From positions 1 through 64,000 of the IMG/VR virus record IMGVR_UViG_3300029908_000017: a DNA stretch of 64,000 nt. One strand, 5' to 3'. Within the stretch, counting starts at the first letter, position 1, and every line of letters starts with the position of its first letter. Positions 1 through 64,000 of the stretch are shown piece by piece. The notes under the pieces were generated by a model. That model did no database searches and was not told where the DNA came from. It was given only the letters and a program-made list of their open reading frames with translations. The stretch comes from a virus. Position numbers and translations under genes: made by a program.

Positions 1-572
1 ACATAATTATAAGCTGTTACTTGGCTATTTCCCCAAGCTGTTACTTGGCTATTTTCCCAAGCTGTTACTTGGCTATTTTCCCAAGCTGTTACTTGGCTAT
101 TTTCCCTAGCTGTTACTTGGCTATTTCCCCAAGCTGTTACTTGGCTATTTCCCCAAGCTGTTACTTGGCTATTTCCCCAAGCTGTTACTTGGCTATTTCC
201 CCAAGCTGTTACTTGGCTATTTTCCCTAGCTGTTACTTGGCTATTTCCCCAAGCTGTTACTTGGCTATTTTCCCTAGCTGTTACTTGGCTATTTTCCCTA
301 GCTGTTACTTGGCTATTTTCCCAAGCTGTTACTTGGCTATTTCCCCTAGCTGTTACTTGGCTATTTTCCCTAGCTGTTACTTGGCTATTTTCCCTAGCTG
401 TTACTTGGCTATTTCCCCTAGCTGTTACTTGGCTATTTTCCCTAGCTGTTACTTGGCTATTTTTAGGAATACGGCTTACTTCAATAAACCCCTTTAAATA
501 AATATATGTAAATGTTGTATATTCAACAGGTAAAGCATCAAACTCCGATTGTGTCTTGATTTCAATTTCCAT
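1..572 (-). CDS. 8-residue-repeat (solenoid-like) protein, 3' end cut by window edge
   Basis: The minus strand reads from an ATG at 570-572 without a stop to the window edge (190 codons seen). The first 36 or so residues (start MEIEIKTQSEFDALPVEY) form a non-repeated head. It is followed by 19 copies of the octapeptide NSQVTA[RW][EG]. The last visible residues (TAYNYV) show the repeat starting to change, as expected before a C-terminal cap beyond the window. Short repeats of this [ED]N-[SA]-x-V-x-A type are known in phage and Bacteroidetes proteins and are thought to form beta-solenoids; function is unknown. The opposite strand is also open through the repeat, but only because the unit is a multiple of three; it lacks a head domain and an ATG. 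A weak promoter candidate lies at 691-727. Confidence 0.8.
   Translation of the reverse strand, partial: MEIEIKTQSEFDALPVEYTTFTYIYLKGFIEVSRIPKNSQVTARENSQVTARGNSQVTARENSQVTARENSQVTARGNSQVTAWENSQVTARENSQVTARENSQVTAWGNSQVTARENSQVTAWGNSQVTAWGNSQVTAWGNSQVTAWGNSQVTARENSQVTAWENSQVTAWENSQVTAWGNSQVTAYNY
11..464. repeat. 24-bp tandem repeat, 19 copies
   Basis: Units begin every 24 bases from position 11 to 443 with no spacers. Variation is confined to two places: aag/tag at the unit start and a C/T in the T-C run. Both change a residue in the minus-strand reading (Trp/Arg and Gly/Glu). Near-perfect identity suggests recent expansion. It is coding repeat DNA, not a CRISPR array, and I see no sign of iterons bound by an initiator. 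Confidence 0.95.
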
Positions 573-690
573 AAATTATATTATTTTTTATTTTATTACT
601 TTCAATATTATTCCAGTGCAATAGATATAAATTGTTAACATCATTACAGACATAATTTCTTTCTTACAATGTATTTACTGGCTACACTGT

Positions 691-727
691 ATTATACCTA
701 AAGAATAATGATTATTCTTTAGGGGAT
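691..727 (-). promoter_or_regulatory. Weak sixth copy of the C-tract/TATARTA promoter element
   Basis: Reading the minus strand, ATCCCCTAAA (718-727) is followed by exactly 21 bases and TATAAT (691-696), the same geometry as the five strong sites in this window. The C-tract is degraded and lies inside the 712 gene. A dyad (683-690 with 666-673) follows the TATAAT. It would drive the repeat gene at 572. Confidence 0.4.
697..723 (-). terminator. Perfect inverted repeat at the end of the 712 gene
   Basis: CCTAAAGAATAAT and its exact complement face each other (697-709 and 711-723), overlapping the stop codon of the upstream gene. There is no T-run after it on the minus strand, so it may be a processing or RNA-stability hairpin rather than a true terminator. 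Confidence 0.5.
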
Positions 728-930
728 GAATCCATTTTTTCAGCATTAATAAATGATTCTTCCCATGCGGCTAATTCTGAAAAACGGGCATAATTTGAGA
801 GCTTTAAAAACTCTTGGTATGCTAGTTTTAGATTTACCCCCAACGGGGTGTTTCTAGAAATAATAGCGTCTAATTTAGGAAAATTAATTAGTAGGTTATC
901 TTTTAAATTTTTATTTACCAAACTAGACAT
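712..930 (-). CDS. Hypothetical small protein
   Basis: 72 aa, soluble, mostly helical in appearance, no recognised motif. Its start overlaps the end of the next upstream gene by 8 bases, so the two are probably co-translated. Its 3' end carries the inverted repeat at 697-723. Confidence 0.65.
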   Translation of the reverse strand: MSSLVNKNLKDNLLINFPKLDAIISRNTPLGVNLKLAYQEFLKLSNYARFSELAAWEESFINAEKMDSSPKE

Positions 931-1243
931 AATCTAATGCTTTCTTATAATAATCTATTTCTTGTTTATTTGTCGAATGGTTCAACGCATATTCTACCGC
1001 TTCAATTAACATTTCTTCTTTTGTTTTTCTACTTTGAAAGTTTATGTGTTTATCATATATCATCTCTGCCTTCTTTTTTGCAGATGACAAAGTTTTGAAA
1101 GTTCTTTGCAATTCATAATTTAGAAAAAGAAAATAACGATTTTTTTCTAGCTTAATGATTTCCAAAATTTGCTTTCCATCCTCAAAAATGGCATATTGCC
1201 GATTGTGGGTTTCACTACTCGTTATCCAAAATAGTTTATTCAT
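923..1243 (-). CDS. Hypothetical small protein
   Basis: 106 aa with a lysine-rich middle (around residues 55-65) and a C-terminal helical half containing SRKTKEEMLIEAVEYAL. No family recognised. It overlaps the upstream gene by four bases (ATGA) and the downstream gene by 8, so it belongs to one operon running from about 2634 towards 712. Confidence 0.65.
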   Translation of the reverse strand: MNKLFWITSSETHNRQYAIFEDGKQILEIIKLEKNRYFLFLNYELQRTFKTLSSAKKKAEMIYDKHINFQSRKTKEEMLIEAVEYALNHSTNKQEIDYYKKALDYV

Positions 1244-1575
1244 ACTTCTACTAATTCTTGTTCTTCTATTAAATTCTCTTCCAACTTTTCTTCTTTAGTT
1301 TTTGGAGGTTCGACTTCACGAAATCTTTCAGCATTGAACCCCAGTTCACGAGCTTTAATTTCAGAAAATCCCGGAGGTTGTATCACTTTATTTTTGACAC
1401 CCATTAGTGTAACGGCAACTTCTTGAAAATCACCATACGGTTGATTTAATTTATTTCCCAGAAATACATCTCTTACAGTGTATATTTGGTCTTTTTTAAT
1501 CCAATGATCATAAAGACTGCGAGTATATGAGTCAACCTTATCATCCACACAAATAACCTTTGCACCAGTTTGCAT
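1240..1575 (-). CDS. Small conserved phage protein of the GxxVxCVDD...YTVRD type
   Basis: 111 aa. It opens with GAKVICVDDK and has KKDQIYTVRDVF near residues 28-39, a pattern found in many small phage proteins with an SH3-like beta-barrel look. The C-terminal 20 residues are Glu-rich. The reaction is unknown. It overlaps the following gene by four bases and starts two bases after the 1577 gene. Confidence 0.65.
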   Translation of the reverse strand: MQTGAKVICVDDKVDSYTRSLYDHWIKKDQIYTVRDVFLGNKLNQPYGDFQEVAVTLMGVKNKVIQPPGFSEIKARELGFNAERFREVEPPKTKEEKLEENLIEEQELVEV

Positions 1576-1576
1576 A

Positions 1577-1840
1577 TTAATCTATTGGTAATTCAAATTC
1601 AAATTCTTCAAGTTTGTAACCGTTATCATAATTATATAACATGTTGCTAATCAGTTCAGGGAGAAATACAACTATACAATTTTGAGAAGTAATATCAAAG
1701 TATATATATCCATTTTTTCGCCTTGGATATACTCCACATCTCTTACCTGTTAAGGATTCAATAGCTTTCGCTACACAACAGTTATTAAGGTCTCCCCTTT
1801 CACTTTTATCAATATGTTCTTTTGTTACTTTGATTAGCAT
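1577..1840 (-). CDS. Small conserved phage protein, paralog of the 25202 gene
   Basis: 87 aa. The layout I-K-V-T-K-x-x-I, then C-x-V/I-x-x-A, an LPE or LPN segment, and a C-terminal EFEFEL is shared with the protein at 25202-25474. This makes the two likely paralogs. I know the pattern as common in phage genomes, but no function has been assigned. Confidence 0.65.
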   Translation of the reverse strand: MLIKVTKEHIDKSERGDLNNCCVAKAIESLTGKRCGVYPRRKNGYIYFDITSQNCIVVFLPELISNMLYNYDNGYKLEEFEFELPID

Positions 1841-1873
1841 AATGGTTTATATTTATTAGTTTCTACAAAGGAG

Positions 1874-1944
1874 TGCCCCCGACAGGAGTTGAACCTGTAA
1901 AAAGCGATTATGAGTCGCACGGTATACCGTTTACCTACAAGGGC
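1874..1944 (-). tRNA. tRNA, anticodon CAT (Met, or Ile after lysidine modification)
   Basis: 71 nt cloverleaf by hand. Acceptor GCCCTTG pairs with CGGGGGC (two G-T pairs). The D-stem is GGTA/TACC with GG in the loop. The anticodon loop is CTCATAA on a stem with one T-T mismatch. The T-stem ACAGG/CCTGT holds loop TTCAACT. The discriminator is A and CCA is not encoded. G1-C72 pairing argues against an initiator tRNA. Elongator Met and Ile-CAU cannot be told apart by eye. Confidence 0.93.
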
Positions 1945-1979
1945 GTTAAATTATTTAATGATTATCAGCGGAATTTTAC

Positions 1980-2381
1980 TTACCTTACAACAGACTCCTC
2001 AGCTTTCATCAGTAGTTCTCTAATTGCTTGCCATTCATAATTGCGATATCCAGATTCAACGTATATTCGAGTTTCTCCAAGATTATGTCCGTTTACAGTT
2101 ATATAATCCTTACATCCTCGTTCAGTAAAGCAGGAAGTTACGAATTCCCAAATCTCGATGTACCCTATTTGTTCAGAATCTGTATCATTTTGATAACTTT
2201 CATCATATTCGAATGATCCATCATATTTACTTACCCATTCAAATTGTTCGGTGTAACGTTTGTCCACTCCATATATTTTACGTTTACGTTGAACAATAAA
2301 AATAGGATGTGAGGTTATACGGTTATCTTGCAGCAGCAGGTTTTTTTTAATACTACTAATAGGTGGTAAATCGTTTTGCAT
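1980..2381 (-). CDS. Conserved phage protein (DNRxTxxPIFxV / NGHNL / YVES motifs)
   Basis: 133 aa. It contains LLLQDNRITSHPIFIVQ near the N-terminus and YITVNGHNLGETRIYVES followed by YRNYEW in the C-terminal third. I recognise this set of motifs from many phages; function is unknown. It sits between the tRNA and the 2383 gene, one base from the latter, in the transcript that starts at the 2676-2712 promoter. Confidence 0.7.
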   Translation of the reverse strand: MQNDLPPISSIKKNLLLQDNRITSHPIFIVQRKRKIYGVDKRYTEQFEWVSKYDGSFEYDESYQNDTDSEQIGYIEIWEFVTSCFTERGCKDYITVNGHNLGETRIYVESGYRNYEWQAIRELLMKAEESVVR

Positions 2382-2382
2382 A

Positions 2383-2634
2383 TTATTTTATCACTGCAAT
2401 GTAATTTTCATCATCCACAGCATATACTTTCATTCCTTGAAATTCTAACCGGTTATCTCCAGTACCTGGAAACGGTTCTTCTGGAAAATACATTATCGAG
2501 GAAGGCACTACTTCTCTTAATATAGTTAATTGTAATTGCCCTAATAAAAGTTTTTTAGGGCGTTCATTAGCATGATGAACTTTATACTGTTGAGTTTCAA
2601 AACAAACCGAAAAATTTAAGTCAGCAAATTGCAT
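2383..2634 (-). CDS. Hypothetical small protein, first gene after a C-tract promoter
   Basis: 83 aa, no family recognised; the C-terminal half looks beta-rich. The ATG at 2634 lies about 12 bases after a strong dyad (2646-2675) that follows the promoter element at 2676-2712. It is therefore the first gene of the leftward transcript. Confidence 0.65.
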   Translation of the reverse strand: MQFADLNFSVCFETQQYKVHHANERPKKLLLGQLQLTILREVVPSSIMYFPEEPFPGTGDNRLEFQGMKVYAVDDENYIAVIK

Positions 2635-2645
2635 AATTTTCTTAT

Positions 2646-2675
2646 ATATTACAAACGTTAAATCGTTCGTAATAT
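2646..2675 (-). promoter_or_regulatory. Dyad at the predicted transcript start
   Basis: Positions 2664-2675 pair with 2646-2657 over 12 bases (one G-T), with a 6-base loop. It begins immediately after the TATAAT. It could be a 5' stabilising hairpin or an operator overlapping the start site. Confidence 0.5.
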
Positions 2676-2712
2676 ATTATACCAAAAATTAGGCTTTATA
2701 CTGGGAGGGGGT
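2676..2712 (-). promoter_or_regulatory. C-tract/TATARTA promoter element, copy 1
   Basis: Minus strand: ACCCCCTCCC (2703-2712), 21 bases, TATAAT (2676-2681). The same elements with identical spacing occur at 12455, 59276, 60836 and 61908. TATAAT resembles a sigma70 -10 box. The C-tract takes the place of a -35 box, as an activator-dependent phage promoter would have. Confidence 0.7.
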
Positions 2713-2723
2713 ATGCCTAATTT
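2686..2723 (-). terminator. Inverted repeat ending the 2717 gene
   Basis: AAATTAGGC (2715-2723 on the minus strand) pairs with GCCTAATTT (2686-2694) and runs into T residues. It overlaps the stop codon of the 2717 gene. Its loop contains the promoter C-tract, so termination of one unit and initiation of the next overlap physically. Confidence 0.5.
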
Positions 2724-3100
2724 ATATCTTCTGTAACATAAGTTGTTGTAACAGAAGAAGTTATAACAACTTTTTGAATCTTAGGAAGCAATAATTTCGT
2801 TACCATACTCTGTGCTTCAGGAGCTTTCAAAAAAGCTTGGGCGATAGCTGAATCTTGAAATGACAATGCTTGGCTAATTTGAGCGGTGGTGCCCTGAGGA
2901 GATAAATAATACTCGTTGTCATTGATTACATAACAAGTATTTTTAAACTTTTTCTTTTCTTTAAATGCAGGTTTTTTAATTTTTATCTCACTTGCTTTAT
3001 CAACATGAAAAGTTTTATTTTGTTGTGCAATAGTCGCTTTATCAATGGTAGACAATTCTTCAGGTTGATAATCCGGTAGTTCAATAGCTTCGTTGTTCAT
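2717..3100 (-). CDS. Hypothetical protein
   Basis: 127 aa. A Lys-rich middle (KIKKPAFKEKKKFK, about residues 40-54) is followed by a more hydrophobic C-terminal half. No known motif. It follows the metallophosphoesterase gene by three bases and ends in an inverted repeat, so it is probably the last gene of that operon. Confidence 0.6.
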   Translation of the reverse strand: MNNEAIELPDYQPEELSTIDKATIAQQNKTFHVDKASEIKIKKPAFKEKKKFKNTCYVINDNEYYLSPQGTTAQISQALSFQDSAIAQAFLKAPEAQSMVTKLLLPKIQKVVITSSVTTTYVTEDIN

Positions 3101-3103
3101 AAT

Positions 3104-4408
3104 TTATAGATTAAAATAGTACTGTGCTTCTAGCCCTTTGTCAAAGTGATATAAAAACGCTTTTGCGCCTCGTGTTTGGCCTACATAACCCTTTGAAGCA
3201 TGCCAAGAGTCTGCCGAACATAAGGAGGGAAGGGTGCGAATTTTTACACCCATAATCTCATCATCTAACTCTGCATGTAAATGACCGGTATGCCATTCTT
3301 TATACGTGGTAGCAGCCCATTCATCCTTTTGCTCAGTAGCCATTAATAAGGGTAGATTTTTTTTAATTTCTTTATCGCCGTGAGTAAATCCTAACAATGT
3401 TTGTCCGTACCTATAATATTTACGCAGAGTAGGTGAATTATTAATTGAAACATTTGGATGGCCTTTAAAGAAAGCAGCTAAATATTCCCCTAAATAAAAC
3501 GATCTCTCCATATCGTGATTACCTACACAAATAACAACATCGACAGGTATTTCAATAGCCAGTCCTGCAATAGTTTCTTGAATTACTTTACAACCTTTTC
3601 GAAATGTATTTTGCCAGCGGCTATCTTCTACTTGTGGAGTTCCTGCTGTTGTCGATTCATCCGAACCATCGGAATTGAATAAATCATTACCAATTGGTAA
3701 TAATATTCTTTCCACTAAATTAATTGGTGCTTTTTCAATTAAATCACCAACCGCATATTTAAATAATCGCACTGCTTCATTGGAATCGTAGTTTTCTCCA
3801 CCTGTTTCTTCTCCCCAGCTTAATTTACCAATATGTAGATCAGCGATATTGATTTCCAAACAATACTTTTTTTCAGGGTTAGCTGGAATTTCATCAAGTT
3901 CATTCCACTTCAGAGTATTGATATTTGAATTTAACTCATTTTTAAAATACTCCAATAGTTCTTTTGTTGTATCAATTGCTTTGATGCGTTCCAACTTTAC
4001 AGCTACTCGAAATAATTCTTTGACGTTGGCTTTTCCACTATCTTTTGCAATACCTTCTACTCTACCATTTTTATAAACAAGGTCTTTATTCACATCTTTT
4101 CGTGCCATGTCCCATTTTGTTACTTCGTATGTTTTTACACGCCAGATGGTTAGATCCACTTTTGCCGCAATTAATAATTCTTCCAATGTGCGAATTGAAC
4201 CAGACGATTGCAGCAGTCCTTCAGTATCATTGGATTTAAACTCGATTTTGCTATCTGTTTTTTCTGGAGTGGAACGTAATGGTGAAATGATTTCTGATGC
4301 TTCTGTGTTAGTAAACCCGTTATTTAATAAGGATTGAAAAATATTTCGTTTATTTTTTCGAGCTTTTGTAATAATTACCAGTCCTTCGTTTATGCGTTCT
4401 TGAGTCAT
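3104..4408 (-). CDS. Calcineurin-like metallophosphoesterase
   Basis: 434 aa. The C-terminal two thirds carry the full metal-binding set of the family in order: DLHIGK (D-x-H), GNDLF (G-N-D), VGNHDMER (G-N-H-D), THGD and HTGHLH (G-H-x-H). This predicts a two-metal phosphodiesterase or nuclease. The N-terminal part has a segment VDLTIWRVKTYEV of a type seen in other phage nucleic-acid proteins. It is separate from the SbcD-like nuclease at 41267. The substrate is unknown; a DNA role is inferred. Confidence 0.85.
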   Translation of the reverse strand: MTQERINEGLVIITKARKNKRNIFQSLLNNGFTNTEASEIISPLRSTPEKTDSKIEFKSNDTEGLLQSSGSIRTLEELLIAAKVDLTIWRVKTYEVTKWDMARKDVNKDLVYKNGRVEGIAKDSGKANVKELFRVAVKLERIKAIDTTKELLEYFKNELNSNINTLKWNELDEIPANPEKKYCLEINIADLHIGKLSWGEETGGENYDSNEAVRLFKYAVGDLIEKAPINLVERILLPIGNDLFNSDGSDESTTAGTPQVEDSRWQNTFRKGCKVIQETIAGLAIEIPVDVVICVGNHDMERSFYLGEYLAAFFKGHPNVSINNSPTLRKYYRYGQTLLGFTHGDKEIKKNLPLLMATEQKDEWAATTYKEWHTGHLHAELDDEIMGVKIRTLPSLCSADSWHASKGYVGQTRGAKAFLYHFDKGLEAQYYFNL

Positions 4409-4440
4409 ATTTGATTTTATTGTATATGCCGACAGAAAAT

Positions 4441-4698
4441 TTACGATTCGAAGTATATAATATCGTAGTTAAAACCTTGATTATCAGTTACTTCAACCTT
4501 AAAAAATTTTTTAAACTTATTTTTGTATTTATATACCAACAACTTACATAAGTAGTTGGGAAACAATAATTTAAAATAATACAAGTTAAAAAGAATATTT
4601 TTAACAAAAATTTCTGAAAATTTTACTGATTCTTTTTCTGTAAGCCATTTGGATTTGTGAATCACAGTGTACATTACGAAGGAATCATCGTTTGTCAA
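4441..4698 (-). CDS. Hypothetical basic, aromatic-rich protein
   Basis: 85 aa, rich in Lys, Phe and Tyr. A central hydrophobic stretch (ILFNLYYFKLLFPNYL) could be a buried or membrane-associated helix. No family recognised. It lies two bases after the 4700 gene. Confidence 0.5.
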   Translation of the reverse strand: MTNDDSFVMYTVIHKSKWLTEKESVKFSEIFVKNILFNLYYFKLLFPNYLCKLLVYKYKNKFKKFFKVEVTDNQGFNYDIIYFES

Positions 4699-4699
4699 A

Positions 4700-5518
4700 T
4701 TAAACTACGATACTTAGAATCAATATTACAGATGTTGTACCCGTCGCGCCACCTGGATTAGAGGGAGAAACATAGTCACTAGGCCAAGGAGTATTTCCAA
4801 AGAGATTAGTGTTCCAAAAAATACCTGTATCTGTAAACAGTACAGTTTTATCATCTAGAATTACACCATTCTTTTCAATGTATGCCAAATTCAATTTCGG
4901 TACAGCTGCTGGATAAATCAATGGTAAATTTGGATCGGTAGCAATATTATATTTAAAGTAGTAGCCTGCAGGATCTGCTCCAGAAGTAGGAAGCCATCCC
5001 CTTTCTGATGTGTTTGGACTAGGAATGGTAATCATTCCACCAGTATTAACAGGAATACCGCATGGTAACGCAAAAAGAGGAAGACGATAAAGAGTATTGC
5101 TAACATATGTGTTCACATTGATATCTCCTGAAGTAATGCTATAAACTGATCCTTGCGCCAAATTCTGTATTAACTCAAAATCGGTTACGAGACTTTGAAT
5201 TTCTTGCAAAATAGTATCCAGCACACTATTTAGATACTCTACTGTGTTGGCGACTAAACAAACCTGATAGTCTAAAAAGTATGAAGTATCGGAAGTGGGT
5301 ACTCCTTGTCCAAGTGTTTCCAGTTGATTGGGTGTGCCTACAGCTGCAAAAATATCGGTTACACCTCCATTAATATTTCTAGTTCTTTGTTTGACAAAGA
5401 TGTACTTAGTGATATTTTGAGCAGAAGTAATCTCCAACGTCATTTGATAGCTACTTAAGTTTGGTATATAAACCGTCGCTGATTGTAGCAAGGTTACTTG
5501 CGCAGATTGAATAGCCAT
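4700..5518 (-). CDS. Probable virion protein, unknown
   Basis: 272 aa from ATG 5516-5518 (MAIQSAQVTLLQ); an upstream in-frame start would overlap the divergent gene at 5539, so I reject it. The composition is typical of phage fibre or baseplate proteins (Ser, Thr, Asn, Gly, Pro rich, few charged residues). It ends in a hydrophobic tail (SVILILSIVV). It stands alone opposite the portal region. The virion role is inferred. Confidence 0.55.
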   Translation of the reverse strand: MAIQSAQVTLLQSATVYIPNLSSYQMTLEITSAQNITKYIFVKQRTRNINGGVTDIFAAVGTPNQLETLGQGVPTSDTSYFLDYQVCLVANTVEYLNSVLDTILQEIQSLVTDFELIQNLAQGSVYSITSGDINVNTYVSNTLYRLPLFALPCGIPVNTGGMITIPSPNTSERGWLPTSGADPAGYYFKYNIATDPNLPLIYPAAVPKLNLAYIEKNGVILDDKTVLFTDTGIFWNTNLFGNTPWPSDYVSPSNPGGATGTTSVILILSIVV

Positions 5519-5538
5519 TGAAAAAAGGATAACCGATA

Positions 5539-5835
5539 ATGAATGAAGAAGCAAGACCAGAGGTAAACGAACAAATTGAATTAATTACAACCAAATTACA
5601 AAAAGCTTTAGATGGGTTTGTTTTTAATTATGATTCTGGTAATTCGTTAAAATTATTAAGGGAAAAAGTGAGTTACGAGTTGGAGACACACGGTTATTGT
5701 GGGTTTCCTGTTATTTCTTATGAACTACGCGAAATTGATAAAGATTTATTAGAAGGTCATGTGATTATCGAATTACCTAAATTAGTTCAACTCAACTTTT
5801 TTTGTAATGAAAGTGGTTGCACAGTTGTAAAATAA
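5539..5835 (+). CDS. Hypothetical protein, head-region operon
   Basis: 98 aa, acidic, no family recognised. The ATG is preceded by AAAAGGATAA, a good ribosome binding site for this genome. It is the first gene of the rightward operon that contains the portal and starts 20 bases from the divergent 5518 start. Confidence 0.65.
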   Translation: MNEEARPEVNEQIELITTKLQKALDGFVFNYDSGNSLKLLREKVSYELETHGYCGFPVISYELREIDKDLLEGHVIIELPKLVQLNFFCNESGCTVVK

Positions 5836-5853
5836 CCCGTATATTGTTCGACC

Positions 5854-6585
5854 ATGGATGTATATGATAATTTAAAAGATGGTGAGGGGGCAGGTACATT
5901 GATTGTGGGACGTTACAATAAAGAAGGTAAAGTCCAACAGAAATCCACATTTTCAGGCTCACCCGAAGATCTTGCCGATCTAGCGGAAAAATATAAAAAC
6001 TCCATGTCTGTTGCACGGGCTGAATTTCTTCCTTCATTAGCTAAGATACCATTTTCATTATCATCAAATACTCCCAAACCCAAGATACAAAAAAAACGTG
6101 GTCCTAAACCTAAAATAAAAGTAGTACAAGAAATACAACCACCTACTAATGTAGCAAAAGTTAATCCTAATAAGGTTTTTGATTTAGATACAAACGATTA
6201 CTTTAACGAAGATTCTACAAAAACAACGGGTACTATTAATTTTGAAGAACCCGAAGAATATGGGCATAATGAAGAACCCTCTACAGCACAACAGATTACA
6301 CAAAAGCGAATTGCATTCCAAAATCAATTTGGAAAGATATTCACAGAAGTAGAGGATGTAATTTATCAGGAAAATGGATTTTCTATCATGTTGGTGTACA
6401 CTAATATCAATAAATTAACATTTATTCCAAAAGAAGGTGAGACTTTAGAATTCTCAGAAGATCAAAGAACGTTTAAAAATGTGTTTTTTCCAGGGACGAT
6501 ATTCGACTACCATGGTAAAATTATAATGATATTATATGTTGAAGTTGATAATATTGAAGAAACGGAGAATACTGATAATGAATAA
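5854..6585 (+). CDS. Hypothetical protein with AT-hook-like basic stretch
   Basis: 243 aa. KKRGPKPKIK near residues 83-92 resembles an AT-hook DNA-binding motif. The middle is acidic and low in complexity; the C-terminal 80 residues look folded (beta-rich). It lies directly upstream of the portal gene, so a packaging or head-assembly role is possible but unproven. Confidence 0.6.
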   Translation: MDVYDNLKDGEGAGTLIVGRYNKEGKVQQKSTFSGSPEDLADLAEKYKNSMSVARAEFLPSLAKIPFSLSSNTPKPKIQKKRGPKPKIKVVQEIQPPTNVAKVNPNKVFDLDTNDYFNEDSTKTTGTINFEEPEEYGHNEEPSTAQQITQKRIAFQNQFGKIFTEVEDVIYQENGFSIMLVYTNINKLTFIPKEGETLEFSEDQRTFKNVFFPGTIFDYHGKIIMILYVEVDNIEETENTDNE

Positions 6586-6730
6586 ATTTGGAAATATAAC
6601 AGAAGAAACAAGATCGGACTTTGATTCTACAAAGAAAGTAGAATTTATTGATAAGGAAGGTTTTGAAGTAGCAGATAAAAAAAATAAGAATAAGTTGAAG
6701 AATCCTGTAGCCATCAAAGAAACTAAATAA
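6578..6730 (+). CDS. Hypothetical small charged protein
   Basis: 50 aa (start MNKFGNITEETRSDF), highly charged and probably helical or disordered. Its ATG overlaps the stop of the 5854 gene and its stop is two bases before the portal ATG, so it is translated within the operon. Confidence 0.6.
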   Translation: MNKFGNITEETRSDFDSTKKVEFIDKEGFEVADKKNKNKLKNPVAIKETK

Positions 6731-6732
6731 TC

Positions 6733-8514
6733 ATGCCTGTTTACGATGGAAGTTCTGGTCCTTCCGGTTTTTTTAATGGAGGAGGATTACCAAATAATCA
6801 ATATCCAAATCCATATTATAATGTAGCACAGCAGTATTTACCAATTTCCGTAGAGTCCCAATTATGGTGGATGGACTATTTATTGTTGCGTAATGGATTT
6901 TTAAAGTCTGCCCTGGCTCGTGTAGTTAATTATTTCATTAATACATTGATTATTGAAGATGCTAGTGAAGATGTGAAAAAGAAATATGAGGAAATATTTC
7001 GTACTCTAAAATATAAAGTATTACTAAATACGTCAGGGTTAAATCTGACGGCAATGAGTAACGAAGTGGTATCTGTTACTCAAGGATTTGATAGATTTTT
7101 AAAATGCTTAGATTGTAATAATACAATCAATATTGAAAAAACTAATAATTATGAGTTTAATAAAGGTAAGTACACCCATACATGCCCTAGTTGTAAGAGC
7201 AGAAAATCTGAAATTATAGACATTCCATCCAAGGATATTAAGAAGCTCTCGATTATTCACTGGCCAATTAGACAGTTGATTACACGACATGACAAGATTA
7301 GTGGGCAGACAGATTACTATTGGCAGATACCTCAAGAATATGTACGTAATGTTAGTAAGAAAAATAATAAATTTTTTTCCAAGGTCACTCCAAAGTATGT
7401 AATGGATTGTATATTTACGTCTGGAGGCCCAAAACTTTTAAAGCTTAACAAGGCCAATTTATTACACTTAAAATTACCTCATCCTTCTTCGATTGAAACG
7501 GATGGCAAGGCCATTCCTCTAGGGATGTTTATGTTTGATGACTTTTTTAGCTATCAGACTGTAAAAAGATTTAATGAAGTTATTATGTATGAACATATTG
7601 TACCGTTTAATCTTTTTTCGATGGCTAGTGATAATAGCCCTGCATCTAGTCCAGTATTCAACCAAAATGGTGGTGTATGGAAGTCAGCAATTGAAGAAAT
7701 GGTTCTCGCACATAAACGAGATCCTGGGTCTTATCAAACTTTCCCATTCCCAGTAAACTTTCAACAATTAGGAGGACAAGGTAAGGAACTGGCTCCTGTT
7801 GAATTAATGCAGCAATACAAGTCAGATATTCTTGGAAACTATAATATTCCTCAAGAGTTATATAATATGAACTTTGCTACTGCAAATGCCCCTGCTCCAA
7901 TGTTAAGGTTATTTGAAAATGCATGGAGTATCATACCCGACAGTCTGAATGAAGTACTCCAACATATAGCAGATATTGTTAGCAAGATTTATGGTTACGA
8001 AAAAATTAAAGTAAGTATGTTAGCTTCGACAATTAGTGATGATATTGAAAAGAAATCAATTATAAATTCGCTTGTTCAAGCAAATGTATTAGCTAAATCA
8101 ACTCTTACCGAGATTTATGGAATTAATTACATGGATCAAGTACGTAAGAAAATTAAAGAAGACGATGAGACATCTCGTATTCAACGAGAAGAACAAGAAA
8201 AGTCTGAAATTGAGCAATCTACGGAAGCTAATGTACTTAATCAGCCATCTGCTCAGACTGCACCTGGTCAACCAGCTGCGAGTTATAATACAGCAGGATC
8301 GAATCCTAACGATGTATTACAACAAGCCCAAGAGATTGCTCAAAAACTTTTACCCCTGGAAGCAGGACAAATACGTACAGAATTACAAACAATCAAAAGC
8401 ACCAACCCTACTCTTTATGCTGCTGTAAAAACGGCTTTGGGAGAATTACGTGCTTCTGGTAAGTCACAAGGTAACCAACAAATCAAACAAGAAGCAGCCC
8501 AAGCCAATCAATAA
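6733..8514 (+). CDS. Portal protein, with zinc-ribbon insert
   Basis: 593 aa. The size, the position at the head of the head-gene operon, and segments such as GNYNIPQELYNMNF followed by a long helical stretch match large-phage portal proteins. These form the dodecameric gate where the terminase docks. Unusually, residues 125-154 carry C-x2-C and C-x2-C (KCLDCNN and CPSCKS), a likely zinc ribbon. The C-terminal 110 residues are Gln, Ala and Ser rich. No portal-specific catalytic motif exists, so the call rests on overall pattern and context. Confidence 0.65.
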   Translation: MPVYDGSSGPSGFFNGGGLPNNQYPNPYYNVAQQYLPISVESQLWWMDYLLLRNGFLKSALARVVNYFINTLIIEDASEDVKKKYEEIFRTLKYKVLLNTSGLNLTAMSNEVVSVTQGFDRFLKCLDCNNTINIEKTNNYEFNKGKYTHTCPSCKSRKSEIIDIPSKDIKKLSIIHWPIRQLITRHDKISGQTDYYWQIPQEYVRNVSKKNNKFFSKVTPKYVMDCIFTSGGPKLLKLNKANLLHLKLPHPSSIETDGKAIPLGMFMFDDFFSYQTVKRFNEVIMYEHIVPFNLFSMASDNSPASSPVFNQNGGVWKSAIEEMVLAHKRDPGSYQTFPFPVNFQQLGGQGKELAPVELMQQYKSDILGNYNIPQELYNMNFATANAPAPMLRLFENAWSIIPDSLNEVLQHIADIVSKIYGYEKIKVSMLASTISDDIEKKSIINSLVQANVLAKSTLTEIYGINYMDQVRKKIKEDDETSRIQREEQEKSEIEQSTEANVLNQPSAQTAPGQPAASYNTAGSNPNDVLQQAQEIAQKLLPLEAGQIRTELQTIKSTNPTLYAAVKTALGELRASGKSQGNQQIKQEAAQANQ

Positions 8515-8515
8515 A

Positions 8516-8647
8516 ATGAAAAAGTTATTTAAACGATTCGATGATTTATGTGATAATCATTTGACAGATTATGAACATTGGATATTCTTACGTAGTTTAT
8601 CTAGGTCTAATCCTGTAGTTTTTCAAAAATACTTACACGCAAAATAA
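8516..8647 (+). CDS. Hypothetical small protein
   Basis: 43 aa (start MKKLFKRFDDLCDNH), basic and aromatic. The ATG is one base after the portal stop and its stop overlaps the next start (TAATG). The spacing supports a real, coupled gene. Confidence 0.55.
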   Translation: MKKLFKRFDDLCDNHLTDYEHWIFLRSLSRSNPVVFQKYLHAK

Positions 8648-8955
8648 TGAATAATATCTACTACTGTTCAATATCTGGCAAAGTTATTCCTGATGCCCGA
8701 GTTGAATACCTGCTTGAATCTGGCTTACCCATTGAAAAATGGACAGTCAAAGAACATTCTTCTGTTACAAAGGTTAAAGGTATCTTTCTGCAACCTGGCG
8801 ATTTGGGAGAAGGTGAAGTAGACACAAGCTCTTTGATTATCGTAAATAAGGTTTATAACGATACGGTAAGATCTATCATGGGGGATGCTGCTACGGACGC
8901 TGACCCGGATGGTGAAGAAGCAGATACATCGTTAGATGTTGTAAAGGACGAATAA
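8647..8955 (+). CDS. Hypothetical protein, head region
   Basis: 102 aa. The N-terminal half is folded-looking (SGKVIPDARVEYLLESG); the last 30 residues are Asp/Glu rich and probably disordered. The start overlaps the previous stop. It is the last gene before the promoter that precedes the lysis cassette. Confidence 0.6.
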   Translation: MNNIYYCSISGKVIPDARVEYLLESGLPIEKWTVKEHSSVTKVKGIFLQPGDLGEGEVDTSSLIIVNKVYNDTVRSIMGDAATDADPDGEEADTSLDVVKDE

Positions 8956-8960
8956 TATTA

Positions 8961-8989
8961 TTGTTTTTTATTAGAAGTTAATCTAGTAT
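8961..8989 (+). promoter_or_regulatory. Sigma70-like promoter before the lysis cassette, possibly leaderless
   Basis: TTGTTT (8961-8966), 17-base spacer, TAGTAT (8984-8989). The ATG of the spanin-like gene is only 6 bases after the -10 box, so a normal start site would fall at or next to the ATG. Confidence 0.45.
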
Positions 8990-8995
8990 TAGCGC

Positions 8996-9733
8996 ATGAA
9001 GCCTTTTACACCTTTACACTTAATTTCTACTATTTGTCTTTCGTTATTTTTAATGTCATGTTCAGCATCATTTATTGAAAAACAATCGGAAACAGCCGAT
9101 CAAGGTATTTATGCAATTCCTGCGGCTATTGACGCAGGACGAATTGATCAAGCAGATACTATTTCTAACGATTTAAAGACGCTTTATCCTACCCCCAAAA
9201 ATCCTTTGAACATTAAACCAATCGTTGATCCCTTAACAGGAATAAATGATATAATCTTACCTTCGAGGTTGATTGGTAAAGTCATTGTTATAGGATCTCC
9301 TGCTTATAAGGATTTAATAAAAAATAAAACAATCAACGATCAATTAGTCATAGAAAATAAAAATTTAACGGACTATAAGACAGAAGCAGAAAAACAAAAA
9401 ATTGCTGATCAACAAGCATTGAACCAATTGTTAATCGCTTATAATAAAGACGAAGATTCTTTAAAAGAATGGAAAGCCTCAATTTTTTATAAAGCTTATG
9501 AACTTTACCAGTTTATAGGAGTATTATTGACATCTTTATGGGTGGTAATTCCACTGGGTATTGTTGGTGCAATTGTACTTTGTGTATTTTGTCCTGCGGT
9601 AGCTCCAGTTATACTTTCTGCAGCAGGTACAGTCGTAGGTTTTATAATTCGTGTTGCATTAAATCTAATCAATAGTATATTTTCAATATCGACCAAGTTA
9701 TTAACCCCAACAACCCCCACAACTAAAAGCTAA
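8996..9733 (+). CDS. Lipoprotein with C-terminal membrane segments; u-spanin candidate
   Basis: 245 aa. A signal peptide ends in lipobox L-M-S-C (Cys22), predicting a lipid anchor. The middle is a periplasmic, charged, coiled-coil-prone stretch (about residues 100-160). The C-terminus holds hydrophobic segments around 171-230. An N-terminal lipid anchor plus C-terminal inner-membrane segments is the layout of unimolecular spanins such as T1 gp11, which fuse the two membranes at lysis. It lies first in a cassette with a holin-like protein and a lysozyme. Two or more C-terminal segments, not one, is atypical. Confidence 0.6.
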   Translation: MKPFTPLHLISTICLSLFLMSCSASFIEKQSETADQGIYAIPAAIDAGRIDQADTISNDLKTLYPTPKNPLNIKPIVDPLTGINDIILPSRLIGKVIVIGSPAYKDLIKNKTINDQLVIENKNLTDYKTEAEKQKIADQQALNQLLIAYNKDEDSLKEWKASIFYKAYELYQFIGVLLTSLWVVIPLGIVGAIVLCVFCPAVAPVILSAAGTVVGFIIRVALNLINSIFSISTKLLTPTTPTTKS

Positions 9734-9734
9734 T

Positions 9735-10133
9735 ATGTCTACATCCTCAACCTTTATTGAAGCAATCAAAACACAACTGTCAAAAATTAAAACTACAGTT
9801 GAAGCAGACTTGAAGCCAATCGCTTCGCACATTGAAACAGCCGTAGAAAATGAAATCAAGGTAATTGAAAAAGATATTATCTATGATGCAGATAAAGCTA
9901 TCCTTAACGTGGAATCGGAAATCACTAAATTGAAGTCCCTGGCTACTGCAAAGTTAGAGGCTCTTGTAAAAAATAATGCCACAATCACATCACTTCAGGC
10001 ACTAGGGGCTACTCTCGAAGCAGACGCTAAGAAAGCGGCTGATTTTGCAGAAAAATTGCTGAATGTTACTACTGCCGTAAAACCCGTTACAACAACTCCG
10101 GTTGTTTCATCTATAACTACCCCAACTACGTAA
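9735..10133 (+). CDS. Hypothetical helical protein in the lysis cassette
   Basis: 132 aa, almost wholly amphipathic helix (Ala, Lys, Glu, Ile rich), with a Thr/Pro-rich tail. No signal peptide or membrane segment is seen. It starts one base after the spanin-like gene. It might be a lysis regulator or a structural coiled coil; nothing decides this. Confidence 0.6.
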   Translation: MSTSSTFIEAIKTQLSKIKTTVEADLKPIASHIETAVENEIKVIEKDIIYDADKAILNVESEITKLKSLATAKLEALVKNNATITSLQALGATLEADAKKAADFAEKLLNVTTAVKPVTTTPVVSSITTPTT

Positions 10134-10134
10134 T

Positions 10135-10470
10135 ATGCTTAAATCGTTGTTGCAACACATTGCTAATTACCGCCATTATTACCTATGGCCGGTAATTGGT
10201 GTGTTTGTTGTTCTAGGCTCATTTAAAAATGCATCATGGTTAAATCATGGTAAACCTATTTTAGATGATCCTAACGCCATTGCTGCGTATGGTATTCAAT
10301 CCTGGCCTGTGCTACTTGCGTTATTCTGGACAGCTGTTTATTCGGCTTTTTTGAATAATTCACTTACACAAGACCAGTATGCTAAGATTACTCCATTAGG
10401 CCAGTTTGTAGATAATCTACCAGAAATAGTTATTTTTTTAGCAATTCTGGCTCACTACCATTTTCAATAA
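10135..10470 (+). CDS. Small membrane protein, holin candidate
   Basis: 111 aa with two or three hydrophobic segments: about residues 16-30, 57-73 and 95-108. A short basic N-terminus precedes the first. Size, topology and position just upstream of the lysozyme (its stop overlaps that ATG) fit a class I/II holin, which forms the inner-membrane hole. Holins share no sequence motif, so this is context-based. Confidence 0.55.
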   Translation: MLKSLLQHIANYRHYYLWPVIGVFVVLGSFKNASWLNHGKPILDDPNAIAAYGIQSWPVLLALFWTAVYSAFLNNSLTQDQYAKITPLGQFVDNLPEIVIFLAILAHYHFQ

Positions 10471-11282
10471 TGCAAAAAGATATTTATAAAATAATCACGG
10501 TTACTTTGGCTGTGTTATTTTTAGTATCTTGTGATAGCACAAAAGATAATCAACCCACTACATCGGTTATACAAGAAGTAACAAATGTAGTAGCTTCAAA
10601 AATAAATCCACCACCGGTAGAGTCACCATCGTTTCAAATGTCTCAGATAGCGGAAGACATGGTGACTGACGCAGAAGTATCTGCTACATCAAAAGATGGT
10701 ATCGATGGTGGTCATGCTTACTACGATAAGCATTATCAAACAGCTACTTTTGCAGGTGATGGAAGTGGGGCCACTATCGCGATAGGAGTAGATCTTGGGC
10801 AGAACACCGCAGAATGGACAACAACTTCTTGGACACCATATTTTGATAACACCATTGTTAAACAGCTAGCTGCTTGTTCAGGAGATACAACTTCTTCATT
10901 AGCTAAACGTGATGTGACCAATCTACAGAATATTATTATTGTTTGGAATACTGCTTTAAATGAATTCAACACTCAAGAAGTACCTAATTATTATGCTACC
11001 GCTCTTCGAGTATTTCCAGGTTTGAGTGATTTGAGTATTAACGCGCAATCAGGCGTCCTTGCTACAGCCTACAATAGAGGGTTTAGTATGGTTGGGGCCT
11101 CCAGAGTAGATATGCGTAACCTACGAACAGCTGTGGCCAATAAAGATTATCAAGGAATGGCTAACGCTTGCTTACATATGAAGATAACCATGCGTGATTC
11201 ATGGAATAATGCAGGTATTTATGAAGGATTGGCTGCTAGGTATGATGCTACGGCCAAATTGATTTTGACACCTGATAACTAA
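10470..11282 (+). CDS. Lysozyme-like endolysin carried as a lipoprotein
   Basis: 270 aa. The signal peptide has lipobox L-V-S-C (Cys21), followed by a 40-residue linker. The catalytic domain has the T4 lysozyme/pesticin-type layout: Glu69 (in DAEVSATSKDG), GATIAIGVDLG with Thr102 and Asp108, and later an NRG segment (TAYNRGFSM) and MRNLR. This predicts muramidase activity on the peptidoglycan glycan chain. A lipid-anchored lysozyme is unusual, since most endolysins are cytoplasmic or signal-anchor-release. It is the last gene before the terminator. Confidence 0.75.
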   Translation: MQKDIYKIITVTLAVLFLVSCDSTKDNQPTTSVIQEVTNVVASKINPPPVESPSFQMSQIAEDMVTDAEVSATSKDGIDGGHAYYDKHYQTATFAGDGSGATIAIGVDLGQNTAEWTTTSWTPYFDNTIVKQLAACSGDTTSSLAKRDVTNLQNIIIVWNTALNEFNTQEVPNYYATALRVFPGLSDLSINAQSGVLATAYNRGFSMVGASRVDMRNLRTAVANKDYQGMANACLHMKITMRDSWNNAGIYEGLAARYDATAKLILTPDN

Positions 11283-11318
11283 AAAAATCCAACCCCCGAA
11301 GGAATTGGATTTTTTTTA
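11283..11318. terminator. Two-way intrinsic terminator
   Basis: AAAAATCCAA pairs with TTGGATTTTT around a 12-base loop, with T-runs on both strands. It separates the rightward lysis operon from the leftward 11321 gene and can stop both. Confidence 0.85.
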
Positions 11319-11320
11319 AA

Positions 11321-11662
11321 TTACGCTACAACCTTTTCCTGCTCTTGACGTAGAATTTGACTCTTTTCTCGTTTGATTCTACGTTCAAGAATAGTATTCT
11401 CTGCTTCTGCTAACTCTTGAGACAAATCACTGATGCGTTGTTGCTCTTCTTCCGTGGCCTCATACTTCAAATCCAACTCGTTGATACCTGTGACGACAGG
11501 TTTCTCAACTGGTTGGAAAAGCGGAATAATCGCACCCACCACAAGTATTCCATTCAACGCAATTGAAATTCCAACTGTCAATGGCATTAAGGCAGGATAA
11601 CCTAATGAAGTTATTCCTAGAATTAATGACACTACCGCTAGCACAATAATATTCGTTCGCAT
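11321..11662 (-). CDS. Small membrane protein with C-terminal coiled coil
   Basis: 113 aa. Two hydrophobic segments (about residues 3-22 and 26-50) are followed by a Glu/Lys-rich helix (residues 68-110) likely to form a coiled coil in the cytoplasm. It starts one base after the 11664 gene and ends at the two-way terminator. Function unknown. Confidence 0.65.
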   Translation of the reverse strand: MRTNIIVLAVVSLILGITSLGYPALMPLTVGISIALNGILVVGAIIPLFQPVEKPVVTGINELDLKYEATEEEQQRISDLSQELAEAENTILERRIKREKSQILRQEQEKVVA

Positions 11663-11663
11663 A

Positions 11664-12386
11664 TCATTTCGGATGACCCAACATTACAAACCGATCTTCG
11701 TCATTGAATATCGTTTGACTATTCTTATTCAACCCAGTATCCCAGCTGTTGATTATACCATTCTCTCCTTCTTCATAGAGATTAACGTTGAAGGTTACGC
11801 AATGATACTTTCTTAAGCTGTCGGTTGAAAGTACTTCAAACTGTAAATCGTTATTCTTATCATGATAAACATATTTCATCTCCTTTAAAGGATTAAAAGG
11901 ATGAATTGCCTTACAATAATAGTTATATTCGATTTTTCCTTCTTCGTTACGTTCTTTAACTACATCGATATGCCCGTCCAGACTGGCTTCGACAGGGATA
12001 TCACGTAGGCGCAGATAAGCTACACGGATTTCATAATCAATTGGAAGGATACCCCTAATCAATTGTGAATTATTTGGGCTTTCTGTAACTGGTTCAACAA
12101 ACCATTGCGTGATACTACCAATCATTTCTTCAACAGCTTCCAATGAATCCACTCGTTGTTTGAACGGACCTTGAACAGGTCGAATAACTCTAACGTGTGC
12201 TCTACGTTTTTGGGAAGCAGGTAAAGAAAGATTTGTTTTCTTCTTTAGCTGCTCCTCTTCTGACAGTGTATTGATAAAGGCAATCGTGTCTTTCCAATAC
12301 GACAACATATTCTCCGTAGTAATGATGTCCTGTTTATATTCTACCAATATTTGTTCTGATGTTTGGGGAGCTTCTTGAGTTAACAT
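11664..12386 (-). CDS. Hypothetical protein, first gene after a C-tract promoter
   Basis: 240 aa, soluble, helical N-terminus and beta-rich C-terminal two thirds. No family recognised. It is transcribed from the promoter element at 12455-12491 together with the membrane protein at 11321, as a two-gene unit. Confidence 0.65.
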   Translation of the reverse strand: MLTQEAPQTSEQILVEYKQDIITTENMLSYWKDTIAFINTLSEEEQLKKKTNLSLPASQKRRAHVRVIRPVQGPFKQRVDSLEAVEEMIGSITQWFVEPVTESPNNSQLIRGILPIDYEIRVAYLRLRDIPVEASLDGHIDVVKERNEEGKIEYNYYCKAIHPFNPLKEMKYVYHDKNNDLQFEVLSTDSLRKYHCVTFNVNLYEEGENGIINSWDTGLNKNSQTIFNDEDRFVMLGHPK

Positions 12387-12433
12387 GTTTAATTAATAAA
12401 GGTTACTGACATTGTGTGGTTGAATACTATATG

Positions 12434-12491
12434 TAACGGAACATCCGTTATTTTACTATACCAGAATATATCAAATTATATGGGAGGGGGT
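12434..12491 (-). promoter_or_regulatory. C-tract/TATARTA promoter element, copy 2, with start-site dyad
   Basis: Minus strand: ACCCCCTCCC (12482-12491), 21 bases, TATAGT (12455-12460). A 7-bp dyad with a 3-base loop (12444-12450 with 12434-12440) follows. The leader to the ATG at 12386 is about 60 bases. Confidence 0.65.
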
Positions 12492-12493
12492 AC

Positions 12494-12925
12494 CTATACT
12501 GAAAGATATTCTTCCAATTTGATAAACATAAATAGACTAGATTCCAAGTTCAAATAAATACCTGACCAGTAGATATTTGATAATGACCCAAAATCATCTC
12601 TAGTTGTTTTCTTACCAATCATCCACCAATTACGAATTTTAAAAGCAGTTACACCATTATATTTTTCGTTTGCAGCTGTCCAATTGATAGAATCGAATAA
12701 TGCATGGTTTTGAAATTTAAGCTTATCAAAAAGAATATCAGCAGATTTCAAAACAATATTCGAATGTACGAAAGTGGACTCCCGGTTGGGAGTTGCAAAA
12801 CATATAGGGTAATGTTCTTTCCAACCATTGCCATTTAAATCTTCGATCTTAGCGAGATAATCTTTTTTTGCTTCTCCGGTGATACTTGCGATTCGATAAA
12901 TTAATTCAATCTGCAGTTTTGTCAT
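12494..12925 (-). CDS. Hypothetical protein
   Basis: 143 aa, aromatic-rich (KIRNWWMIGKK, NIYWSGIYLN). No family recognised. It overlaps the upstream gene by 20 bases and is the last gene of the long replication-region run before the 12455 promoter. Confidence 0.6.
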   Translation of the reverse strand: MTKLQIELIYRIASITGEAKKDYLAKIEDLNGNGWKEHYPICFATPNRESTFVHSNIVLKSADILFDKLKFQNHALFDSINWTAANEKYNGVTAFKIRNWWMIGKKTTRDDFGSLSNIYWSGIYLNLESSLFMFIKLEEYLSV

Positions 12926-13157
12926 TATCGTCGTAAATTATTTTTTCAAATTCTAATACTAGCTTACCTTTATAATCAGGTCTATTTTCTTCCAGTACTT
13001 CATCGATTTCTTCATAGCTACCAACATCATATAAAAGCAATGGCTCATCTTGATAAAACGGGGGAATAAGTGATGATGGGTCTTGTGCGACATCTTCAGC
13101 AGTACAATCTACCAAAACCGCAATTACTTCATTATCTACATTTGTTACAACGGTCAT
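12906..13157 (-). CDS. Hypothetical acidic protein
   Basis: 83 aa from the ATG at 13155-13157, chosen because it lies one base after the upstream stop; a longer reading would begin inside that gene. Asp/Glu rich throughout. No family recognised. Confidence 0.6.
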   Translation of the reverse strand: MTVVTNVDNEVIAVLVDCTAEDVAQDPSSLIPPFYQDEPLLLYDVGSYEEIDEVLEENRPDYKGKLVLEFEKIIYDDNDKTAD

Positions 13158-13158
13158 T

Positions 13159-13380
13159 TTATTTTTTACCCTTCTTGTTTTTCTCAATTTCGTATTCTAC
13201 ATACTCCATCAAACCTTTGGATATTCTATGGATATCCGTCAATGTTATTAATAATTCATTAGCACCAACATCTGGTTGCACATCGATTCTATCAAAAATC
13301 TGCCTTAACGCTGAATACGACGCATCAAAGTTTAAATGTGGATCTTTTATTTCGATTTTCTTTTTCTTTTTATTACCCAT
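13159..13380 (-). CDS. Hypothetical protein with basic ends
   Basis: 73 aa. Poly-Lys at both ends (MGNKKKKKIE and KNKKGKK) flanks a helical core. This suggests nucleic-acid or membrane-surface contact. No family recognised. It is separated by one base from both neighbours. Confidence 0.6.
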   Translation of the reverse strand: MGNKKKKKIEIKDPHLNFDASYSALRQIFDRIDVQPDVGANELLITLTDIHRISKGLMEYVEYEIEKNKKGKK

Positions 13381-13381
13381 A

Positions 13382-13618
13382 TCAATCGCGCATTTCTAAT
13401 ATTTTTTCTACGGCTAAAAGGTTATCCGGAATTTCATGATCGTTGAGTTTTCTAATTTCACCATATAGTTCAAGAGATTCTCTGTCTATCATTTCAGCGA
13501 TCATGTCTATATCCTTATAAAGTTCATAATCGATAATAAACTTTTTTAGTAATAGCCGATCTTCGTGTAACAAATTATTTTGTAATTTTAACCAGGCATA
13601 ATCAGGTTTTTCATTCAT
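13382..13618 (-). CDS. Hypothetical helical protein
   Basis: 78 aa, acidic, all-helical in appearance. It overlaps the RuvC-like gene by four bases (ATGA) so the two are probably translationally coupled. Confidence 0.6.
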   Translation of the reverse strand: MNEKPDYAWLKLQNNLLHEDRLLLKKFIIDYELYKDIDMIAEMIDRESLELYGEIRKLNDHEIPDNLLAVEKILEMRD

Positions 13619-14160
13619 AGTGTTTTCGGATTTAAATCCTTATCTCTCATATATTCTGCAATAAATAAGCCATCAGCATCTTTTTTTAGTTTAGCTATTA
13701 AATGAGGGTACTTACGTATACCAATATCCAAACTAGCTTTTTTTAATTCTACACTGCCTTTTATACCTTTAGGTAGAAATCGATTTTGCCATTCTCCACT
13801 ATCAATGAACTCATGACTTAATTTTAGCTGCTCTACGGCTATTAACTGCGCTTCATGGATTCTTGCTCCAATAATCATTGCTTTCTTATGTTGAGGCAAA
13901 TGAGAAGTAAAGGGTCGTTCAATACCTACACGGATATACGAGTGATTTTCATCCGTATATAAACTTGGTATCCAACCTAGCATTAACTCTTTAAATTTTT
14001 TAACATCAAACCTCGAAATATAATTCTTTTTCTTGGTATACGATAGACATTTTTTTATAGGTGTAGAGGATGTATCTGAACGACCGTCATTCCAAATTAT
14101 ACCAACACCTGAACCTTTATTTACACCGTTGTCTAATCCAATGTATATTTTGTTTATCAT
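13615..14160 (-). CDS. RuvC-like nuclease (Holliday junction resolvase candidate)
   Basis: 181 aa. The RNase H-like acidic set is in place: Asp10 in YIGLDNGVNKGSG, Glu81 in VGIERPF, and Asp161/Asp163 in KKDADGLFIAEY, with KKASLDIG just before. This is the order and spacing of RuvC-family resolvases. It would cut branched DNA made by recombination-dependent replication, ahead of packaging. It lies downstream of the RecA/UvsX gene in the same operon. Exact subfamily uncertain. Confidence 0.72.
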   Translation of the reverse strand: MINKIYIGLDNGVNKGSGVGIIWNDGRSDTSSTPIKKCLSYTKKKNYISRFDVKKFKELMLGWIPSLYTDENHSYIRVGIERPFTSHLPQHKKAMIIGARIHEAQLIAVEQLKLSHEFIDSGEWQNRFLPKGIKGSVELKKASLDIGIRKYPHLIAKLKKDADGLFIAEYMRDKDLNPKTL

Positions 14161-14411
14161 TGTGATTTGATTTGCATATTTATTTCCTGTATTAATTTGG
14201 TGATTTCTTTATTATTAACTTTTCCGGCTAACTTACTTTCCATTGTAAGGTCACATAAATATTTGGTACGCCAGTGATGTTTATAACTTATCATTTCATA
14301 ACAATATTTTTTTCGAAGCTTATCTTTCTTATTACGTAAATCCAAATATTCAAGCACATGATTTTTATTTTCTTGTAAATATTTAAATTTAGTTGGAAGG
14401 TTATCAGTCAT
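14157..14411 (-). CDS. Hypothetical basic protein
   Basis: 84 aa from the ATG at 14409-14411 (MTDNLPTKFKYLQ), chosen because its ATGACTGA overlaps the upstream stop. Lys/Tyr rich, helical. It overlaps the RuvC-like start by four bases. Confidence 0.55.
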   Translation of the reverse strand: MTDNLPTKFKYLQENKNHVLEYLDLRNKKDKLRKKYCYEMISYKHHWRTKYLCDLTMESKLAGKVNNKEITKLIQEINMQIKSQ

Positions 14412-14694
14412 TAATACCTTCAAGTTTCATTGTTATATTGCCAATCAATTGGTCGATCTCATTACTGGATACATAACCGCTCAATAATTTTATATTACGC
14501 ATATCTTGGTAGTAAATTTTTCTATTACGATATCCTGCCCAACTACTTTTACAATAACGCCATACAACAGTATAACAAACAGCTTTCTTACTTTTCCGAT
14601 AAAGTTGACATAATTCTGCTTTAGAATGTTGTAATCTATAAACTTCTTTATTCGGGAGTGATACAAGATTTTTAGCTTTTATACATTGAACCAT
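14404..14694 (-). CDS. Hypothetical basic, Cys-containing protein
   Basis: 96 aa from ATG 14692-14694; an ATG four codons earlier (14706) is possible. Arg, Lys and Tyr rich with four Cys (QCIKAK, LCQLY, VCYTV, YCKSS) not arranged as a clear zinc finger. It overlaps the upstream gene by 23 bases. Confidence 0.5.
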   Translation of the reverse strand: MVQCIKAKNLVSLPNKEVYRLQHSKAELCQLYRKSKKAVCYTVVWRYCKSSWAGYRNRKIYYQDMRNIKLLSGYVSSNEIDQLIGNITMKLEGIND

Positions 14695-15217
14695 CGAAAG
14701 CTCCATTCAACAAAGCCTGTGCATAACTATCACTTACTTTATTCAATGCGTTAGTAACCCCCAACTTATAGCAAAAAAGATCAGGAGGCAGGCAATAAGA
14801 AGTGTAATAATAGGTTGGTCCGAAATAATCTGTTCGCTGTTCAACCTCGTCATCGTTAATACGTGTGTTATACACTTCCTTAAACTCAGCAAAATCTTGA
14901 TATTCTTCTTTTAGCAATGGGCTGATTGCAATACGGGTATACCCACCTTCTGGTAAAAGCGTAATACATGGATCATGTAAAAACCGAGTACTACTAGGCA
15001 GATAAATAAAATTATTAACATCATCAGACCAATATGTACGATAATGATGAACAGATATTTTATGTCCAATTTCTCTAAGCTTCTTTACACTTAATCCGTT
15101 TTCAGCGATACTGGATATTTTCGGAGTTTTTACTTTATTGATTTTATCAAATTTGAGGTTAACAATTTCGGCAACTACAGGAACACGACGGCTGATTGTA
15201 TTATTACTATTTGTCAT
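14672..15217 (-). CDS. Hypothetical protein
   Basis: 181 aa. No motif recognised; the middle and C-terminus are Tyr/Pro rich (TDYFGPTYYYTSY). It starts three bases after the 15221 gene and belongs to the recombinase operon. Confidence 0.6.
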   Translation of the reverse strand: MTNSNNTISRRVPVVAEIVNLKFDKINKVKTPKISSIAENGLSVKKLREIGHKISVHHYRTYWSDDVNNFIYLPSSTRFLHDPCITLLPEGGYTRIAISPLLKEEYQDFAEFKEVYNTRINDDEVEQRTDYFGPTYYYTSYCLPPDLFCYKLGVTNALNKVSDSYAQALLNGAFDGSMYKS

Positions 15218-15220
15218 ATT

Positions 15221-15400
15221 TTATTCTTTATATCTCCCATGTTTTACACTGGGATTTAATTCGATGAAGATATTTTTTAAATCTTCTTTTTTAATTTTTT
15301 CCAATTCAATAATTAGATTTTCAGGATGACTGCTATAATTCTTTATAGCTTTGTCCATCAATCTTCTGGCTTTTTCGCTTGGCTTATATCTATGACTCAC
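15221..15400 (-). CDS. Hypothetical small basic protein (GTG start)
   Basis: 59 aa read from GTG at 15398-15400, which overlaps the recombinase stop (GTGA). Start MSHRYKPSEKARRLMDKA; Lys/Glu-rich helices follow. The stop lies three bases before the 15217 ATG. The exact fit between two genes supports it. Confidence 0.6.
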   Translation of the reverse strand: MSHRYKPSEKARRLMDKAIKNYSSHPENLIIELEKIKKEDLKNIFIELNPSVKHGRYKE

Positions 15401-16599
15401 AACGTTTTTGGCTCTGAAACTTTTTTCTTTCGTTTCTTTTTATTTTCATTCTCCACTTTTACTACTTCCTCATAAGATGGCAATGGAGGTACATGATAGG
15501 CTTCTCGAATCAATTCCTTGGCTTGTTCACTATTAGCAATAATTGTAGCCATATCTCTTACCAAGTAAGATTGTTCTATATTAATCACTTCTTCTTGTTG
15601 GGAGTTAGGATTAAGGAACTTAGTATTCGGAATATTCCAACGATAATAACCGCCTGCTTTGGTCATTAACTTTTCGTAGTTTTTCCCCAAATCTTCTACA
15701 CAAGATTCAAACCATGTATACCCTCCCTGTACTCTAGAGTCTACTTGAATAAATTGATTATTCCCCTCAATACCTAACTTATTTCGTTTACAAGTAATCT
15801 TATGGCTTGATCCTACTTTTATCTTAACCTTATCATGCTCTGGGTCTACTTCGAGAATATCTCCTGTTCGCGCAAACTTTAATTGGTAAGTAGAGTGGAA
15901 TCTAGGTGCCCTGCCACCAATCATGGCTTCAGGTTTTTCTTCACCAAATCCTCCAAACGAACCAATCTGCTCTCTTAACTGATTAATAGTTAATACAATA
16001 CACTTTTCATGCGATAAAGGATTAGTAATTTTCCGATAAAACTCTGATAATAGTTTTGCGTGATTACCAGGCTTTGTTTCACCAATAATATTTTGATCAG
16101 ACTCATACTCCGTCATCGTTCCTGCAATGGAATCCAGACAAATTAAAACAGGTGTTTCACCCTCCGGAAAAGCCTTTGGCAAATTAAGAATGATACCTTC
16201 AATCGATGTTAAAGCTTCTTCCAAAGTTTGAGGATGACTTAATTTTACTTCATCGATATTTAAGCCCTGCTGAAAAGCATAAACCTTGCTTGCTGCATTC
16301 TCTGTCTCTAACCAAAAAACAAGTCCTCCAGCTTTTTGGAACCGCTTTGCCATGTCATAGAAGAAGCTAGTTTTACCATCAGCTTTATTTCCATAAATAA
16401 GATAGCAACGACCATAAATCAAAAATCGACTAGATAATAGCTTTTCCAACAATGGACAATCCAGTAGCAATCCAGTTGGGTCTAATTCATCTTTTCCGTC
16501 AATAAACTCAGTCTCTGAGTCCTTAAAAGCTTTTTTAAAATCCTTTTGTACTAATGTTAATAGCTTATCAATCTGTTCTTTTTTCTTATCGTCGCTCAT
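15397..16599 (-). CDS. uvsX: RecA/UvsX-family recombinase
   Basis: 400 aa. Walker A GNKADGKTS (residues 70-78), a glutamate-bearing segment WLETENA after beta-2, Walker B PVLICLDSIAG (about residue 150), and TINQLREQIGSFGG as the DNA-binding loop region. This matches ATP-dependent strand-exchange proteins of the RecA/RadA/UvsX type. It is expected to coat ssDNA and drive recombination-dependent replication with the gp46/47, UvsW and SSB proteins of this window. The C-terminal 30 residues are Lys-rich. The symbol is by analogy with T4. Confidence 0.85.
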   Translation of the reverse strand: MSDDKKKEQIDKLLTLVQKDFKKAFKDSETEFIDGKDELDPTGLLLDCPLLEKLLSSRFLIYGRCYLIYGNKADGKTSFFYDMAKRFQKAGGLVFWLETENAASKVYAFQQGLNIDEVKLSHPQTLEEALTSIEGIILNLPKAFPEGETPVLICLDSIAGTMTEYESDQNIIGETKPGNHAKLLSEFYRKITNPLSHEKCIVLTINQLREQIGSFGGFGEEKPEAMIGGRAPRFHSTYQLKFARTGDILEVDPEHDKVKIKVGSSHKITCKRNKLGIEGNNQFIQVDSRVQGGYTWFESCVEDLGKNYEKLMTKAGGYYRWNIPNTKFLNPNSQQEEVINIEQSYLVRDMATIIANSEQAKELIREAYHVPPLPSYEEVVKVENENKKKRKKKVSEPKTL

Positions 16600-16600
16600 A

Positions 16601-16768
16601 TTATATTTCCAACGCCCTTTCGTCTTTTAAATATATATCATTTTTATTTGGTTTATCTTTGATAATAATAATTGTTTCTTTTTTCATCTCTCGATTACCA
16701 TATCTTGAATGCTTGCCTTTATGTTGCCGGAAAGGCATTATGGCTTTTTCCTCAATTTCGAATGGCAT
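16601..16768 (-). CDS. Small protein ending in the YLKxERxLEI tag
   Basis: 55 aa from ATG 16766-16768 (MPFEIEEKAIMPF) to TAA 16601-16603, one base before the recombinase ATG. The last 11 residues, IYLKDERALEI, are identical to those of the 55535 protein 39 kb away but use different codons at most positions. A related tail ends the 55873 protein. Just upstream (16769-16802) an imperfect copy of the first codons occurs (TTCGAAATTGARGAAAA), suggesting a local duplication. Confidence 0.7.
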   Translation of the reverse strand: MPFEIEEKAIMPFRQHKGKHSRYGNREMKKETIIIIKDKPNKNDIYLKDERALEI

Positions 16769-16810
16769 TTTCTTCAATTTCGAATTGTTCCTGTAATGTC
16801 ATAATAAATC

Positions 16811-16835
16811 TGTCGAACGGGTTGGACGTTCGACA
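16811..16835 (-). terminator. Hairpin after the SSB-like gene
   Basis: TGTCGAAC pairs with GTTCGACA around a 9-base loop, 8 bases after the stop of the 16843 gene. The following sequence is T-rich but lacks a clean T-run, so it may be partial termination or mRNA end protection. Confidence 0.45.
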
Positions 16836-16842
16836 ATCCTAA

Positions 16843-17931
16843 TTATTTCTTAGCTTCTAGAAAAGCACGAAGATCATCCTTATTGACGACCTTTCCACCG
16901 ACAATAACCTCATTGGTTGCTGCTGGTGTTACTGAAATCACCGATGCTACAGGCGCGGGCGGGACAGGAGGATTGAATGCTATTGCTGGGGCTACTGTTG
17001 GAGAAGCCGCAGGAGGTGCAGGAATAGTATAGGCTCCTGTATTTGTTGGTGTGGAGGCAGGTAAAGGCAGGGGTACACTTACAGTAGGCGCAGGAGGTGT
17101 AGGCAATGGATTAGTTGGAAAAGCTGCCACTGTTTTAAATCCTGCATAACCCTCCATACAAATATCGAAAACATTAGCTGGAAACATCTGGCGTAAGTCT
17201 CCAATAATTTCTTCTTTCATCTTTATCACAAATATTTCGTCGAGATTATAAAGATTTTCCGACAATGCGTATTGTTCGGGAATTACATATTTATAAGCAA
17301 TATTTGGAGAAATCTGCCATCCCCCATCCTTACCTACATCTGAATTTAACTTTAGAAATGTTCCAATCGCTGCGTTTACATCATTAAGCAACGGACTTTG
17401 TGACCCATCAGGTTGGGGTTGGTCCATCCATTTCGTTAATTGATCTGCACCTTTGTAAGCAGGTAAGTCCAATACATGGATTACCTCTTTTAAAGGTGCA
17501 GCGGCCTGCAACAACTTTAAAGGAGCTACATTAAAAGCAACTCGTTGTGTTACATGTCCGTAATTTGGATAAATAGTAAACTTTGTTGAATTATTTCCTT
17601 CTCCAGGTTTGACAGGTTTTGCTTGCTCTGGATACCTTGCACGAAACGCTCGTTCAAAATAACTAGCAGGATCGTCATTTAAATTATGTACATAATAATT
17701 TTTCTTCGCCTTGTCCAGACCAAACGCCTTACGAACAGAAAATGACTTGAACCATACTCCTTCTCCATTGCTATCGGCTTTGTAAGCAGGTAAAAATAAC
17801 ACGTACAGTCCTTCACGGTTATTGTCCTTATCAAATACTAGTTGTTTAACATCTGTGCGAATATAATTGAATAACGATGCTTGATCGATATTCGATCCTT
17901 CAAATTTTCGGCTTCCTTGTATAATTGGCAT
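16843..17931 (-). CDS. Possible single-stranded DNA-binding protein
   Basis: 362 aa. The N-terminal 260 residues look folded (YVLFLPAYKADSNGEGVW, then FSVRKAFGL); the next 85 are a Pro/Ala/Val/Thr linker and the last 20 a short charged helix (KVVNKDDLRAFLEAKK). A folded core, a long flexible linker and a C-terminal interaction tip, next to the recombinase, is the layout of replication SSBs. The CxxC zinc site of T4 gp32 is not seen. The call rests mainly on context. Confidence 0.4.
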   Translation of the reverse strand: MPIIQGSRKFEGSNIDQASLFNYIRTDVKQLVFDKDNNREGLYVLFLPAYKADSNGEGVWFKSFSVRKAFGLDKAKKNYYVHNLNDDPASYFERAFRARYPEQAKPVKPGEGNNSTKFTIYPNYGHVTQRVAFNVAPLKLLQAAAPLKEVIHVLDLPAYKGADQLTKWMDQPQPDGSQSPLLNDVNAAIGTFLKLNSDVGKDGGWQISPNIAYKYVIPEQYALSENLYNLDEIFVIKMKEEIIGDLRQMFPANVFDICMEGYAGFKTVAAFPTNPLPTPPAPTVSVPLPLPASTPTNTGAYTIPAPPAASPTVAPAIAFNPPVPPAPVASVISVTPAATNEVIVGGKVVNKDDLRAFLEAKK

Positions 17932-17938
17932 ATTTTAT

Positions 17939-18220
17939 TTATTGATTGGCTTCAAAAAGATTCTGAAACCATATATATTTTGGGTTTATTTTTTTACGTA
18001 TGTTTAATGACTCAGCTACTTTAAAATAATTATCGTATTCAATACTTAATTTTTTTAGTGTTTTTAATTTTGGTGATTTTTTAACTTTTTCGAATGAAAC
18101 ACGGTTAATATCCCATTCTTCATAGTGTAAGTCAACCTTTGAGAAAATCTTTTTTAAAGTTTTATCCAACAAAGCTTCTACGGCTCTTACATTATGCTTT
18201 GATAGATTTTTTATGTTCAC
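17939..18220 (-). CDS. Hypothetical basic protein after the E1-like gene
   Basis: 93 aa, Lys-rich helices, ending WFQNLFEANQ. It overlaps the E1-like gene by four bases (ATGA), so it is co-translated with it. It could be a partner of that enzyme, but no motif shows this. Confidence 0.6.
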   Translation of the reverse strand: MNIKNLSKHNVRAVEALLDKTLKKIFSKVDLHYEEWDINRVSFEKVKKSPKLKTLKKLSIEYDNYFKVAESLNIRKKINPKYIWFQNLFEANQ

Positions 18221-18825
18221 AAATGAAAGACCTTTTCCTTCGTAACAAGATTTCCTCTTACGGCCTGTAAAAACACTTGAACCATTGCAGCACCCACAAT
18301 GACAGGCATAGCATGCGAAATATTATTTTGTTTTTCATAATCAAGCAGACAACTTCCTCGTTCTGTTGAATCATCCAAATAAGAATTTCGAATGTCTGCT
18401 GGTACCTTGGAGTTGAAAATCAATCCTAGATTGGAACTACTTCGTCCATCAATCCAAAATAACTCAGGATGACTATCACCATATTCATAAAGTTTTTTAC
18501 GAATTTCCATACCATCGGGACCACTAAGGATTACATCATAATTCTTGAAATCTTTCTTTTCCATGAACCTGTCAATTGCAGTAATGGCGTACTTGTCTTC
18601 CATCACTTTGACTTTCTTTTTACCGAGATCTTCGAATTTATAATTTTGGTGCAATAAATTCTTGTCCGTAACTGACGCTTCATCGAAAACTGTGATTTCA
18701 GTATTCAAATAATCGAATTGCTTGCGATTATAACCAAAGTCATAAAGAAAATGAATGACCCATCCTGAAACACCACCCGCCCCAATAATACCGATTCTTT
18801 TATAATTCAATTTTTCAATGCTCAT
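18217..18825 (-). CDS. E1/ThiF/MoeB-like adenylyltransferase
   Basis: 202 aa. A Rossmann start IGIIGAGGVSGW (residues 11-22), an acidic end of beta-2 (TVFDEASV), NLLHQNY (56-62) where the family has NLxRQ, LGKKKVKV (67-74, the family GxxKV) and ILSGPDG (99-105). These are the ATP and acyl-adenylate elements of ubiquitin-activating-type enzymes. Cys159 (ERGSCLLDY) is placed where a catalytic thiol could be. The family adenylates the C-terminal Gly of ubiquitin-like proteins. It is short for the family, and the usual Arg is His59. It overlaps the JAMM gene by 11 bases. Substrate candidate: the protein at 22270. Confidence 0.8.
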   Translation of the reverse strand: MSIEKLNYKRIGIIGAGGVSGWVIHFLYDFGYNRKQFDYLNTEITVFDEASVTDKNLLHQNYKFEDLGKKKVKVMEDKYAITAIDRFMEKKDFKNYDVILSGPDGMEIRKKLYEYGDSHPELFWIDGRSSSNLGLIFNSKVPADIRNSYLDDSTERGSCLLDYEKQNNISHAMPVIVGAAMVQVFLQAVRGNLVTKEKVFHL

Positions 18826-19270
18826 TTTTTCTCCAGATTACTTCACTTTGAATTGTATCGTTGTCTAACCAAGTATATTTAATTATTTCTCCGTACTTAA
18901 TACTCTTAATATAATTGTATTTAAAATTCTGAAATAAATTTGCATAGTCAATTCCAGAATACCTAGCAGAGAATGATGGGTGTGTATGGAATGAACCGAA
19001 TAATTGCCAACCTCTACTAAGAAATGGTCCTACTAATTTGGCGAATTCATTATCATTTGGCTCATATAAAGCGTGTCCAATACTTTGGTTATGAAACTTA
19101 TTAGGAATTCTCACAAAGGCAAACACGTCGTCATCGTCAACTTTACCTTTAACGAGTAGTCCACCTGCTTCGTATTCCAAATCATTAAAGTCCGTTAAAT
19201 TAATAATTGTTGTGTCAGGGCTGTCCCACACGTCCATAACATGAGGTAATTTGTTAAATTGTGAGATCAT
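18815..19270 (-). CDS. JAB/JAMM (MPN) metalloisopeptidase
   Basis: 151 aa. The full zinc motif H-x-H-x7-S-x2-D is present: His95, His97, Ser105 and Asp108 in SFHTHPSFSARYSGID, with Glu34 (YEAGGLLVKG) as the likely general base. JAMM enzymes cut isopeptide or C-terminal peptide bonds of ubiquitin-like proteins, or process their tails before activation. Overlaps on both sides (17 and 11 bases) tie it to the 19254 and E1-like genes. The domain stands alone, without the NlpC/P60 part seen in tail-assembly homologs. Confidence 0.88.
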   Translation of the reverse strand: MISQFNKLPHVMDVWDSPDTTIINLTDFNDLEYEAGGLLVKGKVDDDDVFAFVRIPNKFHNQSIGHALYEPNDNEFAKLVGPFLSRGWQLFGSFHTHPSFSARYSGIDYANLFQNFKYNYIKSIKYGEIIKYTWLDNDTIQSEVIWRKNEH

Positions 19271-19823
19271 GTATTATTGCAACGATGTTAGCATCAATAA
19301 AATCAGATTCAATATTGTTTGGTACTTTGATGTCGAAGTATTTTTCCAAATTTTCTAATAGAATATTTTTACCCAAATTATTAAAGCTGGTCTTATCGTT
19401 GAATAATACTTCTTCAAACTGAATTATTCTTTTCAACTGATATTTTATCGATAACAACTGTAGTCGAAGATTGTATTTATCAACATTATGCCAAATCAGT
19501 TTAGTAATATTGTGCTCATTTATTTTACTCAACAATTCTACATAAACACGTTCCTCATTATCATCAGTGATTGAAATGCGAGACCATGTAAGTAGTCCGG
19601 TTCTTTGATCAATAATTTTTACAAAGCCTTTTACACCCTTCAACTTGGTTGTAAATGTATGGTTGCCCACGTCGGCCAACCATTTTTCTTCTTTGTCTTT
19701 GATGTCTTTTTCTTTTTTAATTGGATCAGTAAGCCTACCATCGGCTTTAAAGTCAGGTATCCATTTTAACAATTCTTCCCCTTGAAGGGGAGTAAACTCT
19801 AATTTTATAGCAGCTATACTCAT
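19254..19823 (-). CDS. Hypothetical protein of the E1/JAMM operon
   Basis: 189 aa, no recognised fold. It contains no cysteine, so it cannot be a thioester-forming E2. The N-terminal 60 residues are Lys/Glu rich and the rest alternates helix and strand, ending DANIVAIIHDL. It overlaps the JAMM gene by 17 bases and lies two bases after the 19826 gene. It could be a scaffold, adaptor or target. Confidence 0.6.
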   Translation of the reverse strand: MSIAAIKLEFTPLQGEELLKWIPDFKADGRLTDPIKKEKDIKDKEEKWLADVGNHTFTTKLKGVKGFVKIIDQRTGLLTWSRISITDDNEERVYVELLSKINEHNITKLIWHNVDKYNLRLQLLSIKYQLKRIIQFEEVLFNDKTSFNNLGKNILLENLEKYFDIKVPNNIESDFIDANIVAIIHDLTI

Positions 19824-19825
19824 AA

Positions 19826-20032
19826 TTAATCTAATTCAGTTGTTTTTTCGTATCCTCGAAGAATTGCAGTCTGTACATAATAATCGTAAAATCTGACAGT
19901 CTGATCCTCATATAATTGGTCTGCCACATCTAATGCATCATCTTCATTTCGCCACGCTTCTTTGACTATAATTTCACCCTCACTATCTTCTTGCAGCACC
20001 AGATAAATATATGTTTCGTTATTTATACTCAT
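19826..20032 (-). CDS. Hypothetical small acidic protein
   Basis: 68 aa with strand-helix-strand look (YIYLVLQED, AWRNEDDALDVADQL, VRFYDYYVQ). No Gly-Gly tail. It overlaps the 20029 gene end by four bases (ATGA). Confidence 0.6.
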   Translation of the reverse strand: MSINNETYIYLVLQEDSEGEIIVKEAWRNEDDALDVADQLYEDQTVRFYDYYVQTAILRGYEKTTELD

Positions 20033-22218
20033 GCAACGGCTACCTCTTGAATTTCTGGAATATTAGCAACTTCTTGTGCGATATCTTTTAATTCTTGATC
20101 AAGATTATCATTGATAACCGGTTCATTTGTATCTTCTACATCAACAGTTTCAAAATCCTGGTCAATAGGAGTTTCTTTGACATAATGCTTTAGGGTATAA
20201 ATTTCGTCAACCAATACCGAGTCATTATGCAACGCATACAATCTAGCCGCGAGATCATCATAACCTACACCTGTATCATGGCTTGAATTGACAATGCAAA
20301 TATAACCCTGGCTAGCTTCGTCAAATACTTTGCAATTTTCTTTATTCACAATATAGGTTGTCAGCTTGCCTTTGATACGGTAAAACTCTTTACCATCTTT
20401 TTTGATCAACTCCGCGCCTGTAGCTTCTACAGCCATTTTTAAGAATTCTTTAGATTTCTCAACCGCTAATGCGTGCTTTAAGTCTAAATAATCAACAACC
20501 GCAATAAGATCAAAATCTGTCAAATGCTCGGTAACTACTTCTTTTTCGATTTCAACCCCATCAGCATTCTTTTCTTTAACAATCTTCTTAAAGGTAGACG
20601 CTTCTTTTAGAATTGGCTTTAATTTGCTTCTTGCCCATTTATCTGTTTTTGTCTCTCCGTTACACCAATTAGCATTTGCCGATTTATTTAAAGCATATAC
20701 TTTTTTGATTAAATAATTTAATCTAACAGGTACTGTCTTCTCGATATTATCAATAGAGTTAATAACAAGATGTGGCTTTCTATCCACAATTCTAAAGAAC
20801 AATTTAGTGCATTCAGGATGAGGTAAGGGATCTGCCCAACTACCAACATAATCCTTGTCAATTTTTACACCTAGTCCTGCACTAATTGCATCCGTGGCCT
20901 TTAAATTCAAGACTGAAGTTTGTTTAAGGAAATTTGTGTAATTCAACTCGTCTTGAAAACACGAACAACGATAAATAACTTCTTCTAACTCATTGGCATT
21001 GATACGAATACCATTGATCTTACGATGACCGCTTGCCAAGTGCTTAGTCAACGTTAATGTAATTCCATTAATCTTGAACGACTCCAATGTAATTACACCA
21101 TCCGTATACGCGGATTCGTCAGCAATTTCAAAAGTCTTAGGTACATTCACTTCTTCTTGGACCCTCGCGCTTCTCCTCCATCCATATCCGTACTTACGAA
21201 TTTTCTTAATCTGCCGTACTTCTTTCTTTAATCCCGCACTCTCAAGTTCAGCCGCTTTGGCTTTCGCAATTTCACGGACAACTGAATAGATATCAAATTG
21301 ATTATGAATATCATAAACACCCATAAATATTTCAAATAGCTTAGGATATTCGAGAGTAACAGTATGATAAACAGCCGAATTAGCTGTGAACTTAATATTG
21401 TTAAACTCACCAGATTCCACTTCACCAGACGCTAGTTTATTAGCATAGACTAATGTAGTATTAGCATTGTATTCTCCTTCAAGGACAGCTAACCGAGTTT
21501 TCCAAATAGTTTTCTGGTCTTTTGTCAGTCCCTTCTCCATCTTTAAGCGATACAATACACTCTTTTCAGGATTAATAAAGAATCCATGATCCAACATATC
21601 TACGAATCTTGAATTAAATCGTAGAAGATGAAAAACTAATAGAATTTCATAAGTAAAAACATTTGCAACGGCGTATTTACTAATCAATTTATTTTTCTCA
21701 TGATACTGGTATACCTGAAAAAGATTATATTGATCGAGATAATCATATACTTTGTCCATGTGTGAGGCCATGAACTTGATAAACCTTCGACCATTTACAA
21801 TACGATAAGTTGTACCATTTACAATTTTTTCGATAGGTGCCTGCATGATAACCAATGGCCCATCACTATCATCAACAGATTGTCGAGTGTAATATTTTGA
21901 ATTTGTGATCTTATCACGAATTGCTCCATAACTACTATCAGTTACTAACTCATAATTATCGTTGCAAAAAGAATCCTCAAAATCATTGTCAGGCCAATTT
22001 GAGGTACCGCGAATTGCTTGATAATTTAATTTAAACAACGAATGTAGCGTAGGTAAATTTTCTATATAAAAATCCTGTACTTTAAAATAGAAATTAATAT
22101 CCTTGTTCTGTTCTTCCCAAGCCAATTCAAAATCTATTTTAACCTTCTTTAACTTTAATAATAGATTTTTTAATTTTACCAAATATTGTTTATTTAACTG
22201 CGAGTGATAAAATGCCAT
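20029..22218 (-). CDS. Large protein of unknown function (729 aa)
   Basis: 729 aa, no motif recognised. A helical, Lys-rich start is followed by a long mixed region; KIRKYGYGWRRSARVQ near residue 345 is a strongly basic patch. The last 50 residues are acidic (Asp, Glu), ending IPEIQEVAVA. It is one of the largest genes in the leftward run and sits between the Gly-Gly-tail protein and the JAMM/E1 genes. An intrinsic terminator hairpin lies directly before its ATG, so its expression is probably set by read-through. Confidence 0.7.
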   Translation of the reverse strand: MAFYHSQLNKQYLVKLKNLLLKLKKVKIDFELAWEEQNKDINFYFKVQDFYIENLPTLHSLFKLNYQAIRGTSNWPDNDFEDSFCNDNYELVTDSSYGAIRDKITNSKYYTRQSVDDSDGPLVIMQAPIEKIVNGTTYRIVNGRRFIKFMASHMDKVYDYLDQYNLFQVYQYHEKNKLISKYAVANVFTYEILLVFHLLRFNSRFVDMLDHGFFINPEKSVLYRLKMEKGLTKDQKTIWKTRLAVLEGEYNANTTLVYANKLASGEVESGEFNNIKFTANSAVYHTVTLEYPKLFEIFMGVYDIHNQFDIYSVVREIAKAKAAELESAGLKKEVRQIKKIRKYGYGWRRSARVQEEVNVPKTFEIADESAYTDGVITLESFKINGITLTLTKHLASGHRKINGIRINANELEEVIYRCSCFQDELNYTNFLKQTSVLNLKATDAISAGLGVKIDKDYVGSWADPLPHPECTKLFFRIVDRKPHLVINSIDNIEKTVPVRLNYLIKKVYALNKSANANWCNGETKTDKWARSKLKPILKEASTFKKIVKEKNADGVEIEKEVVTEHLTDFDLIAVVDYLDLKHALAVEKSKEFLKMAVEATGAELIKKDGKEFYRIKGKLTTYIVNKENCKVFDEASQGYICIVNSSHDTGVGYDDLAARLYALHNDSVLVDEIYTLKHYVKETPIDQDFETVDVEDTNEPVINDNLDQELKDIAQEVANIPEIQEVAVA

Positions 22219-22250
22219 AAAAAAGCCCGTTGGTGTTTAATCCAACGGGC
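22219..22250 (-). terminator. Intrinsic terminator abutting the next start codon
   Basis: GCCCGTTGG pairs perfectly with CCAACGGGC around an 8-base loop, followed on the minus strand by TTTTTT and at once by the ATG of the 20029 gene (22216-22218). It should cut transcription after the 22270 gene. Its position also hides the start region of the 20029 gene in the hairpin foot. Confidence 0.85.
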
Positions 22251-22269
22251 ATCTCCGTTTATTGATTAA

Positions 22270-22623
22270 TTAACCACCGATGACTCGTCCAACGATTTGT
22301 ACAGGAGGAGTAATGAATTTACCTGGAAAGGCAATATCTACTTTTGTCAGAGAAGACAGCAAATCACGTAACCGTAACTTATCGCTTTCAATAATCTTGT
22401 TATCGTCATCCGTACCATTAAACTTAGCAGATGTCTTAAAGATTCCATCGTTAATCACAGCCCAAAGCTTGTTGGTCTGGAAATGACTAAAGATACGTTC
22501 AACGGCTCCTTCTAAGTTTAGTTTAAAAGTTTCATGTCCGGCTTTACCAGTAACATGCAAATCGTAAACAGGTGCGTTCAAATCTAAAGCTACTTCTGCA
22601 ATTGTATTTTTGATTTCTTCCAT
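22270..22623 (-). CDS. Small protein with C-terminal Gly-Gly; ubiquitin-like modifier candidate
   Basis: 117 aa ending PVQIVGRVIGG. A bare Gly-Gly C-terminus is the activation site of ubiquitin, ThiS, MoaD and archaeal SAMPs, and no other protein in this window ends that way. The body has strand-like segments (YDLHVTG, TFKLNL, LWAVIND, VDIAFPG) compatible with, but not proof of, a beta-grasp fold; it is longer than typical modifiers. It lies upstream of the JAMM and E1-like genes in the same leftward run, with a terminator after it that should make it more abundant than they are. Confidence 0.6.
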   Translation of the reverse strand: MEEIKNTIAEVALDLNAPVYDLHVTGKAGHETFKLNLEGAVERIFSHFQTNKLWAVINDGIFKTSAKFNGTDDDNKIIESDKLRLRDLLSSLTKVDIAFPGKFITPPVQIVGRVIGG

Positions 22624-22625
22624 AA

Positions 22626-23144
22626 TTAAACAGTTTGGGCTACCTCGTGATCTTCGTTGATAGCCAAAGAGAATCCAGACAAATCCTCGCTAGCGTTATT
22701 TAGATTCAATCTTGAATTAAACGTAATTTTTGCACCGGATTTCTGCAGAATCTTTACCAACGAGGCAAGAAAGAAACGAGGATGAGTAAGCTGCTTTACT
22801 CGTACTTCTGCCTTTACCTCGTAACCCTCGCTAATATTAACTACTAGCTCTTTGGGAGCTTCTACAGGTTGATTATCAACGACTACTTGAATTGGCTGTT
22901 TTGAATTTGCCTTTGTTTTAGTAGCAGTACCTTTCTTTGATTTTGCAGTTGTTGGTTTTGCAGTTGTAGTAGATTTAACAACATTCTTATCCGCTCCCTC
23001 TACTTCAAGGGTAGCCCAATTCTTGGAAATATTATTCGCATAAGTTGAGGAATAACCTTTCTTGATCAAATACGCAGACACACCTTTCTTCTGCCGCTTG
23101 ATCTTCAATAATTCGTCGTAAAGTGCTTTTTTAATTTTAGCCAT
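22626..23144 (-). CDS. Hypothetical protein with small N-terminal helical domain
   Basis: 172 aa in three parts. Residues 1-45 form a basic helical domain (KIKKALYDELLKIKRQKKG, AYLIKKGYSS) closely resembling the whole 23151 protein. Residues 55-90 are a Thr/Lys linker. Residues 95-172 are a folded C-terminal domain (LVVNISEGYEVKAEVRVKQL). The linker suggests the N-terminal part binds DNA or a partner. Two bases separate it from the 22270 gene. Confidence 0.6.
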   Translation of the reverse strand: MAKIKKALYDELLKIKRQKKGVSAYLIKKGYSSTYANNISKNWATLEVEGADKNVVKSTTTAKPTTAKSKKGTATKTKANSKQPIQVVVDNQPVEAPKELVVNISEGYEVKAEVRVKQLTHPRFFLASLVKILQKSGAKITFNSRLNLNNASEDLSGFSLAINEDHEVAQTV

Positions 23145-23150
23145 AATAGT

Positions 23151-23291
23151 TTAGTAAGTTTTCTTGTATGCTGCGAGTGTCTTTTCGATATTTTGCTGTG
23201 AATAACCCTGAAGAAGTAGATAAGACCGTAGACCCTTTTTTGCGAGACGTACTTTATCCAATTCTTTAACTAACGTTTTATTTATTTTCAT
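23151..23291 (-). CDS. Small paralog of the 22626 N-terminal domain
   Basis: 46 aa (start MKINKTLVKELDKVRLAKKG). It aligns by eye with the N-terminus of the next gene: KI-K-L-EL-K, KKG, YL, GYS. The domain has either been duplicated or occurs free and fused. Stop codon seven bases before the 23144 ATG. Confidence 0.6.
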   Translation of the reverse strand: MKINKTLVKELDKVRLAKKGLRSYLLLQGYSQQNIEKTLAAYKKTY

Positions 23292-23301
23292 ATGTTTATT
23301 T

Positions 23302-23427
23302 CTATTCTGTTACTACTACTGCCATGCACTTCAATCCCAAAAAGCTACCCAATAACAAAAGCGCAATTGCTGAAATTGTTTTTAGGGCTTTGATGGTTAT
23401 CAGTACATAATCTTTAAACTCCATCAT
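23302..23427 (-). CDS. Single-pass small membrane protein
   Basis: 41 aa (start MMEFKDYVLITIKAL) with one hydrophobic helix (about residues 17-33). Its ATG overlaps the end of the 23414 gene. Such tiny membrane genes recur in this genome (35436, 40031, 52960, 60882). Confidence 0.55.
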   Translation of the reverse strand: MMEFKDYVLITIKALKTISAIALLLLGSFLGLKCMAVVVTE

Positions 23428-23671
23428 ATTCTTTAATTATTTTTTGTGAATAATCTTCTTTGTATTTGTTTATTATATTATTTATTTCTTCAGAATTTAC
23501 GATCTCGGGTGTATCAAAATCCTTGAAATACTTGTCTAACTCTTGTTTACTACCTATTTCTTCCAAGTTGTCCTGATCAACGATTATACATTTCACTGGG
23601 GAATCTGAATAAAGATATGAGACACATCCTCCAACCACTTCAATTATAATTGTAGGTATCTTATTGTTCAT
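23414..23671 (-). CDS. Small conserved phage protein (IIIEVxGGxVSxxYSDSP)
   Basis: 85 aa. The N-terminal segment TIIIEVVGGCVSYLYSDSP followed by a VDQDN segment is a pattern I know from many phages; function unknown. Overlaps both neighbours by 11-14 bases. Confidence 0.6.
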   Translation of the reverse strand: MNNKIPTIIIEVVGGCVSYLYSDSPVKCIIVDQDNLEEIGSKQELDKYFKDFDTPEIVNSEEINNIINKYKEDYSQKIIKEYDGV

Positions 23672-23936
23672 TATAGCAATCTTCTTGATAAGGTGTATCA
23701 GCCACTATCTCATATTCCCAATCTGGATTATTTTGATTGGCAACCCAATTTTCCAATGTTTCTAATGCTCCTGAATTGTCTTCTAAAAAACTAATTATCG
23801 CCCGTTCACCACTACAATCATCGGTATAACCAATCGTTTTTAATAGATCTTCGAACCTTACCAACCCAATCATTCCTTCATAACAAGGCCCAATATCATT
23901 AGCTTCTTTCCATCTTTGAATGACTTGTGGATTCAT
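23661..23936 (-). CDS. Hypothetical acidic protein
   Basis: 91 aa, five of them Cys or close to Cys (GPCYEG, DDCSGE, EDCYNE); acidic. No family recognised. Overlaps neighbours on both sides. Confidence 0.6.
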   Translation of the reverse strand: MNPQVIQRWKEANDIGPCYEGMIGLVRFEDLLKTIGYTDDCSGERAIISFLEDNSGALETLENWVANQNNPDWEYEIVADTPYQEDCYNEQ

Positions 23937-24352
23937 ACTAAATGGGAGAGCGTCTCAGGGCTTACCCAAGTATAGCTATATGGGTCAGATGTATTCTCAG
24001 ATGACGTTATTTTAATAAGCATCTCCCTTGCGGAGGTTAGGCTTATTGCCAATATCTTAAATGTATTTGGAGATTTTCCCCAATGTACGATATCTCCAAC
24101 TTCAAAAGTACGTTTATTAATAGGTACAACTTCATAAATTGGTTCGGCAGGAGGAATCACCTTTACAAAATGAGTAGCTGCAAGAATGACAAAATTTGCA
24201 TTTGGAAATTTTTTAGCCAATCGTAAACCTTCAGTTTCTGCTTCTTCAAATGTAGAGTGACGAACACGAGGAAGTGTAACAACATCTTGAGGATTTGTTC
24301 GTGGTTGATACCTCATCACATACCAAAATTTATCGATTTTATCGACTTTCAT
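23933..24352 (-). CDS. Small conserved phage protein
   Basis: 139 aa. FWYVMR, then PRVRHSTFEEAETEGLRLAKKFPNA-like and FVILAATHFVK segments form a strand-helix-strand unit common in phage proteins of unknown function. The C-terminal half (TFEVGDIVHWGK) looks SH3-like. Confidence 0.6.
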   Translation of the reverse strand: MKVDKIDKFWYVMRYQPRTNPQDVVTLPRVRHSTFEEAETEGLRLAKKFPNANFVILAATHFVKVIPPAEPIYEVVPINKRTFEVGDIVHWGKSPNTFKILAISLTSAREMLIKITSSENTSDPYSYTWVSPETLSHLV

Positions 24353-24354
24353 AA

Positions 24355-24939
24355 TTAAACACCAATAGGTATAAGAGGTACCGGAGCGAATTGATCAACT
24401 GCGTAAAGGTCATTCAATTGATTATCCGATAGCTTGGCAGGAGGAAGGTCTAAATGATTATTGATTTTCGCCACTGAAATTTCTTCAATTGGAGTAGTTA
24501 CTTCTTGTGGGGTTAAATCTTCATCAATAACCACTGTAATATTTTCGTCCTCCACTTTCCGGCTTACTACAGTCTTAGGATTTTTAATGTTCTTCAGACT
24601 ATTGAAAAGCCAAGAGATTTTATGCCCAACATTACGAAAATTATGCTGCTTGATTTCAGGCAACAATAATTCAATATCTTCATACCATGTTGAATCTTCG
24701 TCGTCATTACGAATTTCTGCCTGCCAATTGATCAGTTCATCTTCATCGGTGTTTGATATACTATTGGCAATCTTGATCGTTGTTTCTTCAAACAAATCAT
24801 TTAATGCCTGATAATAAAACTCTTCTGACCGACCTTCCGGACGACCTGCGTTTTCCCAATAGTAATAAGCTCGAACTTCTACTACTTGTGATTCAATTTC
24901 AATATATGTGTTCAAGGCAATGCCTTTTTCGATTTTCAT
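24355..24939 (-). CDS. Hypothetical protein
   Basis: 194 aa from ATG 24937-24939 (MKIEKGIALNTYIEI), chosen because it overlaps the upstream stop as ATGA. N-terminal folded region, then an acidic and Pro-rich tail (ending APVPLIPIGV) that looks disordered. No family recognised. Confidence 0.6.
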   Translation of the reverse strand: MKIEKGIALNTYIEIESQVVEVRAYYYWENAGRPEGRSEEFYYQALNDLFEETTIKIANSISNTDEDELINWQAEIRNDDEDSTWYEDIELLLPEIKQHNFRNVGHKISWLFNSLKNIKNPKTVVSRKVEDENITVVIDEDLTPQEVTTPIEEISVAKINNHLDLPPAKLSDNQLNDLYAVDQFAPVPLIPIGV

Positions 24940-25223
24940 GTATTTTCTTTCTTTATGTTTGCTAACTCTTTTTCTAATGCGAGAATCTTGTCTTCTCGAC
25001 TCTTGTTGTACCAACTACCAATACTCTCTGCTTCTTTTAACTGGTCCTTCAGATCATCAATATCTTCAAGTTGTTCAAAGATATTTCCTGCTCCGATATG
25101 TGTAATACGCATACCGTGTGTGATCTTTTTATTCTTATGGGCTTTCCAAACCCAATCAGCCTTTGGTAAATCTTTCTTTTCCGGAATGACCGCTACAATG
25201 GTTATTGTTTTAGGGTAGGGCAT
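24936..25223 (-). CDS. Hypothetical protein with C-terminal coiled coil
   Basis: 95 aa. First half contains KADWVWKAHKNKK; second half is a Glu/Lys helix with heptad character (EDIDDLKDQLKEAESIG). No family recognised. Confidence 0.6.
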   Translation of the reverse strand: MPYPKTITIVAVIPEKKDLPKADWVWKAHKNKKITHGMRITHIGAGNIFEQLEDIDDLKDQLKEAESIGSWYNKSREDKILALEKELANIKKENT

Positions 25224-25474
25224 ATCTCAAATTCAAAAGGTTGAACTTTGACATCTTCACATTCCTCATCAAAACGTTCAATAAAAGTTGTTGCTTCATT
25301 AGGTAGTTGAATAATCTCTTTGATCTCCTCTTCTTTCATAAGAGTTATACAGAGTCTACCTACATATATACGATAATTCGGGAGTTCTCGGCTTGTTGCT
25401 AATGAAATAGGACAAAAATAACCTTTGTTAGGTCGCCCCAATTCAATATCTTGTTTAGTTACACGTATTTTCAT
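25202..25474 (-). CDS. Small conserved phage protein, paralog of the 1577 gene
   Basis: 90 aa: KIRVTKQDIE, CPISLA, LPNEA, FDEE and FEFEI occur in the same order as in the 1577 protein. Function unknown. Overlaps both neighbours. Confidence 0.65.
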   Translation of the reverse strand: MKIRVTKQDIELGRPNKGYFCPISLATSRELPNYRIYVGRLCITLMKEEEIKEIIQLPNEATTFIERFDEECEDVKVQPFEFEICPTLKQ

Positions 25475-26133
25475 AACATTGCGTAATCATGGTTACTAAC
25501 GTATGCATCAATAATACTCTCTGCTTCTTTGAAGACATAACCAAATTCATCATGTTGAGCGTGTTCAGGATAGAATCCATAACAAGAATCAATAATCTCA
25601 TCTTCTTCATTGTGTATTTCAAATCCACAAACATTACCCCGTAAATAATCATCGTAAATTTGAACTTCGTATTCTAATACCTCCAAAATTTGCTGCTTCA
25701 ATGATTTTCCGAAATTAACGGTTATTGCTTCCCAACCTTCTTCTTTATTAGTTACCGTAAATTCTTGTAGTGCCTTTTCCAATGTACAGTAAATGAATCC
25801 AACTTGCCCACTATCCCAAGGACAAGAAAAACCACATGTATTAATAGACAAACCGGAATGATCCATCAAATACAATGGTAATATAACAATATTTTCTTTA
25901 AGTATTGTTTCGGCTTTCTCAGTTGGTGTTTCTTCGTCAATATCACATAGGTTGTAGAAGTATTCTTGAAAACTTGAATTCTTTAATTGCTCATCCCCTA
26001 AATTATAATTACGATGACTGCATACCATTTTACCAAGATTACACCAATCTCTAGGAGATTCTGGGCAATCATCACTCACCAATTTAATTTTATAATCTTT
26101 ATAATCTCTTTCTTCAACCACGTAATTATTCAT
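25471..26133 (-). CDS. Conserved phage protein (LYLMDHSG / CPWDSGQVGF motifs)
   Basis: 220 aa. LPLYLMDHSGLSI and FSCPWDSGQVGFIYCT in the centre and CYGFYPEH near the end are hallmarks of a family spread widely among phages and mobile elements with no assigned role. Ten or so Cys and many acidic residues suggest metal or ligand binding. Overlaps both neighbours by four to eight bases. Confidence 0.7.
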   Translation of the reverse strand: MNNYVVEERDYKDYKIKLVSDDCPESPRDWCNLGKMVCSHRNYNLGDEQLKNSSFQEYFYNLCDIDEETPTEKAETILKENIVILPLYLMDHSGLSINTCGFSCPWDSGQVGFIYCTLEKALQEFTVTNKEEGWEAITVNFGKSLKQQILEVLEYEVQIYDDYLRGNVCGFEIHNEEDEIIDSCYGFYPEHAQHDEFGYVFKEAESIIDAYVSNHDYAML

Positions 26134-26494
26134 TTAATTTTTGGATTAATCTCTTAAGTCCTGCTATAAACTTATCCGCCACATAGGCAGAAATACATCT
26201 ACCCTGAATATGATAACTTGTAGCATGGTGTTTCACCAGATCACCTCGATAATCATCGCCTTTGTGATGATCTTGTTCAACTTTATAAGTGTTACACAAC
26301 ACACCTGTTAATACACAATATTCAGATTTATCTGTATCGTCTTTATGTTGATAAGGTAATAACTGTACAAACTCTTCATTAAGCTTAGCTTCTTCAACAG
26401 CAATTTTTTTATTTTGTTCATATTCAATCGCTTCTGCCTCTGTATCGAATAATGAATCATCGAATGTCTTATATTTTTTTATTTCTGTAATCAT
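26126..26494 (-). CDS. Hypothetical protein
   Basis: 122 aa. N-terminal ITEIKKYKTFDDSLFDTEAEA is a pattern often seen at the start of small phage proteins. The centre has QDHHKGDDYRGD and a HH pair, possible metal ligands. Function unknown. Confidence 0.6.
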   Translation of the reverse strand: MITEIKKYKTFDDSLFDTEAEAIEYEQNKKIAVEEAKLNEEFVQLLPYQHKDDTDKSEYCVLTGVLCNTYKVEQDHHKGDDYRGDLVKHHATSYHIQGRCISAYVADKFIAGLKRLIQKLNE

Positions 26495-26883
26495 ACATCT
26501 TCTATGAAAAATGATTTAATATCTTTACGGTTCGGTGACCATTGCCAATATATGTCAGCTTCATCGAAGATTTTTTCTACAGTACCTTCGTTGTCTTGTA
26601 TACCATGATACCTAAAGTTAAAAGAAGATTGACATAAAACTAAGTTCCAAGTTTCAGCTGCATAATTTCTAAACCACCAAACAGATGGAAATTCATCACT
26701 CCACATTGTCCGACACTTTGGTTTTGGTTTAATTCGGTATATATGATTTTCAAAATCCCAAATACCACTCTTTACTTCATACCAGTTGGACGCTCGTGTT
26801 ATATCTTCAATTTTCCAATGGGCTTCAATTGACTTTCCATCTTCAAAAGCTTGTATCACTTCTATTATTTCTTTGTTTGTCAT
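26491..26883 (-). CDS. Small phage protein, related to the 50023 gene
   Basis: 130 aa from ATG 26881-26883 (MTNKEIIEVIQAFEDGK); a start 11 codons upstream is possible. The layout I-x-V-x-x-A-x-x-x-GK-x-IE, W-x-F, YRIKPKPK and a C-terminal WSP-N/S-RK-DI segment is shared with the 50023 protein, so the two are paralogs. Function unknown. Confidence 0.6.
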   Translation of the reverse strand: MTNKEIIEVIQAFEDGKSIEAHWKIEDITRASNWYEVKSGIWDFENHIYRIKPKPKCRTMWSDEFPSVWWFRNYAAETWNLVLCQSSFNFRYHGIQDNEGTVEKIFDEADIYWQWSPNRKDIKSFFIEDV

Positions 26884-27094
26884 ATTTTTTATATTTAGGT
26901 AAATCTGGCCATGCATCTACTAGATCATCGAACCGATAACCATCATCGATATTTAGTTCAAAGATTTTTGAAAAATCATTAACATTGAATTTTCGTAATT
27001 TTTCGTAGCGATGATATCCAATGTATAGATCTGCTACATAGTGGTCATCTCCATATGTATCTCTGACCATCAAAGATGATGTAAGGGTTTTCAT
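26843..27094 (-). CDS. Hypothetical protein
   Basis: 83 aa, Asp/Tyr rich start (MVRDTYGDDHYVADLYIG). No family recognised. Overlaps the 26491 gene by 41 bases with the chosen start, a long overlap for this genome. Confidence 0.5.
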   Translation of the reverse strand: MKTLTSSLMVRDTYGDDHYVADLYIGYHRYEKLRKFNVNDFSKIFELNIDDGYRFDDLVDAWPDLPKYKKYDKQRNNRSDTSF

Positions 27095-27109
27095 AGAAAC
27101 TTACTCCGT

Positions 27110-27277
27110 GTCATGCCATTCCTTACCTCTCGATTCGTCGAGTCCCTGGATGTAGCCCTTGTTGTTTGCCCACTGTTGAAGCTTGTCGAGAATGGCTATG
27201 GCTTTCGGCATGTCGCCAAGGTACAAAGCCGTGGAAACCTCTTGAGCAATCGTCGCAAGTTGTTCCTTGTCCTTCAT
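27110..27277 (-). CDS. Small helical protein of unusual base composition
   Basis: 55 aa (start MKDKEQLATIAQEVSTALYL), two helices (LGDMPKAIAILDKLQQWANN). By hand count about half its bases are G or C, against roughly a third in the genes around it. Codon choice (GCG, CTT, CTC, GGC) differs too. It is preceded by GGGGATC. Probably a recent arrival. Confidence 0.65.
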
Positions 27278-27317
27278 TGGTGATGATCCCCGTTTAATAT
27301 TGTGATTGTGTGCATTA

Positions 27318-27479
27318 TTATACTCCTTTGCTATATCTCTTTAATGTTTCGAAAGAAACGATTTTGAATGGTCTGGAAAATAAGAAATTTGCATATCTCT
27401 CGGACTGTTCATCAGGTACATAATTTTTATTTCTAACGAGTTTTAAAACTATATCTTTTTCAGGTACCATGTATTCCAT
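27318..27479 (-). CDS. Hypothetical small protein
   Basis: 53 aa (start MEYMVPEKDIVLKLVRNK), basic. No family recognised. AT-rich like most of the window. Confidence 0.55.
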   Translation of the reverse strand: MEYMVPEKDIVLKLVRNKNYVPDEQSERYANFLFSRPFKIVSFETLKRYSKGV

Positions 27480-27517
27480 TTTGTAAATTATACTTTCTGT
27501 TTATGATGGTTTTTAAG

Positions 27518-27736
27518 CTATTCAGAAACTTTAGTTTGTGTATTGATAGGCTCTACTGCCTCTAGTTTATCTTCGTACCAATCCATATTGTATATAGTAA
27601 AAGGAAAGTCATGATCAATTATTCCTTCTTCTAACAACGTTTGCGCTTTGTCGTAAGCTGATTCTCCTGAATCTACTTCAACCTCAAACTCTATAACTTG
27701 CTCCCAACGCCTAGTTACAATTGCCTTGTATTTCAT
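27518..27736 (-). CDS. Hypothetical small protein
   Basis: 72 aa. A strand KYKAIVTRRWEQVIEFEVEV followed by an acidic helix and YNMDWYEDKLE; a pattern met in small phage proteins. No function known. Confidence 0.6.
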   Translation of the reverse strand: MKYKAIVTRRWEQVIEFEVEVDSGESAYDKAQTLLEEGIIDHDFPFTIYNMDWYEDKLEAVEPINTQTKVSE

Positions 27737-27743
27737 GTGATTA

Positions 27744-27935
27744 CTATCGAGTTATATTTATTGTTACCTCACCAGTAGTATCATTAACATGACAATATTC
27801 TCCGTATAACAACAACAGGTAATGTGCATAACTATTATTATAAAGTATTTTTTCTACTTGGTCGTAAGGTAAGTTAAATTCAATTTTACCTTTGTTATTT
27901 ATATGTACATTTGAACTTCGTACAAGATATTCCAT
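27744..27935 (-). CDS. Hypothetical small protein
   Basis: 63 aa from ATG 27933-27935, just after the polymerase stop (TAG at 27937); an earlier start would overlap the polymerase. Probably co-transcribed with it. No family recognised. Confidence 0.55.
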   Translation of the reverse strand: MEYLVRSSNVHINNKGKIEFNLPYDQVEKILYNNSYAHYLLLLYGEYCHVNDTTGEVTINITR

Positions 27936-27936
27936 G

Positions 27937-30705
27937 CTAATTTTGCCACACCCATTCATTATTATGCCAAATAGTTTCTTTTGAATAGATAGGATTTTTA
28001 TCTTTCCAACAAGTACCTACATTTAATTCACAACCTAGATTATCCCCACTAGCTAATTTTACTTTATTAGTCATATAATATCTGATAACTTCTGGAAAAT
28101 AATTATCTTTCATTAAATCCTCTTTTAATAGAAATTGTAGATCATCGTGTACGATATTACATGGTTTGATATGCTTCATCCATAACCCATCTTTTATAAA
28201 CTGATTCTTAAGTTGAACAGCACAATCAAAAACAAATAAAGTCATCTCACTTCCAATTGGAAAACTTAAACTTTGATTTAAGTAACCTGCCTTAATAGCA
28301 AAATCATTAGTTTTATCAAATTTTAATACCATTCCCCTGGCATTAGTAATTTGGTCATACTCTAAAACTTCTTGTTTACATTTTTCTCTGTAATTAATGT
28401 AATCAGGATAACCATACCAAGTCTTCAAAGCATATTCTACTTCTTCTAACTGTAACATAAACCCACTCTCAGCAAAAATGATAGCTTGAATAGGTAATGC
28501 AGCTTGCTCTAATTCCGCAATATACGAGCAATTAAAACTAATTGCTTTCGCACTGGTATAGTAGTTGGTGTCATCTTTAGTTAATTTATCGTTCTGAAAA
28601 TACTCCTTCATTTTTTTCAAATGAAATCCCCCTGCACGTATGGCCGTTATAAATTTAGAATCTTTACTAAGAAAAGCTTGTACTCCTAAATCGGCGGAAG
28701 CCACGTCCGAACATGCATATAACCAGTTTGGTTGATTACGTGAATAAAACGAATTACGTATATTTGCAGGGATTATCTCCTTATCCGCTACTTTACGTTC
28801 TTCTTTTGGTAACTCATAATAATTTGGAACAAAAATAGGTGAAATAAATGCCAACACTTTGTTCGCAGGATTTTGACAATTCGGAGAGCTACTAGTTCTA
28901 AAATTTTTCAAACATTCGAAAAAGTCTACTCTCATTATTCCATCTTTATTGATAGCATTCCAATAACTTTGCTTAAGAGGATCGCTTTCTAAATCTTCAG
29001 GTGCTTCAAGTTCTACATCATCTAACAAATCTTCTAACTCGTCTAAAGTATTTACACCTTTTTTACTTAAAAATTTATTTGAAAAAACAGCTATTCTATT
29101 TAGATCTAATAGATTTTTTACGATGTCTATCTTTATGCTTATATCTTTTGCTATGTCGTCAGGAGCTATTTTTAAATGCCCTTGTAATTCAAAAAATATA
29201 GTGGAAAGACTTCTGCCATTTGTAGAAGGGGAATACTGCGCTTGAACTTGTTTACTTTTTTTTAACCACCAAGAACGAGGGCGAGGACTTTTTCCAGATT
29301 TTGTATAATATGCAGGTGTAAGATTTAATTTTTCAAACAATACATTTTTCTTTTGTATAGCTGAATTTGGGTTAAAGTCTTCTACACCTATTGCACTAAG
29401 TTTTTCATGTAGCGATTTTAATAAAGAATTATACTTTTCTTCATATTGTTTAGTTATTTTTTCCATTAAACCTATATCAATAGGTATGCCTGTCATCTCG
29501 ATGTCTAATAGATAATCGCCTAACGGCATATAAACTTCAAAAAAATAATTTTTTAAATTTTCCGGAAATTGTTTAAACATATTTAAACAAGCTTCTCTAT
29601 GAGAAACGGCATCACCTGCGCAATAATGGTAGAATAAATCAGGGTTACTAAACTTTACACACGACATTTCCGATTTGTTTATTTTATTTTCTCTTAAATA
29701 AACATTAAATGGAGTATAGTAGGACTCGTAATTAGTAAACCTTTTAATACCTGTTTCCAATCCTCTACCCCACCTACTGTCAAAAAAACCAACCGCTTTC
29801 ATTCCATCAAAGAAAAGATTTGCTTCTTTTAAATTAAATCCTCTATATCTTAAACGTTTATCATCTGCTCGTATATTCCAACCCATTCTTTTAATTTCAG
29901 GATGCTCTAAAAGAAGTTTAGCTGTATTTAACAAATCAAGATTTTCTTTGCCAGCAGGATCTTTTAAAAGATCAAAGATAATTGCTTTATCTTTTTCACA
30001 ACTAAATTGAAAGGTATAAACTTTTTCATTATCATGCCATTTTCCAGAAGGAGACAACCATTCCATATCATAACCGCAATAAAACATCTTATTGTCTACA
30101 TAATGATTTATCACGTATTCCGCGTCTGACACATTATCAATTACAACGTAATCGAATTTATCATAAGCTAATTGCTTGGTAATAAATCGTCTAGCTAAAT
30201 GAAAGTTTTCTTGAAATTCTCCACGGCGAGTTGGATCAACTGCTACAACCGTACCTGGACTGTGATTAGCCAATAATTTACAGTTATAAGGACAATCGAT
30301 CAACTCTCCAAGATAATCAGAGATCTTTACATTCTTCTTTAATACCCGTTTGAATACTTCTGCTCCTAGTGCAATAATCAGTTCAGGTTTTATTTCATTA
30401 ATCTCTTCTTCGAGATAAGGGTAAGATTCTGAAATATCGGAAGCTTTTGGTTTACTTTTACTACCCAACCCAGATTTGCAAATTGCTGTAATGTAGACGT
30501 TATCAAGATTTAAACCATTGACTTCCAACGCATCAAATAACTCTTGGGCGGCACCATTATCTTTTGATTGATGGAACAATTCATACTTTTGACAATCAAT
30601 TGATGAAGGATGGCTAGCAATGATCAATATTTTTGAAAGGGGATTTCCTCTTCCGGGAATGAGTAATTTTCCCGTTTCTAACGAACGACTGGGTACAGTA
30701 AGCAT
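27937..30705 (-). CDS. DNA polymerase I (family A) with UDG-like N-terminal domain and 3'-5' exonuclease
   Basis: 922 aa in three parts. Residues 23-175 resemble the uracil-DNA glycosylase superfamily (KILIIASHP, ELIIALGAEVFKRVL, LLANHSPGT). Residues 205-370 are a DEDD exonuclease: D213/E215 in YDMEWL, NIRADD (277-282), and YCAGDAVSH with Asp365. The rest is a family A polymerase: FRTSSSPNCQNP (602-613), motif A SDVASADLG (Asp667), O-helix-like K720-AISFNCS-Y728, and motif C HDD (853-855). It is the replicative enzyme working with the helicase and primase genes nearby. The first UDG motif deviates from catalytic forms, so that domain may be structural. Confidence 0.92.
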   Translation of the reverse strand: MLTVPSRSLETGKLLIPGRGNPLSKILIIASHPSSIDCQKYELFHQSKDNGAAQELFDALEVNGLNLDNVYITAICKSGLGSKSKPKASDISESYPYLEEEINEIKPELIIALGAEVFKRVLKKNVKISDYLGELIDCPYNCKLLANHSPGTVVAVDPTRRGEFQENFHLARRFITKQLAYDKFDYVVIDNVSDAEYVINHYVDNKMFYCGYDMEWLSPSGKWHDNEKVYTFQFSCEKDKAIIFDLLKDPAGKENLDLLNTAKLLLEHPEIKRMGWNIRADDKRLRYRGFNLKEANLFFDGMKAVGFFDSRWGRGLETGIKRFTNYESYYTPFNVYLRENKINKSEMSCVKFSNPDLFYHYCAGDAVSHREACLNMFKQFPENLKNYFFEVYMPLGDYLLDIEMTGIPIDIGLMEKITKQYEEKYNSLLKSLHEKLSAIGVEDFNPNSAIQKKNVLFEKLNLTPAYYTKSGKSPRPRSWWLKKSKQVQAQYSPSTNGRSLSTIFFELQGHLKIAPDDIAKDISIKIDIVKNLLDLNRIAVFSNKFLSKKGVNTLDELEDLLDDVELEAPEDLESDPLKQSYWNAINKDGIMRVDFFECLKNFRTSSSPNCQNPANKVLAFISPIFVPNYYELPKEERKVADKEIIPANIRNSFYSRNQPNWLYACSDVASADLGVQAFLSKDSKFITAIRAGGFHLKKMKEYFQNDKLTKDDTNYYTSAKAISFNCSYIAELEQAALPIQAIIFAESGFMLQLEEVEYALKTWYGYPDYINYREKCKQEVLEYDQITNARGMVLKFDKTNDFAIKAGYLNQSLSFPIGSEMTLFVFDCAVQLKNQFIKDGLWMKHIKPCNIVHDDLQFLLKEDLMKDNYFPEVIRYYMTNKVKLASGDNLGCELNVGTCWKDKNPIYSKETIWHNNEWVWQN

Positions 30706-30719
30706 AATTTCATAAGGCC

Positions 30720-30765
30720 AGCAATTGGTTGATTGCTATCGCCGATGATAACTGTAAGTTATCGG
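30720..30765 (-). promoter_or_regulatory. Two hairpins upstream of the DNA polymerase gene
   Basis: CCGATAACT pairs with AGTTATxCGG (one bulged base; 30742-30765), then AGCAAT pairs with ATTGCT (30720-30737). They fill most of the 70-base gap between the 30776 gene and the polymerase ATG. No T-run follows. A role in mRNA processing or translational control is possible. Confidence 0.5.
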
Positions 30766-30775
30766 TTAATACCTG

Positions 30776-31027
30776 TCAAACGGATTTCACATCCTCTATT
30801 AATTTCCGCTCTTCCAATTTATTAGCCAAAGAAGATAAAGCGATAACCAATTCGCGAGCTTCTTCAATATCCAAAAGAAGATCAGAAATAATGTTACCCT
30901 CTTTCATCTTTTTAACACTGACCAGATATTCGAAATCAACATCTTCTCGTATTATAAGTTTATTACCCGTACCCGTGTCTAAATTGATTACTTCGAAAAC
31001 AGTATCGGTTACATACTTCTTGCCCAT
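30776..31027 (-). CDS. Hypothetical small protein
   Basis: 83 aa from ATG 31025-31027 (MGKKYVTDTVFEVIN); an ATG two codons earlier overlaps the upstream stop. Strand-rich first half, acidic helical second half. No family recognised. Confidence 0.55.
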   Translation of the reverse strand: MGKKYVTDTVFEVINLDTGTGNKLIIREDVDFEYLVSVKKMKEGNIISDLLLDIEEARELVIALSSLANKLEERKLIEDVKSV

Positions 31028-31029
31028 AT

Positions 31030-31233
31030 TCATAGATTAAATTTTTCTTGAAGAGTTTTAACTAATTCAGTCAACTCTTTCTTGTTTAGTGTTAGAATGT
31101 GAGTTAATTCAGCAGTTTCATCGATATGTTCAATTCGGTAACTAACAGCTTCAATCTCCTGATCGAAAAATTCAGTTACTCTTAACCCCGCTTCATTTTC
31201 ATCTAAAAAGCTATGATTGTTTTCAACGTTCAT
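31030..31233 (-). CDS. Hypothetical small acidic protein
   Basis: 67 aa, Glu/Leu rich, helical C-terminus (ELTELVKTLQEKFNL). No family recognised. Overlaps the 31223 gene by 11 bases. Confidence 0.55.
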   Translation of the reverse strand: MNVENNHSFLDENEAGLRVTEFFDQEIEAVSYRIEHIDETAELTHILTLNKKELTELVKTLQEKFNL

Positions 31234-31423
31234 CTTTAAATTCCTTTAATGCTTTAATGAATTCATCAATCATTTCTTTTCTAATGTCCACACCTTGTTC
31301 ACCTTGGAAAATACGAATATACTTATAACAATCTTTATGTGTTCTTAAACTCACCATTGTATCGTCGTCTAACGATGGGTCAAAACAAGTTATATCAACC
31401 TGTTTGTTCACTATTATATTCAT
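31223..31423 (-). CDS. Hypothetical small protein
   Basis: 66 aa, strand-rich start and helical end (MIDEFIKALKEFKDER). Similar in layout to the 31030 protein (strands then an amphipathic C-terminal helix), so the two may be distant paralogs. Start and stop each overlap a neighbour. Confidence 0.55.
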   Translation of the reverse strand: MNIIVNKQVDITCFDPSLDDDTMVSLRTHKDCYKYIRIFQGEQGVDIRKEMIDEFIKALKEFKDER

Positions 31424-31620
31424 TAAATAGGTTCCAGTTCTTGATTATTTTTAATTGTAACTCCTACATCGGCATTTCCAAATTTTGCTGCCTTGTAATA
31501 CAAAACAATGGCATTTGGGTCTTCTATAAAATTATGCTTTTTCCTTCCAATAATCTTACGAAGTAATCCTAATCGTGGATGCTTAAACATTTGTCCGAAT
31601 TGTATATCATCAAAAATCAT
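31423..31620 (-). CDS. Hypothetical small protein
   Basis: 65 aa, basic, contains FGQMFKHPRLGLLRKI and a LYYKA segment. No family recognised. Overlaps the 31617 gene by four bases. Confidence 0.55.
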   Translation of the reverse strand: MIFDDIQFGQMFKHPRLGLLRKIIGRKKHNFIEDPNAIVLYYKAAKFGNADVGVTIKNNQELEPI

Positions 31621-31865
31621 TTTTTACTATTTGTTAGATAAGGATTTGGTTCATCCCATATACTTGCGTCTTGTACAGGTGACAATACAATTTCATAATC
31701 TTTCGCATTATCAATATTTCTGAGCCGTGATTCTGCTACACGTAGGTCATAGAGATAATAGTGTTTATCCTTAAAGATATCAATTCGTTCATCCGCATCC
31801 CATCCTGCAAAAAATTTTCCTTCTTTATTACGAATGGCAAACATTTGTTTTTTTACTTGTGACAT
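31617..31865 (-). CDS. Hypothetical small protein
   Basis: 82 aa. QMFAIRNKEGKFFAGWD followed by a charged region is a common opening of small phage proteins with a beta hairpin. One base after the helicase stop. Function unknown. Confidence 0.55.
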   Translation of the reverse strand: MSQVKKQMFAIRNKEGKFFAGWDADERIDIFKDKHYYLYDLRVAESRLRNIDNAKDYEIVLSPVQDASIWDEPNPYLTNSKK

Positions 31866-31866
31866 A

Positions 31867-33288
31867 TTAATTGGTTATAGGGTTTGGTGGTAATGGCGAT
31901 CCTTCTACAGGAATAGCTGTTCTAACTAATTCATTGTTGGATGATACAACTGGTAAATGATCATTTGAAGAAAATCGTAATTGTCGTTGATTTCCATCAC
32001 CTAAGGGAGCTTCATCTTTGATATCCATTGTTTCAAATAAGGCTTCATGTTTTAATTCAAAGTTTGGAGAGTGCCGGGCTTTTAAAGAATGAATATTCAT
32101 TAACGGGTGATTAGCATTCTTACGTCCAATGACAATTACTAATCCACACTTACGCATGGCCCCTTTAAAACCAGCAATCTCCTTACTTGTATAGTTTAGC
32201 CGCATGTCGGTCAATTGATGAAGAATTATTAAAGCAAAAGCTTTCCTTCCTCCCAATAAACCAGACGTTAATTTAAATAACGCTAATAAAATACTTTCAT
32301 ACATCTCCCAATTGGATTTTGTTTCATTATCTGCCTTCATGAATTCTAACTGATCGATTACAATTTCGTCAGGCCAGAAATCATTTTCCTCGCAATATTT
32401 AAGTAGTAATTCATTTAACGTTGAGGGAGCTAGAGGTGTTACATCTCGAAGATCGAAAATTCGTAAATTATTGATTAAAGCGTTATGTAAATCACTATCT
32501 AGTTCATCAAGCTTTCTTTGTAAAAACTCTTGTTCTACCACCCCTCGATAAAGGTTGGTATAAGATATCTGTAAAACGTTGGCGTAAAATCTCTGTGTCA
32601 CATTAATGGCAGGTTCTTCCAGACTTAAATATAGTACTTTTTTACCAGATGTAGCTGCATTTTTACTGAATACAGTAGCAGCGGTTGTCTTACCCCCTCC
32701 AGAAGCTGCCATAACTAACGCCATCTCTTGTACACCAAATCCTTGAATGATTGCGTCGATTCTAGTCAGCCCTGTAGGAATGAAGTCAATGTGGCTACGC
32801 CTGACAATACTTTCAAATGGGTTGATGACTTGAACATGTTCATGAGCATCCGAAATAGTAATGTCATCTACCAATTTTGCATATTCTTTGGCTAATGTAT
32901 CTAAATCGGATTTATGTGTCATCTGCAACCGTTGTCCACGTTTCAATTTAAAGAAACTAGGAAGATTACTGACTACATATTCCGAACTTAATTCAGTGTT
33001 ATATATCTGAGCAATGAATTCTGTTAATTGACCAATATCTGTACCAGTAAACTTATTATCATTTAATCTTGTACCTACCGCATTAATAAATACATCGTAG
33101 GCAATCGGTGAATTATTTATTTCCAGAACAATGCCAACAAATTCACGATAAACTCGAATACCTGTTACTGGGTCACCAAAATCATCAACACTAATTTTTA
33201 AATCTTTGGCTTTTTGAAAAGTTGCGCGATCCATTATTAGATGTTTGATAACTATTTCAATAAACTCTGGAGAATCAATTGTTAGCAT
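31867..33288 (-). CDS. DnaB-like replicative helicase
   Basis: 473 aa. N-terminal helical domain (1-150), then a RecA-type motor: Walker A AASGGGKTT (194-202), LYLSLEEP (H1a, glutamate finger region), Walker B IVIDQLEFM (about residue 318) and ILHQL (H3) near 350. This is the ring helicase that unwinds the fork and recruits primase, comparable to T4 gp41. Its start overlaps the 33282 gene by seven bases, with the primase two genes upstream. Confidence 0.9.
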   Translation of the reverse strand: MLTIDSPEFIEIVIKHLIMDRATFQKAKDLKISVDDFGDPVTGIRVYREFVGIVLEINNSPIAYDVFINAVGTRLNDNKFTGTDIGQLTEFIAQIYNTELSSEYVVSNLPSFFKLKRGQRLQMTHKSDLDTLAKEYAKLVDDITISDAHEHVQVINPFESIVRRSHIDFIPTGLTRIDAIIQGFGVQEMALVMAASGGGKTTAATVFSKNAATSGKKVLYLSLEEPAINVTQRFYANVLQISYTNLYRGVVEQEFLQRKLDELDSDLHNALINNLRIFDLRDVTPLAPSTLNELLLKYCEENDFWPDEIVIDQLEFMKADNETKSNWEMYESILLALFKLTSGLLGGRKAFALIILHQLTDMRLNYTSKEIAGFKGAMRKCGLVIVIGRKNANHPLMNIHSLKARHSPNFELKHEALFETMDIKDEAPLGDGNQRQLRFSSNDHLPVVSSNNELVRTAIPVEGSPLPPNPITN

Positions 33289-33815
33289 AATCTTGATAAG
33301 TCGAACTTTTTTTCTTTAAGAAAATGTAACAACGCTTCATCGATTGGAAATACCTTTGACTTATATTTATCGATTACTTCTTGTACAGGTTCTTTGGTGA
33401 TTAGAATACGAAACCAATTTTTCAGATTTACATAATCCTTCATTAACGCCTGTTCAACTGTAAGGCCAGATTGTATCAGATTACGTAGATAGGATAATTG
33501 TGTTTGGTATAAATCTTCGTAAGCAATGGGTGTTTCATTAATGCAATTCTTTTGTACATATTCTCTATATTTACTCTCTGCATATTGGGTATGAAGAAAT
33601 GAAGATTGAAAATGATCAATGTTCTTAATATTATTAAACTGAGCTTTGACGAACAATACAGGATCAGCATCAATACGGTAGCAAATTTCTGCCGCTTTTT
33701 CAAACGCAGTAATATCTTTACTACCGTATTTATACCAGGGTAATAACTTTCTGGCTTCTTCCTTAAAAGATTCGGCAATACTTTCTTTTAATCCATTAAA
33801 AACATGAATATCCAT
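33282..33815 (-). CDS. Hypothetical protein between helicase and primase genes
   Basis: 177 aa from ATG 33813-33815 (TAATG overlap with the upstream stop). All-helical in appearance. The place directly before the helicase gene would suit a helicase loader or accessory factor, but no ATPase or loader motif is seen. Confidence 0.55.
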   Translation of the reverse strand: MDIHVFNGLKESIAESFKEEARKLLPWYKYGSKDITAFEKAAEICYRIDADPVLFVKAQFNNIKNIDHFQSSFLHTQYAESKYREYVQKNCINETPIAYEDLYQTQLSYLRNLIQSGLTVEQALMKDYVNLKNWFRILITKEPVQEVIDKYKSKVFPIDEALLHFLKEKKFDLSRLC

Positions 33816-34507
33816 TATTGCGGAATAGTTGGACAATCTGAATAATTAGGATTATGAATTAGTGGATTTACCTCACCAAAAGATAATTCTGCTTTAGTTA
33901 CAACCGGTACTGTATAAAACTCGTAATTTGTATCTAGCTTAACAATCATGTTATGTCCAATTGCTTGATCAGGTTGTTTATCAAAACTTCTTTGATAAAT
34001 AATATGGTCTTTCTTATCATCAGGTAGCTTATCCCTTAATACACTATCCCATATAAATATGTCATTATGTTCATATTTTTTACCATCAATAAAATAACTA
34101 AATTTGCTTTCATGTTTAGTTTCAATAACTTCCAAATTTTCTTTCTTTACTACTTCTTCAAAAGTAATAGGGTCTAGTATCTTTGGAACCGAAGACTGTT
34201 CAATAATCGGTTCATCCACAACCTTCGCTACTTGCCCTTCTTTGATATCTGAAGCTGCGATATATATGATTGTATTATTCGATGAACAATTTTTCAGTTC
34301 ATTCAACAATCGGTTATTTTCTTTGATAAGTTCATAAATAATAATACTTAGTTCAATTCCAGTAAGCCCTTTTTGTTTTACCAGGTTTTTAGCATTCCGG
34401 TAAATGAAATGATTATTAACGGCCCATTTATGGAAGTTATCTAGGTCATCATAAATTTCATAATCTGGTTTGTCTAGATTGATACTTGGAAATTCTGGTT
34501 CGTTCAT
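33815..34507 (-). CDS. Hypothetical protein
   Basis: 230 aa. Helical N-terminal third (IELSIIIYELIKENNRLLN), linker, then a beta-rich C-terminal half. It overlaps the primase by four bases (ATGA) and lies in the replisome operon. Function unknown. Confidence 0.55.
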   Translation of the reverse strand: MNEPEFPSINLDKPDYEIYDDLDNFHKWAVNNHFIYRNAKNLVKQKGLTGIELSIIIYELIKENNRLLNELKNCSSNNTIIYIAASDIKEGQVAKVVDEPIIEQSSVPKILDPITFEEVVKKENLEVIETKHESKFSYFIDGKKYEHNDIFIWDSVLRDKLPDDKKDHIIYQRSFDKQPDQAIGHNMIVKLDTNYEFYTVPVVTKAELSFGEVNPLIHNPNYSDCPTIPQ

Positions 34508-35430
34508 AATTTGCTTTCTATAATTTTCTGTACTTGTTTGTGAGTTAGTTCGTCAGGACTTTTAACTCCATAATCTTCTGGATTAATGTTTATTGTTTCT
34601 CGCCCATTAAACCGAAGTTGTGTTAAGTGGATATCCGCTTCTTCTTGTGCATCGGAATCGAGGAAGAATATAATTCGCTTCCAGTTGTTTTGCAACAACT
34701 GTATTTGCTGTGAAGATATTCCCTTACCCAACGTCGCCACACCTGCTGAAGGATGTTTCCACGATTTTTTTATGCCCTCAAAAGTTACGACGTATTCTGA
34801 TTTTTTTGCATTATCAAAGTTGTATAAATAATTTCCTTTATTAAATACATGAAAATATTTCATTTTTTTGAATCGTTCACCATTAGGTGTACCGGGTATA
34901 AACCTACACTGCCATCCAACCAATTCTTGATTAAAGAAAACGGGAAATACGAGGCTGTCAAATGGTCGAATGATTGTTGGTTTGTCTTCACCTTTATCAA
35001 ACTTTATTTCTTTTTCACAACCCTCAGGAATAAAGTAGACCCAGTACTTTTCGAATAATTCATCAAAGTTATAAAAATGATCTTTTTTCAGAAATTCAAT
35101 AGCTGGATGATTAATGGCTAGTTTATTAATCGGTATAGCTGTAGAAAATGGAAACTCACGCGCTTGAGGATGTTCATAGTTTTCATAGTCGTCAGTCTTA
35201 CCTGTGAATTCTATTTTCTCACCCAATAGATCATCCAGGAAAATATACTCATTACATATAAAACAATGGCTGCTACTTACATTCGGATGTACGTATCTCC
35301 TCATTTTTTTACCGTGTGCTACATCACAAGTTAAACAGTTGATGCGCATCCATCCCTGATTACCCTCTCGGTATTTAAACCCTTTTTGTCTTAATAATGC
35401 TTTGAATTCCTTGGATGATCCAATATTCAC
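34504..35430 (-). CDS. DnaG-type DNA primase
   Basis: 308 aa. Zinc-binding Cys32, Cys35, Cys56 and Cys59 (NCLTC and HCFIC) form the template-recognition finger. The TOPRIM core follows: Glu218 in VTFEGIKK, LGKGIS, and Asp258/Asp260 in IIFFLDSDAQ. It makes RNA primers for the lagging strand. It lacks the C-terminal helicase-binding domain of bacterial DnaG and is short, as phage primases are. Confidence 0.87.
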   Translation of the reverse strand: MNIGSSKEFKALLRQKGFKYREGNQGWMRINCLTCDVAHGKKMRRYVHPNVSSSHCFICNEYIFLDDLLGEKIEFTGKTDDYENYEHPQAREFPFSTAIPINKLAINHPAIEFLKKDHFYNFDELFEKYWVYFIPEGCEKEIKFDKGEDKPTIIRPFDSLVFPVFFNQELVGWQCRFIPGTPNGERFKKMKYFHVFNKGNYLYNFDNAKKSEYVVTFEGIKKSWKHPSAGVATLGKGISSQQIQLLQNNWKRIIFFLDSDAQEEADIHLTQLRFNGRETININPEDYGVKSPDELTHKQVQKIIESKL

Positions 35431-35435
35431 AATTA

Positions 35436-35549
35436 TTAAAGGTTAGTCTGCCCGTAAAATACGAAGAAAATAATGCCTATCAGACACAAGGCACAAACGA
35501 AGACAATTAAATCGGTTCTGCCTGTATAATACAAATGATCTTTTTCCAT
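35436..35549 (-). CDS. Single-pass small membrane protein
   Basis: 37 aa (start MEKDHLYYTGRTDLIVFV) with one hydrophobic helix. It fills the gap between the UvsW-like helicase and the primase. Function unknown. Confidence 0.55.
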   Translation of the reverse strand: MEKDHLYYTGRTDLIVFVCALCLIGIIFFVFYGQTNL

Positions 35550-35555
35550 AATTTT

Positions 35556-37028
35556 TTAAGCTCCATCAATCGGATTATAAATATTCCAATCAATATCTTG
35601 CACTTTATTCACGATTACTACTTTCCATCCTTGAGACAGATAATGTTCTTTTCGTTTTTCTGACATATTTAATAACGCCTCGTCATGTTCATCCCAAAAA
35701 TCAATAACGTTAAAATGATGTTTTGGGGGTACATTCAAGGCTAATCGTCGATCTTCTGTTAGTACACGGCTTCCTCGTAATGCTTCCTGCAGTACTTCAA
35801 TTACACTCGAACCACCTGTGGCCTGAATGACTACACGACAATTTGGATTATCAAAACCTGCTCGTAAAACATCCGAAGAACAAAGGAATTGTACTTCGTT
35901 GTCCACAAACTGTTGAATATTCCTGGATTGCTCTTTTGGTGTCAATGCCAGTTCTTTAATTTCAGACTTATTAGAATTACGATGAATAATTTTTGTTTCA
36001 GGAGGTAAAAAGGTTATCAAATTCTTTAAATGATTTTTTACCTGATCGATGAAAATCAATGTCTGCCGACTTTCTGGAATTACCTTACAAACATCTCCAA
36101 TCAGTTTATTACGAACGGTATTTTTCAGGATACCTTCTCGTAATTTCTTTTCCATGCTTCCTCCAATAGGCATCTGCTTACCTGCAGGTACTTTGATAAA
36201 GTAAACTACACATGGAACAACCGCACCCATTTTAATGGCTTCTGGATAATTAATAGTAATTAAAGGCTCTCCAAAAAACCCTTTCAATACTTTATCTGCT
36301 TTCGAAAACAAACCTTGATCAGTGGCAGTATAACCAAATATTCGTATTGGCTCAATCCCTCCAATGATTTCTTGAATTTTGTCACCCGCTGTTCCTTGAA
36401 GTTCATCAATCAATAATAGCTGTGTTTTTTCTAACGAACAATTTTTCAAAGATGAAAATGTAGTTATAGTAACATCGTTACTTACATCGTTAGCTCCCCC
36501 ACCGATACGACCAACATGCTTGTGAGGAAAAAGTTCTTTGAACAGTTTATAAAGCTGCTCAACTACTTCTTTATAAGGAACAGCAACTACGGTATTTAAT
36601 GAATTCCAAGCTGCGTATGTACTAGCTATACAACGACTTTTACCAAATCCTCCACAACCTTTAAACATTCCACTTTCAGATTTGCCTGCGTTTAAAAAGT
36701 TAATTAATGGAAGAATCTGGTAATCTCGTAATCCTACGTTTCTAACTGCCATCCAATCAATTTCCGGCATCGGTGTACGGCGGTCTTCAACTTTAGGTGT
36801 ATCTAAATTCTTTTGGATTAGCTTTATGACTTTAGTATAAAACCCTCGAAGAGTAAATATACCCCCACTACCATCCAGAGAATATAACAATAATTTTTGA
36901 TAATCGTCTACTTTCTGCCAATTCTGTGTTTTGAATGAACGTTTAGTGTATTGTAAATAACTAAGTAAATAAGGGGGAGCAGGGGTTATCCATAATCCTT
37001 TGTCTCCCCTTATTATGTTAATTTCCAT
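35556..37028 (-). CDS. Superfamily 2 helicase, UvsW-like
   Basis: 490 aa. Motif order: GLRDYQ (99-104, Q-like), Walker A GCGGFGKS (124-131), DELQ in LLLIDELQGTA (motif II), FGYTAT (motif III), and VIEVLQEALRGSR (motif VI). The N-terminal 90 residues resemble the small extra domain of UvsW. It probably remodels branched DNA and R-loops in recombination-dependent replication, as T4 UvsW does. Neighbours are primase and gp46-like genes. Confidence 0.82.
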   Translation of the reverse strand: MEINIIRGDKGLWITPAPPYLLSYLQYTKRSFKTQNWQKVDDYQKLLLYSLDGSGGIFTLRGFYTKVIKLIQKNLDTPKVEDRRTPMPEIDWMAVRNVGLRDYQILPLINFLNAGKSESGMFKGCGGFGKSRCIASTYAAWNSLNTVVAVPYKEVVEQLYKLFKELFPHKHVGRIGGGANDVSNDVTITTFSSLKNCSLEKTQLLLIDELQGTAGDKIQEIIGGIEPIRIFGYTATDQGLFSKADKVLKGFFGEPLITINYPEAIKMGAVVPCVVYFIKVPAGKQMPIGGSMEKKLREGILKNTVRNKLIGDVCKVIPESRQTLIFIDQVKNHLKNLITFLPPETKIIHRNSNKSEIKELALTPKEQSRNIQQFVDNEVQFLCSSDVLRAGFDNPNCRVVIQATGGSSVIEVLQEALRGSRVLTEDRRLALNVPPKHHFNVIDFWDEHDEALLNMSEKRKEHYLSQGWKVVIVNKVQDIDWNIYNPIDGA

Positions 37029-37236
37029 TTTTTGAAGATTGTTCGATTATTTCATGATAAACCCTAAAAGAATCACTTGAATATTTTCGCCAATGCTCTC
37101 TACCTGGGATATCCCCACTCAAGCACATTTCCGAAATATTATAGTAATATTCTTTTGCTAAAGACAAGGCATCCAATGTAACTGCGAGATCACTATCTGT
37201 CAAGATTACGTTAACGCTTTTAATGTCGTTACTCAT
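37018..37236 (-). CDS. Hypothetical small protein
   Basis: 72 aa; strand then helix (VNVILTDSDLAVTLDALSLAKEYY). Overlaps the helicase by 11 bases and its upstream neighbour by 8. Function unknown. Confidence 0.6.
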   Translation of the reverse strand: MSNDIKSVNVILTDSDLAVTLDALSLAKEYYYNISEMCLSGDIPGREHWRKYSSDSFRVYHEIIEQSSKNGN

Positions 37237-37453
37237 TACTCTTATAACATAGGTTACTGTTTAACGCTCCTGGCAATTTACATGTATTTAAATACCAAAG
37301 TAGTGACTTGGCAAGCTCATCAGCAGGTAATCGGAGAATCTCTTTATATAAATCGCTATATTCCCAATTTTTGAAATTCACGGATACTAAGCCCAGACTT
37401 ATCTCTTTATTGACCCACTTTTCCAGTTTACTAATATTATTAATGTTTTTCAT
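37229..37453 (-). CDS. Hypothetical small protein
   Basis: 74 aa, helical, Leu/Lys rich. Overlaps the 37440 gene by 14 bases and the 37018 gene by 8. Function unknown. Confidence 0.6.
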   Translation of the reverse strand: MKNINNISKLEKWVNKEISLGLVSVNFKNWEYSDLYKEILRLPADELAKSLLWYLNTCKLPGALNSNLCYKSNE

Positions 37454-37607
37454 ATATCTCTACTATATCTACCACTGTTTCAAATATTCTACTCCACTTC
37501 GTCATGAATCCTTCAGGCTTATTCGGTTTAGGTTGCTCCGATAATTCTGCAATTTTCTTTACACCTTTACTTGTCGCTCGTAACTTTTTGACTAGATTTT
37601 TATTCAT
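37440..37607 (-). CDS. Small basic protein after the gp46-like gene
   Basis: 55 aa (start MNKNLVKKLRATSKGVKK). Basic first half, helical acidic second half. Its ATG overlaps the stop of the SbcC-like gene and its stop overlaps the 37229 start, so it lies exactly in the operon. Confidence 0.6.
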   Translation of the reverse strand: MNKNLVKKLRATSKGVKKIAELSEQPKPNKPEGFMTKWSRIFETVVDIVEIYEKH

Positions 37608-39675
37608 ACTCCTTGTCCAAGTCTATAACATGGTCAACAACATCTGCCAACTTTTCAGAATGATCGATAATGAACACTTGTTCGAATTGATTTCTAGGAA
37701 ATTGCCGAATCATATCAAAATATATTTCTTGATTGATTTTGTGTAATCCAGTAGAACCTTCATCGATGATTATGAAACTGAAGTTCTGCGCAAAAAGTTG
37801 TAGCAACGCCAGTCGTAAACACAACCCGATAATCATGGCTTGCCCTCCCGAAACAATAGGAAGCCTATGTCCTTCGACATTAATTACATCAATACCAAAA
37901 TCGTCATTAACATTTGCCGTATAAGGAATATTGAACTTTACCAAATTTTGAAGTAAGTAATCTGTAACAACATATGAGTATTTTTGAATGACCTTTTTCG
38001 CAAACTGATTAGCGTGAAAGGCATCGTACAAAGCAAGTAACGATTTTTCTAAAATATTCCGTTGTTGATTTCGTTTAATATTCGTTTCCGAATTTACAAT
38101 ACGTTGATTGAGATTACTAATCTCTGCATTCAATACAGAAACGGCTTTATCAATCTCCTGTTTTTCAAGTATCTTTACTTTATATACCGAAGCGTCATAA
38201 CTAGCTTGTTGCAATAGCTTATGTAACTCTTCTTTACCCAAACTTGTAAATTCAGTATTTAAACTATTTCTAAGGGCCTCGCTGGCTTTAATATCTTGTT
38301 CAATTAACATAATGTTATGTACAAAAATATTAATATCCTTCGATAGCTTATCTAGTTTACTATAAGCAGCAATATACAGTTGATGTGAACTTTCGTCATA
38401 TTCAACATGAGTATATTTCAATAACTCAGTTTGAATAAACTGATAATTATTAGACAGTTTATCATATGTTTCTTTATGCTTAAGATAAGGAGTGATCTTG
38501 TCCCTCTGCAAAGTTAAATCGATATTTGAACGAAGAACCACATCTTGGTAACCTGCTAACTCTTCACGAAGGATCTTTATCAGATTCGCGATTACATGAA
38601 TATCCTGCCCACACGTTGGACAGACTGCTTTATCCGTTAATGAGGAATATTTACGTAACTTAGCATTTGCCTCAACAATATTCTTCTCCGCTAAATTTAT
38701 TGTTGTGTGGAGGGCTTCAATTTGAATTCTTAACGCATTAATATTCTCATTAATATTGTTAATATCAAATTCTTTTAGTCTTTTTTCAACATCAGCAGAT
38801 TGATTACTTAATGCATTACGGCTCTCCATTCGAATTTTACATTCTTCGAATTTCGCCAACTGTTCGGAAAGTTGGCTTAAACTAAACGGTGCGTTCTTTA
38901 GTTCTGCTTCAAACCCTTCTTTGATCTTTTGCTCGCTGTTTAATTTATTGAGTAACTGCGTGAGCTTAAGATTAATCTCTTCTTGCTTAACAATATTAGC
39001 CAAAGTGAATTGAATATCCCGAATTTGATTTTCCAAAACACGATAACCATCCAATGTTACAAGCGTATAATCAGCAGATTTGATCTTCTGTAATACAAGA
39101 CTCTCGTTTTTGATAAGCAATTCTGCCTCGATTGCCTGTACATCGTCCACAGGAAAAGGAGGAGGAAGCGTTTTGATATAATCCTTCCAGATGATATCTC
39201 GTAACTTCTCGGTATTGGGTACAAGAAATATCTTTTGAAAGATACTCGTTCGTTCTGCTTTACTTCCTAGAAATAATTTAGGAATCTCTCCCTGTCTGGC
39301 AATAATGATATTATTGAATATCTCAGAATTAATGTTTAGTAGCTTGTCCCAGAATTCTTTGACTTCACTAGATTTCTTATATTCCTTACCTGCATATTTT
39401 AAAATGACCTTAGACGTGTCTAAATGCCTTTCTAAGTAAACTTCCTTACCTTCGTGTGTGAACTTACCAGAGACATAACCTGTCACCTCCCCGACAGTTA
39501 TAGCCTCCTCTTTGGTGCCTTCAATGTCACCTGTACATAAAAAGGATATACCTTCAACAATTCTTGATTTTCCTTTACCGTTTGATCCAATAATACCAAT
39601 AATCCCTTTTGAAAAATCAAAACATCTATTTTTAAAGACTCGAAAATTCTTAAAATAAAGTTTTTCTAGAATCAT
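37600..39675 (-). CDS. SbcC/Rad50-like recombination ATPase (T4 gp46 type)
   Basis: 691 aa from ATG 39673-39675 (MILEKLYFKNFRVF); a longer reading begins in non-conserved sequence. Walker A GSNGKGKS (30-37), coiled-coil arms, zinc hook CPTC near residue 353, ABC signature SGGQ (609-612) and Walker B IIIDEGSTG (635-643). With the nuclease at 41267 it should form the gp46/47 complex that resects DNA ends to load the recombinase. It is shorter than bacterial SbcC, as in phages. Confidence 0.92.
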   Translation of the reverse strand: MILEKLYFKNFRVFKNRCFDFSKGIIGIIGSNGKGKSRIVEGISFLCTGDIEGTKEEAITVGEVTGYVSGKFTHEGKEVYLERHLDTSKVILKYAGKEYKKSSEVKEFWDKLLNINSEIFNNIIIARQGEIPKLFLGSKAERTSIFQKIFLVPNTEKLRDIIWKDYIKTLPPPFPVDDVQAIEAELLIKNESLVLQKIKSADYTLVTLDGYRVLENQIRDIQFTLANIVKQEEINLKLTQLLNKLNSEQKIKEGFEAELKNAPFSLSQLSEQLAKFEECKIRMESRNALSNQSADVEKRLKEFDINNINENINALRIQIEALHTTINLAEKNIVEANAKLRKYSSLTDKAVCPTCGQDIHVIANLIKILREELAGYQDVVLRSNIDLTLQRDKITPYLKHKETYDKLSNNYQFIQTELLKYTHVEYDESSHQLYIAAYSKLDKLSKDINIFVHNIMLIEQDIKASEALRNSLNTEFTSLGKEELHKLLQQASYDASVYKVKILEKQEIDKAVSVLNAEISNLNQRIVNSETNIKRNQQRNILEKSLLALYDAFHANQFAKKVIQKYSYVVTDYLLQNLVKFNIPYTANVNDDFGIDVINVEGHRLPIVSGGQAMIIGLCLRLALLQLFAQNFSFIIIDEGSTGLHKINQEIYFDMIRQFPRNQFEQVFIIDHSEKLADVVDHVIDLDKEYE

Positions 39676-39679
39676 TTTT

Positions 39680-39856
39680 TTATTTAATTGTTTTACCCAA
39701 TGAAGGCAATGATTGAATAGTCGATTCGATAATATTACGCACAGTAGCTTCAATTCGATTAACAAATTCGGGAGATACTCTGGTAAACTCATGATGCCGT
39801 TTTTGGGCTAATTCTAACGCCAGCTGTTTTACAGCCTTCTTATTTAATAGACTCAT
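39680..39856 (-). CDS. Small conserved phage protein (KxAVKxLALExA...RVSxxF...PSxGKTI)
   Basis: 58 aa (start MSLLNKKAVKQLALELAQKR). The pattern with TRVSPEF in the middle and LPSLGKTIK at the end is recurrent in phages and plasmids; it looks like a small all-helical DNA-binding protein. Function unproven. Starts overlap with the 39853 stop (ATGA). Confidence 0.65.
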   Translation of the reverse strand: MSLLNKKAVKQLALELAQKRHHEFTRVSPEFVNRIEATVRNIIESTIQSLPSLGKTIK

Positions 39857-40029
39857 TCTAACTCCTTGATTTTCTGGTAATCGTTTACAATTTCGTCATG
39901 AGATGCCTTTACCCAAAAATACCGTAAAATATTCTTAACATCTGATTCGGTGAGTCTTGCAGCCTGATGTTCAATAATATATTCTATCATTTCATCACGG
40001 TCTAATTCAAAACAGGTAGATATATCCAT
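39853..40029 (-). CDS. Hypothetical small protein
   Basis: 58 aa (start MDISTCFELDRDEMIEYI), acidic, helical. Overlaps the 39680 gene by four bases. Function unknown. Confidence 0.6.
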   Translation of the reverse strand: MDISTCFELDRDEMIEYIIEHQAARLTESDVKNILRYFWVKASHDEIVNDYQKIKELE

Positions 40030-40030
40030 T

Positions 40031-40117
40031 TTAACTTAACCAATTATATTTTGTTACCAATCCCGCGATAAGAAACAGCAAGACCATACCAATCGCAAAA
40101 AGTTCAATTTTATTCAT
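40031..40117 (-). CDS. Very small single-pass membrane protein
   Basis: 28 aa (start MNKIELFAIGMVLLFLIAGL), one hydrophobic helix. Its ATG overlaps the end of the 40110 gene and its stop is one base before the 40029 ATG. Short, so moderate confidence. Confidence 0.45.
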   Translation of the reverse strand: MNKIELFAIGMVLLFLIAGLVTKYNWLS

Positions 40118-40670
40118 TTTTATTACAATCCTTACATAAACATCTTAACCAATTTGTCCCTACAATTTTTCCGTCTCTGCCACAACTTTCACAAGTTATG
40201 CTAGATAGACGTTCCGCGAAATTCACTAATCCACAAATAAACTCATCACCTCCGTAATAGTAAAAACGCAATCCACCAAATTTTTCTTTTACTTGTTGGG
40301 CTACTACTTGTTTTACGGCTTCTGGTTCTTCTCCGAGAATAATAGAAGAATCAATTATCGCATTTGAAATTCTTTTTTCTTTTTCCTCTTCTGTACTGAC
40401 GTATTTATAATAATTTTCCAAATATTCTTGAAAAGTATTATTTTTCTGCATTTCTGCAATTTTACGTTTTCGCTGTAAATAGGAGTAACGATTTTCTCTT
40501 GAATATTTAATATGGCTTTGAATACCTTCACACAATAGGTCTAAAATTCTAAACCACCCATCATTATGCTCAAAACCCCGATACATACATGAATACCGTT
40601 CAGTAGCATAACAGTATTTAAATATTTTAGGATATTTTTCACATAATTGCTTTTCAAGTTCAGGACGCAT
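40110..40670 (-). CDS. Conserved phage protein (QVKEKFGGLRFYY) with zinc ribbon
   Basis: 186 aa from ATG 40668-40670 (MRPELEKQLCEKYPKIF). It contains DGWFRILDLLC, the diagnostic QVKEKFGGLRFYYYGGD and C-terminal CESCG and CLCKDC pairs. This is a very common phage family; no activity is known. It overlaps the 40660 gene by 11 bases. Confidence 0.72.
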   Translation of the reverse strand: MRPELEKQLCEKYPKIFKYCYATERYSCMYRGFEHNDGWFRILDLLCEGIQSHIKYSRENRYSYLQRKRKIAEMQKNNTFQEYLENYYKYVSTEEEKEKRISNAIIDSSIILGEEPEAVKQVVAQQVKEKFGGLRFYYYGGDEFICGLVNFAERLSSITCESCGRDGKIVGTNWLRCLCKDCNKNE

Positions 40671-41124
40671 AATCGTCGCCCCTATCTTCATCAAAATCAC
40701 TGGTTATTACAATATAATCTCCAATTTGAAAATCGCCATTACCTTGAGCTAAAACGACTCCACCTTCAATAATTTGAACTAGATTATAGCATGTAAAATC
40801 ACTAATACTCCTGACTAATTCTTCTGGAATAACTGATAGAAGACCGGCATCTACAGGCAGATATCCAATAGTTTTTCCATTCCTGTCGATCAATGGATAA
40901 CGTCCATCTCCATAACAAGTGTTACAAATAAATACTACATGACTATCAATTGTTACGAATAAACCCTCTTCTTTTATATCAACACCCTGATCCTCGTATT
41001 CAAAAAGGATGCTACAAAACGTATCCCAAAAACCAGGAATACCTCCAAAAACATAACAAGGGTCCGTGATAACTACATTACCTTCAAACTTATACTTAGT
41101 AATATTTAATTTTTCAATTTTCAT
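40660..41124 (-). CDS. Conserved protein of the TDPCY / VDAGLLSV type
   Basis: 154 aa from ATG 41122-41124, which overlaps the 41121 gene as ATGA. Beta-rich with VVITDPCYVF, NTCYGDGRYP and PVDAGLLSV. The family occurs in phages and bacteria, and its role is unknown. Confidence 0.68.
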   Translation of the reverse strand: MKIEKLNITKYKFEGNVVITDPCYVFGGIPGFWDTFCSILFEYEDQGVDIKEEGLFVTIDSHVVFICNTCYGDGRYPLIDRNGKTIGYLPVDAGLLSVIPEELVRSISDFTCYNLVQIIEGGVVLAQGNGDFQIGDYIVITSDFDEDRGDDYAS

Positions 41125-41270
41125 TTCGCTTTTCCACAATACGGACAATACCCTGTTCCATACGCATTAAAATTTAAAGTTGTCTTACAATCCGGACAAA
41201 TTCCTAAAAGAACAATAATTAACTTTCTGAACCAATAACGACTACGACAATACACTTTTCTAAAAATCAT
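41121..41270 (-). CDS. Small zinc-ribbon protein
   Basis: 49 aa (start MIFRKVYCRSRYWFRK). CPDC and CPYCGK form a classical zinc ribbon. ATGA overlaps on both sides fix both ends. Function unknown. Confidence 0.7.
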   Translation of the reverse strand: MIFRKVYCRSRYWFRKLIIVLLGICPDCKTTLNFNAYGTGYCPYCGKAK

Positions 41271-42382
41271 AAATAATTAGCTTTAAACTTATTCAAAACA
41301 TCTTTAGTTGTACCTGAATTCAAACTATCTAGACATTCAATACCTAGCTGATAATTTTCATCTGTAAAAGTTCCTGACTCTACTAACGTAGCCTTAAAGA
41401 TATCAGAAAGATTATTGTTAGTTATTTCCGAACGAATATTCACGTTTTCAATAACTTGGTTATTCTCCTTCAATAATGTGGTTTTAACAATGGCATGTTC
41501 ATAAAGAAATACAAATTCAGGCAACTTGTTAAACATTCCTTTACTGTATTTTAAGATATATACAGGACGTTTACCTGTAGTACTTAAACTATGTTGAAGT
41601 TCTTTAATTTCTTTATTTTTGAAACTCTGTTTGTCTTTTTCAAATTCCTTATAGCTATCATCTGTAAGATCGAAATAATGAAAGTTACGAATCAATGGAT
41701 ATTCAATAAAGTTTAGTTTATTACCATTCCAATGAATATATCGTTTTTGATTAATCTCGTCTAACTTGGTTACACCTAGAGAGCCACAATAACCTAGAAA
41801 CTGTCCACTCGATAAATACTTATAAGCTCCTGAATGAATATCCCCTGCAATAATACCTTTAAGAGTAGGATGATTAATGACAGTTTCTTCCCAGTTAATA
41901 TGTAATGTTTTTTTCTCTTCGCAATAACCAAACAACAGTGGTTCTTGGTAATGTAAGAATATAAATTCAACAATATCTTTTTTTAGGTTTAGCTGTTCGG
42001 TTAGTTTTTGCAAAACTGCTTCAGAATTATCGCTATAGTCTACTCCTACAAATGTAGACTCAATATTTACAGATTCAAAATCACAGATGTTTTCCCAGTC
42101 CTTATTATCAATTTGTTTTGAATGATCGCCTGAGATAGCTACAGGAGTTATGTTATTTGATTTAAGTTTTTTATTTAGTGTCTTAACAAAATCTATTGAA
42201 TAGGCAGTGGGTTTATTTGTGTCGAATAAATCTCCACAAGAAATAAAATATTTAACCTTTAACTGTATGGCCTTCAATACAGCTAATTCAAGATAGTCGT
42301 AAAGGTCTTTCTTAAGCTCTTCATTGTTAAGTAGTGCTCTCTCTAAATGTACATCGGATACAACTAAAAAACTATTTGTCAT
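41267..42382 (-). CDS. SbcD/Mre11-like nuclease (T4 gp47 type)
   Basis: 371 aa. VVSDVHLE (D-x-H), CGDLFDT (G-D), ISGDHS (where the family has GNHD), FLHYQE and AGDIHSG (GH/D-x-H region) give the metal-binding set of Mre11-type nucleases. It should pair with the SbcC-like ATPase at 37600. Several small genes separate the two, unlike T4 where they are close. The N-to-D change in the third motif is worth noting. Confidence 0.85.
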   Translation of the reverse strand: MTNSFLVVSDVHLERALLNNEELKKDLYDYLELAVLKAIQLKVKYFISCGDLFDTNKPTAYSIDFVKTLNKKLKSNNITPVAISGDHSKQIDNKDWENICDFESVNIESTFVGVDYSDNSEAVLQKLTEQLNLKKDIVEFIFLHYQEPLLFGYCEEKKTLHINWEETVINHPTLKGIIAGDIHSGAYKYLSSGQFLGYCGSLGVTKLDEINQKRYIHWNGNKLNFIEYPLIRNFHYFDLTDDSYKEFEKDKQSFKNKEIKELQHSLSTTGKRPVYILKYSKGMFNKLPEFVFLYEHAIVKTTLLKENNQVIENVNIRSEITNNNLSDIFKATLVESGTFTDENYQLGIECLDSLNSGTTKDVLNKFKANYL

Positions 42383-42648
42383 ATTACTCCTCTTCGAATT
42401 AAGTCATTAATATACTTTTCTTCCATTTCTAGAACTTCACTTCGAATATCACTAAAAAATTGCTTACCATCATAATTGATAGTCGCAACCCATGTCTGAA
42501 GGTTATTATCGAATTCTATTGTAGAAGCGCGTTCCACAGTAGCATTACCAGCTTTCGATTTTAATTTATCTACAAGATTCGAATGCAGAGCTTTGATTGT
42601 ACCGGAAGAATTTATAAATATGCTTTTATAATTCTTGATGAAGCTCAT
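42379..42648 (-). CDS. Small protein of the DUF1257/DUF2997 neighbourhood
   Basis: 89 aa. VERASTIEFDNNLQTW then an F and a Glu-rich helix resembles a small phage family often seen beside DUF2997. Function unknown. It overlaps the nuclease gene by four bases. Confidence 0.55.
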   Translation of the reverse strand: MSFIKNYKSIFINSSGTIKALHSNLVDKLKSKAGNATVERASTIEFDNNLQTWVATINYDGKQFFSDIRSEVLEMEEKYINDLIRRGVI

Positions 42649-42823
42649 TTATTGTTTCTTCTTCGTATTCATCTGTATACAAACGAGTATTCTCTTTTGC
42701 ACCACCTAAAAACTTCTCCAACCGAGATGTCGCTTCTGCACAAGTAGGCCCAAACCCTTGTACATCCCCTATGGAAATATCTCCATTTTTTGCAATTTTA
42801 ACTTTATAAGATTGTTTTGACAT
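42626..42823 (-). CDS. DUF2997-family small protein
   Basis: 65 aa from ATG 42821-42823 (MSKQSYKVKIAKNGDISI). Strand-turn-strand, then GFGPTCAEATSRLEKFLGG and a DEYEEE tail: the pattern of DUF2997. Members usually travel with a Ycf46-like AAA+ ATPase and DUF1257, both present in this window. Biochemical role unknown. Confidence 0.68.
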   Translation of the reverse strand: MSKQSYKVKIAKNGDISIGDVQGFGPTCAEATSRLEKFLGGAKENTRLYTDEYEEETINELHQEL

Positions 42824-42824
42824 A

Positions 42825-43031
42825 TTATTCACTAATTTTTAATACTTTAGCAGGTATATTAATACTTACATGACTAGGGTTAATTACATCGATAAACGCA
42901 GCATCATGATCAGCACTAAGTTGAGGCTTTAATACTTTATTCGTAGAAACTCTAAGTAACGTACAGCCACTCTCATCATCCACATAAATATTATTACCTA
43001 CAATTCGCAATTGACTAACTTTAATATTCAT
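42825..43031 (-). CDS. Hypothetical small beta-rich protein
   Basis: 68 aa, mostly strands (NIYVDDESGCTLLRVST). No family recognised. It lies between the DUF2997 and DUF1257 genes. Confidence 0.58.
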   Translation of the reverse strand: MNIKVSQLRIVGNNIYVDDESGCTLLRVSTNKVLKPQLSADHDAAFIDVINPSHVSINIPAKVLKISE

Positions 43032-43275
43032 CTTTTATATATTCATAATTGGTATCAAAATCAATTTTATCCAATCGTGAAGCATCAAATCGTATTTTTG
43101 CTTTATGTACTCTATCTGTATTGCCTTTGTAAATATAAATCAATACAGCTGTTGCAATATCACCTGATTCAAAAATAATTTTATCTTCCGGAACCAACAA
43201 TCGGTCAGATGGTGGTTCATCTAGCCCAATAAAATAGTCATGGAGAAATTTACGTATCACTGCTTTACTTTGCAT
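43021..43275 (-). CDS. Hypothetical small protein
   Basis: 84 aa. Helix (VIRKFLHDYFIGLDEPP), then strands. No family recognised. Overlaps the 42825 gene by 11 bases. Confidence 0.58.
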   Translation of the reverse strand: MQSKAVIRKFLHDYFIGLDEPPSDRLLVPEDKIIFESGDIATAVLIYIYKGNTDRVHKAKIRFDASRLDKIDFDTNYEYIKDEY

Positions 43276-43282
43276 AAATTAC

Positions 43283-43663
43283 TTAGTTAAGACAAAATTC
43301 AATAATTCCTTCATCCGTAGTATTGATTTCGTATTCCAATTCCTCTTCTTCAAAATATGCCTTGGTCAATTCAAAACTATATCGTTGTTTCAAACTATCC
43401 AGATTTTCACCAAGTTGTTGCGCAATTGAAGAATCATAAAAATCCCCATAAATTTTATATTCACCATCAATAAGGTTGATACCCAAATCGTAACCATCCT
43501 GAGGATTGACTGCTACGTAATCATAAATCGTTTCTCTAGCTGGATCATTACGATATGTACGTGCTTTAGTTTTTTCTACAATTCGCCAGCCGAAATTTTC
43601 CAATGATTTATCCAATAATTGGAAATTACTAATATTTGTTTTTATTTCAACGGTGTGACTCAT
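43283..43663 (-). CDS. DUF1257 (Ycf35-like) protein
   Basis: 126 aa. MSHTVEIKTNISNFQLLDKS opening, GW near residue 25, DGYDLGINLIDGEYKIYGDF in the middle and an acidic C-terminal half match the Ycf35/DUF1257 family of plastids, cyanobacteria and phages. It is one member of the Ycf46/DUF1257/DUF2997 set. Function unknown. Confidence 0.72.
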   Translation of the reverse strand: MSHTVEIKTNISNFQLLDKSLENFGWRIVEKTKARTYRNDPARETIYDYVAVNPQDGYDLGINLIDGEYKIYGDFYDSSIAQQLGENLDSLKQRYSFELTKAYFEEEELEYEINTTDEGIIEFCLN

Positions 43664-43667
43664 TTTT

Positions 43668-43946
43668 TTATATTTTAATTTTTGTTAAATCTTTTGTAAT
43701 AATCTCAACATATTCAATATTGAGTTTATCAAAAGCATCTTGAATACATAAAAGTATATCATATTTTGAATAAGTGGATATTTCATTATTCTCAAATGAT
43801 TGCATTTTAATTAAATCATTTTCAACATTAATAATATCTCCCTTTATTACTTCACATAAAGGGAGATTATCAATCAGTACTACATCATTCTTATCATAGA
43901 TTCGAAGGATGTCAAATTGGTTAGGGTAAGCACAGTCAACAGACAT
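43668..43946 (-). CDS. Hypothetical protein
   Basis: 92 aa from ATG 43944-43946 (MSVDCAYPNQFD). Longer readings would overlap the 43948 gene by 50-80 bases, so I prefer this start right after its stop. Beta-rich, no family recognised. Confidence 0.55.
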   Translation of the reverse strand: MSVDCAYPNQFDILRIYDKNDVVLIDNLPLCEVIKGDIINVENDLIKMQSFENNEISTYSKYDILLCIQDAFDKLNIEYVEIITKDLTKIKI

Positions 43947-43947
43947 A

Positions 43948-44226
43948 TCAGGATAATTTAATTTCAACTTGTTTATTATAAACCCTAGTAAAGCTTGCAT
44001 CGTCCAACGCGCTATACATAGCTTCACTTACACATAACAATTTCTCTGAGGCTACCTCAAGCAATAACAAATTATTACCATCATTATTCTCCCTATCCGG
44101 ATAAGATAAAGATATATAATAGTGCTCAGAATTACCATCAACTTGTTGATATATACCCGGTTCACTTAATACATCATTTAAATCAATAAAAGATTTATCT
44201 TCTTTTACAATAATTTCTATATTCAT
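43948..44226 (-). CDS. Hypothetical protein
   Basis: 92 aa, acidic, strand-rich (IEIIVKEDKSFIDL, HYYISLSYPD). No family recognised. One base after the 44228 stop. Confidence 0.58.
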   Translation of the reverse strand: MNIEIIVKEDKSFIDLNDVLSEPGIYQQVDGNSEHYYISLSYPDRENNDGNNLLLLEVASEKLLCVSEAMYSALDDASFTRVYNKQVEIKLS

Positions 44227-44227
44227 A

Positions 44228-45340
44228 TTATATTTCCAATGCTCGAAGATATTCTCCAGTAATTGAAGATATATCTGAAGTATTTTCAGCTACAGTTTTA
44301 ACATCTAACAAGAATTCTTTTAAAGCATTTCGGTCATCGACATTATCTTTACTTTTCAGATCTCGGTTTTCTGCAAGAAACGTCTGTACTTCTGTGATAC
44401 GTTCTTCTAACACTTTGTCACCAAAGATATTCAATTTTTCAAAATCTTGTATCTTTTTTAACAACGTGTTCTTATTAACATCAGAAACAACGTCGCCTTT
44501 ATTAATTTTATTAATAATTACAGCAAAAACACTATTTACACTTTCACGCAATTCTTTGATTGAGTTATCGACAAAATTGGTAATTTGTTCCAACTGTTTT
44601 GCAGCTTGTTGGTTATAATGTTCCTTGGCTTCGTTAACAGTGGCAGCAACTTGAGCTTCTTCTTCCAATAATACCCGAATATTAACCTCTTGTAGCTCGT
44701 TAGGCATATTAATACGGAATTCGGAATATTCGAAATTAAACTTTCCACGTATCTCATTTACTGATGGGTATGCCGGTCGTAGAACATCTGCATATTCTGG
44801 ATAAGCCGCAAGTGCTTCTGTTTTATATTGCTCGTAATTCTCTACAAACGAATCAACAAGAATATTAAATTCTTCCTTATAGGTCTCTAATTGTTTACGT
44901 ACCTCTTCCAGATTATGAAAAGCTACAAAATGTGCTTCCGCAATAGGAAAGCGATTACTCATTCGCTTAAGATACAATCTAGCACGTTGTTCAATTTGAG
45001 CAAATTGATTAAACAATACTGGTTTAACCAGCATCTTTTTGCCAAGTTTAATAATATCTGGGACTTTTTCAATTTCCAGGTCCGATTCTTTTAATGAAGT
45101 AGACATACTCCACCTTGAAATATGAATAGATATTAGTACACCTGTACTAAACAACTTATCATAGTAACGATCAAGAACTCGGATTTGATTGTGATTTTCC
45201 AATTCCTCAACTAATTGTTGCCCTCGTTGGTTTACAGGGGTGTCCAGAACCTCTGTAACACTTATTGATTCTTCCGATTGTTCCAATATATCAATATTAG
45301 AATCCACTAACTCTTCGATAACTTTCTTATGTCTTCCCAT
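44228..45340 (-). CDS. DUF3150-like protein
   Basis: 370 aa. HISRWSMSTSLKESDLE and LGKKMLVKPVLFNQFAQIEQRARLYL-like segments, then SNRFPIAEAHFV and a long helical C-terminal half, fit the DUF3150 pattern. Such proteins often accompany AAA+ ATPases in phages and may be their partner. It ends EYLRALEI, close to the tag seen on three other proteins. Family call by eye. Confidence 0.58.
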   Translation of the reverse strand: MGRHKKVIEELVDSNIDILEQSEESISVTEVLDTPVNQRGQQLVEELENHNQIRVLDRYYDKLFSTGVLISIHISRWSMSTSLKESDLEIEKVPDIIKLGKKMLVKPVLFNQFAQIEQRARLYLKRMSNRFPIAEAHFVAFHNLEEVRKQLETYKEEFNILVDSFVENYEQYKTEALAAYPEYADVLRPAYPSVNEIRGKFNFEYSEFRINMPNELQEVNIRVLLEEEAQVAATVNEAKEHYNQQAAKQLEQITNFVDNSIKELRESVNSVFAVIINKINKGDVVSDVNKNTLLKKIQDFEKLNIFGDKVLEERITEVQTFLAENRDLKSKDNVDDRNALKEFLLDVKTVAENTSDISSITGEYLRALEI

Positions 45341-45342
45341 AT

Positions 45343-46908
45343 TTATTTAACCTCAATTAATTCACCTTTGTTATTCAATGTATACCAAGTATTAGCTTTA
45401 ATACCATCTTCTCCTGCATAACCGACAACTATACGATTACGGTTACCGTCATCCCAAACCAAAGATAAGCAACCATTTTCTCCGACTTTTGTTTTTCCAT
45501 ACAATCCTGCCACAACTGCAATAGTATCTTTACCAACAGCTGCTGCTGTGCTGTAATATCCTGAACTCGCTGCTTTGCTGGAATTACCTGAACTCTCTGC
45601 TTTGCTGTAATCTCCTGAACTCGCTGCTGTGCTGTAATCTCCTGAACTCGCTGCTGTGCTGGAATCTCCTGAACTCGCTGCTTTGCTGTAATCTCCTGAA
45701 CTCGCTGCTGTGCTGTAATCTCCTGAACTCGCTGCTTTGCTGGAATTACCTGAACTCACTGCTGTGCTGGAATCTCCTGAACTCGCTGCTTTGCTGGAAT
45801 CTCCTGAACTCGCTGTTTTGCTGTAATATCCTGAACTCACTGCTTTGCTGGAATATCCTGAACTCGCTGCTTTGCTGTAATCTCCTGAACTCGCTGTTTT
45901 GCTGGAATTACCTGAACTCACTGCTTTGCTGTAATCTCCTGAACTCGCTGCTGTGCTGGAATTACCTGAACTCGCTGCTTTGCTGTAATCTCCTGAACTC
46001 GCTGCTGTGCTGTAATATCCTGAACTCGCTGCTTTGCTGTAATCTCCTGAACTCGCTGTTTTGCTGGAATCTCCTGAACTCGCTGCTGTGCTGGAATTAC
46101 CTGAACTCACTGCTTTGCTGTAATCTCCTGAACTCGCTGCTGTGCTGGAATTACCTGAACTCGCTGCTTTGCTGTAATCTCCTGAACTCGCTGCTTTGCT
46201 GTAATCTCCTGAACTCGCTGCTTTGCTGTAATCTCCTGAACTCGCTGCTGTGCTGGAATCTCCTGAACTCGCTGCTGTGCTGGAATCTCCTGAACTCGCT
46301 GTTTTGCTGGAATCTCCTGAACTCGCTGCTGTGCTGGAATTACCTGAACTCACTGCTTTGCTGTAATCTCCTGAACTCGCTGCTTTGCTGTAATCTCCTG
46401 AACTCGCTGCTGTGCTGTAATATCCTGAACTCGCTGCTTTGCTGTAATCTCCTGAACTCGCTGTTTTGCTGGAATCAAGTTTTTTAACTTTTAAAATTAA
46501 ATCGTTAACCTGTTTATCAATTTTTGTTTTATTGCAAAACAAGCGAGCAATTAATTCTGGTGTTGCGTCGTTTAATTCCCAAACTTTATTCAATACATCT
46601 GAATACTGTGGTTCGGAAAAATAATCTAAGGCTACCTCCTTACCCTTTAAAGCGTTCATTAAACTTGTATAATGTGACGTAATGGAAGAAACTTGGTGTT
46701 GTGTTAATGTAGAAATATCATCGTTCTTAACAACATTTTCCAAAACGAAATCACCAATCCCATTCCATTCGCATTCAACAAATCTTTTTTGTTTATGAAC
46801 ACTATCGTTTTCTGTCCATTTAAACAATTCAACAGCCTTACTATGGCTATTACCAGGTTCATGGGCTATAACTCCATCACGTCTAACAACAATACTATGA
46901 AAATCACA
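45343..46908 (-). CDS. DUF7666-type nonapeptide-repeat protein
   Basis: 521 aa from ATG 46906-46908 (MCDFHSIVVRRDGVIAH); an earlier start is unlikely. N-terminal domain to about residue 145, then 34 nonapeptides ASSG[DNY][YS]S[KT]A, then a cap of about 75 residues (KTKVGENGCLSLVWDDGN). A cap domain plus YS-A repeats is typical of a phage and bacterial family with a DUF7666 domain. The repeats probably form a beta-solenoid. Function unknown. Second solenoid gene in the window. Confidence 0.78.
   Translation of the reverse strand, partial: CDFHSIVVRRDGVIAHEPGNSHSKAVELFKWTENDSVHKQKRFVECEWNGIGDFVLENVVKNDDISTLTQHQVSSITSHYTSLMNALKGKEVALDYFSEPQYSDVLNKVWELNDATPELIARLFCNKTKIDKQVNDLILKVKKLDSSKTASSGDYSKAASSGYYSTAASSGDYSKAASSGDYSKAVSSGNSSTAASSGDSSKTASSGDSSTAASSGDSSTAASSGDYSKAASSGDYSKAASSGDYSKAASSGNSSTAASSGDYSKAVSSGNSSTAASSGDSSKTASSGDYSKAASSGYYSTAASSGDYSKAASSGNSSTAASSGDYSKAVSSGNSSKTASSGDYSKAASSGYSSKAVSSGYYSKTASSGDSSKAASSGDSSTAVSSGNSSKAASSGDYSTAASSGDYSKAASSGDSSTAASSGDYSTAASSGDYSKAESSGNSSKAASSGYYSTAAAVGKDTIAVVAGLYGKTKVGENGCLSLVWDDGNRNRIVVGYAGEDGIKANTWYTLNNKGELIEVK
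45550..46478. repeat. 27-bp coding tandem repeat, 34 copies
   Basis: The core CTGAACT recurs every 27 bases from 45561 to 46452. Units differ by a few fixed alternatives (TAATCTC, GGAATTA, TAATATC), giving Asp/Asn/Tyr and Tyr/Ser choices. Longer blocks of units recur, indicating expansion by segmental duplication. Confidence 0.95.
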
Positions 46909-46915
46909 CATAATT

Positions 46916-47095
46916 TTAATATTCCAATTCAATAACTATTTCACCACTAGGTCTTGTCCATTCCAGATTACTGTACCTAACCAAATTTGCGCAGCGATAT
47001 TCAATTTCAGCTTCTCTCGCTACGAATACAACGTCTTTATCAAGTATATCTTTGCGATTTTCCAATATTTGAATTATTAATTCTCTATAAGTCAT
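46916..47095 (-). CDS. Hypothetical small protein
   Basis: 59 aa from ATG 47093-47095 (MTYRELIIQILENRKDIL). A helical start then strands; resembles short phage proteins with a TYRELI opening. Function unknown. Confidence 0.6.
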   Translation of the reverse strand: MTYRELIIQILENRKDILDKDVVFVAREAEIEYRCANLVRYSNLEWTRPSGEIVIELEY

Positions 47096-47099
47096 AATT

Positions 47100-47321
47100 T
47101 TATAGATCAATATCTTTTTTAAAATCGTAAACAATAACATTGTCAGGTAATGATTCTTCCTGAAAATAACCTACTTCTATCAATGTATGCTGTGCTTTTT
47201 GCAGTACACGTGATTCTACATTTGTAGGATCTTTCACCTTTAAAACTAATGTATAGATATCAAACAAAGCATATAGCATTTCTGAATATTCACGACTTCT
47301 CAATTTTTCAAAATAACTCAT
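47100..47321 (-). CDS. Hypothetical small protein
   Basis: 73 aa, helical, contains SEMLYALFDIYTLVLKV. Overlaps the AAA+ gene by four bases (ATGA), so it is co-translated with it. Function unknown. Confidence 0.58.
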   Translation of the reverse strand: MSYFEKLRSREYSEMLYALFDIYTLVLKVKDPTNVESRVLQKAQHTLIEVGYFQEESLPDNVIVYDFKKDIDL

Positions 47322-48913
47322 ATCTCCATACTTCTTAAAATAGTTTCCGAGTTTTCAATAATTTCACCATCTTTTCCAGCAATTTGTAACTTACCTTTTG
47401 CGGAATCTCTCATACTTTTTAAACGTTCTGGATACATCTCAGCGTTAGGCTTGAATCTTTTAATCTCTGCTAACAAATCTTCTTCTAATACTTCTCGGCT
47501 ATCATGATAGAAAGCACGAAACAAAGCAGATTTGATTAGTTCTTCAATCTCCGAGCCAATATAATTGTTTGTTAATTTAGCTAATTTTTTTAAACTAAAC
47601 TTTTCAGGATCACGATTATATTTTATCAATAGCTTTTTAAATATATCCTCACGTTCTTCTAAATCAGGCAGGTCTACCCAAAAAGCAGCATCGAATCGAC
47701 CCGGACGTAATAAGGCAGGAGGTAGAATTAAATGATTGTTACAGGTACCGATAAAGAATGGTGCAGAATCATTCCCACGATCTGCCAAATACGTCAGAAA
47801 CGCTCCAAGCATTCGTGAGCCTACACCCGAATCACCAATACCCGATGTAGCGTTTGAACTCAATGACTTTTCAATTTCATCAATCAAAACCACACATTTG
47901 CCTATCGATTCAATGGTCTGTAAGACTTGTCGTAAGTTGCGTTCAGAATCTCCTACATGAGAAGAAAACAACTTCCCAATATCCAATAAAAATAAAGGTA
48001 CTTTAAATTCTGTAGAAATAGCACGAGCGGTAATGCTCTTACCACCACCAGGAATACCACAAAGAATTATACCACGAGGAGTACAAAGACCATATTCTTT
48101 TGCTTCTTTACTAAATGCCCGTTTTCTAAGATTGACCCAATTCTTTAGACCTTCAAATCCACCAATATTATCAAAACTAATGCCCGTTTCAATGTATTCT
48201 AATAAACTATTCTTTTTAATTTGAGTTATCTTTTCATTAAAAACAATCTTTATAAACTCGTCATTGAACTCACCCTTCGTACAAACAAAGGCAAAGGCCA
48301 AAGCAGACTCTACTTCGTTATTAGCCATACCTTTACAGGCTTCAATAACGTTCTCAATAAAATCTTCGTCTAATTTTGCTTCTGGTTTATTTTTGGCTTT
48401 TCTAGAAACGTTGGCACTGATTAATGTGTCATTAAACTTTTCACGTATTGCTTTTTTATCAGGTAACTCATATTCCACTATCTGAATTTCCTTTTCTAAC
48501 TCCAAAGGGATATTGAAATTTGGAGAAATAAAAATCAAGGTGTTGCCATCTCTTCGTAAATAACTACTGAGATTACGTAAACACCGAATATAATCTTTTG
48601 ATTTCATCTTACTATCCATCTCTAGATGGAAGTCAAGAAGAACGTAAGCACTTCGTTTTTCGTTACGGCCTGCTGAGTTAAGAAGAAATTCAAATAACTT
48701 ATTTGGGTCATCCGTACCTTTAATTATATTGCCGTCTTTATTCAAGTCTACTAAACCAGTAATACAATCCCAGCGATAAAAGGTGCCGAACTTCTCACGT
48801 TTAGGCAATATCGTTAGTAGGTCATTGGTAACACGTTTTTCTTCATGTGTATTGATTACCAGCATTGGATAACTGGCTTTTGCGTAATTTAATATTTTAT
48901 CGTTAAAATTCAT
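47318..48913 (-). CDS. AAA+ ATPase, Ycf46-like
   Basis: 531 aa. Residues 1-150 match the Ycf46-type N-terminal domain (AKASYPMLVINTHEEKRV, YVLLDFH, LIFISP, IVEYELP). The AAA+ module carries Walker A GIPGGGKS (about 288-295), Walker B VVLIDEIEKSL, sensor GTCNN and an arginine-finger region LRPGRFD. Such ATPases remodel protein complexes. It belongs with the DUF1257 and DUF2997 genes 4-6 kb downstream. It ends in RSMEI. Confidence 0.88.
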   Translation of the reverse strand: MNFNDKILNYAKASYPMLVINTHEEKRVTNDLLTILPKREKFGTFYRWDCITGLVDLNKDGNIIKGTDDPNKLFEFLLNSAGRNEKRSAYVLLDFHLEMDSKMKSKDYIRCLRNLSSYLRRDGNTLIFISPNFNIPLELEKEIQIVEYELPDKKAIREKFNDTLISANVSRKAKNKPEAKLDEDFIENVIEACKGMANNEVESALAFAFVCTKGEFNDEFIKIVFNEKITQIKKNSLLEYIETGISFDNIGGFEGLKNWVNLRKRAFSKEAKEYGLCTPRGIILCGIPGGGKSITARAISTEFKVPLFLLDIGKLFSSHVGDSERNLRQVLQTIESIGKCVVLIDEIEKSLSSNATSGIGDSGVGSRMLGAFLTYLADRGNDSAPFFIGTCNNHLILPPALLRPGRFDAAFWVDLPDLEEREDIFKKLLIKYNRDPEKFSLKKLAKLTNNYIGSEIEELIKSALFRAFYHDSREVLEEDLLAEIKRFKPNAEMYPERLKSMRDSAKGKLQIAGKDGEIIENSETILRSMEI

Positions 48914-49293
48914 AATTGTTTGTCAATAATATTTGCGATTTCTACAAATGATGTATCCTGATCGTTAAGTTCAACTAATAATTTACGAGTAGAAAGTGGA
49001 TTGCCACATTTATAATCTACACTAGGGCAATTACTTTTAAGTCCTGCCCAATTTTTTACACTTTCAGAAAGAACCGAGAGAGTACCTTCAAATTCATAAA
49101 CATTATAATAATCACTATTGTCATCTACTCGCGAATGTTTGTCTGTCCATTCCCGGTTATTAGATTTGATATATAAATCGGTCAATACGCCCAAACAACA
49201 ATATTTATCATTAAATCTAAGCGTACCTTTTCCTTGCTTATATTTTCCAGACCTTAATGCATCTACCCACTTCTTCTTAATCTCTTGATTCAT
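48910..49293 (-). CDS. Conserved phage protein (CCLGVLTDL motif)
   Basis: 127 aa. KWVDALRSGKYKQGKGTLR, YCCLGVLTDLY, NWAGL and LNDQDTSFVEIANII define a family common in phages, never assigned a role. Overlaps the AAA+ gene by four bases. Confidence 0.7.
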   Translation of the reverse strand: MNQEIKKKWVDALRSGKYKQGKGTLRFNDKYCCLGVLTDLYIKSNNREWTDKHSRVDDNSDYYNVYEFEGTLSVLSESVKNWAGLKSNCPSVDYKCGNPLSTRKLLVELNDQDTSFVEIANIIDKQL

Positions 49294-49326
49294 TTCTAGA
49301 GGCTTCTATAAAGTTTTGATAACCAC

Positions 49327-49707
49327 TCATTTCAAAGTTTCTCCATCAAATGACTTATCATCGATATTAAAAAAATTTATTAAATTTAAATAAATATAAT
49401 AACGAGGGCTAATTTTCCTTAAAGCAGCTTGTGCTAAAATATGTGATTTAGCTGATTTATTAGAATACTTATCGATATAGTCAACAATTGATTCCAAAGT
49501 ATGCCTTGGAGACGAATTACCTATTCTTACAACACTACTATTAAATAATTTAATAGCTGTAGATGTGGAAGAATCAATAATCCCACCTATTTTATTTGGA
49601 TCATTCTTTTTACATTTTGTAATCTTACCGTCAGCAGTTGGTTTTACAGTATCACCAGCTTGTAAAGCTTTTGGAGGTCTTCCCCTTTTTCTTTTAATTT
49701 CTTCCAT
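49327..49707 (-). CDS. Hypothetical protein with AT-hook
   Basis: 126 aa. KRKRGRPPKA at residues 5-14 is a textbook AT-hook, suggesting minor-groove binding of AT-rich DNA. The rest is helical. Function unknown. Confidence 0.62.
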   Translation of the reverse strand: MEEIKRKRGRPPKALQAGDTVKPTADGKITKCKKNDPNKIGGIIDSSTSTAIKLFNSSVVRIGNSSPRHTLESIVDYIDKYSNKSAKSHILAQAALRKISPRYYIYLNLINFFNIDDKSFDGETLK

Positions 49708-49708
49708 A

Positions 49709-50026
49709 TTATGATTGTTTTATCGAATTGGTTAATACTTCCAATTCTTCCTTCGTTAATTTCGATTTTGCTTGTTCAGCAATTTTTTCAAGCCTTAAAT
49801 TTTCAGCATTATTCAAGCTCCACTCTTCCATTACGTTATAAATGGAATTAATATCTGCGTCTACAAAATCATCAGTTCTAACTTGCGTATACTCACCATC
49901 TCCTAAAATATTACGAAATTGAATAAGCCTTACATTATCTTTTGAAAAAAATGATGTAACTGCTATCTTGTTATCCAACGCATAACAAAACAAATCAAAT
50001 AACTTAATCTTAAACTCTTCACTCAT
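49709..50026 (-). CDS. Hypothetical protein
   Basis: 105 aa. Strand-rich start and Glu/Lys helical end (KSKLTKEELEVLTNSIKQS). No family recognised. Overlaps the 50023 gene by four bases. Confidence 0.58.
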   Translation of the reverse strand: MSEEFKIKLFDLFCYALDNKIAVTSFFSKDNVRLIQFRNILGDGEYTQVRTDDFVDADINSIYNVMEEWSLNNAENLRLEKIAEQAKSKLTKEELEVLTNSIKQS

Positions 50027-50436
50027 ACGTTTACTTTAATAAATTCATCAGGGTTAATATACTTTTCAAAGGAATAAATATCACCTTTTCTAGAAGGCGA
50101 CCAGAAATAACCCAAATTATGCCAAATAGCTACGTCGTGAAAAGCCTCATCAAATACCGAGAATCCATTTCCTTTAAAAAATGCGGGCAGTCGTCTTACA
50201 CATTTATCAGAAGAAACAACATAAAAATATTCAGGTAGCTCATCTAATGTGATAAAACGCTTTTCTTTTGTTTTTTCCACTTTGATACGGTAATCATAAT
50301 ATGACCAATTCCATAACATTAAAGCAGTACTAGACCTAGACCAGCTACTCTCCTTTGTAAGTATATCTATGTATTCAATAATTTTTCCATCCAACGCTGC
50401 TTGCATTACTTCAATTTTTTCTTTTAACGTTTTCAT
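50023..50436 (-). CDS. Small phage protein, related to the 26491 gene
   Basis: 137 aa. EKIEVMQAALDGKIIE, two W-rich segments, YRIKV and FWSPSRKGDIYSFEK line up with the 26491 protein. The layout (helix, W-x-W, YRIK) is common in phages. Function unknown. Confidence 0.6.
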   Translation of the reverse strand: MKTLKEKIEVMQAALDGKIIEYIDILTKESSWSRSSTALMLWNWSYYDYRIKVEKTKEKRFITLDELPEYFYVVSSDKCVRRLPAFFKGNGFSVFDEAFHDVAIWHNLGYFWSPSRKGDIYSFEKYINPDEFIKVNV

Positions 50437-50651
50437 ACTAATTCGAAATCCTTTATGGATTGTGTAACTGCTTGGTTATAATAAGGATAGTAAACAGTTA
50501 TTTCGTGGTTATTCATATCCACGTCTTCTACTATTCCTTCCTGCCCATAATAATTATTAAAATCTAAATCTTTAAATAAATATTTTTGGGAATTAATTAC
50601 TCGATCCCCCTTCTTTATTCGGGGGTATCGCGTTCTGGATCGTTTCATCAA
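50433..50651 (-). CDS. Small SH3-like (KOW-type) protein
   Basis: 72 aa. RIKKGDRVINSQ, YYGQEGIVEDVD and ITVYYP form a small beta-barrel pattern like KOW/SH3 proteins. The start overlaps the 50593 gene by 59 bases, which is unusual; the true start may be later but no ATG is available. Confidence 0.55.
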   Translation of the reverse strand: MMKRSRTRYPRIKKGDRVINSQKYLFKDLDFNNYYGQEGIVEDVDMNNHEITVYYPYYNQAVTQSIKDFELV

Positions 50652-50775
50652 TTGGGATTTCTGGATCGGGTAACAAGGTCAATGACTTTAACGCTGAAGG
50701 TTGGAAGGTTGTGGTTGGAGCCAGTTTTGGCTTTTTAATTTTTGGTGTATAATATTTTAATGTTTTTGAGTTCAT
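50593..50775 (-). CDS. Hypothetical Pro-rich small protein
   Basis: 60 aa (start MNSKTLKYYTPKIKKPK), Pro, Thr and Lys rich, probably disordered. It is the first leftward gene after the divergent terminase promoter. The long overlap with 50433 leaves some doubt. Confidence 0.4.
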   Translation of the reverse strand: MNSKTLKYYTPKIKKPKLAPTTTFQPSALKSLTLLPDPEIPIDETIQNAIPPNKEGGSSN

Positions 50776-50900
50776 GATTTAAGTATGAGTTGTGATTCTC
50801 TAATTTTATTATTCTCTTTAATAATACTTCGGTCGATTAAACTTTTTTTAACATGCGTGGCGTGCTTTAACGGTTGTCAGTTAGCTAAACTCCAACATTC

Positions 50901-50929
50901 TTTACAATTCATAACTGTTATCATAGTAT
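50901..50929 (+). promoter_or_regulatory. Sigma70-like promoter for terminase, possibly leaderless
   Basis: TTTACA (50901-50906), 17-base spacer, TAGTAT (50924-50929). The terminase ATG at 50939 is 9 bases after the -10 box, so the predicted start site is within about 3 bases of the ATG. Confidence 0.5.
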
Positions 50930-50938
50930 GTAACGTAC

Positions 50939-52654
50939 ATGGAATTTTCGTTAGATCAAATTAAAAGCTTTCTGGATAGCTCAAATACTGCTACGAGATT
51001 TGCAGCTAAACAACTTTTATTTCACAAACTTCCTGTTTCTTTTTTTGTAGAAAACTATTTATATGATAATGAAAACAGGCAGCAAAGTTTAGAATTGTTC
51101 CCAATGTTTCGGTCTTTGTACGATAACATACCAGATAGATTAATTTTAAAATGCAGTAGAAAAACTTTAAAAAGCAGTTGTTTAAGCAATATATTATGTA
51201 TCAATATGATACGTAATAATAACTACCGTCAGTTATATTGTGGTAATTTAGATTCTACCGCTAAAGCGTTTAGTAATAATTATTTTGTACCGAGATTCAA
51301 CTCTCCTAAAATTAAGCAGTTAGTTCCTAAAGGATTCATTAAAGAGGATGTTTATGAAAAAATATTAGAAGCCACAAATTCTTCTATTTTATTCAGATTC
51401 TTCTCCGAAGATGCATCTCGTATACGCGGGCCATCTACGTTTGAAAATGCATATGACGAAACACAGGAGATGGCATTAGAACAAATAGATATTGCTAACG
51501 AAACGATGTCTATTTTACCTACTAAACGAGAACGTTATGCGGGTACTCCATTATCGACTTCTAATACTCTACATATTTTGTGGAAACGTTCTAATCAATC
51601 AGAATGGATGACAAAATGTGGTTGTGGGCATTGGAATTGGTTAGGTGAAGGTAATGACCCATTATCAATGTTACAAGAAAAAGGTTATTGTTGTTCTAAA
51701 TGTAGTAGAATATTAAATACTTTGAATGGTGAATGGGTAGCCTTTAATCCTTCTGAAAAGGAGTTTATAGGGTTTCATCTCGCTCAACCAATGCTTCCAT
51801 ACTTTGCGCAAGACGAACGACAATGGAAAAAAATATATCATAAAGTACAGACATTAAACGAAATGACATTGTTTAATGAGGTACTGGGACTTGCTTACAA
51901 TGCTGCGAGTACTAGACCTATTACTTTAGAAGAATTACAAGGGGCGTGCGTTTTAGGGCCAATGTACCATAGTGAAGATAAGAATAGACTTATCATTTTA
52001 GAAAACAATAAGCGCAGTTATTTTTCCCACCACAATGGTACCGATTGGGGAGTGAATATGAAAACCAGTAGAACGGTTACTGTGCAAGGAGCTATGACGC
52101 CTAATGGAGTATTTCATATATATTACATGAAGCAGTTTAAGAACTACGAATATCAACAACATATTCAAGAAATTGCAAGCATGGCTACCTCAGTGAATGC
52201 AAAATGCGCTTGTGATAGTGGTCCAGACGCAGCTAGAGGAGTATTATTAGCTGAAATGGTAGGTGGTCCTACTAAATGTAATCTTGTCAGATACGAACAT
52301 GGAAAGTTAATACAACACTATGATTGGATACCAGGGACTCCCTGGCAAACCGGAAGGTGGTGTTTGCACCGATCAGATGTACTAGGTTGGTGCTTACGAA
52401 TGATCAAACAAAAAAAGATTCTATTCCCAAGATGGGAAGATGTTTCGGGTTATATGCAGGATATACTAAATGTATTTACTGAGATACATGAAGGTACATG
52501 CAGGCAAGAAATATTCTATCGTCATTTACCTGACGAACCTGATGATTTCCTTCATGCCATCACTTTTGCTGCTGCTTCCGCTTTCTGTGAAGTAGGTGGA
52601 AGCGAACTCACAGGAGCATCGTCATCTGCGAGCAGTGGGACTATAATTTATTAA
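50939..52654 (+). CDS. terL: Terminase large subunit
   Basis: 571 aa. ATPase: SRKTLKSS (73-80) at the Walker A position (the usual Gly before Lys is Leu), Walker B AYDETQEM (Asp173/Glu174) and coupling motif GTPLST. A zinc-binding-like CGCG...CCSKC segment (227-255) follows. Nuclease: Asp369 in HNGTDWGV, a middle Asp in CDSGPDAA and DEPDDFLHA near the end. It cuts concatemers and drives DNA into the procapsid through the portal. It is transcribed alone, opposite to both flanks, 42 kb from the portal gene. No small subunit recognised. Confidence 0.88.
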   Translation: MEFSLDQIKSFLDSSNTATRFAAKQLLFHKLPVSFFVENYLYDNENRQQSLELFPMFRSLYDNIPDRLILKCSRKTLKSSCLSNILCINMIRNNNYRQLYCGNLDSTAKAFSNNYFVPRFNSPKIKQLVPKGFIKEDVYEKILEATNSSILFRFFSEDASRIRGPSTFENAYDETQEMALEQIDIANETMSILPTKRERYAGTPLSTSNTLHILWKRSNQSEWMTKCGCGHWNWLGEGNDPLSMLQEKGYCCSKCSRILNTLNGEWVAFNPSEKEFIGFHLAQPMLPYFAQDERQWKKIYHKVQTLNEMTLFNEVLGLAYNAASTRPITLEELQGACVLGPMYHSEDKNRLIILENNKRSYFSHHNGTDWGVNMKTSRTVTVQGAMTPNGVFHIYYMKQFKNYEYQQHIQEIASMATSVNAKCACDSGPDAARGVLLAEMVGGPTKCNLVRYEHGKLIQHYDWIPGTPWQTGRWCLHRSDVLGWCLRMIKQKKILFPRWEDVSGYMQDILNVFTEIHEGTCRQEIFYRHLPDEPDDFLHAITFAAASAFCEVGGSELTGASSSASSGTIIY

Positions 52655-52657
52655 TCA

Positions 52658-52963
52658 TTATTTATTCTCCAATACTGTTAACCATGCAGAAGTATGGCCA
52701 TACTTCTTACCATGTTTCAACATCCAGTTAATTAGACTATCTGCGTTACCATTAGCCCTTGTAGCAACCCAACTAGTCAGCACATGAGAGGAATTACAAT
52801 CTTTAGGAATATAATAAGTACTTCCCCAGCTATAATTTTCAATCTTTTCACTCCAATCATAGAAAACTGTCGCAACAAATGGAATATCATGTTCTTTGCA
52901 TTTGTTAACAGCTTCTAATAATAAAGGAGCAATTTCCTTATCGTATATCTCTTCTTTACTCAT
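52658..52963 (-). CDS. Small conserved phage protein (ARANGNxD)
   Basis: 101 aa. IYDKEIAPLLLEAVNKCKEH and TRANGNADSLINW are familiar from small phage proteins of unknown role. Its stop faces the terminase stop three bases away (convergent). Confidence 0.62.
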   Translation of the reverse strand: MSKEEIYDKEIAPLLLEAVNKCKEHDIPFVATVFYDWSEKIENYSWGSTYYIPKDCNSSHVLTSWVATRANGNADSLINWMLKHGKKYGHTSAWLTVLENK

Positions 52964-53079
52964 AATCTAAATGCAATCTTTGTGAGTATTATTAATACTC
53001 CGATGATTTCTAACCCTGCAATAGCCAGTAATGTATAAATTGTGATTATTTTACTTTTTGATAATTTTCGTTTTCTCAT
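52960..53079 (-). CDS. Small membrane protein
   Basis: 39 aa (start MRKRKLSKSKIITIYTLL): basic N-terminus then one hydrophobic helix, so N-in topology. ATGA overlap with the 52658 gene. Confidence 0.58.
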   Translation of the reverse strand: MRKRKLSKSKIITIYTLLAIAGLEIIGVLIILTKIAFRL

Positions 53080-53097
53080 AATTTTATTAACTAATGA

Positions 53098-53121
53098 CTG
53101 GCGACTATTTATAATCGCCAG
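53098..53121 (-). terminator. Hairpin after the 3D-domain gene
   Basis: CTGGCGA pairs with TCGCCAG around a 10-base AT loop, 15 bases after the stop of the 53136 gene. No strong T-run follows. Confidence 0.5.
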
Positions 53122-53135
53122 AGAATTAATCAATG

Positions 53136-53609
53136 TTAATTACATGCTAATTCTATCTGAGTACTTCGGATACTGTGTTCGTTGATTCGTTTACTTGAAT
53201 AACAGGCAAACGGCTTATATTTGTTTAGTATTGTATACATTTCTTTGTTATCAGTTTTTTGTTTTACGGTTTTTACTTCTTTGTACTTTACGCCGAATTC
53301 ACGCACAGCCTTCATTGACGATACGTAAATATCGTAACGATTTGGTCCTTTGATTTTACTGCCGCAATCGGAAACAATAAATACACCCATATCTTGAATA
53401 TATATCTTTTCTCCCAATTGGTGATACCGTAAATCAGCCGCACATTGACCTACTTCTAATCGTTGACTCTGGCAATTTAAGGCTCCATATGGTTGACTGT
53501 CCCTTTCATTTTCGTTGTAAGCAGTCAGTTTGGCAATTTCGCCAAACGAAGATACTGCTGTGATTAATAATAATACACTCGCTATCGCGAATGTTTTCAA
53601 CTTTCCCAT
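53136..53609 (-). CDS. Secreted 3D-domain (double-psi barrel) protein, wall-degrading candidate
   Basis: 157 aa. A signal peptide (residues 1-23, ending SSFGE) is followed by a barrel with three aspartates: Asp59 (CAADLRY), Asp81 (IVSDCGSKIKG) and Asp93 (NRYDIYV). This is the 3D/MltA-like pattern of peptidoglycan-cleaving enzymes. It would act in the periplasm. It has one of the best ribosome binding sites in the window (AAAGGAG, 7 bases before the ATG). Cys pairs suggest disulfides. RlpA-like is an alternative name. Confidence 0.68.
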   Translation of the reverse strand: MGKLKTFAIASVLLLITAVSSFGEIAKLTAYNENERDSQPYGALNCQSQRLEVGQCAADLRYHQLGEKIYIQDMGVFIVSDCGSKIKGPNRYDIYVSSMKAVREFGVKYKEVKTVKQKTDNKEMYTILNKYKPFACYSSKRINEHSIRSTQIELACN

Positions 53610-53624
53610 TTTGTCTCCTTTGTT

Positions 53625-54173
53625 TTAGGGTTCCATTTTACCAACATATTCGATCACATAATTGATATGATAATCGAATAATTCCTGTAAAGCTTGATTC
53701 TTGTCCGTGTCATCCGAAGGATTACATTTTGGTAGAATCGCCGAAGAAAACAATTCGGGAGCTTTACTAAAACCAAAATCATAGAAAATTTTACCAACGT
53801 ATAAATTAATATCGGATGAAAACTCTAGAGCTTCATGTCTTATTAAATAATATTCAGCCAAAGATTTGATAATTTCTTCTATCTGTAAAGGAGAAACTAT
53901 ATCACCATCGGCAGGAACATTAGAAAGAATATGCCCACATGTCTCGTAGACATTCCAATTCGTCGCGAAATTATTAGATGTTAATACTTCTATCGCTGCA
54001 TTTAATTTATCGACTTGTAAATCTTCCAAGGTTATAGCGTAATCCCGTTCAATTTCATCCCTAATCAATTGGTTGTCCCATTCCAAAGCTTCGGGGCCGT
54101 AATTACGTAGAAAAGCTATTAACAACGCAATTGGAGGAGCATTGATATCTGTATATATTTGAGCAGTAAGCAT
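53625..54173 (-). CDS. Hypothetical protein, possible virion assembly
   Basis: 182 aa, acidic, all-helical. FLRNYGPEALEWDNQLIRDE opening and WNVYETCGHILS in the middle; I have a weak memory of this pattern next to tail genes. No motif decides it. Confidence 0.55.
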   Translation of the reverse strand: MLTAQIYTDINAPPIALLIAFLRNYGPEALEWDNQLIRDEIERDYAITLEDLQVDKLNAAIEVLTSNNFATNWNVYETCGHILSNVPADGDIVSPLQIEEIIKSLAEYYLIRHEALEFSSDINLYVGKIFYDFGFSKAPELFSSAILPKCNPSDDTDKNQALQELFDYHINYVIEYVGKMEP

Positions 54174-54205
54174 TAATTAATTTTAGTTATTAAAATGATG
54201 ATTGT

Positions 54206-54463
54206 CTAGTTTACTGTTGATTCATTCAAACTAAGACCACTAGGCAAATCAGGTAACTCTCTCCAATATATAGGATCTTCTCCTGAGTCCGTATAACGGG
54301 TGTTATCAGGTGTCACCCATCCTTTATAAGATGGATCACATTGACCTGTCATAAATTCAAATGGAGTGGAGTAATGTCCACTATCACGCACGGTTAGAAC
54401 CCATTTTTTAAGGTCAGGTAATTTTACTTTAACGCTTATCCACCCGTATTGAATGTCAGTCAT
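54206..54463 (-). CDS. DUF551-like small protein
   Basis: 85 aa. GWISVKVKLPD at the start and GEDPIYWRELPDLP at the end match the DUF551 layout common in phages. Function unknown. Confidence 0.62.
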   Translation of the reverse strand: MTDIQYGWISVKVKLPDLKKWVLTVRDSGHYSTPFEFMTGQCDPSYKGWVTPDNTRYTDSGEDPIYWRELPDLPSGLSLNESTVN

Positions 54464-54915
54464 TTACACTTCTCCTCTTCCATCAGCCCTTCGCCTTCGG
54501 TGATGGTAATTTCCTTAACGGCGGTTACTTTATAACCAGGAAATGAAAATTTCAAAGCTTCTTCTCGTGAAGCATATGGTCCGTGGATTTCAATATTTCC
54601 TAATCCCCTACCAATAATCTCGATAATCCAACAAGTTCGCTTCACCGGCTCTTTTTTGAGTAGAAATAAATCTAACGTGCTTTCAACATTCTTCCAAAGA
54701 ATCCCTTCCTCAGATACAAACTTGGGCGAGATTTCATTTTCAGGTAAAAAAACAACACGAAAATATTCTAGGGCTTTAGTAAAATGTGCCATTTGCATGA
54801 CCTTCCCTCCATCTCTAGTCCTCACCCATTCAGGATGTTTGAGGACTTCTTCAAGTGGCTCGTCTGTGAAGGGGCGCAGACCGTATGGTATATCTTTTAA
54901 TTTATTTTTGTTCAT
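54460..54915 (-). CDS. Hypothetical protein
   Basis: 151 aa from ATG 54913-54915 (MNKNKLKDIPYG), one base after the 54917 stop. C-terminal part (CWIIEIIGRGLGNIEIHGPY then ASREEALKF) looks like a small alpha/beta domain. Function unknown. Confidence 0.58.
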   Translation of the reverse strand: MNKNKLKDIPYGLRPFTDEPLEEVLKHPEWVRTRDGGKVMQMAHFTKALEYFRVVFLPENEISPKFVSEEGILWKNVESTLDLFLLKKEPVKRTCWIIEIIGRGLGNIEIHGPYASREEALKFSFPGYKVTAVKEITITEGEGLMEEEKCK

Positions 54916-54916
54916 A

Positions 54917-55141
54917 TCAATTCTCGTCTTCAATTCCTAATAAAGCACGTACAACTTCTTCATGTTCTCCCCAATTATCGAAACGCTCATGACCCATGCA
55001 ATTATCTCCTGAATCTCTTTGAGGGGCTATTCCCGATCCCTTGCATACACAGCATTTCCGAGTTTTCCATTTTCCTCCACAGGTTGGACAAAGTTTGCTG
55101 CTCATTGAGGTGGAGTAACCGGAGCTATTTTCTTCGTTCAT
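54917..55141 (-). CDS. Small zinc-ribbon protein (DnaJ-type CxxCxG)
   Basis: 74 aa from ATG 55139-55141. CPTCGG and CCVCKGSG are two half-sites like the DnaJ zinc domain; an acidic C-terminus follows. A single ribbon, so not a chaperone by itself. Confidence 0.62.
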   Translation of the reverse strand: MNEENSSGYSTSMSSKLCPTCGGKWKTRKCCVCKGSGIAPQRDSGDNCMGHERFDNWGEHEEVVRALLGIEDEN

Positions 55142-55143
55142 AG

Positions 55144-55557
55144 TTATAACCATTCCTGAAATTGGCTCTGCATATTTGAATAAAACAATTTTTTAAACCC
55201 TAACTTTTGTAATAATGAAGCACAACCTGAACACGGCTTACTATTATTCAACTTTCCATTTCGATCAATACGAATATTTACAAAAGTAATATCCGAACAA
55301 TCTTCTCTACCATATTTTAATACACACGACATTTCACTATGCGTACCAGTGGTGTTACCAATATGTACATTTTGACGGTTTACATACCTATATTTTAAGT
55401 TCTTAGTATTAGTTTTTGAAGAGTTGACTCCAATCGAAACAACTCTGTTTTTTCGTAACATGAATGTTACATGGTGATTCCGAATATCTTCTCTAGGATT
55501 TGGAGCCAACGCCCTGGCGATTTCCACAAGTTTATTAAATTTCGAGTGCCCGTTCAT
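55144..55557 (-). CDS. Cytidine/deoxycytidylate deaminase-fold protein
   Basis: 137 aa. The zinc-deaminase signature is complete: His73-x-Glu75 (GTHSEMSCVL) and Pro108-Cys109-x-x-Cys112 (SKPCSGCASLL). It could convert dCMP to dUMP, or act on another base or nucleic acid. No thymidylate synthase or dUTPase is visible beside it, so the usual dTMP context is missing here. It overlaps the 55535 gene by 23 bases. Confidence 0.82.
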   Translation of the reverse strand: MNGHSKFNKLVEIARALAPNPREDIRNHHVTFMLRKNRVVSIGVNSSKTNTKNLKYRYVNRQNVHIGNTTGTHSEMSCVLKYGREDCSDITFVNIRIDRNGKLNNSKPCSGCASLLQKLGFKKLFYSNMQSQFQEWL

Positions 55558-55876
55558 CTTTTAGATATATATTTTTATCGGTTTTTATAGGTATAGAATT
55601 TTCAGCTTGTTCAGGAATTTCTTGTAATGTAGACATTAACTTTTTATAAATACTGGCAACCTGCTTTTGAGTAAGTCCCAGACTTACCGAATCGGCTATA
55701 TTCGCTCGACTAAATGCACCAAAATTAGAATATTGGCGTAAATTGCTGGCTAACCCTGTCCCTGTGTATGCAATGGTTGTTTGATCTTTATCTAACCCTT
55801 GGTCTGCCCCAATAAATAAAGGATCATCATCAAAATATTGATTCCCTCTTACTCCAATGGGGTAGGAGATGGTCAT
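55535..55876 (-). CDS. Unknown protein ending in the YLKxERxLEI tag
   Basis: 113 aa. Gly/Asn/Ser-rich first half (DDDPLFIGADQG), helical second half, then KNIYLKDERALEI. The last 11 residues equal those of the 16601 protein. It overlaps the 55873 gene by four bases (ATGA). No family recognised. Confidence 0.68.
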   Translation of the reverse strand: MTISYPIGVRGNQYFDDDPLFIGADQGLDKDQTTIAYTGTGLASNLRQYSNFGAFSRANIADSVSLGLTQKQVASIYKKLMSTLQEIPEQAENSIPIKTDKNIYLKDERALEI

Positions 55877-56325
55877 ATTTCCAAGTCCCTTTCATACTTT
55901 AAATACAACGACTTATCTACTTTTTTTGTAATAGTTTTTACATTAATAGCAGTAGGTAACGAAGGAGAAACATTAAGAGAAGTTATAGGAGATGTATTCT
56001 CCGAAGTATTATGACCCAATAAACGCAAAAAATTATTGTCCATAGTGGCACGTATTTGATCTGAATATGCATTTCCAATAATCCGTTGTGCCTCAACATT
56101 GGCTAATGCCAACTGATTGATTATAGATATACGCTCTCCATATTCTCGATCAATTACTTCAAGATCATTGCTTGAAAATTGTGATCTCGCGTAGTCTATT
56201 AAATCTGGCTGATTTTCTCGATAATCGTCGTTATAAAGAAAATCACGTAACGTAGATTTCGGTACATGAACAAGCTTCGTACCTTTAAACGGTTTTACCG
56301 GGCATCTAGAAAGACCTGTTAGCAT
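55873..56325 (-). CDS. Unknown protein ending in a tag variant
   Basis: 150 aa. Helical middle (DLEVIDREYGERISIINQ), a Ser/Pro/Thr linker, then VDKSLYLKYERDLEI. Layout (body, linker, tag) matches the 55535 protein and suggests the tag is a docking peptide. No family recognised. Confidence 0.68.
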   Translation of the reverse strand: MLTGLSRCPVKPFKGTKLVHVPKSTLRDFLYNDDYRENQPDLIDYARSQFSSNDLEVIDREYGERISIINQLALANVEAQRIIGNAYSDQIRATMDNNFLRLLGHNTSENTSPITSLNVSPSLPTAINVKTITKKVDKSLYLKYERDLEI

Positions 56326-56359
56326 CTTTCCAATCTACTCCATGTAACTATATCGTCAA

Positions 56360-57406
56360 CTAGTTTATTGGTTGTAAACCAGACAATTCTTTGAACAACG
56401 CAACATCAGAATAAGGCATTGTTGGAAGTACCTCAACCAGACTATATTTATCGTTGTTATCTACATCAATACCAAACGCCTGTTTATATATTTCAGGTTT
56501 AATATTTTGTAAATCATTTAAGCTATAATATTCATTACCTAACTTTACAGAATTCAATTCATCTGCAACTTTTTCAATAGATAAACTGAAGATACGGTCA
56601 ACGGGATCACCATAACGAGCAGCAGTTTTAACGTTATCATAAACACCTTCTTGTCGTTCCATCCAATAGCAGACTTCTGCAATTTTCATGAAATCTTCAA
56701 TAGACTCCAAGCCCTCTACACTCTCAGCAAGTTTTGCATATACGTCTTTATTAACTGCTTCTTTTGAATAATGTGCACGAGCGAATAACTCATTTTTTAC
56801 TTCTCCAACAGACGGATAAAATAAGCCTGCATATTTACAAACGATATCAGGTAGTTCTTCCAATCCTGCTTCCTTAGCATGACTAACGAAACTTTCACAA
56901 ATATCCTTACGCCATTCAAAAGGTATATTACGGTAATCTTTAGCAAATTGCTCAGAAGCTAATTTCAACTCTTCCGCTGTTTTATAAGTAAATAAAGGCA
57001 GATTAGTGCCATTTAATTCTGCTTCATAAACAACCTTTTCAGAATAATCGTTAGCCTCTTTAGTATTAAGCGATTGATTATAAGCTTTGATGTCTTCGGT
57101 AATACCGAATAGTTCAGCTGATTTATTTAACCTATCCGATACTTCGGAGATATATGATTTATTATATTTTTTCTCTAATTCAGCTTTTTTATTAACAAAA
57201 TGGACATTACTTAAATACGTAGCTTCTTTTGTGTGCTTTGGAAAAGCCCGATTATACTGATCGGCAAATGCTTCTTTCGGTAATGAAGTATAATCTGTTT
57301 TGTCCGAATATTCCTTTACATACTCAGGTATGACCGAAGCTTTTTTTAGAAATTTATGGAGTTCTCTAAAGGAATAATCGGTAGTTTGATCGAAAGATAA
57401 TTTCAT
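56360..57406 (-). CDS. Unknown helical protein
   Basis: 348 aa, Lys/Glu/Ala rich, helical throughout. FPKHTKEATYLSNVHFVNKK near residue 55-74 is a pattern I have seen in large-phage proteins of unknown role. It heads a leftward operon with the tagged proteins and lies 39 bases from the divergent 57446 gene. Confidence 0.6.
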   Translation of the reverse strand: MKLSFDQTTDYSFRELHKFLKKASVIPEYVKEYSDKTDYTSLPKEAFADQYNRAFPKHTKEATYLSNVHFVNKKAELEKKYNKSYISEVSDRLNKSAELFGITEDIKAYNQSLNTKEANDYSEKVVYEAELNGTNLPLFTYKTAEELKLASEQFAKDYRNIPFEWRKDICESFVSHAKEAGLEELPDIVCKYAGLFYPSVGEVKNELFARAHYSKEAVNKDVYAKLAESVEGLESIEDFMKIAEVCYWMERQEGVYDNVKTAARYGDPVDRIFSLSIEKVADELNSVKLGNEYYSLNDLQNIKPEIYKQAFGIDVDNNDKYSLVEVLPTMPYSDVALFKELSGLQPIN

Positions 57407-57411
57407 TTTTA

Positions 57412-57439
57412 TTGCAATTTATTGAAGCTAAAGTAAGTT
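57412..57439 (+). promoter_or_regulatory. Possible promoter for the 57446 gene
   Basis: TTGCAA (57412-57417), 16 bases, TAAGTT (57434-57439), then 6 bases to the ATG: the same short distance as at 8961-8996. Weaker match than the other two. Confidence 0.3.
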
Positions 57440-57445
57440 ATCGGT

Positions 57446-58747
57446 ATGTCTCTTAATCTAAATGATTTTAATACGAAAGTCAATCTCTCGAAAATCGTGG
57501 AAAAGGTTGCAGAACCAAATACATATTTCATAAAATCGGTTTTTCCATTTGGCGAATTTGCCTGTAACCATGACTTTAGTAACGTTTTTAATGTTTTCGA
57601 TTTAATGGGTACGATTTATAACCCTGAACAACTATATACGCAGATCATCAATAATTGGCCTCAAGTATTGAGACAACCGATTGTTTGGCGTGAGTATTCC
57701 AGAGATAAAATTCATAAAGAATGTATTCTTCAGCAGAGTTGGGCAAATATCGTCATGGAGGCTCAAAAAGAAATAATTAATCATACTTACGTAATTCGTA
57801 AAGAAATAACTACAATTGCCAAACAATTTGAAGAAATGGGTTACTTTGGAGCAGTGATTAATGGAATGGGTCATATATCTCAAGATGTAATCAATAAACA
57901 TTCTGAGATAGCGTGGAATAATACAATCATTAATAACTATCGTTATCCCGTTATTGTACCTTACTACCATACACCTAATAAAACGCATATATCATATATT
58001 GAAGTATTTGATGCGCTGGATTCTAAATTAACTCGAAAAAAGATATATGCCCCCAACTACCACGGGTTTACTGGAAAATTAACGAATGTCCTTCCTGACT
58101 TTACGGCCTTAATGCATCGAGAAGGATGTTTATGGGATTACACACTAGATTACTGGAACAACACTCCTTTACTAATCGATAATGAATGTGGTATCGGTAC
58201 ATTACTAACTATTTTCAAAACCAATAAGACTACAAAATTTATTATTGACCCATTATCGATTATTAAAGAACGTAATCTATCTTCACAAATTTACGAAAAT
58301 CTACACATGCTTAGTCGAGAAGATATAACAATCATTCAAAATAAGTTGAATTTACAGGATATATATGACGATTGGTTAAAAATTCAGAATTATCAATATC
58401 TAGATGGAAGAACGATGTACTTCAAAAGTCCCGAAGGTTATTTTATGTCTAAATATGGAGAAGATAAGATTTATTTAACTAATTTTAGTCTAACTCGTAA
58501 AGGGCAAGAACTTCGAGAAGTGGGTAAACGTAAAATTGTGTTCTTTATTATCGAGGCTACTATGCATGATAAATCGATTATATTAGAAGTACCTGAACAT
58601 GTAATTAATTCCAAATCACGATTAAAATTATTTTTGATCAAGGAGTTTCATCGGCAGAATATGAATCCTCCTCGTTATTACAAAAGAATAACGGCAAACT
58701 TATTGGAAAACTTTATTTTCGACTGGTTTGAGTGTCAAAATGCTTAA
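57446..58747 (+). CDS. Unknown protein, transcribed alone
   Basis: 433 aa, aromatic and Asn/Ile rich, no motif recognised. Regions such as NTIINNYRYPVIVPYYHT and LRKxG-like REVGKRKIVFFIIEA look like mixed alpha/beta. It is the only rightward gene in the last 11 kb. Its 3' end overlaps the convergent 58713 gene by 35 bases. A virion role is possible from position only. Confidence 0.65.
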   Translation: MSLNLNDFNTKVNLSKIVEKVAEPNTYFIKSVFPFGEFACNHDFSNVFNVFDLMGTIYNPEQLYTQIINNWPQVLRQPIVWREYSRDKIHKECILQQSWANIVMEAQKEIINHTYVIRKEITTIAKQFEEMGYFGAVINGMGHISQDVINKHSEIAWNNTIINNYRYPVIVPYYHTPNKTHISYIEVFDALDSKLTRKKIYAPNYHGFTGKLTNVLPDFTALMHREGCLWDYTLDYWNNTPLLIDNECGIGTLLTIFKTNKTTKFIIDPLSIIKERNLSSQIYENLHMLSREDITIIQNKLNLQDIYDDWLKIQNYQYLDGRTMYFKSPEGYFMSKYGEDKIYLTNFSLTRKGQELREVGKRKIVFFIIEATMHDKSIILEVPEHVINSKSRLKLFLIKEFHRQNMNPPRYYKRITANLLENFIFDWFECQNA

Positions 58748-58949
58748 AGTATATCGGTTCGAACTCTTCATCCCATTCAGCATATACCACATCATGAATG
58801 GTAATAACTAAAATATTGCCAACTTTATAAAGCACATATCTGCCTTTTGTAGTATCAGTAGAACTTACGAGTTCTACTTCGGGTACTTTTAAATTCATGA
58901 CCAACCGCTGTAACTGTTTATTTACTATATTTCGTTGTTTGATTTGCAT
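58713..58949 (-). CDS. Hypothetical small protein
   Basis: 78 aa from ATG 58947-58949 (MQIKQRNIVNKQLQRL). An upstream TTG would lie inside the terminator hairpin and is rejected. Beta-rich (RYVLYKVGNILVITIHDVVY). It lies just beyond the RNA gene terminator, so it depends on read-through or another promoter. Confidence 0.55.
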   Translation of the reverse strand: MQIKQRNIVNKQLQRLVMNLKVPEVELVSSTDTTKGRYVLYKVGNILVITIHDVVYAEWDEEFEPIYFKHFDTQTSRK

Positions 58950-58962
58950 ATTTTTATAAATT

Positions 58963-59005
58963 AAAAAACACACACTCGCCAAGGATCGAGAAGTCGAGTG
59001 TGTGT
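58963..59005 (-). terminator. Strong intrinsic terminator of the RNA gene
   Basis: ACACACACTCG pairs perfectly with CGAGTGTGTGT (58995-59005 with 58968-58978) around a 16-base loop, followed on the minus strand by TTTTTT. Confidence 0.92.
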
Positions 59006-59269
59006 AAAACTGAATATTCGTATCCGAATACCCATGTTTTAAGTTTACTTACAAAAGTGGTTCTCGTGTTGCATCAAGTCTACGCTCCGTTAACACACGG
59101 TCTACTTGATGCAGAAGGTCTATACGACCATCACGAGGCGCAATAGAGTCCAGGAATATTGCGCTAAACTCTCTTACCTGAGAGAACAGGTTTTGTTTAT
59201 CGAGGTAACGATAAGGTTGTAACTGTTTTTTTATTGTAACGATTCAGGACAGATAATCCCTCTTCGTTA
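58963..59269 (-). ncRNA. Structured RNA of about 300 nt, own promoter and terminator
   Basis: On the minus strand, between the promoter element at 59276-59312 and a strong terminator, I find these perfect stems: A 59264-59271/59235-59242 (8 bp); B 59209-59214/59197-59202 (6); C, two alternative 5-bp stems in 59169-59191; D 59157-59164/59138-59145 (8); E 59132-59137/59063-59068 (6), enclosing E1 59126-59129/59117-59120 (4) and E2 59104-59113/59070-59079 (10, with an inner 4-bp stem); F 59025-59030/59015-59020 (6). E is a multi-branch junction. No ORF with ATG, GTG or TTG of useful size covers it; a 61-codon open frame (59049-59234) lacks a start. I do not recognise the RNA family. Confidence 0.75.
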
Positions 59270-59275
59270 CATATT

Positions 59276-59312
59276 ACTATACCAAATTATATCCGAATAT
59301 TCGGAGGGGGGT
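59276..59312 (-). promoter_or_regulatory. C-tract/TATARTA promoter element, copy 3 (RNA gene)
   Basis: Minus strand: ACCCCCCTCC (59303-59312), 21 bases, TATAGT (59276-59281). The spacer itself holds CCGAATATTCGG, a palindrome. The 5' arm of RNA stem A begins at 59271, close to the predicted start site (about 59269). Confidence 0.7.
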
Positions 59313-59321
59313 GGGGTGAGC

Positions 59322-60008
59322 TTAAATATAAGGTATCACTTGAAAATCCGTATCCGCGTTAGAAGTAGTGGATACAAATGGAGGCCAAGAGGGTTTCAAT
59401 GTTCCACGATTTAATCCTCCTTGTAGCGATTCAGGATTAGGACTAAACGCAGCATACTGAAAATCAAAATATGTTTTACCAACTAATAAAGTCCTGGGCT
59501 TAATATCGTTTAGTTGACTGACTCGCTCAACCGCCCAAATATCCAGTTCAAAACTTCCTGCAATCAAACAATCCGTACTGGCATTGGGAATGAATACAAC
59601 AAAATGATTAGGTACTTTATCATCTATGTAAATACCATTACCCAGACTTCCTTGCCACACAACTACAAGGTTATAAACATTCGATTTTACAATCGCTTGT
59701 AGATTATATCTCTTAACGTCAATACTTTGAGTATTAATGAATAAAAATGTATCAAAAATAATGTCTTCTCCCTGATAAAATACACCTGTCGATAAATCGC
59801 TACCTATATAGTTTGTTCCGGGTATCCCTGCTGTATTAATAGGATTTGGAGAAGGGGATGTATTATTGACTCGGGGAATAAACGTAGTTTTATTATATTG
59901 CAAACTACCTGCGTAATTATTTAAATTTATTGGAACAGATATATTTTGCGTACTAGCCTGACTTGGTTCAAAATTAGTTGGTTGATTTAAAGGTACAATT
60001 ATAGACAT
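59322..60008 (-). CDS. Probable virion protein, unknown
   Basis: 228 aa, Asn/Ser/Thr/Pro-rich first 90 residues, then a beta-rich domain with FELDIWAVERV and GKTYFDFQYAAF. Composition as in phage structural proteins. It overlaps the 59999 gene by 10 bases and is followed by the RNA gene promoter. Confidence 0.55.
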   Translation of the reverse strand: MSIIVPLNQPTNFEPSQASTQNISVPINLNNYAGSLQYNKTTFIPRVNNTSPSPNPINTAGIPGTNYIGSDLSTGVFYQGEDIIFDTFLFINTQSIDVKRYNLQAIVKSNVYNLVVVWQGSLGNGIYIDDKVPNHFVVFIPNASTDCLIAGSFELDIWAVERVSQLNDIKPRTLLVGKTYFDFQYAAFSPNPESLQGGLNRGTLKPSWPPFVSTTSNADTDFQVIPYI

Positions 60009-60313
60009 ACTTGAATAAGTTTTTTGGTAACTTGATCTTGTCTATAATAACATATCTGTTCAACATTCAACATACTTTTCATTGTCAAAAAATCCTGGTC
60101 GGTCATTGATGTCAAGGCTGTCTCCAATTGTGGACGTATTTGAGCATAGGGATTTGTTTTTCCTCCACAAGACGAACAACCCGTTTTCGGTTGAGTATTT
60201 AAATGATTAATTAATGTACTCAACCGACTGAATGCTGGAATGGTCAGTAAACTTGGATTGTTATTCAACAGATGACTAAGCTGAGAAGCGGAAGTGATAG
60301 ATAACTTGCTCAT
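59999..60313 (-). CDS. Hypothetical protein with CxxC
   Basis: 104 aa. CSSCGG in the middle, flanked by helical parts. No second Cys pair close by. No family recognised. Confidence 0.58.
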   Translation of the reverse strand: MSKLSITSASQLSHLLNNNPSLLTIPAFSRLSTLINHLNTQPKTGCSSCGGKTNPYAQIRPQLETALTSMTDQDFLTMKSMLNVEQICYYRQDQVTKKLIQVCL

Positions 60314-60335
60314 CCTTCCAATATACTGATTAATA

Positions 60336-60416
60336 ACTAAAAAACAAATGAGAATATCTCAAATGTTTCCGAGACAGGGGAATTTACCCCTGTCTCTATA
60401 TTTCGCTTGCGCGAAA
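60336..60416 (-). terminator. Terminator region with two hairpins
   Basis: After the stop of the 60417 gene come TTTCGC/GCGAAA (60401-60416), then GAGACAGGGG/CCCCTGTCTC (60371-60396), then a T-run near 60338-60344. The 10-bp GC-rich hairpin is the strongest part; its distance from the T-run is larger than usual. Confidence 0.65.
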
Positions 60417-60764
60417 TTACCGGCTCTTGGAAAGAACCGCAGTTGCCTGCTCTTCTTCCACTTCAGCTTCGGTGGGTACCTGAATTTCCTCAACAATGAC
60501 CGGAACTTCCGGAATATTGTCATGGACCTTTTGTACTGTGTTCTTGACCTTCTTCACACCCAGTCCAACAAAGCCAAGCATGCGAGTCTTGACGCTGGTG
60601 GCCTTGGCTTTGACGAGTGGCCAATAAGCCACGCTAAAGCCTCCAATAACTGCTCCAGCTGCCGCTGATGCTGCTACAACAGTAGCCACACCAGTTTTGG
60701 TCAGAACAATGTTAGTCGAGGGGGTGTTGACATTGATCGTCAATGTATCGGTAGGGGTTTCCAT
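60417..60764 (-). CDS. Small membrane protein of higher G+C content
   Basis: 115 aa. One hydrophobic, Gly/Ala-rich helix (about residues 25-50, VATVVAASAAAGAVIGGF), a basic stretch, then an acidic Val/Glu tail. Its first 110 coding bases counted by hand are half G+C, well above the window. A good ribosome site (GAAAGGA) precedes the ATG. It is transcribed from the promoter at 60836-60872. Function unknown. Confidence 0.68.
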   Translation of the reverse strand: METPTDTLTINVNTPSTNIVLTKTGVATVVAASAAAGAVIGGFSVAYWPLVKAKATSVKTRMLGFVGLGVKKVKNTVQKVHDNIPEVPVIVEEIQVPTEAEVEEEQATAVLSKSR

Positions 60765-60835
60765 ATAATGATCCTTTCGTTATTTTTGTTTACAAGAATT
60801 CACCTCACAAGAGATAAACCCTTCTTTGATATACT

Positions 60836-60872
60836 ACTATACCAATATACCCTCTATTCACCCAAGGGGGGT
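60836..60872 (-). promoter_or_regulatory. C-tract/TATARTA promoter element, copy 4
   Basis: Minus strand: ACCCCCCTTG (60863-60872), 21 bases, TATAGT (60836-60841). An imperfect dyad (CAAAGA with TCT-c-TTG) follows. The first transcribed bases, GAAGGGTTTATCT, resemble those of the RNA gene (GAGGGATTATCT). Confidence 0.7.
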
Positions 60873-60881
60873 GGGGAGGGG

Positions 60882-60965
60882 TTAAATGATACTTAATATC
60901 GCAAGTAATACAATACTGAGTATCAAACCAATTACTAATGTGCCAAACCATGATATTTTGTCCAC
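60882..60965 (-). CDS. Very small single-pass membrane protein (GTG start)
   Basis: 27 aa from GTG 60963-60965, one base after the upstream stop; one hydrophobic helix (WFGTLVIGLILSIVLLAILS). Ends 10 bases before the promoter C-tract. Short, moderate confidence. Confidence 0.42.
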   Translation of the reverse strand: MDKISWFGTLVIGLILSIVLLAILSII

Positions 60966-60966
60966 G

Positions 60967-61170
60967 TTATTCCTTTGGGAAGTTGTTAGCTACACGGAAA
61001 GCAAATTCCATAGTCTGACGATTGAATGTAGCATAGCGAGCTCCTGCCTCAAATTGTGATTTCGCCTGATCGGTTAGTATCCAAAGTTCTGTTAACAACA
61101 AACGTTCATAGTCTGTTAAATCACTAAACTTGGGTGCGCGATAATTATGCTCATATTCTGATGGGTTCAT
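60967..61170 (-). CDS. Hypothetical small protein
   Basis: 67 aa, helical, charged (LTDYERLLLTELWILTDQAK). One base after the 61172 stop. Function unknown. Confidence 0.6.
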   Translation of the reverse strand: MNPSEYEHNYRAPKFSDLTDYERLLLTELWILTDQAKSQFEAGARYATFNRQTMEFAFRVANNFPKE

Positions 61171-61171
61171 A

Positions 61172-61357
61172 TTATTTCTCCTTTAATATATCTTGTTGAA
61201 GACATTTCAAATCTCGAATTACTCCTTCCAAAGTCTCTCTTCTGGAAACACAATGGAAGTAGTATTTAGAGTCTGTCGTATAGTTCAAATTCTGTTGTAT
61301 ATCCAGAAGTTTTGTTACACTCTTTTCATAATCTATGATTAATTCATTTAAAGTCAT
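61172..61357 (-). CDS. Hypothetical small helical protein
   Basis: 61 aa, two amphipathic helices around a Tyr-rich turn; likely a small coiled coil. Function unknown. Confidence 0.58.
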   Translation of the reverse strand: MTLNELIIDYEKSVTKLLDIQQNLNYTTDSKYYFHCVSRRETLEGVIRDLKCLQQDILKEK

Positions 61358-61360
61358 ATT

Positions 61361-61681
61361 TTATTCTTGGATGTATCTAGATCTATTCCATTCAGAAAGC
61401 TGCATTAGTTTATATATAATCGGTACACAATTGTTTGTGTGATATAATTCTTTTCTACCTTGTACGTTAGCTATACCCCTTCCTAAAGTTTTTTTACAAA
61501 AGAAGCATTTTTCTTTTTCATGCGCATTAATAAATTTTTCTGTATTCAAAACATTAAACCAATTCCATATATAGTTCTTCCGCATCTCTATATCTGGTTC
61601 CCATTCAAATTGTTTAAAAGTCCCGTTGATATCTTCTTTTGTTAAAAAAGGATAAGATTCTTTTATATCAGATGTTTTCAT
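61361..61681 (-). CDS. Small protein with possible zinc site
   Basis: 106 aa. CFFCKKTLG, then HTNNC, could give a C-C-H-C zinc site like HNH-associated ribbons, but no HNH or other catalytic motif is present. It overlaps the 61668 gene by 14 bases. Confidence 0.58.
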   Translation of the reverse strand: MKTSDIKESYPFLTKEDINGTFKQFEWEPDIEMRKNYIWNWFNVLNTEKFINAHEKEKCFFCKKTLGRGIANVQGRKELYHTNNCVPIIYKLMQLSEWNRSRYIQE

Positions 61682-61865
61682 TTTTTACCCAACGAAATTT
61701 TTGTTTATTAAATACATAGCTATTACCAGATAAAGATAATATACAAACATTATCTTCCGTGTCATAATATTCTGCACCAATTTGCTCATCAGGATATTGA
61801 GTTTTAAATGTTTCAAATTGCGTTAAAGAAAGTAAAATCGATTTTTTATAATTATGATTAGCCAT
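61668..61865 (-). CDS. Hypothetical small protein, first gene after a C-tract promoter
   Basis: 65 aa, beta-rich C-terminal half (CILSLSGNSYVFNKQKFRWV). AAGGATC precedes the ATG. It heads the operon 61865 to 60882 from the promoter at 61908-61944. Confidence 0.62.
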   Translation of the reverse strand: MANHNYKKSILLSLTQFETFKTQYPDEQIGAEYYDTEDNVCILSLSGNSYVFNKQKFRWVKNENI

Positions 61866-61890
61866 ATTTGATCCTTGTTCTTGAGAACAT

Positions 61891-61944
61891 AAGTATTCCC
61901 ATTACTTATTATACCGATAAATACCCAATACACCTAAGGGGGGT
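61891..61944 (-). promoter_or_regulatory. C-tract/TATARTA promoter element, copy 5, with start-site dyad
   Basis: Minus strand: ACCCCCCTTA (61935-61944), 21 bases, TATAAT (61908-61913). A 5-bp dyad AAGTA/TACTT (61903-61907 with 61891-61895) follows, then TGTTCT/AGAACA. Confidence 0.7.
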
Positions 61945-61948
61945 AGAA

Positions 61949-62809
61949 TTAGAAGCTAGCGGGAAGTGCTGCCAATGGGGCACATAAGTCGCTGGGTAAT
62001 AGCGACAATCCAATAAACAAGCTATGCGTGTTAGCAGGCTCTCCAACGTTTATGCTGTCATAAAATGGTGAGAGAGTACTGCCCAATATTAAATTGATAT
62101 TTACCCCTCCCGAAATATTATAAGTACCTGTACTATCGGGAGGAACACCATTAATAAACGAAACAATCTCTGAACAATCCGTTAATTCAGGGTCAATGAA
62201 CTGATCACTGCAACTTAAGGGTATTCCGTAAGAATTACCTATAGAAAGATCAATTTTATTGTTTGTTGTATCAAAATCGATACCAAAATTATAACCTTCA
62301 TAAAATTCGATATTACCTACTAAATTTGGTGAGACTTGTGTACTTAATGGTAATTGTGGTGAGTAAAAGAACAATCCGTCGCTTATATAGTTGGTTTCTA
62401 CACTCAAACTCGTTACACCCTGCCAATCATTGGAAAATTCATGTACTAATGACGGTTCTACATATAAATTTGTAAAATTACTGACTCCCGTAGGTATACC
62501 ACTCAAAAAATCTGCGTTTATCGTAATCTGACTGCCATTTGTACCTGAAATGTATTGTATACCTGTTAATGACAAATTTACTGAAAAAGTGATGGAATCC
62601 GAGAAAACAAATGAGATAATGCCACCAGAACTTGATGTATACATCAAGTTTGTAGGAAAAACGCTTAAAGTTGAGGTATACATCAAGTTTAAATCCAAAA
62701 TCAACGAATTTGGTAGCACATACCCCGAATCAGCAGTTTTATTGGTATTCGTTAGAAACGGATAACTCCGAAAGCCATTTTCATCAAGAAATTCAAGTAC
62801 AGAAGGCAT
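61949..62809 (-). CDS. Probable virion protein (FLDENGFRSYPF type)
   Basis: 286 aa from ATG 62807-62809 (MPSVLEFLDENGFRSYPF), overlapping nothing essential; an earlier start would invade the 62811 gene. The opening V-x-E-[FW]-x-[DE][NE]-x-x-[RLS]-[SA]-YPF is shared with the 62811 protein, so they are paralogs. Body Ser/Thr/Asn rich and beta-like, as in tail or baseplate attachment proteins. Function inferred. Confidence 0.62.
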   Translation of the reverse strand: MPSVLEFLDENGFRSYPFLTNTNKTADSGYVLPNSLILDLNLMYTSTLSVFPTNLMYTSSSGGIISFVFSDSITFSVNLSLTGIQYISGTNGSQITINADFLSGIPTGVSNFTNLYVEPSLVHEFSNDWQGVTSLSVETNYISDGLFFYSPQLPLSTQVSPNLVGNIEFYEGYNFGIDFDTTNNKIDLSIGNSYGIPLSCSDQFIDPELTDCSEIVSFINGVPPDSTGTYNISGGVNINLILGSTLSPFYDSINVGEPANTHSLFIGLSLLPSDLCAPLAALPASF

Positions 62810-62810
62810 A

Positions 62811-63524
62811 TTAAAATCCTGAAGTATCCACAATCTTTGATGGATTGGAATTGGGTTGTGAACCTACGAGCGTAACATTCAGACTACCAATACCATCACC
62901 ACTAATCTGTATTACGTCACTACTAGCTATGAAAATATTATTATTCACGGGTGACATCAAGTTTATCTTTTTCAACGCCTGAAAACTGGTAGTTAATGGA
63001 AATTTATGATTACCGACGGCGTTAAAGGTTATAAAATTCTTATATATATCATTATTGGTATTAAAAAATACTGTTTCATCTGTACTTGAAGAGGATAACA
63101 CGATATTACCAAATAAATTGTTCAAATAGAAAACACCTGCTTGTTCATTGATCGATCTTACAGTAGAAGCAACAAACAGTAAGTTATAAATTACTTTTTC
63201 ACCTACATAGTTATTCCATAATGTATTAACGCCATCTGCAAAAGTAATTCGACCAATATACCTCGTACCTACCGTTAAGCGTATATAATTAAGTCCTGCT
63301 AAATAATCCGCTTGTTGTAAAACGAAATTGGATGTGCCTGTATCGTAAGTCAGGTTTATCGTCAAAAATGTCGAACTAACCTCGATATAGTTGATTAAGG
63401 GGACAAAGTTGGCGAATTGTTGGAAACTTGCATCCACAATTACGTTGTTCAAAGGCGCGTCTACAGTAAATGGATAAGCGGATAACGCATGCTCATTTTC
63501 CCATTCAATAACTTTTGCACTCAT
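62811..63524 (-). CDS. Probable virion protein, paralog of the 61949 gene
   Basis: 237 aa from ATG 63522-63524 (MSAKVIEWENEHALSAYPF). The N-terminal motif matches its neighbour; the rest is beta-rich with few charges. It lies in a row of three structural-looking genes that reaches the window edge. Confidence 0.62.
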   Translation of the reverse strand: MSAKVIEWENEHALSAYPFTVDAPLNNVIVDASFQQFANFVPLINYIEVSSTFLTINLTYDTGTSNFVLQQADYLAGLNYIRLTVGTRYIGRITFADGVNTLWNNYVGEKVIYNLLFVASTVRSINEQAGVFYLNNLFGNIVLSSSSTDETVFFNTNNDIYKNFITFNAVGNHKFPLTTSFQALKKINLMSPVNNNIFIASSDVIQISGDGIGSLNVTLVGSQPNSNPSKIVDTSGF

Positions 63525-63525
63525 A

Positions 63526-64000
63526 TTAGTATTGTTGAGAATAGAAAACAACTAGTTGAAAACTATTTGGAGCACCTGAGGTACCAGTAATATTAAAATT
63601 AATCGTATCCGTTATTCCAAACGTATTTGTCGTAGTAGATAATACCACCAATCCATTACTTGTGGCATTTAAACCAATTAATCCTCCTATATTCGTACTT
63701 GTAATCCTCACAGTAAAAGTCACAGTACCTGTATCTGTAATCGCATAAATTTTATTAATCGTTCCATTGATACCCGTTGGATTTACTAACACATAATTGC
63801 CATTGGTAGGAGTTAATAAAATATCACTATATGTTGTTACGAAATATGGCCAAGAGAGATATTCAGGAGCAGTTTCGGCAATAAAATTAACAACTGGAGT
63901 CTGAGACTTTGAATAATAGTTATTATACCCATGATTGTCACCAATCACTAACCCTGATAACTCATTGACCAGATAATTTGGATTTACAGGAGCCAGAGGT
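63526..64000 (-). CDS. Probable virion protein, 5' end cut by window edge
   Basis: At least 158 codons; the frame is open to position 64000 (PLAPVNPNYLVNELSG comes before the internal GTG at 63948), so the true start is outside. The C-terminal 110 residues are Thr/Asn/Gly/Ile rich, resembling an Ig-like or fibre domain. One base separates its stop from the 62811 gene. Confidence 0.6.
   Translation of the reverse strand, partial: PLAPVNPNYLVNELSGLVIGDNHGYNNYYSKSQTPVVNFIAETAPEYLSWPYFVTTYSDILLTPTNGNYVLVNPTGINGTINKIYAITDTGTVTFTVRITSTNIGGLIGLNATSNGLVVLSTTTNTFGITDTINFNITGTSGAPNSFQLVVFYSQQY

Follow-up and report, generated by a model that had tools for sequence, protein, structure and literature searches.

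A conserved phage cassette of an E1-like enzyme, a JAMM metallopeptidase and a Gly-Gly-ending protein: a probable reversible ubiquitin-like conjugation system

Conjugation of ubiquitin-like (Ubl) proteins in prokaryotes has so far been known from archaea and from anti-phage defence. Archaeal sampylation (UbaA, SAMP1-3 and HvJAMM1) is a reversible lysine modification for which only an E1-like enzyme is named (PMC4443979), while the Caldiarchaeum ubiquitin operon specifies a pro-ubiquitin with a short extension, its maturation by JAMM (an archaeal JAMM removes a 9-residue extension from pro-ubiquitin) and then E1 activation, in a cascade that has an E2 and a RING E3 (PMC5654768). The Bil and type II CBASS Cap2/Cap3 systems also contain an E1, a JAB protein and a conjugated protein (PMC11354881, PMC10097602); BilD, the Bil E1, has two adenylation domains and acts with the E2 BilB, and in CBASS a CD-NTase is conjugated via the E1-E2 protein Cap2. 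The plasmid PRTRC genes (A, B/Prok-E2_D, C/Prok_Ub, E, F and ThiF) may be compared with the operon types with JAB, E1, E2 and small Ub proteins of Iyer et al. 2006 (PMC1779556), and in phages lambda and T1 the tail proteins I (a Ubl with a C-terminal Gly) and K (a JAB protein) are encoded side by side (PMC1779556).

The cassette described here lies in a 64,000-base window, which is the first part (bases 1-64000) of a virus record of 74,376 bases. It shares the parts list of sampylation, an E1, a Gly-Gly Ubl and a JAMM, and by analogy would work most like the archaeal SAMP/UbaA/JAMM1 system, but it is viral, its E1 is not a UbaA equivalog and it has a dedicated partner of ~700 amino acids (aa). 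Unlike the Caldiarchaeum cascade it has no detected E2 or RING E3, its 202-aa single-domain E1 without an E2 match sets it apart from Bil, and neither a CD-NTase nor an E1-E2 protein was found among the operon proteins scanned, in contrast to CBASS. It resembles PRTRC in E1 subfamily (below) and in having, likewise on a mobile replicon, an analogous succession of genes (small protein, Ub, large protein, ..., JAB, E1); however, the cassette contains no detectable PRTRC-C Ub and no Prok-E2_D, PRTRC-A match or ParB, and its Ubl ends in an invariant Gly-Gly with precursor-like extensions. The lambda and T1 genes differ in having no E1, in being tail assembly genes, and in family and location. In its components the cassette is neither Bil, CBASS nor PRTRC. 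The part of the literature that we searched contains no description of a phage-encoded Ubl conjugation system.

Gene order, genome context and relatives

The record that contains the window encodes a terminase, a DNA polymerase (whose first residues, as we read them, would resemble a uracil-DNA glycosylase), helicase- and primase-like proteins and RecA, and the cassette sits within the leftward replication block of the window (Table 1). The Ubl, E1 and JAMM genes are all on the minus strand where the preliminary description of this DNA had placed them, and two of its identifications (an E1/ThiF protein and a JAB protein with a complete motif) were borne out by Pfam and by intact motifs; the third, a 117-aa protein, does end in RVIGG. 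It had also described one leftward run of mostly overlapping genes; the direction holds and four overlaps are real (F/68 aa, exonuclease/JAMM, JAMM/E1 and E1/93 aa), but a terminator-like hairpin followed by a T run (GCCCGTTGG-ATTAAACA-CCAACGGGC-TTTTTT, read leftward) splits the Ubl from the 729-aa gene. Nine terminator-like sites occur in the region, where 5.0 ± 1.9 are expected, and among 25 relatives a simple scan finds hairpins of like form with a T run in this position in 19, different in sequence and in a few cases weak. With a strong hairpin between them, the Ubl and the enzymes probably do not simply share one transcript in equal amounts, and a terminator at this point would allow more modifier than enzyme to be produced.

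Table 1. The cassette and its neighbours in the window, in order of transcription
Feature	Position	Strand	Basis or remark
172-aa gene, upstream of Ubl	22626-23144		Leftward block
Ubl, 117-aa predicted beta-grasp-like modifier, ends in Gly116-Gly117	22270-22623	-	Gly-Gly conservation, AF2, Foldseek
Intrinsic-terminator-like hairpin, between Ubl and downstream enzymes	22225-22250	-	Between Ubl stop (22270) and 729-aa start (22218)
~700-aa conserved partner "F" (729 aa in window)	20029-22218	-	Order kept in relatives
68-aa ORF	19826-20032	-	No counterpart seen at this place in relatives
189-aa DnaQ/RNase-H-like protein, probably degenerate	19254-19823	-	Optional gene
JAMM/JAB metallopeptidase, predicted pro-Ubl processing and isopeptidase	18815-19270	-	Prok-JAB, motif
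E1-like adenylating enzyme	18217-18825	-	ThiF, PRTRC ThiF likeness, Cys159
93-aa small conserved protein, immediately after E1	17939-18220	-	Homologues in same slot
362-aa conserved neighbour, possibly ssDNA-binding	16843-17931	-	Same slot in relatives
RecA-like recombinase (context)	15397-16599	-	Pfam RecA 8.3e-27; conserved neighbour

Single-protein scans of IMG/VR with the E1, the 729-aa protein, the Ubl and RecA found no relatives; a terminase scan gave 35 related virus contigs. An E1 about 47–50% identical to that of the window is present in 11 of the 27 records searched and the ~700-aa protein in 12 of 26; homologues of the 117-aa protein occupy the same slot in twelve. A scan with a profile of the phage E1 family then found 30 loci, including contigs new to the set and four more divergent ones (L125–L128); an alignment mixing PRTRC and phage E1s diverged too much to serve as a scan profile. 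About 30 virus contigs share the order Ubl, ~700-aa protein, (exonuclease-like protein), JAMM, E1, with the SSB-like and RecA genes following, and keep it wherever the contig covers it. The Gly-Gly modifier, E1 and JAMM, which the preliminary description had placed in one operon, form one conserved unit. Every searched contig of at least 70 kb in the group with ≥48% terminase identity has the cassette, including one that ends inside it. The same E1 profile has no match in 84,980 bacterial and archaeal genomes (GTDB), and by this test the E1 lineage is viral only.

The 362-aa protein is 38–44% identical in 10 relatives; one homologue gave no Pfam match, and gene context is what makes it possibly an SSB. 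Other features were seen around the cassette. A GP88-family protein (Pfam 1.2e-29; 3037-3780 in relative L091) lies upstream of the Ubl gene in most relatives, and none was seen between the polymerase and Ubl genes in the window. The window also has a 529-aa protein at 45343-46932, largely made of short AASSGDYSK-like repeats, and at the record's edge (21-497, plus strand) a tandem repeat whose open frame repeats SPSCYLAIFPSCYLAI over and over.

The Gly-Gly protein and its C-terminal extensions

The 117-aa protein has no family match in the libraries searched, Pfam Prok_Ub included, and is a divergent member of the phage family aligned here. The 26 distinct members of that family share only four invariant columns, and since two of these are the C-terminal Gly-Gly (26 of 26) its presence is not due to chance. 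What follows the Gly-Gly varies: among 27 distinct forms there is nothing in 4 (that of the window included), 1–9 unrelated residues in 21, and a fused domain in the other two, of 157 aa in L125 (2644-3375) and 75 aa in L126 (2922-3407). Comparison of one pair of relatives (L110 and L113) over the 84 mature codons shows 14 synonymous and no amino-acid changes, and a different first residue after the Gly-Gly. Such variation is what would be expected of a protein made as a precursor and then relieved of its tail, as ubiquitin and SUMO are. The two fused domains are homologous to each other (about 1e-5), and these fusions are natural candidate substrates for the JAMM; a search of the rest of the family for the domain as a separate protein gave no match.

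The AF2 model of the window protein has moderate confidence (pLDDT 69; below 50 for tail residues 114–117) and the order E19-26, E29-36, H37-51, E54-57, E60-62, H73-94, E108-111. A cleaner relative, L111, is modelled with the same beta-beta-alpha-beta-beta-alpha-beta order at pLDDT 82.4 and pTM 0.71. Foldseek matches in the PDB are mostly beta-grasp proteins (trypanosome Ubl, SUMO, ISG15, ubiquilin, SAMP1 and PB1), with Ubl, SUMO and ISG15 at the top, but the best E value is 0.013, TM values are 0.3–0.5, none is below 0.001 and no single match is significant; a beta-grasp fold is thus predicted from the consistency of the matches and not from one strong match. Neither a different fold with a buried C-terminus nor homologues lacking the Gly-Gly, which the preliminary description had named as outcomes that would count against a modifier, were seen: the model is beta-grasp with a loose tail. 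Other assignments did not hold. Five members match a binary-toxin domain in Pfam weakly and without significance (best 0.006), and profile comparison led us to reject a PRTRC-C/Prok_Ub protein (hhalign probability 0.1-0.2).

The enzymes and their possible partners

The E1 matches Pfam ThiF above the gathering score (2.8e-9) and consists of one ThiF domain with GAGGxxG, the conserved Asp and Lys and one Cys, C159; this cysteine (GCLL motif) is invariant, being present in every complete E1 of the relatives. The closest family is the PRTRC ThiF of plasmids, to which the E1 family is related at 1.1e-14 (TIGR03736) and, by hhalign, at 99.4% probability. PRTRC_ThiF is the best-matching curated family for the E1 of relative L088 although this scores 54.4 bits, and that of the window 24.7 bits, far under the 144.75-bit cut-off; ThiS-adenylyltransferase models match nearly as well. 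The UbaA equivalog NF047750 matches one of eight family members (best E 0.0027), short of assignment to that equivalog, and the E1 has His where ThiF-type enzymes carry Arg in the N-x-x-R-Q motif. Relative L096 (8654-10428; same contig as L121) has an E1 gene that is interrupted, some 48 codons from its start, by an insert of ~1.2 kb, which has no Rfam match and contains a 323-aa ORF (9033-10004) like LAGLIDADG homing endonucleases, suggesting an intron.

The JAMM protein matches Pfam Prok-JAB above the gathering score (1.7e-7) and, in the window, has no match to the PRTRC-A JAB family TIGR03735. Its motif is complete when read from the sequence (E34...H95-T-H97-P...S105-x2-D108), and is so in all 30 relative loci.

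The remaining cassette proteins gave no convincing match in family library searches. Protein F is 23–30% identical to its relatives over the alignment, with invariant Cys420 and Cys641 and, as its one family match, a weak one to DUF7737 around 610–647. Roles as transfer factor, adaptor or substrate are all conceivable; the last, raised in the preliminary description, gained no support from the evidence. The N-terminus of the 189-aa protein is homologous to ~200-aa proteins in the same slot of some relatives, one of which matches RNase_H_2 weakly; we rejected this gene as an E2, as its relatives look DnaQ/RNase-H-like and it has no PRTRC-B/E2_D likeness. Searches of eight records with Prok-E2_D and UBC-type E2 models found no match, though control genomes were likewise silent, which makes this negative a weak one; within that scope the preliminary description's remark that no cysteine-bearing E2 is seen holds. 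No recognisable E3 was found.

Proposed function and related phage modules

These genes, with their intact motifs, a conserved Gly-Gly followed by variable extensions, a predicted beta-grasp fold and linkage across a phage lineage, probably make up a phage-encoded system for reversible Ubl conjugation and deconjugation that may need no E2. We infer its catalysis, E2-independence, JAMM processing and target as follows. In most relatives the new Ubl would carry a short tail, which the JAMM would clip off after the Gly-Gly; in the phage of the window it would be made mature, without need of processing. The E1 would adenylate the Gly-Gly carboxylate, probably take up the Ubl as a thioester at C159, the one cysteine it has, and hand it on to target lysines. 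It would do this without help, in the manner of archaeal UbaA/SAMP modification, or via an unrecognised partner, for example the ~700-aa protein; the JAMM would reverse the modification. As the cassette lies among polymerase, SSB-like and RecA genes, its target may belong to the replication or recombination of phage DNA. Against conjugation are the shortness of the E1, its His in N-x-x-R-Q, the want of a recognisable E2 or E3, the divergence of the window's Ubl and its lack of a tail to process, the moderate confidence of its model and the low significance of each fold match.

The same parts could make a sulphur carrier, in which the E1-activated Gly-Gly protein becomes a thiocarboxylate, the sulphur source for a nucleotide, tRNA or cofactor, and the JAMM recycles the carrier, as in the CysO/Mec model. 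The E1 belongs to the ThiF/MoeB superfamily, with the near-equal ThiS-adenylyltransferase matches given above, and ThiS and MoaD are among the beta-grasp proteins that end in Gly-Gly. We nevertheless think this rather unlikely: rhodanese and TtuA/TilS-type ATP_bind_3 proteins were not found in the window's record and seven relatives (controls were positive), the neighbours are replication and recombination genes and not metabolic ones, and variable extensions and fusions after the Gly-Gly together with a dedicated JAMM suit a conjugated modifier better. That the ~700-aa protein and the E1 are instead bound non-covalently by a JAMM-matured Ubl, as a processing or scaffold module without conjugation, would accord with the failure to find an E2 or E3, with what lambda tail protein I may do and with the Ubl-JAMM pairs without E1 in lambdoid tail gene clusters (PMC1779556), but it is very improbable, as there would then be no need for an E1 that is conserved, has kept its nucleotide-binding motifs and has one invariant Cys.

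Bacterial Ubl-like conjugation acts against phages (for CBASS, PMC10097602), and the JAMM matches PADLOC JAB models (3.5e-5), so the cassette's JAMM and E1 might, helped by a decoy modifier, strip or poison a host Bil, CBASS Cap2/Cap3 or similar system. The preliminary description had offered action against a host system such as Bil or type II CBASS; the evidence lends this no support and we find it quite unlikely, given the cassette's presence in all the long contigs searched of its terminase group. Counter-defence genes are usually patchy. The cassette is embedded in a replication module in conserved order and its own Ubl is under strong constraint; because it is conserved lineage-wide inside a replication/recombination module and brings its own modifier, we argue for a core phage role.

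If the conjugation reading is true, phages own a complete set of modifier, activator and deconjugase, and viruses use for their own ends the same chemistry as archaea and anti-phage defence. The set is kept across a lineage beside replication genes, with precursor tails and fusions as in eukaryotes, and is compact enough for in vitro reconstitution. Only tentatively, and with rather more doubt than belief, would we go further and propose that the lineage's own E2-independent SUMO/ubiquitin-like reversible modification, with precursor processing, controls its replication/recombination machinery, and that related modules in crAss-like and other phages make this a widespread and overlooked phage strategy.

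Such modules were met when the L088 E1 was used as query, which found E1-like proteins in Salmonella phage Arash, Crassvirales (Kolpuevirus "frurule", which grows on Bacteroides cellulosilyticus, cr111_1 and cr85_1) and others. In Arash and these Crassvirales the gene adjacent to E1 has the JAMM motif HSHxxMxxFFSGxD, and in Acinetobacter phage ME3 the E1 lies beside a JAB-annotated protein (annotated PRTRC-A; JAMM motif not recognised). Their JAMMs are divergent and their neighbours different, however, and the Gly-Gly Ubl of the present family was not found in Crassvirales, Arash or ME3. Arash is closer to PRTRC than the window cassette is: its JAMM matches PRTRC_A at 1.8e-21, and the preceding gene matches Prok-E2_D weakly (0.024). 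Searched against a viral structure library, our Ubl model matched a 211-aa protein of cr111_1 (E 0.13), which by phage and length seems to be the product, also of 211 aa, of a gene two places upstream of the JAMM gene. Phage annotations of the "thiamine biosynthesis" and "metalloprotease" kind merit re-examination, including those in gut crAss-like phages, where a cultured host is available for at least one phage. The E1-JAMM modules of Arash (L130, 1519-4539) and the Crassvirales (L131–L133, about 2400-6700) are annotated as "structural protein", "thiamine biosynthesis protein" and "metalloprotease domain", and an upstream crAss protein of 371–426 aa has a conserved HSH...C-x-G-x-GPI pattern and could be E2-like.
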